Source of the DNA: Clostridia bacterium
Lineage (GTDB): Bacteria > Bacillota > Clostridia > Oscillospirales > Acutalibacteraceae
Assembly: GCA_024692685.1 (NCBI GenBank)
Contig: JAILMJ010000026.1
Location: 1 to 45,992, forward strand
Direction: 5' to 3'
DNA length: 45,992 nucleotides
Part shown: piece by piece, positions 1 through 45,992 of the stretch
How positions within the stretch are numbered: position 1 is the first letter of the stretch
Layout of the letters: every line of letters begins with the position of its first letter
Notes under the pieces: generated by a model
What the model saw: the letters and a program-made list of their open reading frames with translations, nothing else
Databases searched by the model: none
What the model was told of the DNA's origin: nothing
Translations under genes and position numbers: made by a program

Positions 1-33
1 CGGAAATTTGCAATAATAATACAAATAAACAAA

Positions 34-68
34 ATGCCCTCCTCTGAATCCGGAACAAAGGAGGGCAT
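34..68 (-). terminator. Intrinsic terminator of the GH16 gene
   Basis: A 10-bp inverted repeat (ATGCCCTCCT paired with AGGAGGGCAT, 15-nt loop) lies just past the GH16 stop codon. Read on the minus strand it is followed by a T-rich run (ATTTTGTTTATTTG), as expected for a Rho-independent terminator. Confidence 0.8.
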
Positions 69-75
69 AACTGTT

Positions 76-960
76 TTATTGTTTCTTATCGTATACGCGC
101 ACATAATCCACTATGAACTCTGCTTTGAAGCCCTCTCGGCCGTTACGCTCAATATTGCCCGACCAGCCGTACATCGGGACGGCTGCTGCACCGTCAACCT
201 CGCAGGAAAGAATCATATATTCATCCTTGCGTGAAACGCCGCCGTATGCCGAACGGCCGACCTCGTAACCATTGACATAAAAGGTGTAACCCTCCGGTGT
301 CCAAAGCAGGCCATAGGTATTATAGCTCTCATAAGGATTGTTATCGAGCTTAGAGATAACTACGTTTTTGTACCGTGTTTTAAGACCGTAGCCGTTATAG
401 TGGATGTTACTTGTCACACAGCGTGATTTATCGCCGCGCAGAAAATAAAAGGGTGATTCGAAAACATCAAGCTCCGCCCCGTTAACCGCAGTACCGTTTG
501 CCTCGTGCAAACTGGAATTGAATAACCAGAATGCGCTCCAAAGGCCCTGCCCTTTCGGAAGAATACATCGACACTCATAGTACCCGTATTTGTGCATAAA
601 AGTGTTGTGGGTATCAATGCCGCAGGTATACCAACCGCTTCCGAATTCGCCGTCATTTTTATACTCCGTGAGTATTATGAGATTGCCATCCCTTAAACTC
701 ACCTGATCCAAAGACCAGTAGCCGCCCTTTCTCAAACCCGGACCGCCGTGGACACTCCACAAATCCGTATTCAGCTCCTCGCCGTCAAATTCATCCGCAA
801 AAACAAGATTATAATCATTCAGGTCTATCGGCTTGTCCTTTGCGCTGACCGGGCGAACATTGATTTTCAGCAAAGCGGCGCTTACCGACGCAATCAAAAG
901 ATTTGCCGCTCTGCCAAGCACTCTGTCATGAAACACATTGTTAAAATCAGGTTTTTTCAT
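76..960 (-). CDS. Glycoside hydrolase family 16 (beta-glucanase-like)
   Basis: This 294-residue protein is a retaining endo-acting glucan hydrolase of family GH16 (laminarinase/lichenase-type fold). The family signature E-x-D-x-x-E is present as E163-L-D165-V-F-E168 (nucleophile, assisting Asp, acid/base), preceded by typical GH16 stretches (FADEFDG near residue 54, GLWSAFWL near 139) and closed by the usual C-terminal strand VDYVRVYDK. I chose the ATG at 960 because GGAGG lies about 8 nt upstream; a longer in-frame start at 1068 would overlap the upstream Fe-S flavoprotein gene. The first 40 residues are Ala/Leu-rich and basic but do not form a clean signal peptide, so secretion is uncertain. 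Substrate cannot be fixed from sequence alone (beta-1,3- or mixed-linkage glucan are the usual ones). It follows the stn-like operon by 62 bp but has its own promoter-like sequence and terminator, so it is probably a separate unit. Confidence 0.88.
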   Translation of the reverse strand: MKKPDFNNVFHDRVLGRAANLLIASVSAALLKINVRPVSAKDKPIDLNDYNLVFADEFDGEELNTDLWSVHGGPGLRKGGYWSLDQVSLRDGNLIILTEYKNDGEFGSGWYTCGIDTHNTFMHKYGYYECRCILPKGQGLWSAFWLFNSSLHEANGTAVNGAELDVFESPFYFLRGDKSRCVTSNIHYNGYGLKTRYKNVVISKLDNNPYESYNTYGLLWTPEGYTFYVNGYEVGRSAYGGVSRKDEYMILSCEVDGAAAVPMYGWSGNIERNGREGFKAEFIVDYVRVYDKKQ

Positions 961-991
961 GCAAGAACGGCCCTCCTGCCCTTTTTGTTTA

Positions 992-1018
992 ATTATACTT
1001 CTGTACTCTGCCGGACAA
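992..1018 (-). promoter_or_regulatory. Likely promoter of the GH16 gene
   Basis: Minus-strand TATAAT (992-997) with TTGTCC 15 bp upstream (1013-1018). The -10 is perfect, the -35 has four of six consensus bases and the spacing is short, so strength is uncertain. Confidence 0.45.
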
Positions 1019-1022
1019 ATTG

Positions 1023-3056
1023 TTATTTCAGCGCTTTCAAAGCTCCCGTCGGGCAGGAAGCCACACATTTGAGACAGTCTTTGCAGAAGGCGGTAACTTC
1101 GGGAACATTATCAAATTCAGGTTTGATAACCGTTGTGAAGCCCCTGCCGACCAGACCGATTATACCTTTGCCGGCTTCTTCATCACAGACTCTGACGCAG
1201 AGATTGCAGAGTATGCACTTATTCTGATCTCTTTCGATTGAAACAAGCTGTGTTTCTTTATCACAGTTATGCTTTTCACCTGCATACTTTGCAGGACTGA
1301 CATCATACTGATTGGCATATTTTATCAGTTTGCAGTCATAATAATCATGACAACCGCATTCAAGACAGCGCTTTGCCTCCGCCTTTGCGGTTTCCTCACT
1401 GAGGCCGAGATTTATTTCATTGAAATCGTGTTTTCTTTCCTCGGGACTCCTCTGCGGCATTTTAGCGCGGGGAATTCTCTCTCTGTCTGCGAAATCGGCT
1501 TCGGTGACCGTCTTCTCAACAAAGTACGGCTTTTTATATGGGATAATTCCGCCGTTGAGATAACTGTCAATTACCTCGCTTGCCTTCTGCGCCTCACCTA
1601 TTGCCTCGATTGCAATTGACGCGCCCCTGTTTGTAGCATCACCGACAGCAAATACGCCTTCAACACTGGTGCGGAATGTACTCTCATCGGCGGAAATGTT
1701 TCCGCGCTGATTGAATTCAAGCTCGTCAAAGCCCTCAGGCGATATCCTCTGACCGATGGCCATAATAACGGTATCTATATCGGTATATTCGAACTCACCC
1801 TCGATGGGTACAGGCCTGCGTCTGCCGCCGGCATCGGGCTCACCAAGTCTCATCTTCTGGAGCTTAATTCCATTAACTCTGCCGTTTTCACCTGTAATCT
1901 CATCGGGATTGCACAGAAATCTGTACTGCACTCCCTCTTCCTCGGCTTCATCTATTTCAACCTTTTCGGCAGGCATTTCATCCCTGGTGCGTCTGTAAAT
2001 TACATACACGTTTTCCGCACCGAGTCTGACAGCCGAACGGCAGGCGTCCATAGCGGTATTTCCTCCGCCGCAAACAGCAACGTTTTTGCCGATTGAAACA
2101 GGATTGCCGAGTGCGATTGAGCGCAGAAAATCTATACCGCCGATAACACCGTCAAGTTCCTCACCGGGAACCCCCATGGAACTGCTCTGCCACGCGCCGA
2201 TTGCAACAAGGGTTGCATCATATTTTGTTTTAATCTCATCAAAAGAAATATCTTTTCCTATTCTGATATTGTTTCTCAGAGTGACGCCCAATTTTTCAAT
2301 GGTATCTATCTCCATATCGAGAACTTCCTTCGGAAGCCTGTACTGAGGAATACCGTACCTGAGCATACCGCCCATTTTGGGCATGGAATCATAAACGGTA
2401 ACTGCGTGGCCTTTAACTGCGAGGAAGTACGCCGCCGTAAGGCCTGCAGGACCTCCGCCTATTATTCCGACGGATTTTCCGCTCGAAGGGGCAGGATCAG
2501 GCATATATTTATCGCCGGATGCAAGATCCCTGTCAGCGGCGAACGCCTTCAGAAAAGCGATTGAAAGCGGCTGCTCAACAAAGTTGCGCCTGCACGCCGT
2601 TTCACAGGGATGAGGACATACTCTGCCTATTGATGCGGGGAGAGGTACCCTCTCTTTAACGAGAGCAGTTGCTTCTTTATATTTACCCTCGGAGATAAGT
2701 TTGACATAACCCTGGCAGTCGGTACCTGCCGGACAGTTGAGCGAGCACGGCCCTCTGCAATCACCGGTGTGATCGGAGAGCAAAAGCTCAAGTGCGGTTT
2801 TTCTTGACCTGCGGATTCTGTCGGAATTCGTGCTTATTTCCATTCCGTCAAAAACAGTTGTGGCGCAGGCCCTGAGAAGTTTGGGAGTGTTTGCGGCTTC
2901 AACCGTACAGATTCCGCAGGCACCGTATGGTTTCAACTCGTCGATAAAGCAAAGCGCGGGAATATCGATACCGTTTGCGCGGGCAACCTGAAGAACGGTC
3001 ATTCCGTTTTCACAGACATATTCCCTGCCGTCGATCTTAACTTTAATGCTGTTCAT
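1023..3056 (-). CDS. stnA: GltD/NfnB-like NADPH-FAD Fe-S oxidoreductase, StnA-like subunit
   Basis: This 677-residue flavoprotein combines, in order: an N-terminal [2Fe-2S] ferredoxin domain (Cys cluster in CGIC and RACAT, residues ~36-60), the Cys-rich [4Fe-4S] segment typical of GltD/NfnB (~95-155), an FAD Rossmann motif GIIGGGPAG (~200), an NAD(P) motif VCGGGNTAMD (~330), and two C-terminal [4Fe-4S] motifs (CILCNLCVRVC and CKDCLKCVASCP). This is the domain order known for StnA of the Sporomusa-type electron-bifurcating transhydrogenase, where it handles NADP(H). It is last in a three-gene set behind NuoE-like and NuoF-like subunits, which supports that assignment over a plain glutamate synthase small subunit. 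ATG at 3056 has GGGGG 7 nt upstream; a GTG one codon earlier (3059) is an alternative. No hydrogenase catalytic subunit is nearby. Electron bifurcation itself is inference from family. Confidence 0.8.
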   Translation of the reverse strand: MNSIKVKIDGREYVCENGMTVLQVARANGIDIPALCFIDELKPYGACGICTVEAANTPKLLRACATTVFDGMEISTNSDRIRRSRKTALELLLSDHTGDCRGPCSLNCPAGTDCQGYVKLISEGKYKEATALVKERVPLPASIGRVCPHPCETACRRNFVEQPLSIAFLKAFAADRDLASGDKYMPDPAPSSGKSVGIIGGGPAGLTAAYFLAVKGHAVTVYDSMPKMGGMLRYGIPQYRLPKEVLDMEIDTIEKLGVTLRNNIRIGKDISFDEIKTKYDATLVAIGAWQSSSMGVPGEELDGVIGGIDFLRSIALGNPVSIGKNVAVCGGGNTAMDACRSAVRLGAENVYVIYRRTRDEMPAEKVEIDEAEEEGVQYRFLCNPDEITGENGRVNGIKLQKMRLGEPDAGGRRRPVPIEGEFEYTDIDTVIMAIGQRISPEGFDELEFNQRGNISADESTFRTSVEGVFAVGDATNRGASIAIEAIGEAQKASEVIDSYLNGGIIPYKKPYFVEKTVTEADFADRERIPRAKMPQRSPEERKHDFNEINLGLSEETAKAEAKRCLECGCHDYYDCKLIKYANQYDVSPAKYAGEKHNCDKETQLVSIERDQNKCILCNLCVRVCDEEAGKGIIGLVGRGFTTVIKPEFDNVPEVTAFCKDCLKCVASCPTGALKALK

Positions 3057-3068
3057 CACGTCGCCCCC

Positions 3069-4814
3069 TTAATTTACCTTAACCGCACCGAATTTGCAGA
3101 CATTGAAGCAACTGCCGCACTTGACGCAGGCTTCGGAATCAATTGTGTGCGGATTTTTGACCGTGCCGCTGATTGCGCCGACAGGACACTTCTTTGAGCA
3201 GAGAGTGCACCCCCTACACGCTGCGGGGTCAATCGAATATGAAAGCAGGTCGCCGCAACTGTGCGCAGGGCATCTCTTTTCGTTTATATGAGCTTCATAT
3301 TCATCACGGAAATAGCGGATTGTTGAAAGCACAGGATTCGGAGCAGTCTGCCCGAGTCCGCAGAGAGCACCGTCTTTTACAGCGAAGCAAAGCTCCTCAA
3401 GCAGTTCGATATCTCCGTCTTTGCCCTTGCCCTTTACTATGCGGTCAAGCATTTCAAGCATTCTCTTTGTTCCTATACGGCAGTGAACGCACTTACCGCA
3501 GGACTCTTTTGCGGTAAAGTCAAGGAAAAAGCGCGCCATACTGACCATACAGGTTGAGGAATCCATAACAACCATACCGCCGGAACCCATTATGGCTCCC
3601 GTTGCGGCAAGCTCCTTATAGTCGATTCTTGTATCCAGCAGACTCGCAGGAATACAGCCGCCGGAAGGGCCGCCCATCTGAACAGCCTTGAATTCCTTAT
3701 CTTCCTTTATTCCTCCGCCGATATCGAAGATAACATCACGTAAAGTCTTTCCCATTGGAATTTCAACAAGACCGCCTTTTTTGACTTTACCCGTAAGCGC
3801 AAAGACTTTTGTGCCCTTGCTGTTTTCTGTTCCCATAGCGGCAAAGGCCTCCCCGCCGTTGAGGATAATCCAGGAAACATTTGCAAAGGTTTCAACGTTG
3901 TTTATATTTGAAGGCTTATACCAGTAGCCGGATGCGGCAGGGAACGGAGGCTTGAGTCTCGGCATACCTCTTTCACCCTGAAGGGATTCAATCAGAGCGG
4001 TTTCCTCTCCGCATACAAAAGCACCTGCGCCCGCTTTAATTCTCATTTTGCAATTGAAACCGGAGCCGAGAATGCTGTCACCGAGGTATCCCGCTTCCTC
4101 TGCCTGGCTGATTGCTTTTTCAAGGCGGGAAATCGCAAGCGGATACTCGGCCCTTACATAAACTATCGCCTCTTTTGCGCCTATGGCATAGGCACCTATA
4201 AGCATACCCTCAATAAGATTGTGAGGGTCACTTTCAATAACGGCTCTGTCCATAAAAGCCCCGGGGTCGCCTTCATCGGCATTACATATCAGGTATTTTT
4301 CCTCCCCGGGGGACTGCCTTGCCGCATTCCACTTGAACCAGGTGGGAAAACCCGCTCCGCCTCTCCCCGCAAGACCTGAGGTTTTAATAACTTCTATAAC
4401 CTCCTCAGGTGTCATCGAGGTGAGAACCTTTCTGAGCGCTTTGTAGCCGTCCGTAGCGGTATATTCTTCTATTTTTTCGGGATTGATTACACCGCAATGC
4501 CTCAGAGCTATCCGCGTCTGTTTATCAAGAAAAGCTTTATCATCATCGCTGATTTCAAGGTCCTTGACCGCGTCGCCGTCACCGTTTACGAATGCCGCGA
4601 TTTTACCCGCATCCCCCGGTGTTACACGGACAAGTCTTTTAATCAGGTTTCCTTTATCGCAGATATCAACAATCGGCTCAAGAAAACACATACCGTTACA
4701 GCCTGTGAATGTGAGCTCGGCGTTAACACCGTTCAGAGCCGACTCCAGGGCAGAGTATACCTTTGCTGCTCCTGCAGCAATTCCGCAACTGCCTTCGCCT
4801 ACAACAATTTTCAT
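3069..4814 (-). CDS. stnB: NuoF/HydB-like NADH-binding Fe-S flavoprotein, StnB-like subunit
   Basis: This 581-residue protein is a NuoF/HydB homologue that binds FMN and NADH. It shows an N-terminal thioredoxin-like [2Fe-2S] domain (Cys at ~10, 39, 43), the glycine-rich nucleotide motif GLAGRGGAGFP (~149), the NuoF [4Fe-4S] motif ESCGKCVHCRIG (~440) and a C-terminal pair of [4Fe-4S] motifs (CRGCTLCSKKCP and CVKCGSCFNVC). This extended form, longer than complex I NuoF, is the one found in soluble bifurcating complexes (HydABC, Stn and relatives). Its ATG overlaps the stop of the upstream NuoE-like gene (ATGA), indicating translational coupling. In the Stn complex this subunit carries the NADH site and probably the bifurcating flavin; that role is inferred from family, not shown here. 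Confidence 0.88.
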   Translation of the reverse strand: MKIVVGEGSCGIAAGAAKVYSALESALNGVNAELTFTGCNGMCFLEPIVDICDKGNLIKRLVRVTPGDAGKIAAFVNGDGDAVKDLEISDDDKAFLDKQTRIALRHCGVINPEKIEEYTATDGYKALRKVLTSMTPEEVIEVIKTSGLAGRGGAGFPTWFKWNAARQSPGEEKYLICNADEGDPGAFMDRAVIESDPHNLIEGMLIGAYAIGAKEAIVYVRAEYPLAISRLEKAISQAEEAGYLGDSILGSGFNCKMRIKAGAGAFVCGEETALIESLQGERGMPRLKPPFPAASGYWYKPSNINNVETFANVSWIILNGGEAFAAMGTENSKGTKVFALTGKVKKGGLVEIPMGKTLRDVIFDIGGGIKEDKEFKAVQMGGPSGGCIPASLLDTRIDYKELAATGAIMGSGGMVVMDSSTCMVSMARFFLDFTAKESCGKCVHCRIGTKRMLEMLDRIVKGKGKDGDIELLEELCFAVKDGALCGLGQTAPNPVLSTIRYFRDEYEAHINEKRCPAHSCGDLLSYSIDPAACRGCTLCSKKCPVGAISGTVKNPHTIDSEACVKCGSCFNVCKFGAVKVN

Positions 4815-5290
4815 TTGTTCTCACTCTCCTTTCTGAGAGATCTGAGAATCTCAACTGCTTTATCGGGAGTAAGCCTTCCGTAAGTTTCGCCGTTTATCAT
4901 CATAACGGGAGAAAGAGAGCAGCAGCCGAGGCAGGCAACGCTTTTCAGTGAAAACAGTCCGTCATCTGTAGTTTCTCCGTCGCTTATGCCGAGCTCATTC
5001 GTTATTGCGGCGGCAATCTTTTCAGAACCGTTGACATGGCAGGCAGTGCCCTGACACAGCATAATCAGATACCTGCCTATGGGTTTAAGCCTGAACTGGG
5101 AATAGAAGGTTGCGACTCCCATAATCTCCGCCGGAGTTATGCCGGTTCTCTCCGAAATCCGATACATAACATCTTTGGGTATGTAACCGTAGATTTCCTG
5201 AGTATGCTGGAGAATTGTTATAAGACTGCCGGGCTCGGCGGCATACCTGTCAAGGACAGGCTCAATTTTTGATAAATTACTTTCCATCAT
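4811..5290 (-). CDS. stnC: NuoE/HydC-like thioredoxin-fold [2Fe-2S] subunit, StnC-like
   Basis: This 159-residue protein has the NuoE/HydC fold: an N-terminal helical bundle ending in MGVATFYSQF (~58-67), then a thioredoxin-like domain with four [2Fe-2S] ligands in CQGTAC (~79) and CLGCC (~120). Length matches the family (~160). It is first in the stnC-stnB-stnA-like operon and its stop overlaps the start of the NuoF-like gene. Two adjacent ATG codons (5290 and 5287) follow GAGGT at 5 and 8 nt, so either could be used. It relays electrons to the NuoF-like partner. A stand-alone promoter lies about 35 bp upstream. Confidence 0.88.
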   Translation of the reverse strand: MMESNLSKIEPVLDRYAAEPGSLITILQHTQEIYGYIPKDVMYRISERTGITPAEIMGVATFYSQFRLKPIGRYLIMLCQGTACHVNGSEKIAAAITNELGISDGETTDDGLFSLKSVACLGCCSLSPVMMINGETYGRLTPDKAVEILRSLRKESENK

Positions 5291-5322
5291 TCATTACCTC
5301 TGAGCAATTACTTTTAAAAAGA

Positions 5323-5350
5323 ATTATATCACAAATACCGATAATTACAA
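5323..5350 (-). promoter_or_regulatory. Likely promoter of the stnCBA-like operon
   Basis: Minus-strand TATAAT (5323-5328) and TTGTAA (5345-5350), 16 bp apart, lie between the dapL terminator hairpin and the NuoE-like start codon. The perfect -10 and the terminator upstream suggest this operon is transcribed separately from the amidotransferase operon. Confidence 0.6.
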
Positions 5351-5355
5351 TAATC

Positions 5356-5379
5356 CGCCGGAAAAATAGTTTTCCGGCG
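5356..5379 (-). terminator. Hairpin ending the gdhA-to-dapL operon
   Basis: A perfect 10-bp inverted repeat (CGCCGGAAAA / TTTTCCGGCG, 4-nt loop) starts 17 bp past the dapL stop. The tract after it on the minus strand is only moderately T-rich (GATTATTGTAATT), so some read-through into the stn-like genes is possible. Confidence 0.65.
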
Positions 5380-5395
5380 TTAACTGACTTTGTTC

Positions 5396-6595
5396 TTATT
5401 TGCTCCGCCTCTTTGCAAAAAGGAGAGCCAGCCTTTTTGCGGCTTCTTCGGTATCTTCCGTTTTCCCGAATGAGGTAAAACGGAACCATTCCTTTGCGCA
5501 GATACCGAAGCCTTCGCCTGGAGTGCCGACTATACCGGCTTCATTGAGCAAATAATCAAATAAAGCCCAACTGTCCAAACCTTCGGGACACTTCATCCAG
5601 ATATAGGGAGCGTTCCTTCCTCCGGTATACTTCATTCCCGCACTGTCAAGGGCATTCATCAGCGTGCGGGCATTATTCTTATAGACTCGGATATTTTCCT
5701 TTATCTGTCTCTGACCCTCATCCGTGAACACAGCCGCGGCGCCTTTCTGTATGATATAGGATACCCCGTTGGTTTTGGTTGTACGGTTGCGCACCCACAT
5801 TTCATTGAAATTCATGCCGTTTCGCGTAAGCTCTGCAGGTATTACCGTATAGCCGAGACGGGTTCCCGTAAATCCCGCGGTCTTTGAGAGAGACGAAATC
5901 TCTATTGCGCAACTTTTTGCGTCCTCAATTTCAAAGATGCTTCGCGGAACAGACTCATCCTCAATAAACGCCTCGTAGGCGGCATCAAATATTATTATGT
6001 TCCCGTTTCTGTTTGCAAAGTCAACCCAGTCTTTGAGGAGTTCACGGGTAAACACCGCTCCGGTAGGATTATTCGGCGAACAGAGGTAAATAATACCGGC
6101 CTTATATTTCTCATCCGGCAGCGGCAGAAAGCCGGAGTTTTCATCTGTCGGAAGATGAATGATTTTTCTGCCTTCCATCACATTGGCATCCACATAGGCG
6201 GGGTACGCCGGCTCAGGTATAAGTGCGGTGTTTGAAACATCAAACAAGCTCAGAATATCCCCCAGTTCATCACTTGCTCCGCTTGATACAAAGACTTCTT
6301 CCGGCCCGACGGACACACCTCTTCCGGCGTAATGCGCGGCAATAGCCTCCCTGAGAAACGGTGCCCCGCACTCGGGCATATATCCGTGAAAACTTTCCTG
6401 CCTGCTCTGGTCATCAACCGCGCTGTGGAGCGCGTCAGTTACCGCCTTACAGAGCGGCAGAGTCACATCTCCGATTCCGAGGCGCAGCACTCTGCTTTGC
6501 GGATTTCTTTCAATATATGCGTTCACCTTCTGAGAAATGTCATAGAAAAGGTAAGAATCCTTCAAATCCGCATAGTGCATATTAGGCAATGTCAT
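5396..6595 (-). CDS. dapL: LL-diaminopimelate aminotransferase
   Basis: This 399-residue PLP enzyme of aminotransferase fold type I converts tetrahydrodipicolinate plus glutamate directly to LL-diaminopimelate, bypassing the succinylase/acetylase steps of lysine and peptidoglycan synthesis. The PLP lysine sits in SLSKTAGFTGTRLGY (~residues 233-247), with CSPNNPTGAVF (~170) and the YAEAY-type segment IIFDAAYEAF (~200) as expected for DapL. The length is close to the family norm (~400-410). Its start overlaps the dapF stop by 4 bp, and the dapF-dapL pair makes consecutive pathway steps. It uses glutamate as amino donor, which fits its place at the end of a glutamate/glutamine operon. Confidence 0.92.
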   Translation of the reverse strand: MTLPNMHYADLKDSYLFYDISQKVNAYIERNPQSRVLRLGIGDVTLPLCKAVTDALHSAVDDQSRQESFHGYMPECGAPFLREAIAAHYAGRGVSVGPEEVFVSSGASDELGDILSLFDVSNTALIPEPAYPAYVDANVMEGRKIIHLPTDENSGFLPLPDEKYKAGIIYLCSPNNPTGAVFTRELLKDWVDFANRNGNIIIFDAAYEAFIEDESVPRSIFEIEDAKSCAIEISSLSKTAGFTGTRLGYTVIPAELTRNGMNFNEMWVRNRTTKTNGVSYIIQKGAAAVFTDEGQRQIKENIRVYKNNARTLMNALDSAGMKYTGGRNAPYIWMKCPEGLDSWALFDYLLNEAGIVGTPGEGFGICAKEWFRFTSFGKTEDTEEAAKRLALLFAKRRSK

Positions 6596-7383
6596 ATTGA
6601 AACCTCCCCTTCATAGACGGTCTGAGCCGGGCCTGTCATCACAACCGAAAAATCCTCATTGACCTTTACGGAAAGACTCCCTCCGTCAAGATTGATACAA
6701 ACCGGACTGCCGGAACCGCACAGCTTTTCACTGACGGCTGCAGAGGCCACGGCGCAGGAGCCGGTGCCGCACGCCATTGTGATTCCGCTTCCCCTCTCCC
6801 AGACTCTGACACGGAACTCGTTTTCTCCCGTTTTTTTCACAAATTCAACATTCACTCCGCCGGGAAAAGCGTTGTTTTTTTCAATCAGCGGTCCGTATTT
6901 TTCAGGGGGCGTCTCATCAATATCATCAACAAAAATCACCGCATGTGGATTTCCCACATTTACGGGTATGATATCAAAGGCCCTGCCTTCTGCGGAAAGG
7001 CTCATTCTTTTACCGACAACTGTCTTACCCATATCCACACTCACAGCGTCGACCTTTCCGTCGGTTACAAAAAGGGTGAGTGTTTTGATTCCGGACAGCG
7101 TTTCTATCTTAAGGTTTTTTCTGTCTGTATAGCCCTTGTCGTAGAGGTATTTACCGACACATCTGATTCCGTTACCGCACATCATCGCTTCACTGCCGTC
7201 GGCGTTGAAAATACGCATGGCAAAGTCCGCTTCAGAGGATGGAGAAATATAAATCATTCCGTCCGAACCCGCTCCGAAATGCCTGTCGGAAAGTTTTTGC
7301 GAAATTTCAGCTATGTTTCCGGGAACTTCTCCGTAAACATAAAGATAATCATTACCCAGACCGTGCATCTTTGTAAAGTGCAT
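6592..7383 (-). CDS. dapF: Diaminopimelate epimerase
   Basis: This 263-residue enzyme interconverts LL- and meso-diaminopimelate, the step after DapL. Both catalytic cysteines are visible in their usual contexts: SEAMMCGNGIRC (~residue 75) and MACGTGSCA (~205). The N-terminus MHFTKMHGLGNDYLYV is the family standard, and its ATG at 7383 has AGGAG 8 nt upstream, so the longer frame from 7410 (which would overlap carB) is not used. It starts 16 bp after carB and overlaps dapL by 4 bp. Confidence 0.93.
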   Translation of the reverse strand: MHFTKMHGLGNDYLYVYGEVPGNIAEISQKLSDRHFGAGSDGMIYISPSSEADFAMRIFNADGSEAMMCGNGIRCVGKYLYDKGYTDRKNLKIETLSGIKTLTLFVTDGKVDAVSVDMGKTVVGKRMSLSAEGRAFDIIPVNVGNPHAVIFVDDIDETPPEKYGPLIEKNNAFPGGVNVEFVKKTGENEFRVRVWERGSGITMACGTGSCAVASAAVSEKLCGSGSPVCINLDGGSLSVKVNEDFSVVMTGPAQTVYEGEVSI

Positions 7384-7399
7384 AAAAACATCTCCTGTT

Positions 7400-10300
7400 T
7401 CACTTATCAATTACCGAAATGCCGATTGTCATTTCCTCAAGCACGTCAAGAAGCAGTTTTACTGTATCGAGTGAGGTCAGCATTGACACATTATTTCTTG
7501 TAGCGCAACGGCGGATTGCAACGCCGTCTTCATAATGAATTCCCGAAAGAATTGCCCTTGTGTTAATCACATAGCTCACGTGACCGCTGCGGATTTCATC
7601 GATAATCTGACTGCTGCCCTCGCTGGGTTTGCCAAGAACCTTTGTGCGGATACCGGCATTCCTGAGATATTCTGCAGTCAGGGAAGTGGCTTCAATATTG
7701 AAGCCCAGATTGTAAAAGCGTCTGATTAAAGGAATACATTCGATTTTATCCTCATCCGCAACACTGACAACAACCGTTCCGTAATTGCGGAGCTTCATTC
7801 CCGAGGCAGTAAGAGCCTTATACGCCGCTCTGTGGAGTTTATCGTCATATCCTATCACTTCACCCGTTGATTTCATTTCCGGAGAAAGGTAGGAATCCAT
7901 ACCTCCGAGCTTGGAAAAAGAGAACACCGGCACTTTCACGTAGAAACGCTTTTTCTCTTCGGGATATGTTTTGAATATACCCTGCTCAGGCAGGGACATT
8001 CCGAGACAGGTAAGGGTAGCAATATCGGCAAGGTGATATCCGGTGGCCTTTGAAAGAAACGGTACCGTCCTTGACGATCTCGGATTGACCTCGATAATAA
8101 AGACGCTGTCATTTTTGTCGACTATAAACTGAATATTGAACAGGCCGATAATGCCTATTCCAAGGCCTAATTTTACGGCATAATCCAGAATGGTTGCCTT
8201 CACCTTTTCGCTGAGTGAGTAAGGCGGATAAACGCTTATGGAATCGCCCGAATGAACCCCTGTTCTTTCTACAAGCTCCATTATGCCCGGAACGAAAACA
8301 CGGCTGCCGTCGCATATTGCGTCAACCTCAACCTCTTTGCCGCGTATGTATTTATCAACCAGCACAGGTTTATCCTCATCAATTTCAACCGCAGTTTTCA
8401 GATAGTTTCTCATTTCACTCTCTTTGGCAACTATCTGCATCGCTCTGCCGCCCAGAACAAAACTCGGACGCACAAGTACGGGGTAACCTATTTCTCCTGC
8501 TACCCTAATTCCTTCTTCAACCGAGGTAACCGCCTGCCCTTTCGGCTGGGGTATATTCAGTTCAATGAGCAATTTTTCAAACCTGTCACGGTCCTCTGCC
8601 CTGTCAATAGCTTCACAGTCAGTGCCAATTATATTCACTCCGTAATCACGCAGCGGTGCGGCAAGGTTTACGGCTGTCTGCCCGCCCAGAGTCGCGATAA
8701 CACCGACCGGGTTTTCAAGGTCGATTACGTTGAGCACATCCTCTACGCAAAGCGGTTCAAAATAAAGCTTGTCCGAACAGGTGTAATCGGTTGAAACGGT
8801 TTCGGGATTGTTATTGATTATAACAGCCTCATAGCCCGATCTCTTAATGGTTTGAACTGCTCTGACGGTTGAAAAATCGAATTCCACACCCTGGCCGATA
8901 CGGATGGGACCGGAGCCGAGCACCACTATTTTTTTCTTCCCGGATACCACCGATTCATTCTCATGCTCATAAGTCGAGTAAAAATAAGGAATATAACTCT
9001 CAAACTCCGAGGCACAGGTATCTATCATCTTGTAAACGGGTATTACTCCGCTTTGCTTCCTTAATTCTCGGATTTCCCGCTCGGATTTATTCCATAGAAC
9101 ACCGATTTTTCTGTCGGAAAAGCCCATCCTTTTTGCTTCAAGCAAAAGGTCTGTTTCTCCCGGTTTCTCCCTGAGTTTAACCTCTTCGTCAACAATTCTT
9201 CTGACAACATTTATAAAGAACCTGTCAATTCCCGTCCGGGCGGAGATTTTATCAATACCGCAGCCCAGACGCAGGAGCTGCGCAATTGCATAGATCCTGT
9301 CATCTGTTCCCGTTGCGATATAATCAAGAAGCTCTGTCTTACCCATATCCGAGAACTTTTCACTTTCAAGATGATAAAGCCCTATTTCAAGTGAGCGCAC
9401 CGCTTTAAGCAAACTCTCTTCGGCGGTTCTGCCTATGCTCATCGTTTCACCTGTTGCCTTCATCTGAGTCGACAGTGAGTTGTCAGCATCGGTGAATTTG
9501 TCAAACGGAAAGCGCGGCATCTTTGTGACAACATAATCAAGCGCCGGCTCAAATGATGCAGGAGTGTTTGCAATCCTTATCTCATCAAGAGTCATACCGA
9601 TTCCGATTTTTGCCGATACCCTTGCTATCGGGTAACCGCTTGCCTTTGACGCAAGGGCAGATGACCGGGAAACACGGGGATTTACTTCAATCAGATAATA
9701 ATCAAATGAATCCGGTGACAAGGCGAACTGTACATTGCAGCCGCCCTCAATTCCGAGCGCGCGGATAATTTTGAGCGCGCTGCTCCTGAGCATCTGATAA
9801 TCTTTGTTTGTGAGAGTCTGCGAAGGACAAACCACGATTGAATCTCCTGTGTGAATACCTACGGGGTCAAGATTTTCCATATTGCAAACAGTCAGCACGG
9901 TGTCATTGGCATCGCGCATAACTTCATATTCTATCTCTTTGTAGCCCTTGACGCTCTTCTCAATCAGCACCTGACCGACGGGAGAGAGTTCGAGAGCATT
10001 GTCAATAAGAGAAAGAAGTTCCTCCTTGCAGTCCGCAAAGCCTCCGCCCGTTCCGCCAAGAGTAAATGCCGGACGCAGAACAACAGGATAACCTATTCTG
10101 TTTGCAACAGAAACTGCTTCCTCAACGGAATTTGCTATATCGGAAGGCAGAACAGGTTCACCGATTTCTTCACACAGTTCCTTGAACAGTTCCCTGTCTT
10201 CCGCTTTCTTTATGCTGCTGCTCTTTGTGCCGAGAAGCTCTGTATTGCACTCTTTGAGAACGCCCTTTTCTTCAAGTTGAATAGCAAGGTTCAACCCTGT

Positions 10301-10579
10301 CTGACCGCCTATTCCGGGCAGAATTGCATCCGGTCTTTCATAGCGGATAATCCTGGCAATATATTCAAGAGTAAGCGGCTCCATATAAACCTTGTCGGCA
10401 ACCGAGGTATCGGTCATAATGGTTGCGGGATTTGAATTGCAGAGCACAACCTCATAGCCCTCCTCGCGCAGAGCAAGACAGGCCTGAGTGCCCGCATAGT
10501 CAAACTCGGCAGCCTGACCTATAACTATCGGCCCTGAGCCGATTACAAGCACTTTATGAATATCTGTTCTCTTAGGCAT
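7400..10579 (-). CDS. carB: Carbamoyl-phosphate synthase large subunit
   Basis: The 1059-residue protein has the full CarB layout: two homologous ATP-grasp synthetase halves (first ~1-400, second ~550-930, each starting with VLxxGSGPIxIGQ), an oligomerisation domain between them, and a C-terminal MGS-like allosteric domain (~930-1059). It makes carbamoyl phosphate from bicarbonate, two ATP and ammonia channelled from CarA, for pyrimidine and arginine synthesis. The ATG overlaps the carA stop by 8 bp. The length is standard (~1060-1070), so it looks intact. No pyrimidine genes other than pyrG are beside it; grouping is with glutamine users rather than with a pyr operon. Confidence 0.97.
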   Translation of the reverse strand: MPKRTDIHKVLVIGSGPIVIGQAAEFDYAGTQACLALREEGYEVVLCNSNPATIMTDTSVADKVYMEPLTLEYIARIIRYERPDAILPGIGGQTGLNLAIQLEEKGVLKECNTELLGTKSSSIKKAEDRELFKELCEEIGEPVLPSDIANSVEEAVSVANRIGYPVVLRPAFTLGGTGGGFADCKEELLSLIDNALELSPVGQVLIEKSVKGYKEIEYEVMRDANDTVLTVCNMENLDPVGIHTGDSIVVCPSQTLTNKDYQMLRSSALKIIRALGIEGGCNVQFALSPDSFDYYLIEVNPRVSRSSALASKASGYPIARVSAKIGIGMTLDEIRIANTPASFEPALDYVVTKMPRFPFDKFTDADNSLSTQMKATGETMSIGRTAEESLLKAVRSLEIGLYHLESEKFSDMGKTELLDYIATGTDDRIYAIAQLLRLGCGIDKISARTGIDRFFINVVRRIVDEEVKLREKPGETDLLLEAKRMGFSDRKIGVLWNKSEREIRELRKQSGVIPVYKMIDTCASEFESYIPYFYSTYEHENESVVSGKKKIVVLGSGPIRIGQGVEFDFSTVRAVQTIKRSGYEAVIINNNPETVSTDYTCSDKLYFEPLCVEDVLNVIDLENPVGVIATLGGQTAVNLAAPLRDYGVNIIGTDCEAIDRAEDRDRFEKLLIELNIPQPKGQAVTSVEEGIRVAGEIGYPVLVRPSFVLGGRAMQIVAKESEMRNYLKTAVEIDEDKPVLVDKYIRGKEVEVDAICDGSRVFVPGIMELVERTGVHSGDSISVYPPYSLSEKVKATILDYAVKLGLGIGIIGLFNIQFIVDKNDSVFIIEVNPRSSRTVPFLSKATGYHLADIATLTCLGMSLPEQGIFKTYPEEKKRFYVKVPVFSFSKLGGMDSYLSPEMKSTGEVIGYDDKLHRAAYKALTASGMKLRNYGTVVVSVADEDKIECIPLIRRFYNLGFNIEATSLTAEYLRNAGIRTKVLGKPSEGSSQIIDEIRSGHVSYVINTRAILSGIHYEDGVAIRRCATRNNVSMLTSLDTVKLLLDVLEEMTIGISVIDK

Positions 10580-11663
10580 CTGCTCTGTTTTCCTCCATAA
10601 GTTTTATAAATCTGCTGAAAAGATAGAAACTGTCCTGCGGCCCCGGCGCACTCTCCGGATGATATTGAACGGAGAAAACTTTTTCCTCTTTACACTCAAG
10701 CCCCTCAACAGTACCGTCAAGCAGGTTAATATGTGTTATTTCCAGCAAAGTGGACTTCAAGCTGTCCGGGTCGACCGCATAGGAATGGTTTTGCGATGTT
10801 ATTTCGATTTTTCCGGATTTAAGTTCTTTAACAGGATGATTCCCGCCCCTGTGACCGAACTTCAGTTTATATGTCCTTGCGCCGTATGCAAGAGCGATAA
10901 TCTGATGACCGAGGCAAATGCCGAAAACGGGATACTTTCCCCTCAGTCGTCTTATTACCTTAACTGTTTCGGGAACATCGGCAGGGTCTCCCGGTCCGTT
11001 TGAAATAAAAACCCCGTCAGGGTTCAGCTTCTCAATAACTTCGGCACTCGTGTTCCACGGCAAAACAGTCACTTCGCATCCGAGCGAAACAAGGGAACGC
11101 ACTATGTTTTTCTTCATTCCGCAATCAATCGCGGCAACACGGTATTTTACGTTTTCCGGTGAATAAACCCGTATTTTCTTTGTGCTTACCAATGACACGG
11201 CGTTCGAAGGCACCTGCGTTCCGGATAGAATTCTCATCCCTTCTTCAAGGGAGACATTTGCATCCGTAATCAGTGCCTTACATGAACCGGAATCGCGGAT
11301 TGAACGGGCGATTTCTCTTGTATCAACTCCGTAAATGCCGGGTATCCCGTATTTTTTCATAACATCGGAAAGAGCGGCAACGCTTCTGAAATTTGAAGGA
11401 CAGTCGTTATATTCCCGGACTATCAGAGCGCCGATTGTCGGCACATCAGTCTCATAATCATCCTGCGCCATACCGTAATTGCCGATAAGTGTATAGGTCA
11501 TAACCACTGCCTGAAAGGTGTATGAAGGATCCGAAATAATTTCCTGATATCCGACCATAGAAGTGTTGAAAACGAGTTCGCAGACCTTGTTACAGGTATC
11601 TCCGAAGGCAAAGCCGTAATACTCCCTGCCGCCTTCAGTTATAAGTTTTCTGTTGTAGTTCAT
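10572..11663 (-). CDS. carA: Carbamoyl-phosphate synthase small (glutaminase) subunit
   Basis: This 363-residue subunit hydrolyses glutamine and passes ammonia to CarB. The N-terminal CarA domain begins KLITEGGREYYG, and the class I amidotransferase domain holds the nucleophile Cys in FGICLGHQ and the His/Glu pair in VQYHPESAPGP. I chose the ATG at 11663, which starts the conserved sequence; a longer frame reaching 11789 would run into purF and lacks homology. The gap to purF is 4 bp and the carB overlap 8 bp, so translation is coupled. Confidence 0.95.
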   Translation of the reverse strand: MNYNRKLITEGGREYYGFAFGDTCNKVCELVFNTSMVGYQEIISDPSYTFQAVVMTYTLIGNYGMAQDDYETDVPTIGALIVREYNDCPSNFRSVAALSDVMKKYGIPGIYGVDTREIARSIRDSGSCKALITDANVSLEEGMRILSGTQVPSNAVSLVSTKKIRVYSPENVKYRVAAIDCGMKKNIVRSLVSLGCEVTVLPWNTSAEVIEKLNPDGVFISNGPGDPADVPETVKVIRRLRGKYPVFGICLGHQIIALAYGARTYKLKFGHRGGNHPVKELKSGKIEITSQNHSYAVDPDSLKSTLLEITHINLLDGTVEGLECKEEKVFSVQYHPESAPGPQDSFYLFSRFIKLMEENRADA

Positions 11664-11667
11664 CTTA

Positions 11668-14708
<3,041 letters not shown>

Positions 14709-16241
14709 TCATTCCCATTCCACCGTGGCAGGCGGCTTGGAAGTTATATCATAAACGACTCTGGATATTCCCTTCACTTCGTTTGTTATCCTGCTGCTTA
14801 CTCTTTCGAGCACTTCATAAGGTAATCTTGTCCACTCGGCAGTCATAAAGTCATCGGTTGTAACTGCTCTGAGTGCAAGTGTATAACCGTAGGTCCTCGC
14901 ATCGCCCATAACTCCGACCGTGCGGGTGTCTGTAAGCACAGCAAAATACTGATTGGCCGATTTATCTGCATTCCGGGTTTTAACCTCTTCACGGAAAATT
15001 GCGTCCGCCTCTCTGAGAATATCCGCTTTTTCCTTTGTGACCTCTCCGATTATTCTTACCGCAAGTCCAGGACCCGGAAATGGCTGCCGCAGGGCAAGTT
15101 CCTCAGGCAGGCCGAGGAAAATACCGACCTGTCTGACCTCGTCCTTGAACAAATCCCGCAACGGCTCGACTATCTCCTCAAAAGATATTTTATCCGGCAG
15201 ACCGCCGACATTGTGGTGGCTCTTTATCGTTGCCGAGTCACCCCTGCCGCTCTCGATAACATCAGGATAAATTGTACCCTGCGCAAGGATATTTATTCTT
15301 CCCAGTTTTTTTGCTTCCTCCTCAAATACGCGGATGAATTCTTCGCCTATTATCCGTCTCTTTTTTTCCGGTTCAGTCACTCCCGCAAGCTTTGAAAGGA
15401 ACCTTTCCGACGCATTTACCCTGATTAGATTTATTCCGAATTTGCCTTTGAAAGTATTTTCAACAAGGTCAGCCTCATCTTTCCTGAGCAAACCGTTATC
15501 AACAAACACGCAAACCAGATTGTCTCCCACCGCTCTGTGAAGAAGCATAGCCGCGACGGAGGAATCGACTCCCCCGGAAAGAGCGAGCAGAACTCTTTTG
15601 TCTCTGAGTTTTTCTTTATATTTTCCGACCGAGGCATCAATAAATGAGTCCATCTTCCACCCGGCCTTACATCCGCAGATACCGAAGATAAAATTTTTCA
15701 GGATCATGGTTCCGTATTCGGTATGAGTCACCTCGGGATGAAATTGGACGGCATAAAGATTCCTGACCTGATTGCTTATTGCCGCGCAGGGGCACTTTTC
15801 CGTTTCGGCATTTATTTCAAAGCCTTCGGGAAGCATACTGATATAATCGGTGTGACTCATCCAGCAAATACTGCTTTGAGGTATGTTTTCAAAAAGTTTA
15901 CCGCCCTTGACAGTCAGCTCAGTTTTGCCGTATTCGCTCGAATTCTCCGCCTCGCTTACGGTACCACCCGATAAATATGCCATAAGCTGGGCACCATAAC
16001 AGATACCCAGCACAGGAATTTCGAGATTAAGCACCTCCGGAGAACAGTGCGGCGCATTTTTTTCGTTAACGCTGTCCGGCCCTCCGGTAAAAATAATCCC
16101 CTTATATTTTGCTTTTGCAATTTCACCGGGTGAAATCGCACTGTACGCTTTGATTTCCGCATAAACCGACAGCTCACGCACTCTGCGGGCAATCAACTGA
16201 TTATACTGGCCGCCGAAATCAAGCACCAGAATCTTATCCAT
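14709..16241 (-). CDS. guaA: GMP synthase (glutamine-hydrolysing)
   Basis: This 510-residue enzyme converts XMP to GMP. It has the class I glutaminase domain (Cys81 in LGICYGAQ, His in QFHPEVTHT), the ATP pyrophosphatase P-loop LSGGVDSS (~225) and the dimerisation domain ending in the family-standard PPATVEWE. The ATG at 16241 has AAGGTG 5 nt upstream and begins the conserved [17 protein letters not shown]; a longer frame overlapping asnB is not needed. It is 10 bp downstream of asnB. Confidence 0.97.
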
Positions 16242-16251
16242 ACATTCACCT

Positions 16252-17835
16252 TTACTTTCCGCTGTCCCCGTAGTTTGACAGGAAACGGGCAGACGGATCA
16301 TTTACGTTGCACCCTTCCCACTCTTTATTGGGCATCCAAAAATCAACGACCATCTCACTCTGACCGGGATAGAACTTTTCAAATATATCGCGGTAGAGCA
16401 GAGACTCCTTCGTAAACGGGCGGGCGTGGTCATATCTCAGGCGGCCTTTCTCAAATTCATCATCCGAGTAACATTTCTCCGCGTATTCTTTGAGATAGTC
16501 AACCATCGAATGGCCAACCGCATCGGAAAACGCAGCTTTTTCTCTCATAAGAATACTTTCCGGCAGATAATCACCGTCCCTGAATGCATTGCGCAGAAGA
16601 TATTTACCCTTGCCGTATTTGTTGAGCTTAATTTCCGGATCAAGAGCCATAACATATCTCACAAAATCCAGGTCACCGAAGGGTACTCTCGCTTCGAGTG
16701 AATTGACCGAAATACAGCGATCGGCACGAAGGACATCATACATATGGAGTTCTCTTACCCTCTTCTGCGCTTCCGCCTGAAACGCCGCTGCAGACGGCGC
16801 AAAGTCGGTGTATTTATAGCCGAAAAGCTCATCGGAAATCTCACCCGTAAGCAAAACCCTTATGTCAGTCTGTTCGTGAATTGCTTTACAAATAAGATAC
16901 ATACCCATACTTGCCCTGATTGTTGTGATATCATAGGTTCCGAGCAGATGAATCACTTCATCAAGGGAGGAAATAACCTGAGCGGGTGTCATAAAGATTT
17001 CTTTGTGGTCACTACCGATATAATCCGCAACCTGCTTGGCATATTTCAGATCTATCGCATCCTCACTCATACCAATGGCAAAAGTCTTAATCGGCTTATC
17101 GCTCTTCTTTGCCGCTATAGCGCAGACCAGCGAGGAATCGAGACCGCCCGAAAGCAGGAATCCGACCTTGGCGTCGGCAACAAGTCTTTTTTCAACGCCT
17201 GCGATGAGCTTTTCGCGGATATTTTTGCAGGCAGTTTCGATGTCGTCGTGACAGACTCTGTCAACTTTTGTAATATCCGAGTAACAGCGGAACTCACCGT
17301 CTTCATAGTAGTAACCGGGCGGGAAAGGCATAATTTTATTCGTCATACCCACGAGGTTTTTTGCCTCACTGGCAAATATTATCGCTCCTTTGTAGTCATA
17401 TCCGTAATAGAGAGGCCTGATGCCTATCGGGTCCCGCGCCGCTATAAATTTTCCCGCCTTACCGTCATATATTATGAGCGCAAACTCGGCGTCCAGCATA
17501 CCGAACATAGACGTACCGTATTTTTCATACATAGGGAGGATTATTTCGCAGTCGGAGTCGCTTGCAAATGAATATCCGCAGGCAATCAGCTCCTTTTTCT
17601 GCTTTTCAAATCCGTATAATTCGCCGTTACAAACGCAATAGTTTCCGTTAAGAGCGAATGGCTGCATTCCCGAATCAGTCAGACCCATAATGGCAAGACG
17701 ATGAAAACCGAGAAGACCCTTTCCCGTGTCAATCACTCTGCTGTCATCGGGTCCGCGGGACTTAGTCCGATAAAACCCGTCTTCAAATTCTTCCAACGGA
17801 ACATCACTGCTGCAATAGCTTATAATGGAACACAT
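16252..17835 (-). CDS. asnB: Asparagine synthase (glutamine-hydrolysing)
   Basis: This 527-residue enzyme amidates aspartate with glutamine nitrogen. After Met removal the class II nucleophile is Cys2 (MCSIISYC), followed by the glutaminase domain ([12 protein letters not shown]~FGF variants near 70) and the synthetase domain with ATP pyrophosphatase loop [11 protein letters not shown] (~residue 228). The length fits AsnB (~520-550). GGAGG lies 7-8 nt before the ATG. It directly follows the 54-residue Cys-rich gene by 24 bp and precedes guaA by 10 bp. Confidence 0.95.
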
Positions 17836-17859
17836 AATTAATCCTCCAAGCCGGAATAA

Positions 17860-18024
17860 TCAATCCCAGGTTGCTGTATCGGGGCTTGATTCCGTTTCGC
17901 ATTTTTCGTCATTTTTACGGCAACATTCACAATCCTCCGGTCCGTCACCGCCTATGCGCACCTCAGGAGTAAGGTCAGCCATTCCTACTTGTTTGACAAA
18001 ATTTTCAGAACAGAGTGTCATCAT
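17860..18024 (-). CDS. Small Cys-rich protein of unknown function (54 aa)
   Basis: I do not recognise this protein. It is a 54-residue acidic frame with five cysteines (C5, C32, C34, C35, C42); the last four form C-x-C-C-x6-C in a charged stretch, which could bind a metal. Support for it being real: AGGAG stands 7 nt before the ATG at 18024 (a second ATG follows at once, and a third lies at 18030), it fills the gap between the type III glutamine synthetase and asnB, its stop is 24 bp before asnB, and the asnB ribosome binding site follows it. It has no signal peptide or membrane segment. It is shorter than common gene-finder cut-offs, so it may be missed in related genomes. A role in glutamine synthetase control (as small inactivating proteins do elsewhere) is conceivable but purely positional speculation. 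Confidence 0.65.
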   Translation of the reverse strand: MMTLCSENFVKQVGMADLTPEVRIGGDGPEDCECCRKNDEKCETESSPDTATWD

Positions 18025-18090
18025 ATACATTCTCCTTCCGGGTTATTTGAAACTGTTATAAATTCTGATTGTTCCCTAAGAGGCGAAAAA

Positions 18091-20187
18091 CTATCTGACG
18101 CTGAAAAGAATCTCGCCGTAAGACGGATAAGGCCAGTATTCCTTGGCGGTTACTGCCTCGGCACTGTCGACAAGAGCCCTGAGCGCAGCCATATCCGGCA
18201 GAATTGTATCGCGGATAGCATATCCGAGTTTCTCCGTGTCGGTTATGTCGGCTATTTTTGACATATTCGCTTCCATCTTTTCAGTTTCCCATTCAATTCC
18301 GTCATTTGTCTTAGAAAGGTTTTTGAGCAAGGAGGTTTCATATTCCGCCGACGCCTCCGGACAGGCCTCTTTTCTAATTCTGATGCTCTCTGCAAGTTTA
18401 AGAGTATATGAGCTTATGGCAGGCATAATCTCCGTTTTAACCATGCTGAGCATCGTATTGGCCTCAATTATTACCGCTTTGTTATAGTTATCAAGCATAA
18501 TCTCGCATCTTGACCTGAGTTCCTCATCTGAAAATACGCCCTGGCTTTTCAACATAACAGCGTTTTTTTCATCAAGCAGATGCGGCATACAGTCGGGAGT
18601 CGTACGATAATTAAGCAGTTTCCTTTTCTGCGTTGCCTCTTTTATCCACTTATCGTCATAGCCATTGCCGTTAAAGATGATGCGCTTGTGGTCCTTGATT
18701 GTGTTTTGAATCATCTTATGAAGTGCATCCTCAAAGTCGCTCGCTTTTTCAAGCCGGTCAGCGTATATTTTCAGGCTCTCGGCAACGGCGCTGTTGAGCA
18801 TAATATTTGCACAGGCAATGCTGTTTGAGGATCCGAGCATACGAAATTCAAATTTGTTGCCGGTAAAAGCAAAAGGTGAAGTCCTGTTTCTGTCTGTTGT
18901 ATCACGGTTGAATTTCGGCAGAACATCAACGCCGAGTTTCATCTGTTTTTTCTTTGCTCCGTGATACGGAACATCTTTTTCTATCGCATCGAGCACCGCT
19001 GTCAGTTCATCGCCTAAGAATATTGAAATAACTGCCGGAGGAGCTTCGTTTGCCCCGAGTCTGTGGTCGTTGCCCGCTGTGGCAACAGATATACGGAGCA
19101 AATCCTGATAATCGTCAACCGCTTTGATAACCGCGCAAAGGAAAAGAAGGAACTGAGCATTTTCATAAGGAGTATCTCCGGGAGAAAGTAGGTTTACTCC
19201 CGTGTCTGTGGATATTGACCAGTTGTTATGCTTGCCGCTTCCGTTTACTCCGTCAAACGGCTTTTCATGAAGAAGGCAAACCAAACCGTGTTTTGCAGCA
19301 ACCTTCTGCATTATTTCCATTGTAAGCTGATTATGGTCGGTTGCTATATTGGTAGTGGTGTAAACAGGGGCCAGCTCATGCTGAGCGGGGGCCACTTCAT
19401 TGTGCTCCGTTTTGGCGAGAATTCCGAGTTTCCAGAGTTCCTCATTAAGCTCCTCCATAAATGCGGCAACACCCGGTTTTATGACTCCGAAATAATGGTC
19501 ATCCATCTCCTGCCCCTTAGGCGGCTTCGCTCCGAAAAGGGTTCTGCCGGTGTATCTCAAATCCGGACGTCTGTCATACATTTCCTTTGTAATAAGGAAG
19601 TATTCCTGCTCAGGGCCTACGGAGGTGCTGACATGCTTAACTTCCGTGTTTCCGAAAAGACGGAGTATTCTCAGCGCCTGCTTGTTTATTGCTTCCATTG
19701 AGCGCAGAAGCGGAGTTTTCTTATCAAGGGCGTGACCGCCGTATGAACAGAACGCCGTCGGTATGCAAAGGGTTTTATTCTTAATAAATGCGTAGGAAGT
19801 GGGATCCCAAGCCGTATATCCCCTCGCCTCAAATGTTGCCCTCAGTCCGCCGCTCGGGAAGGATGAGGCATCGGGCTCACCTTTGACAAGCTCCTTGCCG
19901 GAAAATTCCATAATCACTCCTCCGTCGGGAGCGGGAGTAATAAAACTGTCGTGCTTTTCGGCTGTAACGCCGGTCAGAGGCTGAAACCAATGAGTAAAAT
20001 GAGTTGCTCCCTTTTCCGTTGCCCAGTCTTTCATCGCATCGGCAACAGCATTGGCCACTCCTATATCAAGCTCTGAGCCCTCGTCAATTGTCTTCTTAAC
20101 CGACCGATAAACTTTTGCCGGCAGCATAGCTTTCATAACTCTGTCATCGAATACCATCGATCCGAAATATTCCGGGACTGATTTCAT
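18091..20187 (-). CDS. glnN: Glutamine synthetase type III
   Basis: This 698-residue protein is a GSIII enzyme (ATP + glutamate + NH4+ to glutamine), far longer than GSI (~440) and the standard ~700 for GSIII. Family landmarks include [23 protein letters not shown] (~95-120), [11 protein letters not shown] (~190), [12 protein letters not shown] (~315) and [11 protein letters not shown] (~425). I chose the ATG at 20187 (GGAGG 8 nt upstream) rather than an extension into the leader. An attenuator-like hairpin pair lies just upstream (20203-20256), so its level can be set apart from gdhA, which ends 100 bp before it. A second, type I glutamine synthetase is encoded at 28963-30174. Confidence 0.95.
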
Positions 20188-20202
20188 CTTTTTTACCTCC
20201 TT

Positions 20203-20256
20203 AAAAAGGGCGAAGGCAAAGACATTCTGATAATAATCAAAGACGTCTTTGCCTTC
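20203..20256 (-). promoter_or_regulatory. Attenuator with ANTAR-type hexaloop hairpin upstream of the GSIII gene
   Basis: On the minus strand GAAGGC-AAAGAC-GUCUUU (20256 to 20239) folds into a 6-bp hairpin with six-base loop AAAGAC (A at 1, G at 4). The same 5' strand and loop can instead pair with GUCUUUGCCUUC (20223 to 20212) in a perfect 12-bp stem followed by GCCCUUUUU, a terminator. The two folds exclude one another. No separate promoter is visible between gdhA and this element, so it probably gates read-through from gdhA. Confidence 0.7.
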
Positions 20257-20266
20257 TGTACTTATG

Positions 20267-20287
20267 AACCGTGTGGTTGGTACGGTT
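20267..20287 (-). other. Small hairpin directly after the gdhA stop
   Basis: A 6-bp inverted repeat AACCGT / ACGGTT with a 9-nt loop directly abuts the gdhA stop codon. No T tract follows, so it is not a convincing terminator; it may protect the gdhA 3' end or shape the attenuator that follows it. Confidence 0.4.
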
Positions 20288-21697
<1,410 letters not shown>

Positions 21698-21704
21698 TGT
21701 GCTG

Positions 21705-21733
21705 ATTATACGCCCGGTTTTTCATTTTGTCAA
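21705..21733 (-). promoter_or_regulatory. Consensus sigma-A promoter of gdhA
   Basis: Minus strand: TTGACA (21733-21728), 17-bp spacer, TATAAT (21710-21705); all twelve consensus bases match. The predicted transcript start is about 21698. Confidence 0.88.
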
Positions 21734-21739
21734 GAAGAA

Positions 21740-21767
21740 ATGCAATATTTTCTTTTGATTCTTGCAA
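21740..21767. promoter_or_regulatory. Proximal operator-like repeat at gdhA
   Basis: ATGCA-N18-TGCAA (right half TTCTTGCAA at 21759-21767) starts exactly 6 bp upstream of the -35 box. The left half is degenerate. The amt promoter carries the same kind of site at the same offset. Confidence 0.6.
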
Positions 21768-21801
21768 AGTTGTTGAAAATTCCCGATTATTTCACGATAA
21801 A

Positions 21802-21829
21802 TTGCAGGAAATATATCTAATTCCTGCAA
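21802..21829. promoter_or_regulatory. Distal operator-like palindrome upstream of gdhA
   Basis: A perfect 9-bp inverted repeat TTGCAGGAA-N10-TTCCTGCAA lies 34 bp beyond the proximal site, about 118 bp upstream of the predicted gdhA start. Both half-sites are identical to those in the glutamate synthase promoter at 23833-23865, 2 kb away. It could also act as a weak hairpin after amt, but the shared half-sites argue for a protein-binding site. Confidence 0.65.
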
Positions 21830-21835
21830 AAATTA

Positions 21836-21855
21836 CAGCAGTTTGCCCTCTGCTG
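21836..21855 (-). terminator. Likely terminator of amt
   Basis: CAGCAG-N8-CTGCTG hairpin 4 bp past the amt stop, followed on the minus strand by TAATTTTTG. The stem is short (6 bp), so efficiency is uncertain. Confidence 0.5.
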
Positions 21856-21859
21856 ATAG

Positions 21860-23587
21860 TTATTCAACATCCTGAAGGGCATCATACCCCTCTTCGCCCG
21901 TGCGGATTTTAACTACATTCTCAACATCATAAACAAATATCTTTCCGTCTCCTATATGGCCGGTGTAAAGCACCTTTTTTGCCGTTTCTATAACATCGCG
22001 CACAGGTACCTTACTAACTACTATATCTACCTGAACTTTCGGCAGCAAATTGGTTTCAACCGCAACACCGCGATAGTACTCCGGCTTTCCCATCTGCTGA
22101 CCGTATCCCATAACATGCGAGACGGTCATGCCCGTTATCCCGAGTTTGCCCATGGCTTCTTTCAGGGCGTAAAGTTTCTCTTCCTTAAATACAATTTCAA
22201 TCTTTGTGAATTTTGGTAAGCCGTCATCAAATGAGGGAACACGTTTTACCGGAATTGCCTCTGCTGCGGGAATCTGACCTGTAACGGCAACAATACTTTC
22301 AGGTGCACCGAAATCGGAATACTTATCAACCGACAGGACAAAATCAGCGTATGCGCTTGGCAGACCATGCTCGGTTGCGTCAAGACCTCTGATTTCCTCT
22401 TCACGGGGAACACGTAAACCGCAAGCTTTCTTTATTAACTTAAATACAACTGTCATCATAACAGCCGCATAAACCGCAACGCTGACGAAACCGAGAAGTT
22501 GGATAAGCAACTGACGGACTTCTCCGGTGTAGAAGAAACCTCTCAGACCGGCTGGAGCATCGGGATTTGCAAACAGTCCGACTGCAACTGTTCCCCATAC
22601 ACCGTTTGCCATATGAACTCCTACTGCGCCGACAGGATCGTCAATATGTAACCTAATGTCAAGAAACTCAACAACAACCACTACAATAATACCCGATACA
22701 AAACCGACAGCCGCGGCGCCTATCCAGTCCAGAGCGTCCGTTCCTGCCGTAACGGCAACCAGACCGGCAAGTGATGCGTTAAGGCACATGGAAACATCCG
22801 GTTTGCCGTTATGTATCCAGGTAAATATCATTGTTGTCACAGTTGCGACTGAGGGGGCAACTGTTGTGGTAAGAAAAATGGAAGCAAGTTCTGAAGTTGT
22901 CGTAGCCGCTGCGCCGTTGAAACCGTACCAGCCAAGCCAAAGAATAAAAACTCCGAGTGCACCCAGAGGTATGGAATGACCGGGGAAAGCGTTAACCTTT
23001 GTAACCTTGCCGTTTGCATCGCGGGTGTATTTACCGATTCTGGGGCCGAGAATCGTTGCGCCGACAAGAGCTGCAATTCCGCCGACCATATGAATTGCGC
23101 AGGAACCTGCATAATCGTGAAAACCGAGTTTTGAAAGCCAGCCGCCTCCCCAGATCCAGTGTGCCTCAATTGGATAGACAAATAAAGAAATAACTGCCGA
23201 ATAAATGCAGTAAGCCGAAAACTTTGTTCTCTCCGCCATTGCTCCTGAAACTATTGTTGCGGTCGTAGCACAGAAAACAAGGTTAAAAACAAATGTTGAC
23301 GCGCCTGTGAATCCTCCGCCTGCCGGATTGGCAATGAAATCTTTGAAATCGGCAAACATATTCATATTCGGAATTCCGATAAGACCGAACAAGGTATCTT
23401 CACCCATCATAAGACCGTAACCCAAAACTGAAAAGACTATTGTTCCTATACAGAAATCCATCAGGTTTTTCATTATAATATTACCGGCATTCTTCGCACG
23501 GGTAAATCCCGTTTCAACCATTGCAAATCCTGCCTGCATCCAGAAAACCAATGCAGCTCCTATAAGATACCAAAACTCTACTGACAT
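21860..23587 (-). CDS. amt: Ammonium transporter fused to a PII signalling domain
   Basis: This 575-residue membrane protein has an Amt/Mep/Rh transporter domain (~1-390, about eleven hydrophobic segments) with the twin pore histidines H166 (CAIHMVGG) and H325 (VGVHMANG), a ~65-residue linker, and a complete PII (GlnB/GlnK-like) domain (~460-575). The PII part has a T-loop with YYRG (Y505 aligning with the uridylylated Tyr51 of E. coli GlnB), the phosphate loop GDGKIFV (~547) and the C-terminal RIRTGEE-type stretch (IRTGEEG). In separate-gene systems GlnK plugs Amt when nitrogen is ample; here sensor and channel are one chain. I chose the ATG at 23587 (AAGGAG 9 nt upstream) over one 9 bp earlier that abuts the ribosome binding site. 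Its leader has two tandem attenuators and its promoter faces the divergent glutamate synthase operon. Confidence 0.95.
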   Translation of the reverse strand: MSVEFWYLIGAALVFWMQAGFAMVETGFTRAKNAGNIIMKNLMDFCIGTIVFSVLGYGLMMGEDTLFGLIGIPNMNMFADFKDFIANPAGGGFTGASTFVFNLVFCATTATIVSGAMAERTKFSAYCIYSAVISLFVYPIEAHWIWGGGWLSKLGFHDYAGSCAIHMVGGIAALVGATILGPRIGKYTRDANGKVTKVNAFPGHSIPLGALGVFILWLGWYGFNGAAATTTSELASIFLTTTVAPSVATVTTMIFTWIHNGKPDVSMCLNASLAGLVAVTAGTDALDWIGAAAVGFVSGIIVVVVVEFLDIRLHIDDPVGAVGVHMANGVWGTVAVGLFANPDAPAGLRGFFYTGEVRQLLIQLLGFVSVAVYAAVMMTVVFKLIKKACGLRVPREEEIRGLDATEHGLPSAYADFVLSVDKYSDFGAPESIVAVTGQIPAAEAIPVKRVPSFDDGLPKFTKIEIVFKEEKLYALKEAMGKLGITGMTVSHVMGYGQQMGKPEYYRGVAVETNLLPKVQVDIVVSKVPVRDVIETAKKVLYTGHIGDGKIFVYDVENVVKIRTGEEGYDALQDVE

Positions 23588-23616
23588 AAAAACCATCTCC
23601 TTAAAAATGTTTGATA

Positions 23617-23661
23617 TAAAAAAGCAAGAGCGCCTGCCCGAATCGGAGACGCCCTTGCCTC
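23617..23661 (-). promoter_or_regulatory. amt leader, second ANTAR-type hairpin with terminator
   Basis: GAGGC-AAGGGC-GUCUC (23661 to 23646) is a 5-bp hairpin with hexaloop AAGGGC (A1, G4). Part of it (GCAAGGGCG) can pair with CGCUCUUGC (23632 to 23624), enclosing CCG-AUU-CGG, to give a 9-bp terminator stem ending in UUUUUU. This is the nearer of two switches before amt. Confidence 0.72.
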
Positions 23662-23676
23662 AATTGAAAAGATTGT

Positions 23677-23729
23677 ATAAAAACTGAAAGCGTCCCCGTC
23701 ATAAATACGACGGAGACGCCATTGCCTTT
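23677..23729 (-). promoter_or_regulatory. amt leader, first ANTAR-type hairpin with terminator-like stem
   Basis: Starting about 2 nt after the predicted transcript start, AGGC-AAUGGC-GUCU (23727 to 23714) gives a short 4-bp hairpin with hexaloop AAUGGC (A1, G4). Its 3' part overlaps GCGUCUCCGUC, which pairs with GACGGGGACGC (11 bp, one G-U) before UUUCAGUUUUUAU, a moderate terminator. Confidence 0.6.
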
Positions 23730-23737
23730 ATGATTGG

Positions 23738-23766
23738 ATTATACTACCGAAAATCCGGTTTGTCAA
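23738..23766 (-). promoter_or_regulatory. Consensus sigma-A promoter of amt
   Basis: Minus strand: TTGACA (23766-23761), 17-bp spacer, TATAAT (23743-23738). All twelve consensus bases match, as at gdhA. The predicted start is about 23731. Confidence 0.88.
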
Positions 23767-23772
23767 CAGATT

Positions 23773-23800
23773 TTGCATAAGCATTTTTAGTTTCTTGCAA
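23773..23800. promoter_or_regulatory. Proximal operator-like repeat at amt
   Basis: TTGCA-N18-TGCAA (right half TTCTTGCAA, identical to the gdhA proximal half-site) begins 6 bp upstream of the amt -35 box. The next, perfect copy lies 34 bp further on inside the divergent promoter. Confidence 0.62.
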
Positions 23801-23826
23801 AATTTTGCCGTTTTTCCATTTTTATG

Positions 23827-23855
23827 TTGACAATTTGCAGGAATAATGATATAAT
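23827..23855 (+). promoter_or_regulatory. Consensus sigma-A promoter of the glutamate synthase operon
   Basis: Plus strand: TTGACA (23827-23832), 17-bp spacer, TATAAT (23850-23855), fully consensus. The predicted start is about 23862. It is divergent from the amt promoter, with the two -35 boxes about 60 bp apart. Confidence 0.88.
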
Positions 23856-23865
23856 TCCTGCAAAT
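23833..23865. promoter_or_regulatory. Perfect 12-bp palindromic operator over the glutamate synthase promoter
   Basis: ATTTGCAGGAAT-N9-ATTCCTGCAAAT covers the whole spacer and -10 box of the plus-strand promoter, a position where a bound protein would block polymerase. At the same time it is the distal site for amt, at the same offset from the amt promoter as the distal site has at gdhA. Confidence 0.75.
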
Positions 23866-23922
23866 GAGCAAAGGCGTTCATTTCGCATCAGGCTTTAACG
23901 TGCGAAATGGGCGCCCTTTTTT
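23862..23922 (+). promoter_or_regulatory. Glutamate synthase operon leader: ANTAR-type hairpin overlapping a terminator
   Basis: The first bases of the transcript form AAAUGAGC-AAAGGC-GUUCAUUU (23862-23883), an 8-bp hairpin with hexaloop AAAGGC (A1, G4). Its loop and 3' strand are shared with a long terminator: CAUUUCGCA (23879-23887) pairs with UGCGAAAUG (23901-23909), and AAAGGCG with CGCCCUUU, ending in UUUUUU (23917-23922). The operon includes the ANTAR protein gene, so autoregulation is likely. Confidence 0.78.
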
Positions 23923-23941
23923 GTATGATGAGGTAGTATAA

Positions 23942-25039
23942 ATGGAGCTTGAAGGGAAGATAAGAATACCGTCCGGCTGTGCGATAGCCGCTGTTATATC
24001 GCGCGAGGGAAATCCCATCCCGGGGAATCTTATATCAGAGGCAATGCGGCCTATGCATGACCGCTCAAACGGACTGGGAGGCGGATTCGCAGGCTACGGC
24101 ATATACCCCGCCTATAAAGATTTCTACGCCTTACACATCTTTTTTGATTCGCGCTCAACACGAAAGGATTGCGAAGCATTCATAAAAGAACATTTTGAAA
24201 TAGTGAAAGCGGAAATTATTCCTACCGAAAAGAACCGGGCAATAACGGACGAGCCTATCATCTGGAGATATTTCGTTTCCCCTCTCAAGTCAACTCTTGC
24301 AGATCTTCAGCTTGATGAAAAGGAATTTGTTGTTCGTACGGTTGTCAAAATAAACTCTGAAATGAAAGGCGCCTATGTATTCTCAAGCGGAAAGAATATG
24401 GGAACTTTTAAAGCCGTAGGCTACCCGGAGGACATAGGTGAATACTACCGCCTGGGTGAATACAGAGGTTACTCCTGGACAGCGCACGGAAGATACCCGA
24501 CCAACACTCCCGGCTGGTGGGGCGGCGCGCATCCTTTTACTTTGCTGGATTACTCGGTTGTTCATAACGGCGAAATTTCATCATACGACGCGAACAGGCG
24601 TTTCATAGAGATGTTCGGATACAAATGCACCCTGCAAACCGATACGGAAGTTATCACATATATAATGGATTACCTTTTAAGAAGGCAGAGACTATCTCTT
24701 GAGGAGGCGGCAAACGTGGTTGCCGCGCCGTTTTGGAGCACAATAGAAAAAAACAGGAATATACCGGAAAGAGATAAACTGATCTACCTGAGAACAATGT
24801 TCTCCAGTCTTCTTATAACCGGACCTTTTTCAATAGTTCTGGGTTTTGAAGGCGGTCTTATGGCTCTAAACGACAGACTCAAACTCAGGTCTCTTGTAGT
24901 CGGAGAAAAAGATGACAGAGTATTTATGGCCAGCGAGGAGGCGGCCATAAGAACCATGGAGCCCAACGCCGAAAATATTTGGGCGCCCGCAGGCGGAGAG
25001 CCTGTCATAGTTACACTCGGGGAAGGTGTTGAAAATTGA
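23942..25039 (+). CDS. Glutamate synthase, separate class II glutaminase subunit
   Basis: This 365-residue protein corresponds to the N-terminal amidotransferase part of glutamate synthase, encoded here as its own gene as in archaeal-type (split) enzymes. The probable nucleophile is Cys13 in PSGCAIAAVIS, implying removal of 12 residues; glutaminase-fold markers AHGRYPTNTPGWWGG (~180) and VHNGEISS (~207) and TDTEVITYI (~233) follow. It would release ammonia from glutamine for the FMN subunit encoded next, whose TTG start overlaps its stop. GAGG lies 8 nt before the ATG. It opens the seven-gene operon behind a consensus promoter and leader. Confidence 0.88.
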   Translation: MELEGKIRIPSGCAIAAVISREGNPIPGNLISEAMRPMHDRSNGLGGGFAGYGIYPAYKDFYALHIFFDSRSTRKDCEAFIKEHFEIVKAEIIPTEKNRAITDEPIIWRYFVSPLKSTLADLQLDEKEFVVRTVVKINSEMKGAYVFSSGKNMGTFKAVGYPEDIGEYYRLGEYRGYSWTAHGRYPTNTPGWWGGAHPFTLLDYSVVHNGEISSYDANRRFIEMFGYKCTLQTDTEVITYIMDYLLRRQRLSLEEAANVVAAPFWSTIEKNRNIPERDKLIYLRTMFSSLLITGPFSIVLGFEGGLMALNDRLKLRSLVVGEKDDRVFMASEEAAIRTMEPNAENIWAPAGGEPVIVTLGEGVEN

Positions 25040-26541
25040 GTGTCGAATTTTTGTATCCGGAATTCGAAGTAATAAGAAACAGTGAAAGATGCATCGCCTG
25101 CCGCGTGTGTGAAAGGCAATGCGCAAATGAAGTGCATTTTTTTGATATCAAAGGCGGAATAATGAAGAGCGATGAATCAAAGTGCGTTAACTGCCAGAGA
25201 TGCGTTTCGCTCTGCCCGACAAGAGCGCTGAAAATCGTCAAATCCGATTGTATCCTCAGGGAAAACTGCAACTGGCAGAATGACACCATCAGAGAGGTCT
25301 ATAAACAGGCAAACAGCGGCGGAGTTCTGCTTTCATCAATGGGCAACCCGAAGCCTATGCCGGTTTATTGGGATAAAATGCTCATAAATGCCTCTCAGGT
25401 GACGAATCCTCCGATTGATCCCCTTCGTGAACCAATGGAAACAAAGGTATTTCTCGGCAAAAAGCCCGAAAGAATCGAGAGGGATAAAAGCGGAAACCTG
25501 ATAAATAACCTGCCTGCGCAGATTGAGCTTACTATGCCGGTTATGTTTTCGGCAATGAGCTACGGCTCAATCAGCTACAATGCGCATGCTTCACTTGCAA
25601 GGGCCGCTGAAGAGCTTGGGATTATTTATAATACCGGTGAAGGCGGACTTCACGAGGACTTTTATAAGTTCGGTAAGAATACAATAGTCCAGGTTGCCTC
25701 CGGCCGTTTCGGAGTATATGAAAACTATCTGAATGCCGGGGCTGCAATAGAGATAAAAATGGGCCAGGGCGCAAAGCCGGGTATAGGCGGACATCTGCCC
25801 GGCGAAAAAATAGTCGGAGATATATCACGTACCAGGATGATACCCGAAGGCTCTGACGCAATTTCGCCCGCTCCCCACCATGACATATATTCCATCGAAG
25901 ACCTTCGCCAGCTTGTGTTTTCACTCAAAGAGGCCACCCGCTATAAAAAACCAATTATAGTAAAAGTGGCCGCGGTTCATAACATTGCCGCCATAGCAAG
26001 CGGAATTGCAAGAAGCGGAGCCGATATAATCGCCATCGACGGTTTCAGAGGCGGCACCGGCGCGGCGCCTACACGTATACGGGACAATGTGGGTATACCG
26101 ATAGAACTTGCCCTTGCCTCGGTTGATAAAAGGCTGCGCGATGAGGGCATAAGGAACAATGTTTCACTCGTCGCCGGCGGCTCAATCAGAAGCGCCGCCG
26201 ATGTTGTCAAAGCGATAGCGCTCGGTGCAGACGCATGTTATATTGCTACTGCCGCACTGCTTGCGCTCGGATGTCATCTCTGCCGCACCTGCCAAAGCGG
26301 CAAATGCAACTGGGGAATAGCCACCCAGAAACCGGAGCTGATTAAAAGACTTAATCCGGATATCGGCAGCCGACGCCTTGTCAACCTTATGACGGCATGG
26401 AAACACGAAATAAAAGAAATAATGGGCGGTATGGGCATCAATTCCATTGAGGCTCTAAAAGGCAACCGTCTTATGCTCAGGGGCGTGGGACTAAACGAAA
26501 AAGAACTTGAAATCCTAGGCATATCCCACGCCGGCGAGTGA
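25036..26541 (+). CDS. Glutamate synthase central FMN/Fe-S subunit with N-terminal ferredoxin
   Basis: This 501-residue protein carries two N-terminal [4Fe-4S] motifs (C19, C22, C25, C29 and C50, C53, C56, C60), then the FMN-binding glutamate synthase barrel (MSYGSISYNAHASLA at ~172, PGIGGHLPGEKI ~250, IDGFRGGTGAAPT ~334), and a late Cys set C413-x2-C416-x2-C419 plus CNWG for the [3Fe-4S] centre. It reduces 2-iminoglutarate to glutamate. The domain order is that of archaeal-type GltB, with GXGXG domain and glutaminase as separate genes. The start is TTG (TTGA overlap with the previous stop, AAGGTG upstream), implying translational coupling. Confidence 0.92.
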   Translation: MSVEFLYPEFEVIRNSERCIACRVCERQCANEVHFFDIKGGIMKSDESKCVNCQRCVSLCPTRALKIVKSDCILRENCNWQNDTIREVYKQANSGGVLLSSMGNPKPMPVYWDKMLINASQVTNPPIDPLREPMETKVFLGKKPERIERDKSGNLINNLPAQIELTMPVMFSAMSYGSISYNAHASLARAAEELGIIYNTGEGGLHEDFYKFGKNTIVQVASGRFGVYENYLNAGAAIEIKMGQGAKPGIGGHLPGEKIVGDISRTRMIPEGSDAISPAPHHDIYSIEDLRQLVFSLKEATRYKKPIIVKVAAVHNIAAIASGIARSGADIIAIDGFRGGTGAAPTRIRDNVGIPIELALASVDKRLRDEGIRNNVSLVAGGSIRSAADVVKAIALGADACYIATAALLALGCHLCRTCQSGKCNWGIATQKPELIKRLNPDIGSRRLVNLMTAWKHEIKEIMGGMGINSIEALKGNRLMLRGVGLNEKELEILGISHAGE

Positions 26542-26564
26542 CAACCGATTTTGAGGGCAGACAT

Positions 26565-26993
26565 ATGAAAAGAATTTATGTGAATGAAGAATGGTGCCTC
26601 GGGTGCCACCTTTGCGAGTATAATTGCGCATTTGCAAATTCAGGGCTCAAGGATATGGTCGAAGCCCTGAAGGGAAAGCCGATTTTTCCCCGTATTCACA
26701 TTGAAGGAAACGAAAAAATATCCTACGCTGTTTCCTGCCGTCACTGTACAGACCCGATTTGTGTAAAAAGCTGCATTGCGGGAGCAATTTCGAATAAAGA
26801 CGGAGTGATAGTAGTTGATAAGAATAAGTGTGTCGGCTGTATGACATGCATACTTGTGTGTCCATACGGCGCTCTGGCCCTTAATGAAAACGGCGTTATG
26901 CAAAAATGCGAGCTCTGCACCCGTAATTCAGACGGAACACCGGCTTGTGTCAAGGGCTGCCCGAATAATGCAATAGTGTTTGAAGAGAGGTGA
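26565..26993 (+). CDS. Polyferredoxin-like 4Fe-4S electron-transfer subunit
   Basis: This 142-residue protein is built of [4Fe-4S] cysteine motifs: CLGCHLCEYNC at the N-terminus, CRHCTDPICVKSC (~58), CVGCMTCILVCP (~91) and CELCTRNSDGTPACVKGCP (~115). The pattern resembles HycB/DmsB-type multi-cluster electron carriers. It lies between the glutamate synthase FMN subunit and an FAD reductase, so it probably passes electrons between them. GAGGG lies ~7 nt before the ATG at 26565. Confidence 0.88.
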   Translation: MKRIYVNEEWCLGCHLCEYNCAFANSGLKDMVEALKGKPIFPRIHIEGNEKISYAVSCRHCTDPICVKSCIAGAISNKDGVIVVDKNKCVGCMTCILVCPYGALALNENGVMQKCELCTRNSDGTPACVKGCPNNAIVFEER

Positions 26994-26998
26994 AGACG

Positions 26999-28228
26999 GT
27001 GGATAAATTTGTGATTATCGGCAACGGTGTTGCCGCCGCCGGCTGCATCGAAGGGATAAGAAGCACTGAAAACGAAGGCCGGATAACCGTCATCTCGGAA
27101 GAAAAGCACCCTGTTTACTGCCGACCCCTTATCTCATATTATCTTGAGGAAAAAACCGACCGCGAAAAAATGAAATACCGCGCGGACGGATTTTACGAAA
27201 GCAACGGCTGTTCCGTCATATTCAAAAAAGCCGTGAGTATTGATAAAAGCAAAAGGCACGTAATACTTGAAGACGGAGAAAAAGTATCTTACACTTCGCT
27301 TTGCGTCGCAACCGGTTCTTCGCCTTTTGTTCCGCCTTTTGAAGGGCTTGATACTGTAAAGCACTGTTTCAGCTTTATGACCATTGATGACGCCGAAGCA
27401 CTGAAAAAGGAACTGTCAAAAGATAAGGACGTCCTCATCATAGGCGCGGGACTGATAGGCCTCAAATGCGCCGAGGGCATCGGCGACAGGGCCAAATCGG
27501 TTACTGTCTGCGATCTCGCCGGAAGAATCCTTTCGAGCATTCTCGATGATGACTGCGCTGCCATTATGCAAAAAAGACTTGAGGACAGCGGCATTGCTTT
27601 TATGCTCGGCGACAGCGCGGTGAAGTTTGACGGTAACAAAGCAATAATGAAAAGCGGTAAAACCGTAAAATTCGACATACTTGTTATTGCAGTCGGTGTC
27701 AGAGCAAACAGCGCGCTCATCAGGGATATAGGCGGAAATGTCAACCGCGGGATAACCGTTGACAAATACGGCAAAACATCGGTTAAAAACATATACGCCG
27801 CCGGTGACTGCACTGAATGCGTTGATTACTCTGACGGAATGAATAAGGTTATTGCTATAATGCCTAACGCATATATCGGAGGATTCACCGCCGGCGTGAA
27901 TATGGCAGGCGGCAAAACGGAATTCGCAAATCCGATACCTATGAATTCAATCGGATTTTTCGGTATACACGCTATGACGGCCGGCAGTTATGACGGCGAA
28001 TTGTTTGAAGACAGAAGCGAGAATACAATCAGGCGTTTCTTTACGAAGGACGGCAGGCTCATAGGCTTTATGCTGGTCGGATGTAACGAAAGAGCGGGCA
28101 TTTATACCTCGCTCATCAGGGAAAGAATTCCCCTCTCCACGCTGAATTTTGATATGCTGAGAAAGACGGCTGATTTCACATCGTTTTCCGCTGAAAGCCG
28201 TAAGCATGTTTTCGGGGGTGAAATCTGA
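26999..28228 (+). CDS. FAD/NAD(P)-dependent oxidoreductase (reductase of split glutamate synthase)
   Basis: This 409-residue protein has two dinucleotide folds: FAD motif FVIIGNGVAAAGC at the N-terminus, NAD(P) motif LIIGAGLIGLKCAEG (~145) and the FAD-closing YAAGDCTE (~265). It belongs to the rubredoxin reductase/NirB-like pyridine nucleotide oxidoreductases, not to the GltD family that normally serves glutamate synthase. By position it should feed electrons via the polyferredoxin to the FMN subunit. The start is GTG at 26999 (GAGAGG 8 nt upstream); a GTG at 26990, overlapping the previous stop, is the alternative but would sit on the ribosome binding site. Confidence 0.85.
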   Translation: MDKFVIIGNGVAAAGCIEGIRSTENEGRITVISEEKHPVYCRPLISYYLEEKTDREKMKYRADGFYESNGCSVIFKKAVSIDKSKRHVILEDGEKVSYTSLCVATGSSPFVPPFEGLDTVKHCFSFMTIDDAEALKKELSKDKDVLIIGAGLIGLKCAEGIGDRAKSVTVCDLAGRILSSILDDDCAAIMQKRLEDSGIAFMLGDSAVKFDGNKAIMKSGKTVKFDILVIAVGVRANSALIRDIGGNVNRGITVDKYGKTSVKNIYAAGDCTECVDYSDGMNKVIAIMPNAYIGGFTAGVNMAGGKTEFANPIPMNSIGFFGIHAMTAGSYDGELFEDRSENTIRRFFTKDGRLIGFMLVGCNERAGIYTSLIRERIPLSTLNFDMLRKTADFTSFSAESRKHVFGGEI

Positions 28229-28945
28229 ATGACAATTGATACCAAGGGAATCGGTTACCGTGAAATAAACAACCTTCTCCGTTGCGCAGACAGCGAAATC
28301 AAACTCACAAGCTGCATGGGACAGAGGTTCATAGGCGCAGGTATTTCGGACAAGAGCATCGAAATTGAAGGCATACCGGGCAACGCTCTCGGAGCATATC
28401 TCAACGGAGCAACAATAACCGTTAACGGAAATGTTCAGGACGCTGTAGGCGACACGATGAACAGCGGTGAAATAATCATTCGCGGAAATGCGGGAGACGC
28501 CGTCGGCTACGCTATGCGGGGAGGAAAAATATTTATTAAAGGAAATGCAGGCTACCGCGCCGGAATTCATATGAAAGCTTTTAAAGACAAAACCCCGGTT
28601 ATGGTCATAGGAGGAACGGCAGGCAGTTTCCTGGGCGAATATCAGGCAGGCGGCATTATCATTGTCCTCGGACTCGGCGCCGACGGCAGAAAAACAGGTT
28701 ATTTCCCCTGCACGGGTATGCACGGAGGGAAAATGTTCATCAAAGGGAACTGCTCCGGCATTGATTTCCCTGCCGGCGTAGATGTCAAAGAGGCTTCCTC
28801 TGCCGATATTGAAGAAATAAAGCCTTATTTACTTGAATATTGCAGTCGCTTCGAATATAATGAAGATGAACTGTTGACCGCAAGTTATTCTCTCATAACT
28901 CCGGACAGCAAGAATCCATACAAACAGATGTACGTAGCCAATTAA
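28229..28945 (+). CDS. Glutamate synthase GXGXG-domain subunit
   Basis: This 238-residue protein is the right-handed beta-helix 'GXGXG' (GltB C-terminal / FwdC-like) domain as a separate gene. The repeating pattern is plain: NALGAYLNGATITVNGN, DAVGDTMNSGEIIIRGN, DAVGYAMRGGKIFIKGN and so on (~50-115), ending in GMHGGKMFIKGNC (~163). In glutamate synthase this domain scaffolds the ammonia tunnel. The ATG directly follows the previous stop with GGGGGTG upstream. Confidence 0.9.
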   Translation: MTIDTKGIGYREINNLLRCADSEIKLTSCMGQRFIGAGISDKSIEIEGIPGNALGAYLNGATITVNGNVQDAVGDTMNSGEIIIRGNAGDAVGYAMRGGKIFIKGNAGYRAGIHMKAFKDKTPVMVIGGTAGSFLGEYQAGGIIIVLGLGADGRKTGYFPCTGMHGGKMFIKGNCSGIDFPAGVDVKEASSADIEEIKPYLLEYCSRFEYNEDELLTASYSLITPDSKNPYKQMYVAN

Positions 28946-28962
28946 AGAAAGGCCGAAAGAAT

Positions 28963-30174
28963 ATGAAATATTCAATTGATGAAGTACTGCAGTATATTAA
29001 AGAAGAGGATGTCAAATTCATCCGCCTTGCCTTCTGCGATGTCTTCGGCAGGCAAAAAAACATTTCAATTATGCCCGGTGAATTAGAGCGTGCATTCAAT
29101 CAGGGTATCGCTTTTGATGCATCGGCGATTGCGGGATTCAGGGATGAATCGTTTTCCGATTTGTTCTTAATCCCCGATGCTGATACTCTTTCGTTTCTTC
29201 CCTGGAGACCCGAGCACGGCAAGGTTGTGCGTATGTTTACAACCATAAATAATCCCGACGGCTCTGTTTTTTGCGGGGATACGAGAAGTTTGCTTAAAAA
29301 AGCAGTTGATGACGCAGAAAAAGCGGGTTATTCTTTCAACTTCGGCACTGAGCAGGAGTTTTATCTTTTCAACCTTGACGAAAACGGCAATCCGACCAAT
29401 ATTCCCTATGACAACGCAGGCTATATGGACATAGCTCCGGCAGACAAGGGCGAGAATATACGCCGTGAAATCTGCCTGACCCTTGAACAGATGGGAATAT
29501 TCCCGGAAAGCTCCCACCACGAACAGGGCCCCGGTCAGAATGAAATAGATTTCCGCTATTCCGACCCGCTTACTACTGCCGATAACTCGCTCACCTTCCG
29601 TACGGTTGTGAGAACTGTTGCCGGAAGAAACGGTATACATGTTGATTTCAGCCCGAAGCCACTTGAAAATGAGGCCGGCAACGGGTGCCACATAAACATA
29701 TCCATCAAGCCCGATGTCGGGTCCGTCAATCTTTGCTATATGATAGCCGGCGTGCTGGACAAGATTGACGAGATGACTGCGGTGCTTAATCCCACCGAAG
29801 CATCATATAACCGTTTCGGTCACAATAAAGCGCCAAGTTACATCTCCTGGTCCGCTGAGAATCGCTCTCAACTTGTGAGAATACCCGCCGCCGTTGGTGA
29901 ATACCGCAGAGCAGAGCTGCGCTCACCTGACCCTACGGTAAACCCCTATCTTGCTTTCACCCTGCTTATTTATGCAGGCCTTTACGGCATTGAAAAAAAG
30001 CTGGACCTGCCGGAAGCCGCCAATATAAATCTTTTCCGTGTAAACGAGGATATTACGTCAAAATACAAACACCTGCCCACTTCTCTTGAAGCGGCACAGA
30101 AAATAATGAAAAACAGCGATTTTGTAAAATCCTGTCTGCCAAAACAGATTTTTGATATTTATTGCGGCGGATAA
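28963..30174 (+). CDS. glnA: Glutamine synthetase, short type I
   Basis: This 403-residue protein is a GSI-family enzyme, about 40 residues shorter than the usual ~440. Active-site segments are intact: FGTEQEFYLF (~128), HHEQGPGQNEIDFRY (~186), the ATP signature KPLENEAGNGCHINIS (~231), NRSQLVRIP (~305) and RSPDPTVNPYLAF (~325). It lacks the adenylylation-loop extension of proteobacterial GlnA. It sits between the glutamate synthase genes and the ANTAR gene. Because a GSIII enzyme is encoded on the other strand, the two may serve different nitrogen conditions; use of another amine acceptor cannot be excluded. Confidence 0.9.
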   Translation: MKYSIDEVLQYIKEEDVKFIRLAFCDVFGRQKNISIMPGELERAFNQGIAFDASAIAGFRDESFSDLFLIPDADTLSFLPWRPEHGKVVRMFTTINNPDGSVFCGDTRSLLKKAVDDAEKAGYSFNFGTEQEFYLFNLDENGNPTNIPYDNAGYMDIAPADKGENIRREICLTLEQMGIFPESSHHEQGPGQNEIDFRYSDPLTTADNSLTFRTVVRTVAGRNGIHVDFSPKPLENEAGNGCHINISIKPDVGSVNLCYMIAGVLDKIDEMTAVLNPTEASYNRFGHNKAPSYISWSAENRSQLVRIPAAVGEYRRAELRSPDPTVNPYLAFTLLIYAGLYGIEKKLDLPEAANINLFRVNEDITSKYKHLPTSLEAAQKIMKNSDFVKSCLPKQIFDIYCGG

Positions 30175-30209
30175 ATCATCTGAAGAGTAAACCGAAAGGA
30201 GGGGAGCCA

Positions 30210-30800
30210 ATGAGCCTGAGAGAACATATATACAGTGTACTGCTCGTTTCTTCATCGCAGGTATTAATCAGCTCGCTGACTTCAATGCTCCCCGAATCAA
30301 GGTTCGACCCCGTAACAGTCGTTAACAGTGTCAATGAGGCAAAAAGAAGACTTTCCGAACGGCAGTATGACTTCGTTATTGTCAACACTCCTCTTCCGGA
30401 CGATTTCGGGACGGGATTTGCAATAGAAATCTGCAATTCATCAAGGGGAACAGTTGTTCTTCTCCTCGTAAGAGCGGAGCTTTACAATGAAGTATATGAA
30501 AAGGCAGCCGAATACGGAGTCTTTATACTTGAAAAGCCGATGTCAAAATTCGCCTTTACAACAGGTGTTAACTGGATGATCAGCGCAAGAGAACGAAACA
30601 GGAAGGCCGAAATCAAAAGCCTTTCCGTTGAGGAAAAAATGGAGGAAATCAGACTGGTCAACAGAGCAAAATGGATACTTATTAAAACAGAGGAGATGGA
30701 CGAGTCCGCCGCCCACAGATTTATTGAAAAGACGGCTATGGACAGATGCGTTTCAAAATCTGAGGTTGCAAAGGAAATAATCGACAAGGACCGTAAATAA
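30210..30800 (+). CDS. ANTAR-domain antiterminator with degenerate receiver domain
   Basis: This 196-residue regulator has a receiver-like domain (~5-125) and a C-terminal ANTAR RNA-binding domain (~142-192; NRAKWILIKTEEMDE-SAAHRFIEKTAMD). ANTAR proteins such as NasR, AmiR and EutV bind hairpins in nascent RNA and prevent termination. The phosphoacceptor position is Asn59 (FVIVNTPLP) instead of Asp, and the acidic pair is replaced by serines (S14-S16), while Lys109 in EKP is kept; so phosphorylation control is unlikely and a ligand or partner signal is inferred. AAAGGAGGGG stands 5 nt before the ATG. It is last in the glutamate synthase operon, and five matching RNA hairpins lie in this window, including one in its own leader. 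Confidence 0.9.
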   Translation: MSLREHIYSVLLVSSSQVLISSLTSMLPESRFDPVTVVNSVNEAKRRLSERQYDFVIVNTPLPDDFGTGFAIEICNSSRGTVVLLLVRAELYNEVYEKAAEYGVFILEKPMSKFAFTTGVNWMISARERNRKAEIKSLSVEEKMEEIRLVNRAKWILIKTEEMDESAAHRFIEKTAMDRCVSKSEVAKEIIDKDRK

Positions 30801-30879
30801 ACAATCGGGAAAGAAACCCCGTATGAATGACTGATAAACGGGCGCTTTTTGAAATATTTAAAAGTTAATACTTCCGAGA

Positions 30880-30911
30880 AACCGGCGTATCTGAAGTTGC
30901 GCCGGTTTTTT
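30880..30911 (+). terminator. Terminator of the glutamate synthase-ANTAR operon
   Basis: AACCGGCG pairs with CGCCGGTT (8 bp, 12-nt loop) and is followed by TTTTTT. A strong Rho-independent terminator 80 bp after the ANTAR gene. Confidence 0.88.
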
Positions 30912-31222
30912 ATGCTCCCTTCTAAGCGGTAATCAATCTGTTGACGGAAACATATCCCGGAAAAGCGCATCCTGTATGTAATTTATCTGCGCAATGTTTC
31001 TCAGATACCGATGATACCGATTATAAAATCATTCCGGCTCATAACCGACCGGTTTGGACGTGTAAATATAAAGCAGACCTTGGCCGTTAACATCACAGGG
31101 AACAGTTCTCATCACCGGATATCAATATATCTGATACGTTCGGGCAAAATTTCCGTACTTTTTCAATACTTGTTTTAAAGTTTTTACTGCCGCAGAGGCT
31201 TTATTTTTTTACTCCGTAATGA

Positions 31223-31228
31223 TATAAT
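31223..31228 (+). promoter_or_regulatory. -10-like element before the GH78 gene
   Basis: TATAAT 57 bp upstream of the rhamnosidase start, in an AT-rich stretch. No good -35 box is seen at 16-18 bp, so an activator may be needed. Confidence 0.4.
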
Positions 31229-31284
31229 ATTGATGTTAAACCGTACTTGCATGCGATGATTCCGGTATAAGAGGGTGAAACCTG

Positions 31285-33651
31285 ATGAACAGATTGATTT
31301 CCTTCATTTTAGCGGCCGTCACATTTCTTTCTGAACTTTTCGCCGGATGGCCCAATACAAAGCCGTATTTTAAGAACGAATATACATTGCCTGAAAATAT
31401 AACACCTTACACGCGAATTGACACAGAGCCGAAAACCGACTGGAAGGCAAATTTTATCTGGGATTCGTCTGACGGCAGCGAAGGAAATGTGTGGATGTGT
31501 TTCAGAAAAACCGTGGATTTTTCCGAAATTCCCGAAACAATGACCGCCTTTATTTCCGCTGATTCCAGGTATTGGCTCTATATCAACGGAGAGAACGCCG
31601 TATTTGAAGGAAGTGCAAAAAGAGGGCCCTCTCCGGATGACAGTTATTATGATACGATTGATATTGCGCCTTATCTGAAACCCGGGGAAAACATCATTTG
31701 CGCTCTGGTCTGGTATTGGGGCAGAGATACGAGTTTTTCAAGCACTGACAGCGGCAAAGCAGGATTTATTTTTGAGGCGGAAGACATTGTTTCCGACAGC
31801 AGCTGGAAGGTCTGCAGAAACGCCGCTTTTCTGAATAAAGAGGGTGTTTTCAAATCCAATTACCGTCTTCCCGAGTTAAACATATACTATGACGCGAGAA
31901 AGGAAATCGGCGATTGGCTTTCCGCCGATTTTGATGACAGCGCCTGGCAAAGCGCCTCGGAAAACGGAACAGGCGGCTCTGCTCCGTGGGGCAGACTTTA
32001 CCCGCGCGGCATTCCCCTCTTTAAGGATTTTGGCTTGAAGGATTATGAAAACTCCGAAAAATACAAAGGGCTTACCGTATTATCACACAGACTGATAACT
32101 CTTGATATCCCGTACAATGCTCAGTGCACACCCTATCTCAAAATTGTTGCGGATTCCGGCAAAAAGATAAGGATCCTGACCGAAAACACGTGGCGCGGTT
32201 CAGTGAGCGATACCTATATCACTAAAAACGGAAAGCAGGAATTTGAGGCACCCGGCTGGTTTAACGGTGAGCACATTACATATGAAATACCCGCAGGAGT
32301 TAAAATTCTTGAACTTAAATACAGAGAAACAGGCTATAACACAGAGTTTTCCGGATTATTTGAATGTAACGATGAAAGATTGAATACGCTCTGGCAAAAA
32401 TCTCTGCGCACCCTTTACGTTACCATGCGTGATAATTATATGGATTGTCCGGACAGAGAAAGAGCACAGTGGTGGGGCGATGTTACCAACGAGATGGCAA
32501 TGTCCATGTATTCGCTGGATTCGGATTCATATCTGCTGTATCAGAAGGGCGTTGCCTCCATGCTGGGGCACATTGACAGCAGCACAAACATACTGCAAAC
32601 CGTGGTTCCGACAACAAACAGTTTCTATGAGCTTCCCGTTCAACAGCTTGCGGGAATCTGCGGATTCAAAACATATTATTTATATACGGGCGATACTGAA
32701 TTTCTTAAATCGGTCTATGATGCCGCCGTCAATTATATCAATCTCTGGACCATAGGCAGCAACAACCTCGTTATTCACCGTGAGGGTTCCTGGGACTGGA
32801 TTGACTGGGGCAATTTTGCCGATACGGCTGCCGTTGAAAACGCGTGGTACTATTACGCGCTTTCCTGCGTCAAATATATGGCTGACGTTCTCGGCAAAAA
32901 CAGCAGTGATATTGAGGAGCGGATGAGCAAAATCAAAACGGGATATTCGGCCTTGTGGACAGGAAAAGGGTATAAAAGCAAAGATGTAATCAATCCCGAT
33001 GACAGAGCAAACGCTCTTGCGGTAATCTCCGGTCTGGCGGAAGAAAATAAATACGAAGCGATAGCTTCGGTACTCAATAAAACCGAAAACGCCAGCCCGT
33101 ATATGGAATTTTATGTGCTCGAAGCCCTCTGCAGGATGGAAAGATACGATGAGGCTAAGAGCAGAATGCTCAAACGGTATAACCGGATGATAGAGGAGAA
33201 CTATTCAACCCTCTGGGAAGGATGGACAAAACTCAGAGGAACAATGAATCACGCCTGGTCCGGCGGGCCGCTTGTTATTATGAGCAAATACTTCGCCGGA
33301 ATAAGGCCCGTTAAACCGGGATATGAAGAATTTATCATAAAGCCCCGGCTGACCGGAACCGACACCGTAAAATGCGTTGTGCCGTCTGTCAAAGGATATA
33401 TAAGAGTTACAGAGAAAAAATCGGAAAACTCATTTGTCCTGGACGCGGAACTGCCTGCAGACACAACAGCCCTGATTTATATACCTTATCTTGAAGGACA
33501 AACCGTAAAACTTAATGACGGCATAATATATCAGAACGGCAGCTTTAAGGAAACAGGCGGAGCAGACTTTGTTGAAACCGCAAACGGGTTTGCTGTTTTC
33601 TCGGTAAAGTCCGAAGCGGACACAAGCCTGCATTTTGAAGCAGGCGCATAA
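31285..33651 (+). CDS. Alpha-L-rhamnosidase, GH78
   Basis: This 788-residue protein releases rhamnose from plant or microbial glycans. It begins with a hydrophobic leader (MNRLISFILAAVTFLSELFAG) typical of a signal peptide. Beta-domains occupy the first ~350 residues, and the (alpha/alpha)6 catalytic domain carries the GH78 signature DCPDRERAQWWGD with D387, E392 and D399 at the spacing of the characterised family residues; the proposed catalytic base is E645 in TLWEGW. C-terminal beta-sandwich residues follow (MNHAWSGGP onward). AGAGGGTG lies before the ATG. It starts a plus-strand run of carbohydrate-related genes. Confidence 0.92.
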   Translation: MNRLISFILAAVTFLSELFAGWPNTKPYFKNEYTLPENITPYTRIDTEPKTDWKANFIWDSSDGSEGNVWMCFRKTVDFSEIPETMTAFISADSRYWLYINGENAVFEGSAKRGPSPDDSYYDTIDIAPYLKPGENIICALVWYWGRDTSFSSTDSGKAGFIFEAEDIVSDSSWKVCRNAAFLNKEGVFKSNYRLPELNIYYDARKEIGDWLSADFDDSAWQSASENGTGGSAPWGRLYPRGIPLFKDFGLKDYENSEKYKGLTVLSHRLITLDIPYNAQCTPYLKIVADSGKKIRILTENTWRGSVSDTYITKNGKQEFEAPGWFNGEHITYEIPAGVKILELKYRETGYNTEFSGLFECNDERLNTLWQKSLRTLYVTMRDNYMDCPDRERAQWWGDVTNEMAMSMYSLDSDSYLLYQKGVASMLGHIDSSTNILQTVVPTTNSFYELPVQQLAGICGFKTYYLYTGDTEFLKSVYDAAVNYINLWTIGSNNLVIHREGSWDWIDWGNFADTAAVENAWYYYALSCVKYMADVLGKNSSDIEERMSKIKTGYSALWTGKGYKSKDVINPDDRANALAVISGLAEENKYEAIASVLNKTENASPYMEFYVLEALCRMERYDEAKSRMLKRYNRMIEENYSTLWEGWTKLRGTMNHAWSGGPLVIMSKYFAGIRPVKPGYEEFIIKPRLTGTDTVKCVVPSVKGYIRVTEKKSENSFVLDAELPADTTALIYIPYLEGQTVKLNDGIIYQNGSFKETGGADFVETANGFAVFSVKSEADTSLHFEAGA

Positions 33652-33703
33652 AGCCGGCACTCTTCCCGGGCGGAGGAATCAAATACGGAACTGAGGTGCT
33701 ACC

Positions 33704-34495
33704 ATGCAGACAAACAGTGATATTGACGGCGGAAAGGCGTTTGATTTCGGCAAGACGTCGTCAGATTATGCAAAATACAGAGATATTTATCCTGAAATCT
33801 TTTACCGTAAAATAGCTGAAAGAGGGCTGTGCCTGAACGGTCAGAATGTTCTGGATATAGGAACAGGTACCGGAGTGTTGCCGAGAAATATGTATCACTA
33901 CGGCGCCGCATGGACCGGCACGGATATTTCACCGGAACAGACAAAACAGGCTGTAAGGCTTTCACAAGAGGAAGGAATGGATATTATATTCCGTGTTACA
34001 GCTGCGGAAAATCTGGATTATCCATCGGGAAGTTTTGATGTTGTCACAGCCTGCCAGTGCTTCTGGTATTTTGACCACGAAAAAGTTATACCTCAGATTG
34101 CCCGTGTTCTCAAAGATGACGGCAAACTGCTTCTGCTGAGTATGGAGTGGCTGCCTTATGAAGATGAAACAGCAGGCCAAAGCGAAAAACTGGTGCTTAA
34201 ATATAACCCGGACTGGACCGGAGGAGGAGAAACGAGAAAGCCGATTTCAATTCCGGACATTGCCTACGCTTATTTTGAACTTATTGACCATGAGGAATAT
34301 GATTTGCAGGTGCCTTTTACAAGAGAAAGCTGGAACGGAAGGATGAAGACCTGCAGAGGAATCGGTGCCTCACTTACGCAGGCTGAGATTTCCGGGTGGG
34401 AAACAGAACATATGAATATGCTTCAGAAGACAGTGCCGGACAGGTTTACCGTTCTCCATTACGCGGCGCTGGCGGTACTGAAGAAAAAGAAATAA
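33704..34495 (+). CDS. Class I SAM-dependent methyltransferase
   Basis: This 263-residue protein has the Rossmann methyltransferase motif I VLDIGTGTGVLPRN (~residues 47-60), motif II acidic end WTGTDIS (~71) and motif IV-like VVTACQCFWYFD (~112). The substrate is unknown; the UbiE/Methyltransf_11 type acts on many small molecules. GAGGTG lies 5 nt before the ATG. It is 52 bp behind the rhamnosidase gene and 30 bp before a secreted protein gene, so it may be in the same transcript, but no functional link is evident. Confidence 0.85.
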   Translation: MQTNSDIDGGKAFDFGKTSSDYAKYRDIYPEIFYRKIAERGLCLNGQNVLDIGTGTGVLPRNMYHYGAAWTGTDISPEQTKQAVRLSQEEGMDIIFRVTAAENLDYPSGSFDVVTACQCFWYFDHEKVIPQIARVLKDDGKLLLLSMEWLPYEDETAGQSEKLVLKYNPDWTGGGETRKPISIPDIAYAYFELIDHEEYDLQVPFTRESWNGRMKTCRGIGASLTQAEISGWETEHMNMLQKTVPDRFTVLHYAALAVLKKKK

Positions 34496-34525
34496 GAAAT
34501 AATAATATACAGGGGGAAAAGAATA

Positions 34526-36364
34526 ATGAAAGTTCTTAAAAAAGCAACAGCAATTTTCCTTTCCGCAGCAATGATTACAGTCACAACCGTAAATGCCTTT
34601 GCCGCAAACAAAGGCAAAGAGGGATACGGTGCTCTTGAACACGCAGTTGACAGCGTATTCGGCATTGTTCAGGACGGGCTTTTTGCGCTTCTGACAGCGG
34701 TCAATGTCCGCTTCGGAATGAAGAACGCAAAAGATTATAAGGCCGGAGAAAGCGATTATTTCTATCCCGGAACCGACGGCAAAGTCAGCGGAACAGGCTG
34801 GAAAGCGGGATTCGCCGATAACAGCGTAATACCTGAAAAATGGCGCCGCGACGCACAGGGAAACCCCGACCCCGAGGGCTTTTGCCTTGACAAGAGACAC
34901 AGCGGAGGCGGTTATCAGGCGGAAATAGATAAGATTTATTCGGGTCAGAATGTCAATGTGCTCGTATTATCAAATAATTGTGACACAAACGGTAACGGTA
35001 AAAGTGACATTATAATCATAATAAGCGTTGACGGAGTAGGCATCACAAATCTTACCTGCCGCGATATCAGGAAGGGAATCGAGGAAAAGCTCAGCCAATA
35101 CGGCATCTCTTCCGATGATATTCTTTCATGCACTGTCAGTGCAACTCATTGCCACGCGGGCCTTGACATTCAGGGAATGTATTGGAAGAGGATTCTCGGT
35201 GTCCTTTTTGCCAATCTTTTCAAGCGTTTCATTCCCGGTCAGTATATGCTGACCCTTGAGAAGGATATGCACGACACTCTTGTTGACAAGACGTCCGACG
35301 CCGTTGAAAGAGCTTTCACAGGCATGGAAGAAGGCAATCTTTCGTTTTTCAATACTTCAGAAGTCAACGGAGCCAGAGATAAATTCAACAGCGGAGCAAA
35401 AACGCAGAACAGGTTCTCCTCATTTATATTTGAATCCGATAGCGGAAAAAAGACTATTGTCACCAATATAGGCGCTCATCCGGTATCTGCGAATGCGCAG
35501 AAAACCCATATGACAGACTGCGATTATCCTTACTATATGAAGCTTGCCATGAAAGATGCGGGATATGACTTCCTGTTTATTCAGGGAACTCAGGCAGGCG
35601 TATCAACAGCGGATGTTGAAATCGGCGAAGACGCTGAAGAGTGGGCCGCTTCCAAAGCCCTTTCAAGAGACGAATGGGTAAGAAGATACGGCGAGAAAAT
35701 CACGGCAGAACTTTATGAGGGATGCGAACCGGGCTTCGGCGATATGTATAAAAAAGGCTACTCCCTTGCTCATTATGTAATTGACGCAGCAACGGAAAAG
35801 GAAGACGTTGCTCCCGTTCTCAATATTAAAACAAGCGAAATCCTTATAGACTGCGACTACGGTCTGCTGCAACTCGGAGCGGCAACCGGAATTCTCGGAT
35901 TCAACGCAGTGCGCTCCCCGTCATCAAAAAGCGGGTACGGCATTATGGTTGAACTCGGCTATATCGAACTGGGTGAAAACGTAGCTTTAATAACTGTTCC
36001 CGGCGAAATGTCGCCCGCCTGCGTTTACGGCACAGCAGAGGGTTATGACGGCAACACGAAATGGGATGGTCCGCAATCCTGGAGCGGCGACGAATGGGAT
36101 TTCAAAACCCTTGAAGAAATGGTGAGGGAGGCATCCGGTGATGAGGACAAGCAACTGCTTGTTATGGGTATAACCAATGACGCCATCGGATACAACCTGC
36201 CTGATACCGTCACAACCAAAGGAATCCTCACTCCTCTTCTGATTTATAATGCGGACGGAGGCGATGAGATTGCCAACTCAATGCTGCTGACTGTTTCGGG
36301 TAAAAGCGCGTCGGTAATCGTAAAAGGTTTCGGAGATTTGCTTGATGTTGACCCGGAAAAATAG
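34526..36364 (+). CDS. Secreted protein, distantly neutral/alkaline ceramidase-like
   Basis: This 612-residue protein has a clear signal peptide (KK-rich start, hydrophobic core, cleavage after VNAFAA). The body resembles the N-terminal metal-dependent domain of neutral/alkaline ceramidases: SATHCHAG with H208 and H210, GAHPVSANAQ with H318, followed by DYPYYMKLAM and FIQGTQAGVSTAD, matching the order of the zinc-site segments in that family. Similarity is partial and the C-terminus is unlike the ceramidase immunoglobulin-like domain, so activity on N-acyl lipids is only a guess; an uncharacterised amidase is as likely. GGGGGAAAAG stands before the ATG. Confidence 0.6.
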   Translation: MKVLKKATAIFLSAAMITVTTVNAFAANKGKEGYGALEHAVDSVFGIVQDGLFALLTAVNVRFGMKNAKDYKAGESDYFYPGTDGKVSGTGWKAGFADNSVIPEKWRRDAQGNPDPEGFCLDKRHSGGGYQAEIDKIYSGQNVNVLVLSNNCDTNGNGKSDIIIIISVDGVGITNLTCRDIRKGIEEKLSQYGISSDDILSCTVSATHCHAGLDIQGMYWKRILGVLFANLFKRFIPGQYMLTLEKDMHDTLVDKTSDAVERAFTGMEEGNLSFFNTSEVNGARDKFNSGAKTQNRFSSFIFESDSGKKTIVTNIGAHPVSANAQKTHMTDCDYPYYMKLAMKDAGYDFLFIQGTQAGVSTADVEIGEDAEEWAASKALSRDEWVRRYGEKITAELYEGCEPGFGDMYKKGYSLAHYVIDAATEKEDVAPVLNIKTSEILIDCDYGLLQLGAATGILGFNAVRSPSSKSGYGIMVELGYIELGENVALITVPGEMSPACVYGTAEGYDGNTKWDGPQSWSGDEWDFKTLEEMVREASGDEDKQLLVMGITNDAIGYNLPDTVTTKGILTPLLIYNADGGDEIANSMLLTVSGKSASVIVKGFGDLLDVDPEK

Positions 36365-36400
36365 AAAAACATCCTGACAATATACGGTAAAGGTGAAAAA

Positions 36401-37189
36401 ATGAGAATTACGGCTTTGTGCGAGAATGTCTGCCATAATCCCTTGCTCTCGGGCGAGCACGGCCTGAGTCTGCTGGTTGAAACAAACAGTAAAAGGATAC
36501 TGTTTGATACAGGTCAGAGTGACCTTTTTCTGAAAAACTCGAACATTCTCGGAATAGATATAAGCAGTATTGATTGTGCAGTTTTATCGCACGGACACTA
36601 TGACCACGGCGGAGGCATACCGGCTTTTCTTGACGCCAACAAAACCGCTCCCGTTTACATAAGCCGTCTGGCCTTCGGTGAACACTATAACGGCACTGAA
36701 AAATATATCGGCCTGGATCAGGATATCAGAAACAGCAGCCGTGTTATATTTGTTGATGACAAGGCAACAATCGACGAGGGCGTAATGCTTTATTCCGGCG
36801 GCGTCTGTCCGCCCGTTTTTCCCATTGAACCGTATGGTCTTAAGATAAAACATAACGGAAGGCTTGAGGATGAAATTTTTCTTCACGAGCAATATATGCT
36901 CATCGAGGAAAACGGGAAAAGAATTCTGTTCAGCGGCTGTTCTCACAGGGGAATACTGAATATTATCAACCGATTTAAGCCGGATGTCTTTATAGGCGGT
37001 TTTCATTTAATGAAGCTGGACGCAGCAGCCGACAGAGAAAAACTTCTCGGAATTGCGGATGAACTTTTAAAGGGAAATACCGTCTGTTACACAGCCCACT
37101 GCACAGGCGTCGAGCAATATGAACTGCTGAAGACAAAAATGAAAGACAGACTCGGATATCTCTCAACGGGAACTTCGGTTGTAATCTGA
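36401..37189 (+). CDS. Metallo-beta-lactamase-fold hydrolase (COG1237-like)
   Basis: This 262-residue protein has the metal motif H64-G-H66-Y-D68-H69 (SHGHYDHGGG), an N-terminal beta strand pair with LLVETNSKRILFDTGQS, FSGCSHRGI (~187) and the C-terminal TAHCTGVEQY (~233). This arrangement matches the COG1237 group, annotated as dihydropterin-related MBL proteins, whose members include a methanopterin precursor synthase; the true reaction here is unknown. It has no signal peptide and so is cytoplasmic, unlike its upstream neighbour. AAGGTG lies ahead of the ATG. Confidence 0.85.
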   Translation: MRITALCENVCHNPLLSGEHGLSLLVETNSKRILFDTGQSDLFLKNSNILGIDISSIDCAVLSHGHYDHGGGIPAFLDANKTAPVYISRLAFGEHYNGTEKYIGLDQDIRNSSRVIFVDDKATIDEGVMLYSGGVCPPVFPIEPYGLKIKHNGRLEDEIFLHEQYMLIEENGKRILFSGCSHRGILNIINRFKPDVFIGGFHLMKLDAAADREKLLGIADELLKGNTVCYTAHCTGVEQYELLKTKMKDRLGYLSTGTSVVI

Positions 37190-37206
37190 TATAAGGTGTG
37201 AATATT

Positions 37207-39156
37207 TTGAGAAACACGGTTATAAGTGAGAATAAAATACTGTTTTCAAGGGAAGGCGAACTTGTTCGTATAATCCCTTGCCATAAAAACGCAATACGTA
37301 TTGAAATATTTCCGGACTGCCGGGAGAATGACGAAAATTTCACTTTGATTCCCCAAACAGCCGGATGCACTGTTGAAGAGGATGATCGTGAAGTCAGGAT
37401 GACGGCGGGCACGGTAACCATGCGCCTTGAAGAAAACGGAAAAATTACTTTTTTCAGAGAAGGAAAAACCATTCTTGAAGAACAGCCGGAGCTGGCTTTC
37501 AACTCCGGATTCCGCTATTATGAAAACACGGCAAGCGGACTGTGGCGCGCACGTGTTACATTCAAGGCCAATGCTGATGAGCATTTTTACGGGCTCGGTC
37601 ACGAGGCAAGCGGACATTTTGATTTAAAAGGCTGCTCTTTTGATCTGCGCCACGTCAATGCCAAATGCACCGTTCCGTTTTTATATTCGTCACTCGGCTA
37701 CGGCTTTTTGTGGAATAATCCCGCAATCGGAAATGTTGAACTCTCAAACAACCGCACACGCTGGAGCGTAAACGCCACCAAAAAAATAGATTATACGGTT
37801 ATTGGCGGAACTCCAAAAGAGGTAAGTACTGCCCTTGCAGATTTAACGGGACATGCACCGATAATGCCCCACTGGGCAACAGGTTTCTGGCAGAGCCGTC
37901 TGCGCTATGAAACCCAGGAGGATCTTCTTGAAGTTGCGAGAAGATATAAAAAGGAAAACATTCCCCTTTCCGCCATCGTATGCGACTACTTTCACTGGAC
38001 CGAGCAGGGCGATTACCGCTTCGATCCTGAATATTGGCCGGATATAAAAGCTATGACCGATGAGCTTCACAGCATGAACACAAAACTTGTTGTATCTGTA
38101 TGGCCCACTGTCAACGGCTCCAGCGAAAACTACAACTATATGCGCGACAATAATATGCTGATAAGGACATCAAGAGGGCTTGACAAGGTGTTCAGTTTTT
38201 ACGGTCCGCAGGCTGAAATTGATGCGACCAACCCGGAAACACGCAAATTTGTCTTTTCGAAACTGAAAGACAATTATCTTGATAACGGAGTCGACGCTCT
38301 CTGGTTCGACGAAGCTGAGCCTGAAATTCACCCCGAGCAGTTTGACAATCTGTTGTTTTATGCCGGCAGGGGTGACGAAGTCGGGTTGATTTTCCCCTAT
38401 TACTATTCTCAGATGGCGTATGACGGATTCAGGGCAATGGGCGCAGAAACGCCTGTTACACTTACCAGGTGCGCCTATTTAGGCAGCCAGAAATTCGGGT
38501 CGCTTGTATGGAGCGGAGACATTCCGTCAACATTTGAAAGCCTTTCGGACCAGGTTAAAGCGGGCCTGAACATGTCAATGTGCGGTATTCCGTGGTGGAA
38601 TACCGATATAGGCGGGTTTTGGGGAGCAGACACGGAAAGTGATGAATACAGAGAGCTTATCGTGCGCTGGTTTCAATACGGCGTATTTTCACCTGTTATG
38701 CGTGTTCACGGCAATCGGAACCGTCACGGTGAAAAAAAGAGAGATGTAAAGGAACCTTCCGGAGACCCAAATGAAATCTGGAGCTTCGGTGAAAGAAACT
38801 TTGCTATACTGAAAGATCTGGTACTGCTCCGTGAACGGTTAAGACCGTATATAGAAAAGCACATGCGGATTGCTTCCGAAAAAGGTTATCCCGTTATGCG
38901 CCCGATGTTTTTTGACTATCCCGGAGATAAAAACTGCTATTCGCTCGGCGAGCAGTATATGTTCGGAGACGACATCCTGTTTGCGCCGATTGTCAATAAA
39001 GGTCAGACGGTCAAAACGGTTTATCTTCCCGAAGGAGAATGGGTCTTAACCAAAAACGGCCGGACATACGGCGGCGGCTTCTTTGAAATCAGAGCAGAAA
39101 TTGACGAATACATCGCTTTTGTAAAAAGGGAAGCAGAAGTATTATCGGTAATATAG
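37207..39156 (+). CDS. Glycoside hydrolase family 31 (alpha-glucosidase/alpha-xylosidase type)
   Basis: This ~649-residue enzyme has the GH31 layout: N-terminal beta-sandwich (FYGLGHEASGHFDLKG, ~125-140), catalytic barrel with nucleophile D368 in ALWFDEAEPE and acid/base D438 in VWSGDIPSTF, then PWWNTDIGGFWG (~465) and C-terminal beta domains. No signal peptide is seen, so it likely works on imported oligosaccharides. The start is uncertain: TTG at 37207 has AAGGTG 8 nt upstream, while GTG at 37198 extends by three residues but has no spaced ribosome binding site. It is 17 bp behind the MBL gene. Specificity (glucosidase, xylosidase, galactosidase) cannot be read with confidence. Confidence 0.9.
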   Translation: MRNTVISENKILFSREGELVRIIPCHKNAIRIEIFPDCRENDENFTLIPQTAGCTVEEDDREVRMTAGTVTMRLEENGKITFFREGKTILEEQPELAFNSGFRYYENTASGLWRARVTFKANADEHFYGLGHEASGHFDLKGCSFDLRHVNAKCTVPFLYSSLGYGFLWNNPAIGNVELSNNRTRWSVNATKKIDYTVIGGTPKEVSTALADLTGHAPIMPHWATGFWQSRLRYETQEDLLEVARRYKKENIPLSAIVCDYFHWTEQGDYRFDPEYWPDIKAMTDELHSMNTKLVVSVWPTVNGSSENYNYMRDNNMLIRTSRGLDKVFSFYGPQAEIDATNPETRKFVFSKLKDNYLDNGVDALWFDEAEPEIHPEQFDNLLFYAGRGDEVGLIFPYYYSQMAYDGFRAMGAETPVTLTRCAYLGSQKFGSLVWSGDIPSTFESLSDQVKAGLNMSMCGIPWWNTDIGGFWGADTESDEYRELIVRWFQYGVFSPVMRVHGNRNRHGEKKRDVKEPSGDPNEIWSFGERNFAILKDLVLLRERLRPYIEKHMRIASEKGYPVMRPMFFDYPGDKNCYSLGEQYMFGDDILFAPIVNKGQTVKTVYLPEGEWVLTKNGRTYGGGFFEIRAEIDEYIAFVKREAEVLSVI

Positions 39157-39270
39157 AAAAGGATATTCATACACAGAAACCGTACCCCGGGTTAAGCGTA
39201 AGCAGACACTGCAGATTTCGCCGAGAAGGTGCCTGCGTAATTGAGAAATCGGTATTAAGGAGATGAAAAA

Positions 39271-40395
39271 ATGCAAAAATATGACATTGCCGCATTTATA
39301 TGGCCGTCCTATACGGGCGATGAACCGCGTACAAAGATTTTCTGGCCTGATGGCTACGGTGAATGGCAGACCGTCAAGGCTATGACAAACAAAGGTTACA
39401 AAGGCTGCCGCTGGCCGCGGAAGCCGCTTTGGGGGTATGTCAACGAGGCTGACAGCCGCGTTATGGAAATGCAGATTGACTGCGCAAAAGCCTACGGAGT
39501 CAACACATTTATTTATGACTGGTACTGGTATGACAACCGCCCGTTTCTTGAAAACTGCCTGAATGACGGCTTCCTGAAAGCCAGAAACAACACCGATATG
39601 AAGTTTTACCTGATGTGGGCAAACCACAATGCCAATTACCTGTGGGACAAACGCAATTCCGACGACCTGGACACTGTTATATGGAGCGGAGTCGTTACCC
39701 CCGAAATTTTTCACACAATCTGTGAAAGGACAATCAAAAAGTATTTCATTAAGAATAATTATTACAAAATCGACGGTTGCCCCGTATATATGGTTTTTGA
39801 CCTTGACAATCTTATACGCTCATTCGGAACAACTAAGGCTTGCAGGCAGGCGCTTGATGAATTCCGCAGACAGACGGAAGCCGCCGGTTTCCCGGGACTT
39901 CATCTGCAGTTTGTGCACTGGTCCTGGGGTAATACAAACTGGCTGCCGGATAATGATGCTCGAAAGGGGCTGCCGCTTAAAGAATTATACTCCTACCTCG
40001 GCGCCGATTCCGTAACGAGTTACAACTGGGGCTGCTCCCTGAAATTTGACGGAGACTATACGGCTCTTAGCGAAGAATACCTGCAAAGCGTGAGTAATAC
40101 GGCAGAAAACATGTCCGTCCCGTTTTACGCAAACCTTTCTCTCGGGTGGGACAACAATGTCCGTTTCAATGGTTATATTCCCGGCGTTGTGGAAAACAAT
40201 ACGCCGGAAAACATACGCGAAACGTGTAAAAAAATCAAAGCATATACCGACTCCGCATTGCAAAACGGTAAACTGCGCGCACCGCTGATTACGGTGAACA
40301 GCTGGAATGAATGGACGGAAACCAGCTATCTGGAGCCGGATGATCTGTACGGTTACGGCTATCTTGAAGCTATTCGTGATGTTTTCGGCGCATAA
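39271..40395 (+). CDS. GH99-like / WbsX-family protein
   Basis: This 374-residue protein belongs to the WbsX (glycosyltransferase WbsX / GH99-like) family: N-terminal AAFIWPSYTGD, then WGYVNEADSRVMEMQIDCAKAYG split by GVNTFIYDWYWYDNRPF (~75-95), and the C-terminal NSWNEWTETSYLEPD (~343) with the paired acidic residues usual in GH99-like barrels. Members occur in polysaccharide synthesis and in glycan breakdown; beside GH31 and GH78 genes a degradative role is more likely. It has no signal peptide. TAAGGAGATG precedes the ATG. The 114 bp before it show no terminator, so it may be cotranscribed with the GH31 gene. Confidence 0.85.
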   Translation: MQKYDIAAFIWPSYTGDEPRTKIFWPDGYGEWQTVKAMTNKGYKGCRWPRKPLWGYVNEADSRVMEMQIDCAKAYGVNTFIYDWYWYDNRPFLENCLNDGFLKARNNTDMKFYLMWANHNANYLWDKRNSDDLDTVIWSGVVTPEIFHTICERTIKKYFIKNNYYKIDGCPVYMVFDLDNLIRSFGTTKACRQALDEFRRQTEAAGFPGLHLQFVHWSWGNTNWLPDNDARKGLPLKELYSYLGADSVTSYNWGCSLKFDGDYTALSEEYLQSVSNTAENMSVPFYANLSLGWDNNVRFNGYIPGVVENNTPENIRETCKKIKAYTDSALQNGKLRAPLITVNSWNEWTETSYLEPDDLYGYGYLEAIRDVFGA

Positions 40396-40454
40396 ATCTG
40401 CCGGAAGATAATGATTTGCGCACAGTTATGCTGTAATGACTGAAAAAATCAAAG

Positions 40455-40488
40455 CCGCACCTGCCTTACGGTAAGGTGCGGTTTTTTG
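40455..40488. terminator. Bidirectional terminator between convergent genes
   Basis: CCGCACCT (40455-40462) pairs with AGGTGCGG (40474-40481). TTTTTT follows on the plus strand, and on the minus strand the stem is followed by CTTTGATTTTTTC, so it can end both the WbsX-like gene and the nitroreductase gene. Confidence 0.85.
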
Positions 40489-40509
40489 TGCGAAATATTG
40501 TAAAACCTG

Positions 40510-41322
40510 TTATTTTATATTCAATGAAGCAATATACAGGGTATCCGTGGGCAAATCAATGCCGGGATCGTTCAATGATAATTCAACACTTTTCCCTGAT
40601 TCCTCAATGGTGCTCGCAAAATGACACATAGCAATACCGATATCAATTTTCTGAAGGTCCCAGCCGTTGTCTTTCACATAGCCCTTACTTCTCTTTTCAT
40701 AGAAATGGACTGTATCTCCGTCAACAACAAGCCGCCAGGGCTGTTTATTGACCGCCGACGGTGCAAGGCGGACCATTTCGAGCGCAGTGCCAAGCTCACC
40801 CGCCGCCGCGGAGTTAAGGGGTGTGCTGAAAGACTCCTTGAAAAACAAATCTCCGAAATCAAAACGGACATCTGCCTTTACTCCCTTTCTCATAACGGCT
40901 TCCCGCACCGACATCTTCTTTGCAGGATAGCCGAGCGGGCTGACGCAGGGCATAACCTCATCTTCACCGAGCTCTATTGCGCGCTCAAAGGCGGCGCGGT
41001 TCATCGTGCCGGCAATCCAGGTTGTGCCGATACCTATTGACTCGGCATATAAAACTATTTTTTCAAACGAATAGCCGAAAGCCTCCTCCGCGTGAGGCAC
41101 ATTCTTCATCTTTCCCGCGATAAAAATATCCGTACCGACAATTACGGAGGATGAAAGTCCGCTCTCTTTTGCGGAAAGAATTTTCCACTCAATCGGAATG
41201 TCATAGGGATTCAACAATGAAACGGCGCAGGCAGAAATAAGACTGAGGTCTTCCTCACTGAGCCTCTTGCCGTCAAATGTGCGTACACTTCTTCTGCTTT
41301 TTATTGCATCAATAACCTTCAT
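40510..41322 (-). CDS. Nitroreductase-family protein (TM1586-type, two-lobed)
   Basis: This 270-residue protein starts with the FMN-binding nitroreductase motif IKSRRSVRTFDGK and contains a second half-domain starting VRLAPSAVNKQPWRLVV (~186), the fused arrangement of the 'putative TM nitroreductase' family. GIGTTWIAGTM (~97) is the usual FMN-contact segment. Substrates of this subfamily are unknown. AAGGAGG lies 7 nt before the ATG. The promoter contains a 14-bp palindrome suggesting a dedicated repressor, perhaps responding to redox or xenobiotic signals. Confidence 0.88.
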   Translation of the reverse strand: MKVIDAIKSRRSVRTFDGKRLSEEDLSLISACAVSLLNPYDIPIEWKILSAKESGLSSSVIVGTDIFIAGKMKNVPHAEEAFGYSFEKIVLYAESIGIGTTWIAGTMNRAAFERAIELGEDEVMPCVSPLGYPAKKMSVREAVMRKGVKADVRFDFGDLFFKESFSTPLNSAAAGELGTALEMVRLAPSAVNKQPWRLVVDGDTVHFYEKRSKGYVKDNGWDLQKIDIGIAMCHFASTIEESGKSVELSLNDPGIDLPTDTLYIASLNIK

Positions 41323-41347
41323 AAGGGCACCTCCTTCTTATGCGACA

Positions 41348-41376
41348 AATATAACACGTGTTATCTTTTCGGTCAA
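41348..41376 (-). promoter_or_regulatory. Nitroreductase promoter with internal 14-bp palindrome
   Basis: Minus strand TTGACC (41376-41371), 17-bp spacer, TATATT (41353-41348). The spacer holds a perfect palindrome ATAACACGTGTTAT (41351-41364) that also covers half of the -10 box, the usual place for a MarR/TetR-like repressor. Confidence 0.7.
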
Positions 41377-41414
41377 TGTCTTTACGGAACAATAAAAAAT
41401 AAAAACCATACTAA

Positions 41415-41444
41415 AAATCACCCGTCCGAAAAGACGGGTGATTT
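41415..41444 (-). terminator. Terminator of the cyclophilin gene
   Basis: Perfect 12-bp stem AAATCACCCGTC / GACGGGTGATTT with a 6-nt loop, 17 bp past the stop codon, followed on the minus strand by TTTAGTATGGTTTTTATTTTTT. Confidence 0.85.
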
Positions 41445-41461
41445 GATTTACACAGCCGCTT

Positions 41462-42061
41462 TTATCCAATAACTCTTGCGCTCTCAATTACAATAGGCTC
41501 AACAGGGGAAGAAAGTTCGCCGTCGGCTCCCATAACTCTTTTGACTTTGAGAAAGCCGTCAACCGTTTCCATTCCCTCAATAACCCTTCCGAAGGCGGCA
41601 TAATTACCGTCAAGGAACGTCGGATTTCCCAAGCAGATGAAAAACTGCGATGAAGCCGAATCGGGAATACGGGTCCTCGCCATGGAGATAACTCCCCTCT
41701 CGTGTGACAGGGTATTCTGAGTGAAACCGTTTGATGAAAACTCACCGTGTATTGTATGAGCCATACCGGCTTTTTCCGTTCCGGAGGCATCTCCGCCCTG
41801 AGCCATAAAGCCTTCTATAACTCTGTGGAAAGTAAGGCCGTCGTAAAACTTTTCGTTAACAAGATTGATAAAGTTTTCACAGGTTTCGGGCGCATATTCG
41901 GGATAAAGCTCAACTACAAATGAGCCGCCGTCTTTCATCGTGAATTCAACTTTCTGATGAGCGGATGTCTCCGTCTGCGAATCTGAATTCTTTCCTCCGC
42001 AGGAACAGAAAACAAATGCAAGCGCCAATATAAGCACTGCTACAGATAATACTTTTTTCAT
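41462..42061 (-). CDS. Peptidyl-prolyl cis-trans isomerase, cyclophilin-type lipoprotein
   Basis: This 199-residue protein begins with a lipoprotein-type signal (MKKVLSVAVLILALAFVFCSC; the lipidated residue is probably Cys21, with Ser at -1), a polar linker, and then a bacterial cyclophilin domain with FHRVIEGFMAQGGD (~75), GVISMART (~123), SQFFICLGN (~138) and LDGNYAAFGRV (~150). It should catalyse proline isomerisation in exported proteins at the outer membrane-facing side of the cytoplasmic membrane. The ATG at 42061 has GGAG 8 nt upstream; a GTG three codons earlier is possible. Confidence 0.92.
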   Translation of the reverse strand: MKKVLSVAVLILALAFVFCSCGGKNSDSQTETSAHQKVEFTMKDGGSFVVELYPEYAPETCENFINLVNEKFYDGLTFHRVIEGFMAQGGDASGTEKAGMAHTIHGEFSSNGFTQNTLSHERGVISMARTRIPDSASSQFFICLGNPTFLDGNYAAFGRVIEGMETVDGFLKVKRVMGADGELSSPVEPIVIESARVIG

Positions 42062-42091
42062 AGTATGCACTCCTTTATAATCTATAAGAAA

Positions 42092-42145
42092 AAGTCCGAT
42101 ATTATTTGCCTGATGAAATTAGCCCTATGCAAAACTAACGGACTT
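42092..42145 (-). terminator. Possible terminator after the phosphatase gene
   Basis: AAGTCCG (minus strand, from 42145) can pair with CGGACTT about 40 nt later, with TTTGC/GCAAA nested inside, and is followed by TTTTTC. The large loop makes this a weaker call. No promoter for the cyclophilin gene is obvious here. Confidence 0.4.
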
Positions 42146-42208
42146 CCTCTGAATCAACTCCGATACTGTTTAGTCTTCAGGACAATATATTTTTACACCC
42201 GAGCACTT

Positions 42209-43366
42209 CTACACTTTTACAATCTTATCTTTAAGCGCCGATATCTGTGCCGCCGTCATACCTCCGTCTTTGAGATACTGTACGGCGAAGGCGGCAAGGT
42301 CAGCATTCTCAAAATCGTCAACTTCTTCCCCGGCCATTCCTTCAATCATCGGGTTTAACACCAGCTCAACAATCAGGCTGTAACGCTTTGCGTCTTTTTC
42401 TTTCGTAATACCGTAATAATTATCATAGGTAATCATATAATCATTGACGATTTCATTATAGGACGCATTGCAGAGGGCTTCAAGCAGCATGCACATAAAG
42501 CCGGTTCTGTCCTTGCCCTCCGTGCAGTGTATAAGATAGGGGCCGTCGTTTTCAAGCATGGCGGTTAAGCCTGCGGCCGCCTTCTGTTTGAATTCGGCGG
42601 AGCCGAAATTCATATTCATCGCAAGCGGAATTACATTTCCGCCATTATAGAGCGAAAGAAAATAATTGAAACTGAAATTCTCATCGGCAATATAACCGCG
42701 GATTTTTTCGTCATTATCAGCAAGATTTATGATATATCCGACACCGTACTGACTGATAAGGCTGTTTACATAAGTTGCGCGGTTGTGCTGATTGTCACAG
42801 GGCGAGGCGGAGCGGAAAACAAGGTTATCCTTTATTGTGCTTACCTTAACGGCACGGAAATTCGCAAACACTTCATCGCTTGCATATTTCTCTCTTTCAT
42901 CCTCATAATGAAGGTCGCGGGCCTGTTGAATATCCAGATATTTTGCTTTTTCATTCAGTGAAATCGTCACTGTTGTGTTTTCATCAGCCTTCGCAATATC
43001 CCACAGGTCGTTTCCGCTGTTTATGCACACTTTTATGTGCGGATATCCCGGATAACCGATAACAAGAGTTTCTCCCGTTTTAACATAATAACCGTTGTAA
43101 TACGGAAGGTCCTCTGCGCTGTAGCCGTTTGAGAAGATGACATTCACGCTGTCGCCGAAATCAAAACCCAGCGAATTGAAATCATCTATAGTAATATCAG
43201 CATATATTCCGCCGAATTCTGTTTCGTGAATCACCGCAAGATCGGAGGCGGCGGGCACCGGTCCCTTATTATCGCCGTCATTTGCTTTAACGCAGCCGGA
43301 AAATACGGCGGCTATAAATGCAAGCGCCGTAAAAACCGCCAAAAAGTTTTTTACGTTTGTTTTCAA
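42209..43366 (-). CDS. Tyrosine-protein phosphatase-like lipoprotein
   Basis: This 385-residue protein has a lipoprotein signal (hydrophobic stretch then VFSGC, Cys25), an N-terminal ~150-residue region with beta-rich character, and a PTP domain whose catalytic loop is H280-C281-T-E-G-K-D-R287-T-G. The sequence RSASPC and INLADN before it fits the Y_phosphatase3 family (bacterial PTP/dual-specificity, some acting on phosphoinositides). Being surface-anchored, it would act outside the cytoplasm. The start is TTG at 43366 with GGAG 11 nt upstream; no in-frame ATG gives a complete signal peptide. Confidence 0.85.
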   Translation of the reverse strand: MKTNVKNFLAVFTALAFIAAVFSGCVKANDGDNKGPVPAASDLAVIHETEFGGIYADITIDDFNSLGFDFGDSVNVIFSNGYSAEDLPYYNGYYVKTGETLVIGYPGYPHIKVCINSGNDLWDIAKADENTTVTISLNEKAKYLDIQQARDLHYEDEREKYASDEVFANFRAVKVSTIKDNLVFRSASPCDNQHNRATYVNSLISQYGVGYIINLADNDEKIRGYIADENFSFNYFLSLYNGGNVIPLAMNMNFGSAEFKQKAAAGLTAMLENDGPYLIHCTEGKDRTGFMCMLLEALCNASYNEIVNDYMITYDNYYGITKEKDAKRYSLIVELVLNPMIEGMAGEEVDDFENADLAAFAVQYLKDGGMTAAQISALKDKIVKV

Positions 43367-43389
43367 GGTGCTCGTGTCTCCTTTTCCTG

Positions 43390-43420
43390 TTTATAGTTAC
43401 TGTATATTAAAAACTGTCAA
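43390..43420 (-). promoter_or_regulatory. Possible promoter of the phosphatase gene
   Basis: Minus strand TTGACA (43420-43415, overlapping the stop of the hydrolase gene) and TATAAA (43395-43390) at a wide 19-bp spacing, or CTATAA at 18 bp. Confidence 0.4.
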
Positions 43421-44160
43421 CGCTTTATAATATCATATATTTCTTTCACATAATCATCGGCGCGGTTAACAGAGAACTCTCCGTGATACATTTTCTCCAG
43501 AATTCTGAGCGAACTGCCCTTTATTTTTTTGTTGATTTTTACAGCAGAATCTTTCATCGCGCCGTTTTCTTTTTCTCCGACAAAAACTCTCACCTTTGCC
43601 TTGCTGTCGCCAAGCGAATCTCTCATAGAGTAAAGGGAATTGGCCTGCAGAAAGGCAATCATATTCTGCTTTGTTATTTTACAGGTGTCTCTGTAATAAT
43701 CATCAAAAAAAGATTGATTTATTTTAAGCGATTTGAATTGTAATTCAGAAAACCACTTTTGTTTAATCAGCCCGTAACAGTTTCCGAATACCGGTCTGAC
43801 CATTGAGTATGTCAGCCTTGAGGGTATTACAAGAGCGCTTTCGACGATTGCGTACTCGCAAATATCCGACCGCTGTGACAGGATTTCAAGCAGAATCTGC
43901 CCGCCTAAAGACAATCCCCCTATTAACATCACACTGCCGCCGAGCTTTTCATCTATAAATGAAATAATCTCTTTTGCATTTTCTTCGATTGTTGTGAAAT
44001 CCCTGTCGCTGTCTGCATGACCGTCCAATACCGGAATAATGACACGGAAATCATTTTTAAGCATTTCGGCTTCATTACGATAATTCCACCAAGACAGACC
44101 GCCGCCGTGCAAGAGAATAATTACATTCCTGTTTTGTTCGCCATATTCCCTGAAAATCAT
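43417..44160 (-). CDS. Alpha/beta hydrolase
   Basis: This 247-residue protein has the alpha/beta hydrolase oxyanion segment LLHGGGLSWWNYR (~16-28), the nucleophile elbow GGLSLGGQ (Ser ~99) and a late Asp/His pair (VFVGEKENGAMKDSA ~205, MYHGEFS ~228). No signal peptide or membrane segment. The substrate is unknown. GAGGTG lies ~8 nt ahead of the ATG. It is minus-strand like its neighbours but no functional link is visible. Confidence 0.85.
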   Translation of the reverse strand: MIFREYGEQNRNVIILLHGGGLSWWNYRNEAEMLKNDFRVIIPVLDGHADSDRDFTTIEENAKEIISFIDEKLGGSVMLIGGLSLGGQILLEILSQRSDICEYAIVESALVIPSRLTYSMVRPVFGNCYGLIKQKWFSELQFKSLKINQSFFDDYYRDTCKITKQNMIAFLQANSLYSMRDSLGDSKAKVRVFVGEKENGAMKDSAVKINKKIKGSSLRILEKMYHGEFSVNRADDYVKEIYDIIKR

Positions 44161-44246
44161 TCTCTTTCACCTCACCGACAAACTTCAATTTGTATCATTC
44201 TTTCTTCGCAGTCAATCCGATAAACCGGATTTTCCGTGCCCGATGT

Positions 44247-45065
44247 TTACGCGTTGTCTATCGCGTTTATGAAATCAGTCATAAAACAATCTCTTGTTTT
44301 TTCATCAACCTCAAGCAGAGAAAGATACGGATTCAGGTCCTCAAGCTCCACAAGAAGGAGTCTGTCGTCTTTTGCCCTGCAGGCGTCAACTCTCTGAATT
44401 CCTTTATCAATCGTATTCCAGTCAATAAACTTCTTTGCGAAAGATATATCCTCGGCGGAGCAGTTATATTGTTTCAGTTCCCATCTCTTTGTTTTGTCCG
44501 GTGCGTAAAGCGCGTATTCAAGCTTATCATTGATGAAATAGAAGGAAACCTCGTAATCAAAATCTATCTCCGGCTGAATGAGAAATCTGCCGCCGCTGAG
44601 GTCACGCGTTGCAAGTTCTTCCTTTGTAAGGAATTCAAGTCCGATGGAATCAGCTCCGTCCTTCGGCTTGACAACAAAGCGCTTTGTTTCGGGCAGCATA
44701 TCAAGGCATCCCACGGAATCGACAGTCGGGATTACGGGGTAGTTTTCCGCTGTCAGGTCAAGCAGATACTCTTTGCCCTTCATGTCCGCCTTGCCCGTAA
44801 AGGTGTTAAAGGTTCTGAGCCCCTTTTGCTTTACGCGGTTTACAAATGATTTATATGTTTCTTTATAACCGATAACACTGCCCGTGTTTCTGAAAACAAT
44901 CAAGTCTGCCGCGTCTTCAAACCCTTCGGCGCATCCGGGGTGGCAGAGCACAACGTCAAAGCTCTCTTTCAGCTTACCGGTTATAAAAATATCCTCTTCG
45001 CAGTAAACTCTTCCTTTTGCCTGATAACTCAGGTCTGTGAGATAAAGAATTCTTTTCCTTTTCAT
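44247..45065 (-). CDS. ATP-grasp domain protein of unknown substrate
   Basis: This 272-residue protein looks like an ATP-grasp ligase: an N-terminal pre-ATP-grasp Rossmann part (KRILYLTDLSYQAKGR, CHPGCAEGFEDAADLIVFRNTG split around residue 45-60), the ATP-binding strand RFVVKPKDGADSIGLEFL (~129-146), IQPEIDFDYEVSFYF (~163) and the metal-binding LLLVELEDLNPYLSL (~238, E-x-x-D-L-N). The D-L-N motif is typical of RimK/glutathione synthetase-like enzymes that make amide bonds. The ATG at 45065 starts the conserved part; one at 45092 adds nine residues. Neither has a strong ribosome binding site. Confidence 0.75.
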   Translation of the reverse strand: MKRKRILYLTDLSYQAKGRVYCEEDIFITGKLKESFDVVLCHPGCAEGFEDAADLIVFRNTGSVIGYKETYKSFVNRVKQKGLRTFNTFTGKADMKGKEYLLDLTAENYPVIPTVDSVGCLDMLPETKRFVVKPKDGADSIGLEFLTKEELATRDLSGGRFLIQPEIDFDYEVSFYFINDKLEYALYAPDKTKRWELKQYNCSAEDISFAKKFIDWNTIDKGIQRVDACRAKDDRLLLVELEDLNPYLSLLEVDEKTRDCFMTDFINAIDNA

Positions 45066-45139
45066 ATTTCCCGTTTGCCGTTTGTATGGCATTAACGGCC
45101 TGTTTCCTTTCGCAATTATTCTTTTAGACTGACCGTCGT

Positions 45140-45992
45140 TTATAAATGCATGGCACCGGGGAGCTTTTCAAGTTCTTCCGCTGTATGATGATGGTTATGA
45201 TTGTCGTCGGTTATATAGTGATTGTGCCCGTGTTCATGAACTACCGTATGTGTATGTGTTGTGCCGTCATGAGTATGGGAGAAGGTGTGATTGTGAATGT
45301 GCGAGTGCTGTCTTATCAGAGTATCGGCGACAACAAGCGCCGAGCCCGCAATCATAACAATCAAAGCCGCGACATACAGCCACGAGAGGCTTTCCTTCAG
45401 AAACACAAATGACAGAAACGCTCCGATAAAAGGTGCAACTGCGTAATAGGCGCTGGTTTTCGCCGCTCCCAGGATGTTCTGAGCACGGACATAGAGGAAA
45501 ATACTCAGTCCGTACGCGACAAATCCAAGCAGAAGCGCCGCGGCAATGTATTTAATATCGGGCATGGCCTCTCTTTTGATTAACGCTATTATGAGCGAAC
45601 CCAGCCCCGAAAAAATTCCCTTAAGTATTACTATGCCGTAAGTGCTTTTGGAGGATATTTTTCTTGTGCAGTTATTCTCAAATCCCCAGCAGACGGTTGC
45701 CAGCAAAACAAACAGAGATCCGTAGGAAAAGCGGAAGCTGTCGCTTCCCTCAAAAGAGAGAAGAATGCTTGAGAGCGTTATCAGCGCAATGGCGCTCCAC
45801 AGTCTCTTTGACACGGCTTCCTTAAAGATAACGAGCGCAATCACCATTGTAGCCGCAATCTCAAAATTGCTCAGAAGAGAAGCGTTTGCAGATGAACCGT
45901 AACTGATTCCGAACATAAGAAGAATCGGCGCCGCTATGTCAAGAACAATCATTCCGATAACAAACGGCAGGTCTTTTCCCGACAGTTTTTCT
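45140..45992 (-). CDS. EamA-family transporter with His-rich C-terminal tail (5' end beyond window)
   Basis: The frame stays open to the window edge (EKLSGKDLPFVIG before the first internal Met), so the N-terminus is missing. The visible ~284 residues contain the end of the first EamA repeat and the whole second one, with about seven to eight membrane helices (ASLLSNFEIAATMVIALVIFKE is typical of the family, split here by its proline-free first helix). The last ~55 residues are a soluble tail with about 18 histidines (HSHIHNHTFSHTHDG..., HEHGHNHYITDDNHNHHH), likely binding Zn, Ni or Co. This suggests metal-related export or metal-regulated activity, but EamA substrates are usually metabolites. 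Confidence 0.82.
   Translation of the reverse strand, partial: EKLSGKDLPFVIGMIVLDIAAPILLMFGISYGSSANASLLSNFEIAATMVIALVIFKEAVSKRLWSAIALITLSSILLSFEGSDSFRFSYGSLFVLLATVCWGFENNCTRKISSKSTYGIVILKGIFSGLGSLIIALIKREAMPDIKYIAAALLLGFVAYGLSIFLYVRAQNILGAAKTSAYYAVAPFIGAFLSFVFLKESLSWLYVAALIVMIAGSALVVADTLIRQHSHIHNHTFSHTHDGTTHTHTVVHEHGHNHYITDDNHNHHHTAEELEKLPGAMHL

What the first reader, a model, noticed from the sequence alone, without database searches (positions are those of the whole stretch)
21705..23865. amt and gdhA promoters share an identical two-site operator geometry
Both have a perfect TTGACA-N17-TATAAT promoter. Measured outward from the -35 box, both have 6 bp, then a WTGCA-N18-TGCAA site whose promoter-distal half is the same TTCTTGCAA (plus-strand reading; 21740-21767 and 23773-23800), then exactly 34 bp, then a better copy TTGCAGGAA-N10/11-TTCCTGCAA (21802-21829 and 23835-23863). 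The left edges of the two sites are 62 bp apart in both cases, about six helical turns, so a regulator could bind both on one DNA face or loop the DNA. I know of no nitrogen regulator with this site; it is not the TGTNA-N7-TNACA GlnR/TnrA box.
Basis: seen in the sequence. Interest (0 to 1): 0.85.

Follow-up and report, generated by a model that had tools for sequence, protein, structure and literature searches.

The report
Shared paired operator for nitrogen genes
Two nitrogen genes of this bacterium carry the same pair of DNA sites upstream of their promoters, and the same site recurs before glutamate, glutamine, ammonium and citrate genes in related bacteria, which points to a nitrogen regulator whose protein is still unknown.

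Summary
gdhA and amt each have TTGACA-N17-TATAAT, a WTGCA-N18-TGCAA site 6 bp upstream and a better copy 34 bp further. Shuffles give such a pair in 1 and 2 of 20,000. The closest relative found (G012, gdhA 90% identical) keeps both sites, their spacing and the core promoter amid diverged DNA. Near site plus promoter occurs in 54 of 394 genomes of the order, backwards control 0. Of 67 distinct instances held, 38 precede amt, gltB, glnN, citrate synthase, gdhA or asnB; these favour the 28-bp site (31 of 39 assigned), the rest do not (10 of 28). Of 15 second sites, 9 lie 62-64 or 71.5-74.5 bp away, whole helical turns; two are the window's own. I infer the operator of one unidentified dimeric or tetrameric factor. 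NrpR and RHH_1 proteins were not found in the genome, strong HTH_11 neither; its sole Lrp/AsnC looks unlikely. Whether it activates or represses is open. Many relatives lack the site.

The parts
21705..21733 (-). gdhA core promoter, TTGACA (21728-21733) - N17 - TATAAT (21705-21710)
   Evidence: both hexamers 6/6 identical in G012 while the 17-bp spacer is 4/17
21740..21767 (.). gdhA near site, TTGCAAGAATCAAAAGAAAATATTGCAT in gdhA sense
   Evidence: kept in G012
21802..21829 (.). gdhA distal site, TTGCAGGAA-N10-TTCCTGCAA
   Evidence: kept in G012 at centre distance 61.5 bp
21645..21700 (-). gdhA leader: possible hairpin AAAGGC(AAAGGC)GTCTTT with ANTAR-like loop, overlapping a stronger hairpin followed by a T run
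   Evidence: -21.5 kcal/mol, z -4.4; the crude terminator scan did not flag it
20288..21622 (-). gdhA, glutamate dehydrogenase
   Evidence: Pfam
18091..20331 (-). glnN, type III glutamine synthetase, downstream of gdhA
   Evidence: Pfam
21860..23596 (-). amt, ammonium transporter fused to a C-terminal P-II domain
   Evidence: Pfam
23738..23766 (-). amt core promoter, TTGACA (23761-23766) - N17 - TATAAT (23738-23743)
23773..23800 (.). amt near site, TTGCAAGAAACTAAAAATGCTTATGCAA in amt sense
23835..23863 (.). amt distal site, TTGCAGGAA-N11-TTCCTGCAA, also covering the gltB promoter from just after its -35 to about +1
   Evidence: same layout at gltB/glnN in L190-L192
23827..23855 (+). gltB operon promoter, TTGACA (23827-23832) - N17 - TATAAT (23850-23855)
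23612..23735 (-). amt leader with two ANTAR-like hexaloops, each overlapping a strong hairpin
   Evidence: z -8.3 and -5.8
23860..23925 (+). gltB leader, possible GAGC(AAAGGC)GTTC overlapping a strong hairpin followed by a T run
   Evidence: hexaloop read by eye; strong hairpin (z -4.3)
23942..28945 (+). split glutamate synthase operon: amidotransferase, FMN domain, Fe-S protein, oxidoreductase, GXGXG domain
   Evidence: Pfam
28963..30174 (+). glutamine synthetase (Gln-synt_N and Gln-synt_C)
   Evidence: Pfam
30162..30800 (+). receiver + ANTAR RNA-binding response regulator, last gene of the operon
   Evidence: Pfam

Best explanation
Each site (WTGCAR-N16-YTGCAW, 28 bp, two half-sites 23 bp or about two helical turns apart) is an operator for one symmetric dimeric or tetrameric DNA-binding protein that controls glutamate, glutamine and ammonium supply in this order of Clostridia. 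Shown by sequence: the site, its place just upstream of the -35 or with its inner half standing where the -35 would be, favoured helical spacing of second sites, conservation and target genes. Inferred: the protein sits on the face where it can touch RNA polymerase; a second copy 6 or 7 turns further gives cooperative binding on one DNA face; it answers to nitrogen supply. I commit with only a slight lean to activation of amt, gdhA and glnN in nitrogen shortage, and to exclusion of polymerase where the site covers a promoter, as on gltB here. Downstream, an ANTAR-like leader gives a second control. The protein is not identified. The confidence given is for the operator and regulon, not for the sign.
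For: Exact geometry, shuffles. G012 gdhA: half-sites 8/9, 8/9, 9/9, 6/9 identical against 17/34 between the sites and 8/31 upstream; gap 34, centres 61.5 bp apart. Paired pattern in 38 of 394 order genomes, backwards control in 2; in the 14 other genomes annotated (chosen by eye from 37; 23 not annotated) the pair lies at gltB/glnN 3, glnA 1, gdhA 5 (one genus), citrate synthase/aconitase 2, an HMGL-family synthase 1, aminotransferases 2. Near site plus promoter in 54 of 394, control 0. Of 67 distinct instances 38 precede amt 10, gltB 9, glnN 8, citZ 6, gdhA 4, asnB 1; 28-bp site in 31 of 39 assigned (39th a Fer hit) against 10 of 28 others. Second-site centres 62-64 (4, two of them the window's) and 71.5-74.5 (5) among 15. 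Pfam aspartate aminotransferase genes have it at 5 loci; there and at 3 gdhA loci the inner TTGCAA/T stands exactly 17 bp before TATAAT or TACACT, 8 of 8 looked at. Outside the order: amt in G514, a gdhA homologue (35%) in G537.
Against: No protein identified; sign not shown. Conservation is patchy: 2 of 19 related upstream regions fetched had a full site (promoter seen in 15, three re-read amt loci); of 19 amt genes without glnN directly upstream, the own and one other had one within 350 bp (several lie behind glnA or near contig ends). 28 of 67 near-site hits are unassigned, and their gap to the -35 is 6-7 bp about as often (21 of 28) as in assigned ones (30 of 39), so the gap does not discriminate. 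In the scan of named genomes only 1 of 80 loci with the exact long palindrome had it just before a homologue of 12 window genes. Outside the order 2 of 10 hits (231 genomes) lie at window-gene homologues. Second sites are few and partly orthologous (four at citrate synthase of one family).
Confidence: 0.72

Rival explanations
1. The same protein is a repressor. It holds near-perfect promoters off in nitrogen excess, by bridging or wrapping DNA between phased sites, and occludes the promoter where the site lies on it or on its -35.
For: 42 of 67 near-site promoters have both consensus hexamers, though the search already asked for TTGAC and TATA. In the window and in L190-L192 the site covers the gltB promoter, while in another lineage gltB carries the site at the near position (7 of 40 loci). 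One ABC transporter operon has the -35 inside the site.
Against: The near site leaves the core promoter free, and a full second site was found for 13 of 67 near sites only.
Confidence: 0.35
2. The reader of the site is the single Lrp/AsnC protein of these genomes (G000:C87, L426), a glutamine-sensing wrapper like Sa-Lrp.
For: 32 of 34 genomes have a strong hit, one each except G148 and G537 with two; none in G013 and G015, whose upstream regions read lack the site. Sulfolobus Ss-LrpB reads TTGCA half-sites (PMC4046817, passages); Sa-Lrp responds to glutamine and binds gltB, gdhA and glnA (PMC3584215, passages).
Against: Ss-LrpB half-sites are 10 bp apart, here 23. The family is also in genus members whose upstream regions lack the site (G018, G020, G030) and in G096 and G120 (f8) and G101 and G123 (f13), which gave no near-site hit. 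The HTH region is net negative in all 16 orthologues compared (of 20 site-bearing with a locus; G170 and G196 left out as near copies, G148 and G537 as another type) and less conserved than the ligand domain (0.42 against 0.55). Only 2 site matches in 96 kb around the genes, the background rate.
Confidence: 0.1
3. The repeats are transcription terminators or chance palindromes.
For: Some exact TTGCAGGAA...TTCCTGCAA matches elsewhere are hairpins, e.g. L032, or sit 9 bp after an ORF in Ruminococcus albus. The loose single-site pattern is common.
Against: The window sites lie upstream of promoters in fixed geometry, kept in G012 and recurring across families; shuffles give pairs in 1-2 of 20,000.
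Confidence: 0.03

Closest known systems
GlnR/TnrA box of Bacilli (recalled)
   Same: Upstream operator shared by amt, glutamine and glutamate synthesis genes
   Different: TGTNA-N7-TNACA is absent from both regions
NrpR operator of archaea (recalled)
   Same: Contains GGAA...TTCC; controls nitrogen genes
   Different: GGAA-N6-TTCC absent; no NRD1 domain in 10 genomes including the own
Ss-LrpB / Sa-Lrp (Lrp/AsnC family)
   Same: TTGCA half-sites and cooperative binding (Ss-LrpB); gltB, gdhA, glnA targets and glutamine response (Sa-Lrp) (passages)
   Different: Half-site spacing 10 against 23 bp; the candidate here has an acidic HTH
BirA and NikR operators (recalled)
   Same: Half-sites about 22-23 bp apart, total 28-31 bp
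   Different: Other half-site sequence; HTH_11 only weak and RHH_1 not found in the own genome
ANTAR target RNAs (PMC3369931, passages)
   Same: Hexaloop with A at 1 and G at 4 beside a terminator, on nitrogen genes
   Different: This is the leader layer, not the DNA sites; the described RNAs have two tandem hairpins, the gdhA leader showed one; no Rfam match

Membership tests
GlnR/TnrA regulon | TGTNA-N7-TNACA box at the promoter | tested here: not met
   exact match, both regions, both strands
NtcA / NtrC / sigma-54 control | GTA-N8-TAC, TGCACY-N5-RGTGCA or TGGCAC-N5-TTGCW | tested here: not met
   exact match; promoters are sigma-70 type
CodY regulon | AATTTTCWGAAAATT | tested here: inconclusive
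   no exact match; best has 3 mismatches at gdhA and 5 at amt
NrpR | NRD1 domain protein in the genome | tested here: not met
   0 of 10 genomes; control rings in two archaea
NrpR | GGAA-N6-TTCC operator | tested here: not met
RHH (NikR/PutA-like) | RHH_1 protein in all site-bearing genomes | tested here: not met
   no match in 3 of 22 genomes (G000, G463, G514) at E 0.5; a divergent RHH could be missed
BirA-like HTH_11 | Strong HTH_11 protein in all site-bearing genomes | tested here: inconclusive
   28 of 28 genomes match, but best E is 7.7e-6 in G000 (109-residue frame, genome 91% complete) and 2.5e-4 in G119
Lrp/AsnC | AsnC-type protein present in site-bearing genomes | tested here: met
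   22 of 22 site-bearing genomes searched; 32 of 34 in all
Lrp/AsnC | DNA-binding helix able to read a conserved site | tested here: inconclusive
   HTH net charge -1 to -7 in 16 of 16, variable helix
Lrp/AsnC | Binds the operator in vitro | not testable with these tools
   needs protein
ANTAR antitermination leader | Short hairpin with hexaloop A1, G4 next to a terminator | tested here: met
   gdhA and amt; in all 29 of 67 leaders against 9.7 in base-composition shuffles; crude terminator scan positive in 15 of 67
ANTAR antitermination leader | Two tandem hexaloop hairpins before one terminator | tested here: inconclusive
   one found in gdhA, two in amt but each with its own hairpin unit (stem 4 or more); weaker ones not sought
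ANTAR antitermination leader | ANTAR protein encoded with the targets | tested here: met
   30162-30800

The most novel reading that the evidence does not exclude
The site is the operator of an undescribed global nitrogen/carbon regulator of this order of Clostridia, joining ammonium uptake (amt), glutamine synthetases, glutamate synthase, glutamate dehydrogenase, asparagine and aspartate synthesis and the citrate-to-2-oxoglutarate branch (citrate synthase, aconitase) in one regulon. It binds an unusual palindrome with half-sites two turns apart, repeats it at whole helical turns, can put a half-site in the place of the -35, and works together with an ANTAR-like leader on the same transcripts.
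Probability: 0.6. Interest if true: 0.8.

Novelty: new variant of a known kind. Interest (0 to 1): 0.66.

Why it matters
How these Clostridia switch ammonia assimilation is not described by an operator of this form in anything that six searches of the open library returned (listings read, subscription journals mostly not held). The site gives a bait for finding the missing regulator and a list of promoters to test. If the reading holds, glutamate supply from citrate to glutamine is under one transcriptional switch plus an RNA switch.

Tried and rejected
Terminator or chance reading: rejected by position, shuffles and conservation. Known boxes: no exact match (consensus strings recalled except Ss-LrpB). 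NrpR: no NRD1 protein. RHH idea (recalled: PutA reads GTTGCA, NikR half-sites 22 bp apart): no RHH_1 in the own genome. BirA-like HTH_11: no E below 1e-10 in the nine genus members searched except G024 (2.2e-11). Lrp/AsnC: present, but acidic HTH, no autoregulatory site, also where the site was not seen. Regulator gene beside the sites: among neighbours shared by two or more loci the only regulator-like one noted was a sigma-70-type factor near gltB in two related genomes; a RpiR-type and a PucR-type gene each lay beside one site. Rfam gave no match for 20000-25000. A strict genome-contig scan (93 stretches, 80 loci held) mixed operators with terminators and coding hits; one locus, L084, had the site before a window-gene homologue (gdhA), and L109 has a pair 62 bp apart before a promoter and leader without a matching gene after it. 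Six literature searches found no paper on this motif; passages only were read in PMC3584215, PMC4046817 and PMC3369931.

Full report
CHECK OF THE OBSERVATION. The window sequence bears out every coordinate. On the minus strand gdhA has TTGACA (21728-21733), 17 bp, TATAAT (21705-21710); outward from the -35 come 6 bp, a site at 21740-21767, 34 bp, and a better copy at 21802-21829. amt has TTGACA (23761-23766), 17 bp, TATAAT (23738-23743), then 6 bp, 23773-23800, 34 bp, 23835-23863. A single loose site is not remarkable: 4 matches in the window against 2.4 expected. A pair in one intergenic region is: 1 and 2 of 20,000 dinucleotide shuffles of the gdhA (237 bp) and amt (345 bp) regions hold any non-overlapping pair.

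SURROUNDINGS. Pfam gives glutamate dehydrogenase, type III glutamine synthetase, an Amt fused to P-II, a split glutamate synthase operon (23942-28945), a second glutamine synthetase (28963-30174) and an ANTAR response regulator (30162-30800). The leaders after the three promoters fold into strong hairpins (z -4.4 gdhA, -8.3 and -5.8 amt, -4.3 gltB), followed by a run of five or more U except in the first amt unit. Overlapping their 5' arms is a possible short hairpin with a hexaloop carrying A at 1 and G at 4, e.g. AAAGGC(AAAGGC)GTCTTT, the loop reported for ANTAR targets (PMC3369931, passages). The minimum-energy folds show the strong hairpin, not this one. Among 67 near-site promoters 29 leaders (200 nt) have such a loop with a stem of 4 or more, against 9.7 in base-composition shuffles; a crude terminator scan was positive in 15. 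The tandem pair of hairpins described for ANTAR targets was not shown, so I call these ANTAR-like.

CONSERVATION. The closest relative found, G012 (same genus, gdhA 90% and an amt fragment 90% identical), has TTGCAGGA...TTTCCTGCAT and TTGCAAGAA...TATGCAA upstream of gdhA with a gap of 34, centres 61.5 bp apart, 6 bp before TTGACA. Identity is 8/9, 8/9, 9/9 and 6/9 in the four half-sites, 6/6 in both core hexamers, but 17/34 between the sites, 4/17 in the core spacer and 8/31 upstream of the distal site; the two inner spacers are 7/10 and 4/10.

RECURRENCE. Pairs: TGCA-N17/20-TGCA-N34/38-TGCA-N18-TGCA is in 38 of 394 genomes of the order, backwards control in 2. I annotated the pair in 14 of the 37 other genomes, chosen by eye; the other 23, many of them apparently coding or repetitive, were left. 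In those 14 it lies at divergent gltB/glnN in three (two of one genus), with the same layout of one site 7-8 bp from the glnN -35 and the other over the gltB promoter (L190-L192); glnA (L195); gdhA in five of one genus (L184-L188); citrate synthase/aconitase (L193, L201), an HMGL-family synthase (L199) and aminotransferases (L194, L200) by Pfam. Near site plus promoter: 54 of 394 genomes, 71 places by my count of the listing, backwards control 0. I fetched 40 of the 71 with up to 3-kb flanks: 23 precede homologues of window genes (amt 8, gltB 7, glnN 5, gdhA 2, asnB 1) and 3 citrate synthase. Over the 67 distinct instances in loci held, 38 precede amt 10, gltB 9, glnN 8, citrate synthase 6, gdhA 4, asnB 1. 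The site is 28 bp long in 31 of 39 assigned instances (the 39th a Fer hit) but in 10 of 28 others, where lengths 27, 28 and 29 occur 11, 10 and 7 times, as chance would give. Sites sought without regard to a promoter in 24 genomes (136 places against 28 for the backwards control, summed by me; 20 fetched, chosen by eye) include five at aspartate aminotransferase genes (PF12897). At these five and at three gdhA loci the inner half-site TTGCAA or TTGCAT stands exactly 17 bp before the -10, in the place of a -35 (8 of 8). In the wider class 16 of 243 genomes match; of the 10 outside the order (231 genomes), all fetched, 2 are at amt (G514, with an ANTAR-like leader) and a gdhA homologue of 35% identity (G537).

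TAXONOMY. No call names the window's organism. Two genomes of the same order share contig lengths with records titled uncultured Clostridia bacterium (G118/L088, G095/L138); Oscillospirales would be my guess.

PHASING. Upstream of near sites, chosen without regard to a second site, 15 full second sites were found at 13 of 67 near sites; centre distances 62-64 occur 4 times (two are the window's own), 71.5-74.5 five times, then 93.5 and 96, and 36, 46, 49.5 and 189 once each. Four of the near sites are citrate synthase promoters of one family. Six and seven helical turns are thus favoured, on small and partly dependent numbers. The gap to the -35 is 6-7 bp in 51 of 67 within the 4-8 searched, but about equally in assigned (30 of 39) and unassigned (21 of 28) hits.

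RESULTS AGAINST. The site is far from universal. Of 19 upstream regions of glnN, glnA or amt fetched, 2 showed a full site (L377, L388) and L372 a half-degenerate one by eye; a promoter was seen in 15, three regions re-read amt loci, and none of the nine from the own genus had a site. Of 19 amt genes without glnN directly upstream, only the own and L056 had one within 350 bp, several of them behind glnA or near contig ends. In the genus, 25 of 45 genomes match a looser pattern without a -10; of six loci looked at besides the own, only G012 lies at gdhA. Of 80 loci with the exact long palindrome from named genomes, 1 had it just before a homologue of 12 window genes, and some are terminator-like or hairpins.

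MECHANISM. The half-site is WTGCAR, two of them in inverted order 23 bp apart, so a symmetric protein must bridge two turns. The site ends just upstream of the -35 or takes its place, where an activator could touch RNA polymerase and where a repressor could block it. Where the site covers a promoter it can only block. I lean slightly to activation from the near site: the rarity of full second sites and the poor -35 in the eight loci speak for it, near-perfect core promoters (42 of 67, in a search that asked for TTGAC and TATA) and the gltB case against.

WHICH PROTEIN. NRD1 was not found, RHH_1 not in the own genome, HTH_11 only weakly there. The Lrp/AsnC family is attractive because Ss-LrpB reads TTGCA and Sa-Lrp answers to glutamine at gltB, gdhA and glnA, and 32 of 34 genomes have it, all 22 site-bearing ones included. 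But its HTH is acidic in 16 of 16 orthologues compared and less conserved than the ligand domain, it is also in genomes whose tested regions lack the site, and its own gene shows no promoter-type site. Other families were not tested.

VERDICT. A real, conserved operator class for a nitrogen and glutamate regulon with a missing regulator.

Noticed in passing
5396-21622, minus strand: gdhA, glnN and asnB are followed on the same strand by GMP synthase, CTP synthase, an amidotransferase like purF (name by eye), both carbamoyl-phosphate synthase subunits, diaminopimelate epimerase and an aminotransferase: a run of glutamine- and glutamate-using enzymes that might share the gdhA promoter.
   Followed up: partly
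21860-23596: Ammonium transporter with a C-terminal P-II domain in one frame.
   Followed up: partly
23612-23735, 21645-21700, 23860-23925: ANTAR-like hexaloops overlapping strong hairpins in the three leaders, and an ANTAR protein at the end of the gltB operon; no Rfam family matches.
   Followed up: partly
L324, L326, L327, L332, L338, L184, L185, L187: The inner half-site TTGCAA/T stands exactly 17 bp before the -10, as if it replaced the -35.
   Followed up: partly
L051, L052, L053 upstream of amt: Three f8 genomes share a CACCGAAAAGAAAAAA-like stretch (CACGAAAAGAAAAAA in L053) upstream of the amt -35 instead of the TTGCA site: possibly another operator.
   Followed up: no
L378, L380, L381, L386 upstream of glnA: Same-genus glnA promoters share a CATAT-TCCGA-like stretch before TTGACA in place of the TTGCA site (by eye).
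   Followed up: no
L232, L241, L260: Near-site-like matches upstream of what by eye is the ribosomal protein S21 gene in three genomes.
   Followed up: no
L088, L133, L138: TTGCAGGAA-N11-TTCCTGCAA beside a gene that is an M28 peptidase in L034 (the same place as L088) in three related genomes.
   Followed up: partly
L421, L424, L426, L432-L434, L436, L437, L439, L440, L442-L444, L446-L448: A Lrp/AsnC subfamily with a net negative helix-turn-helix region in all 16 members compared.
   Followed up: partly
L117, L118, L144, L145: In Ruminococcus, exact TTGCAGGAA palindromes lie about 10 bp after an ORF of 374-377 residues, so they look like terminators.
   Followed up: no
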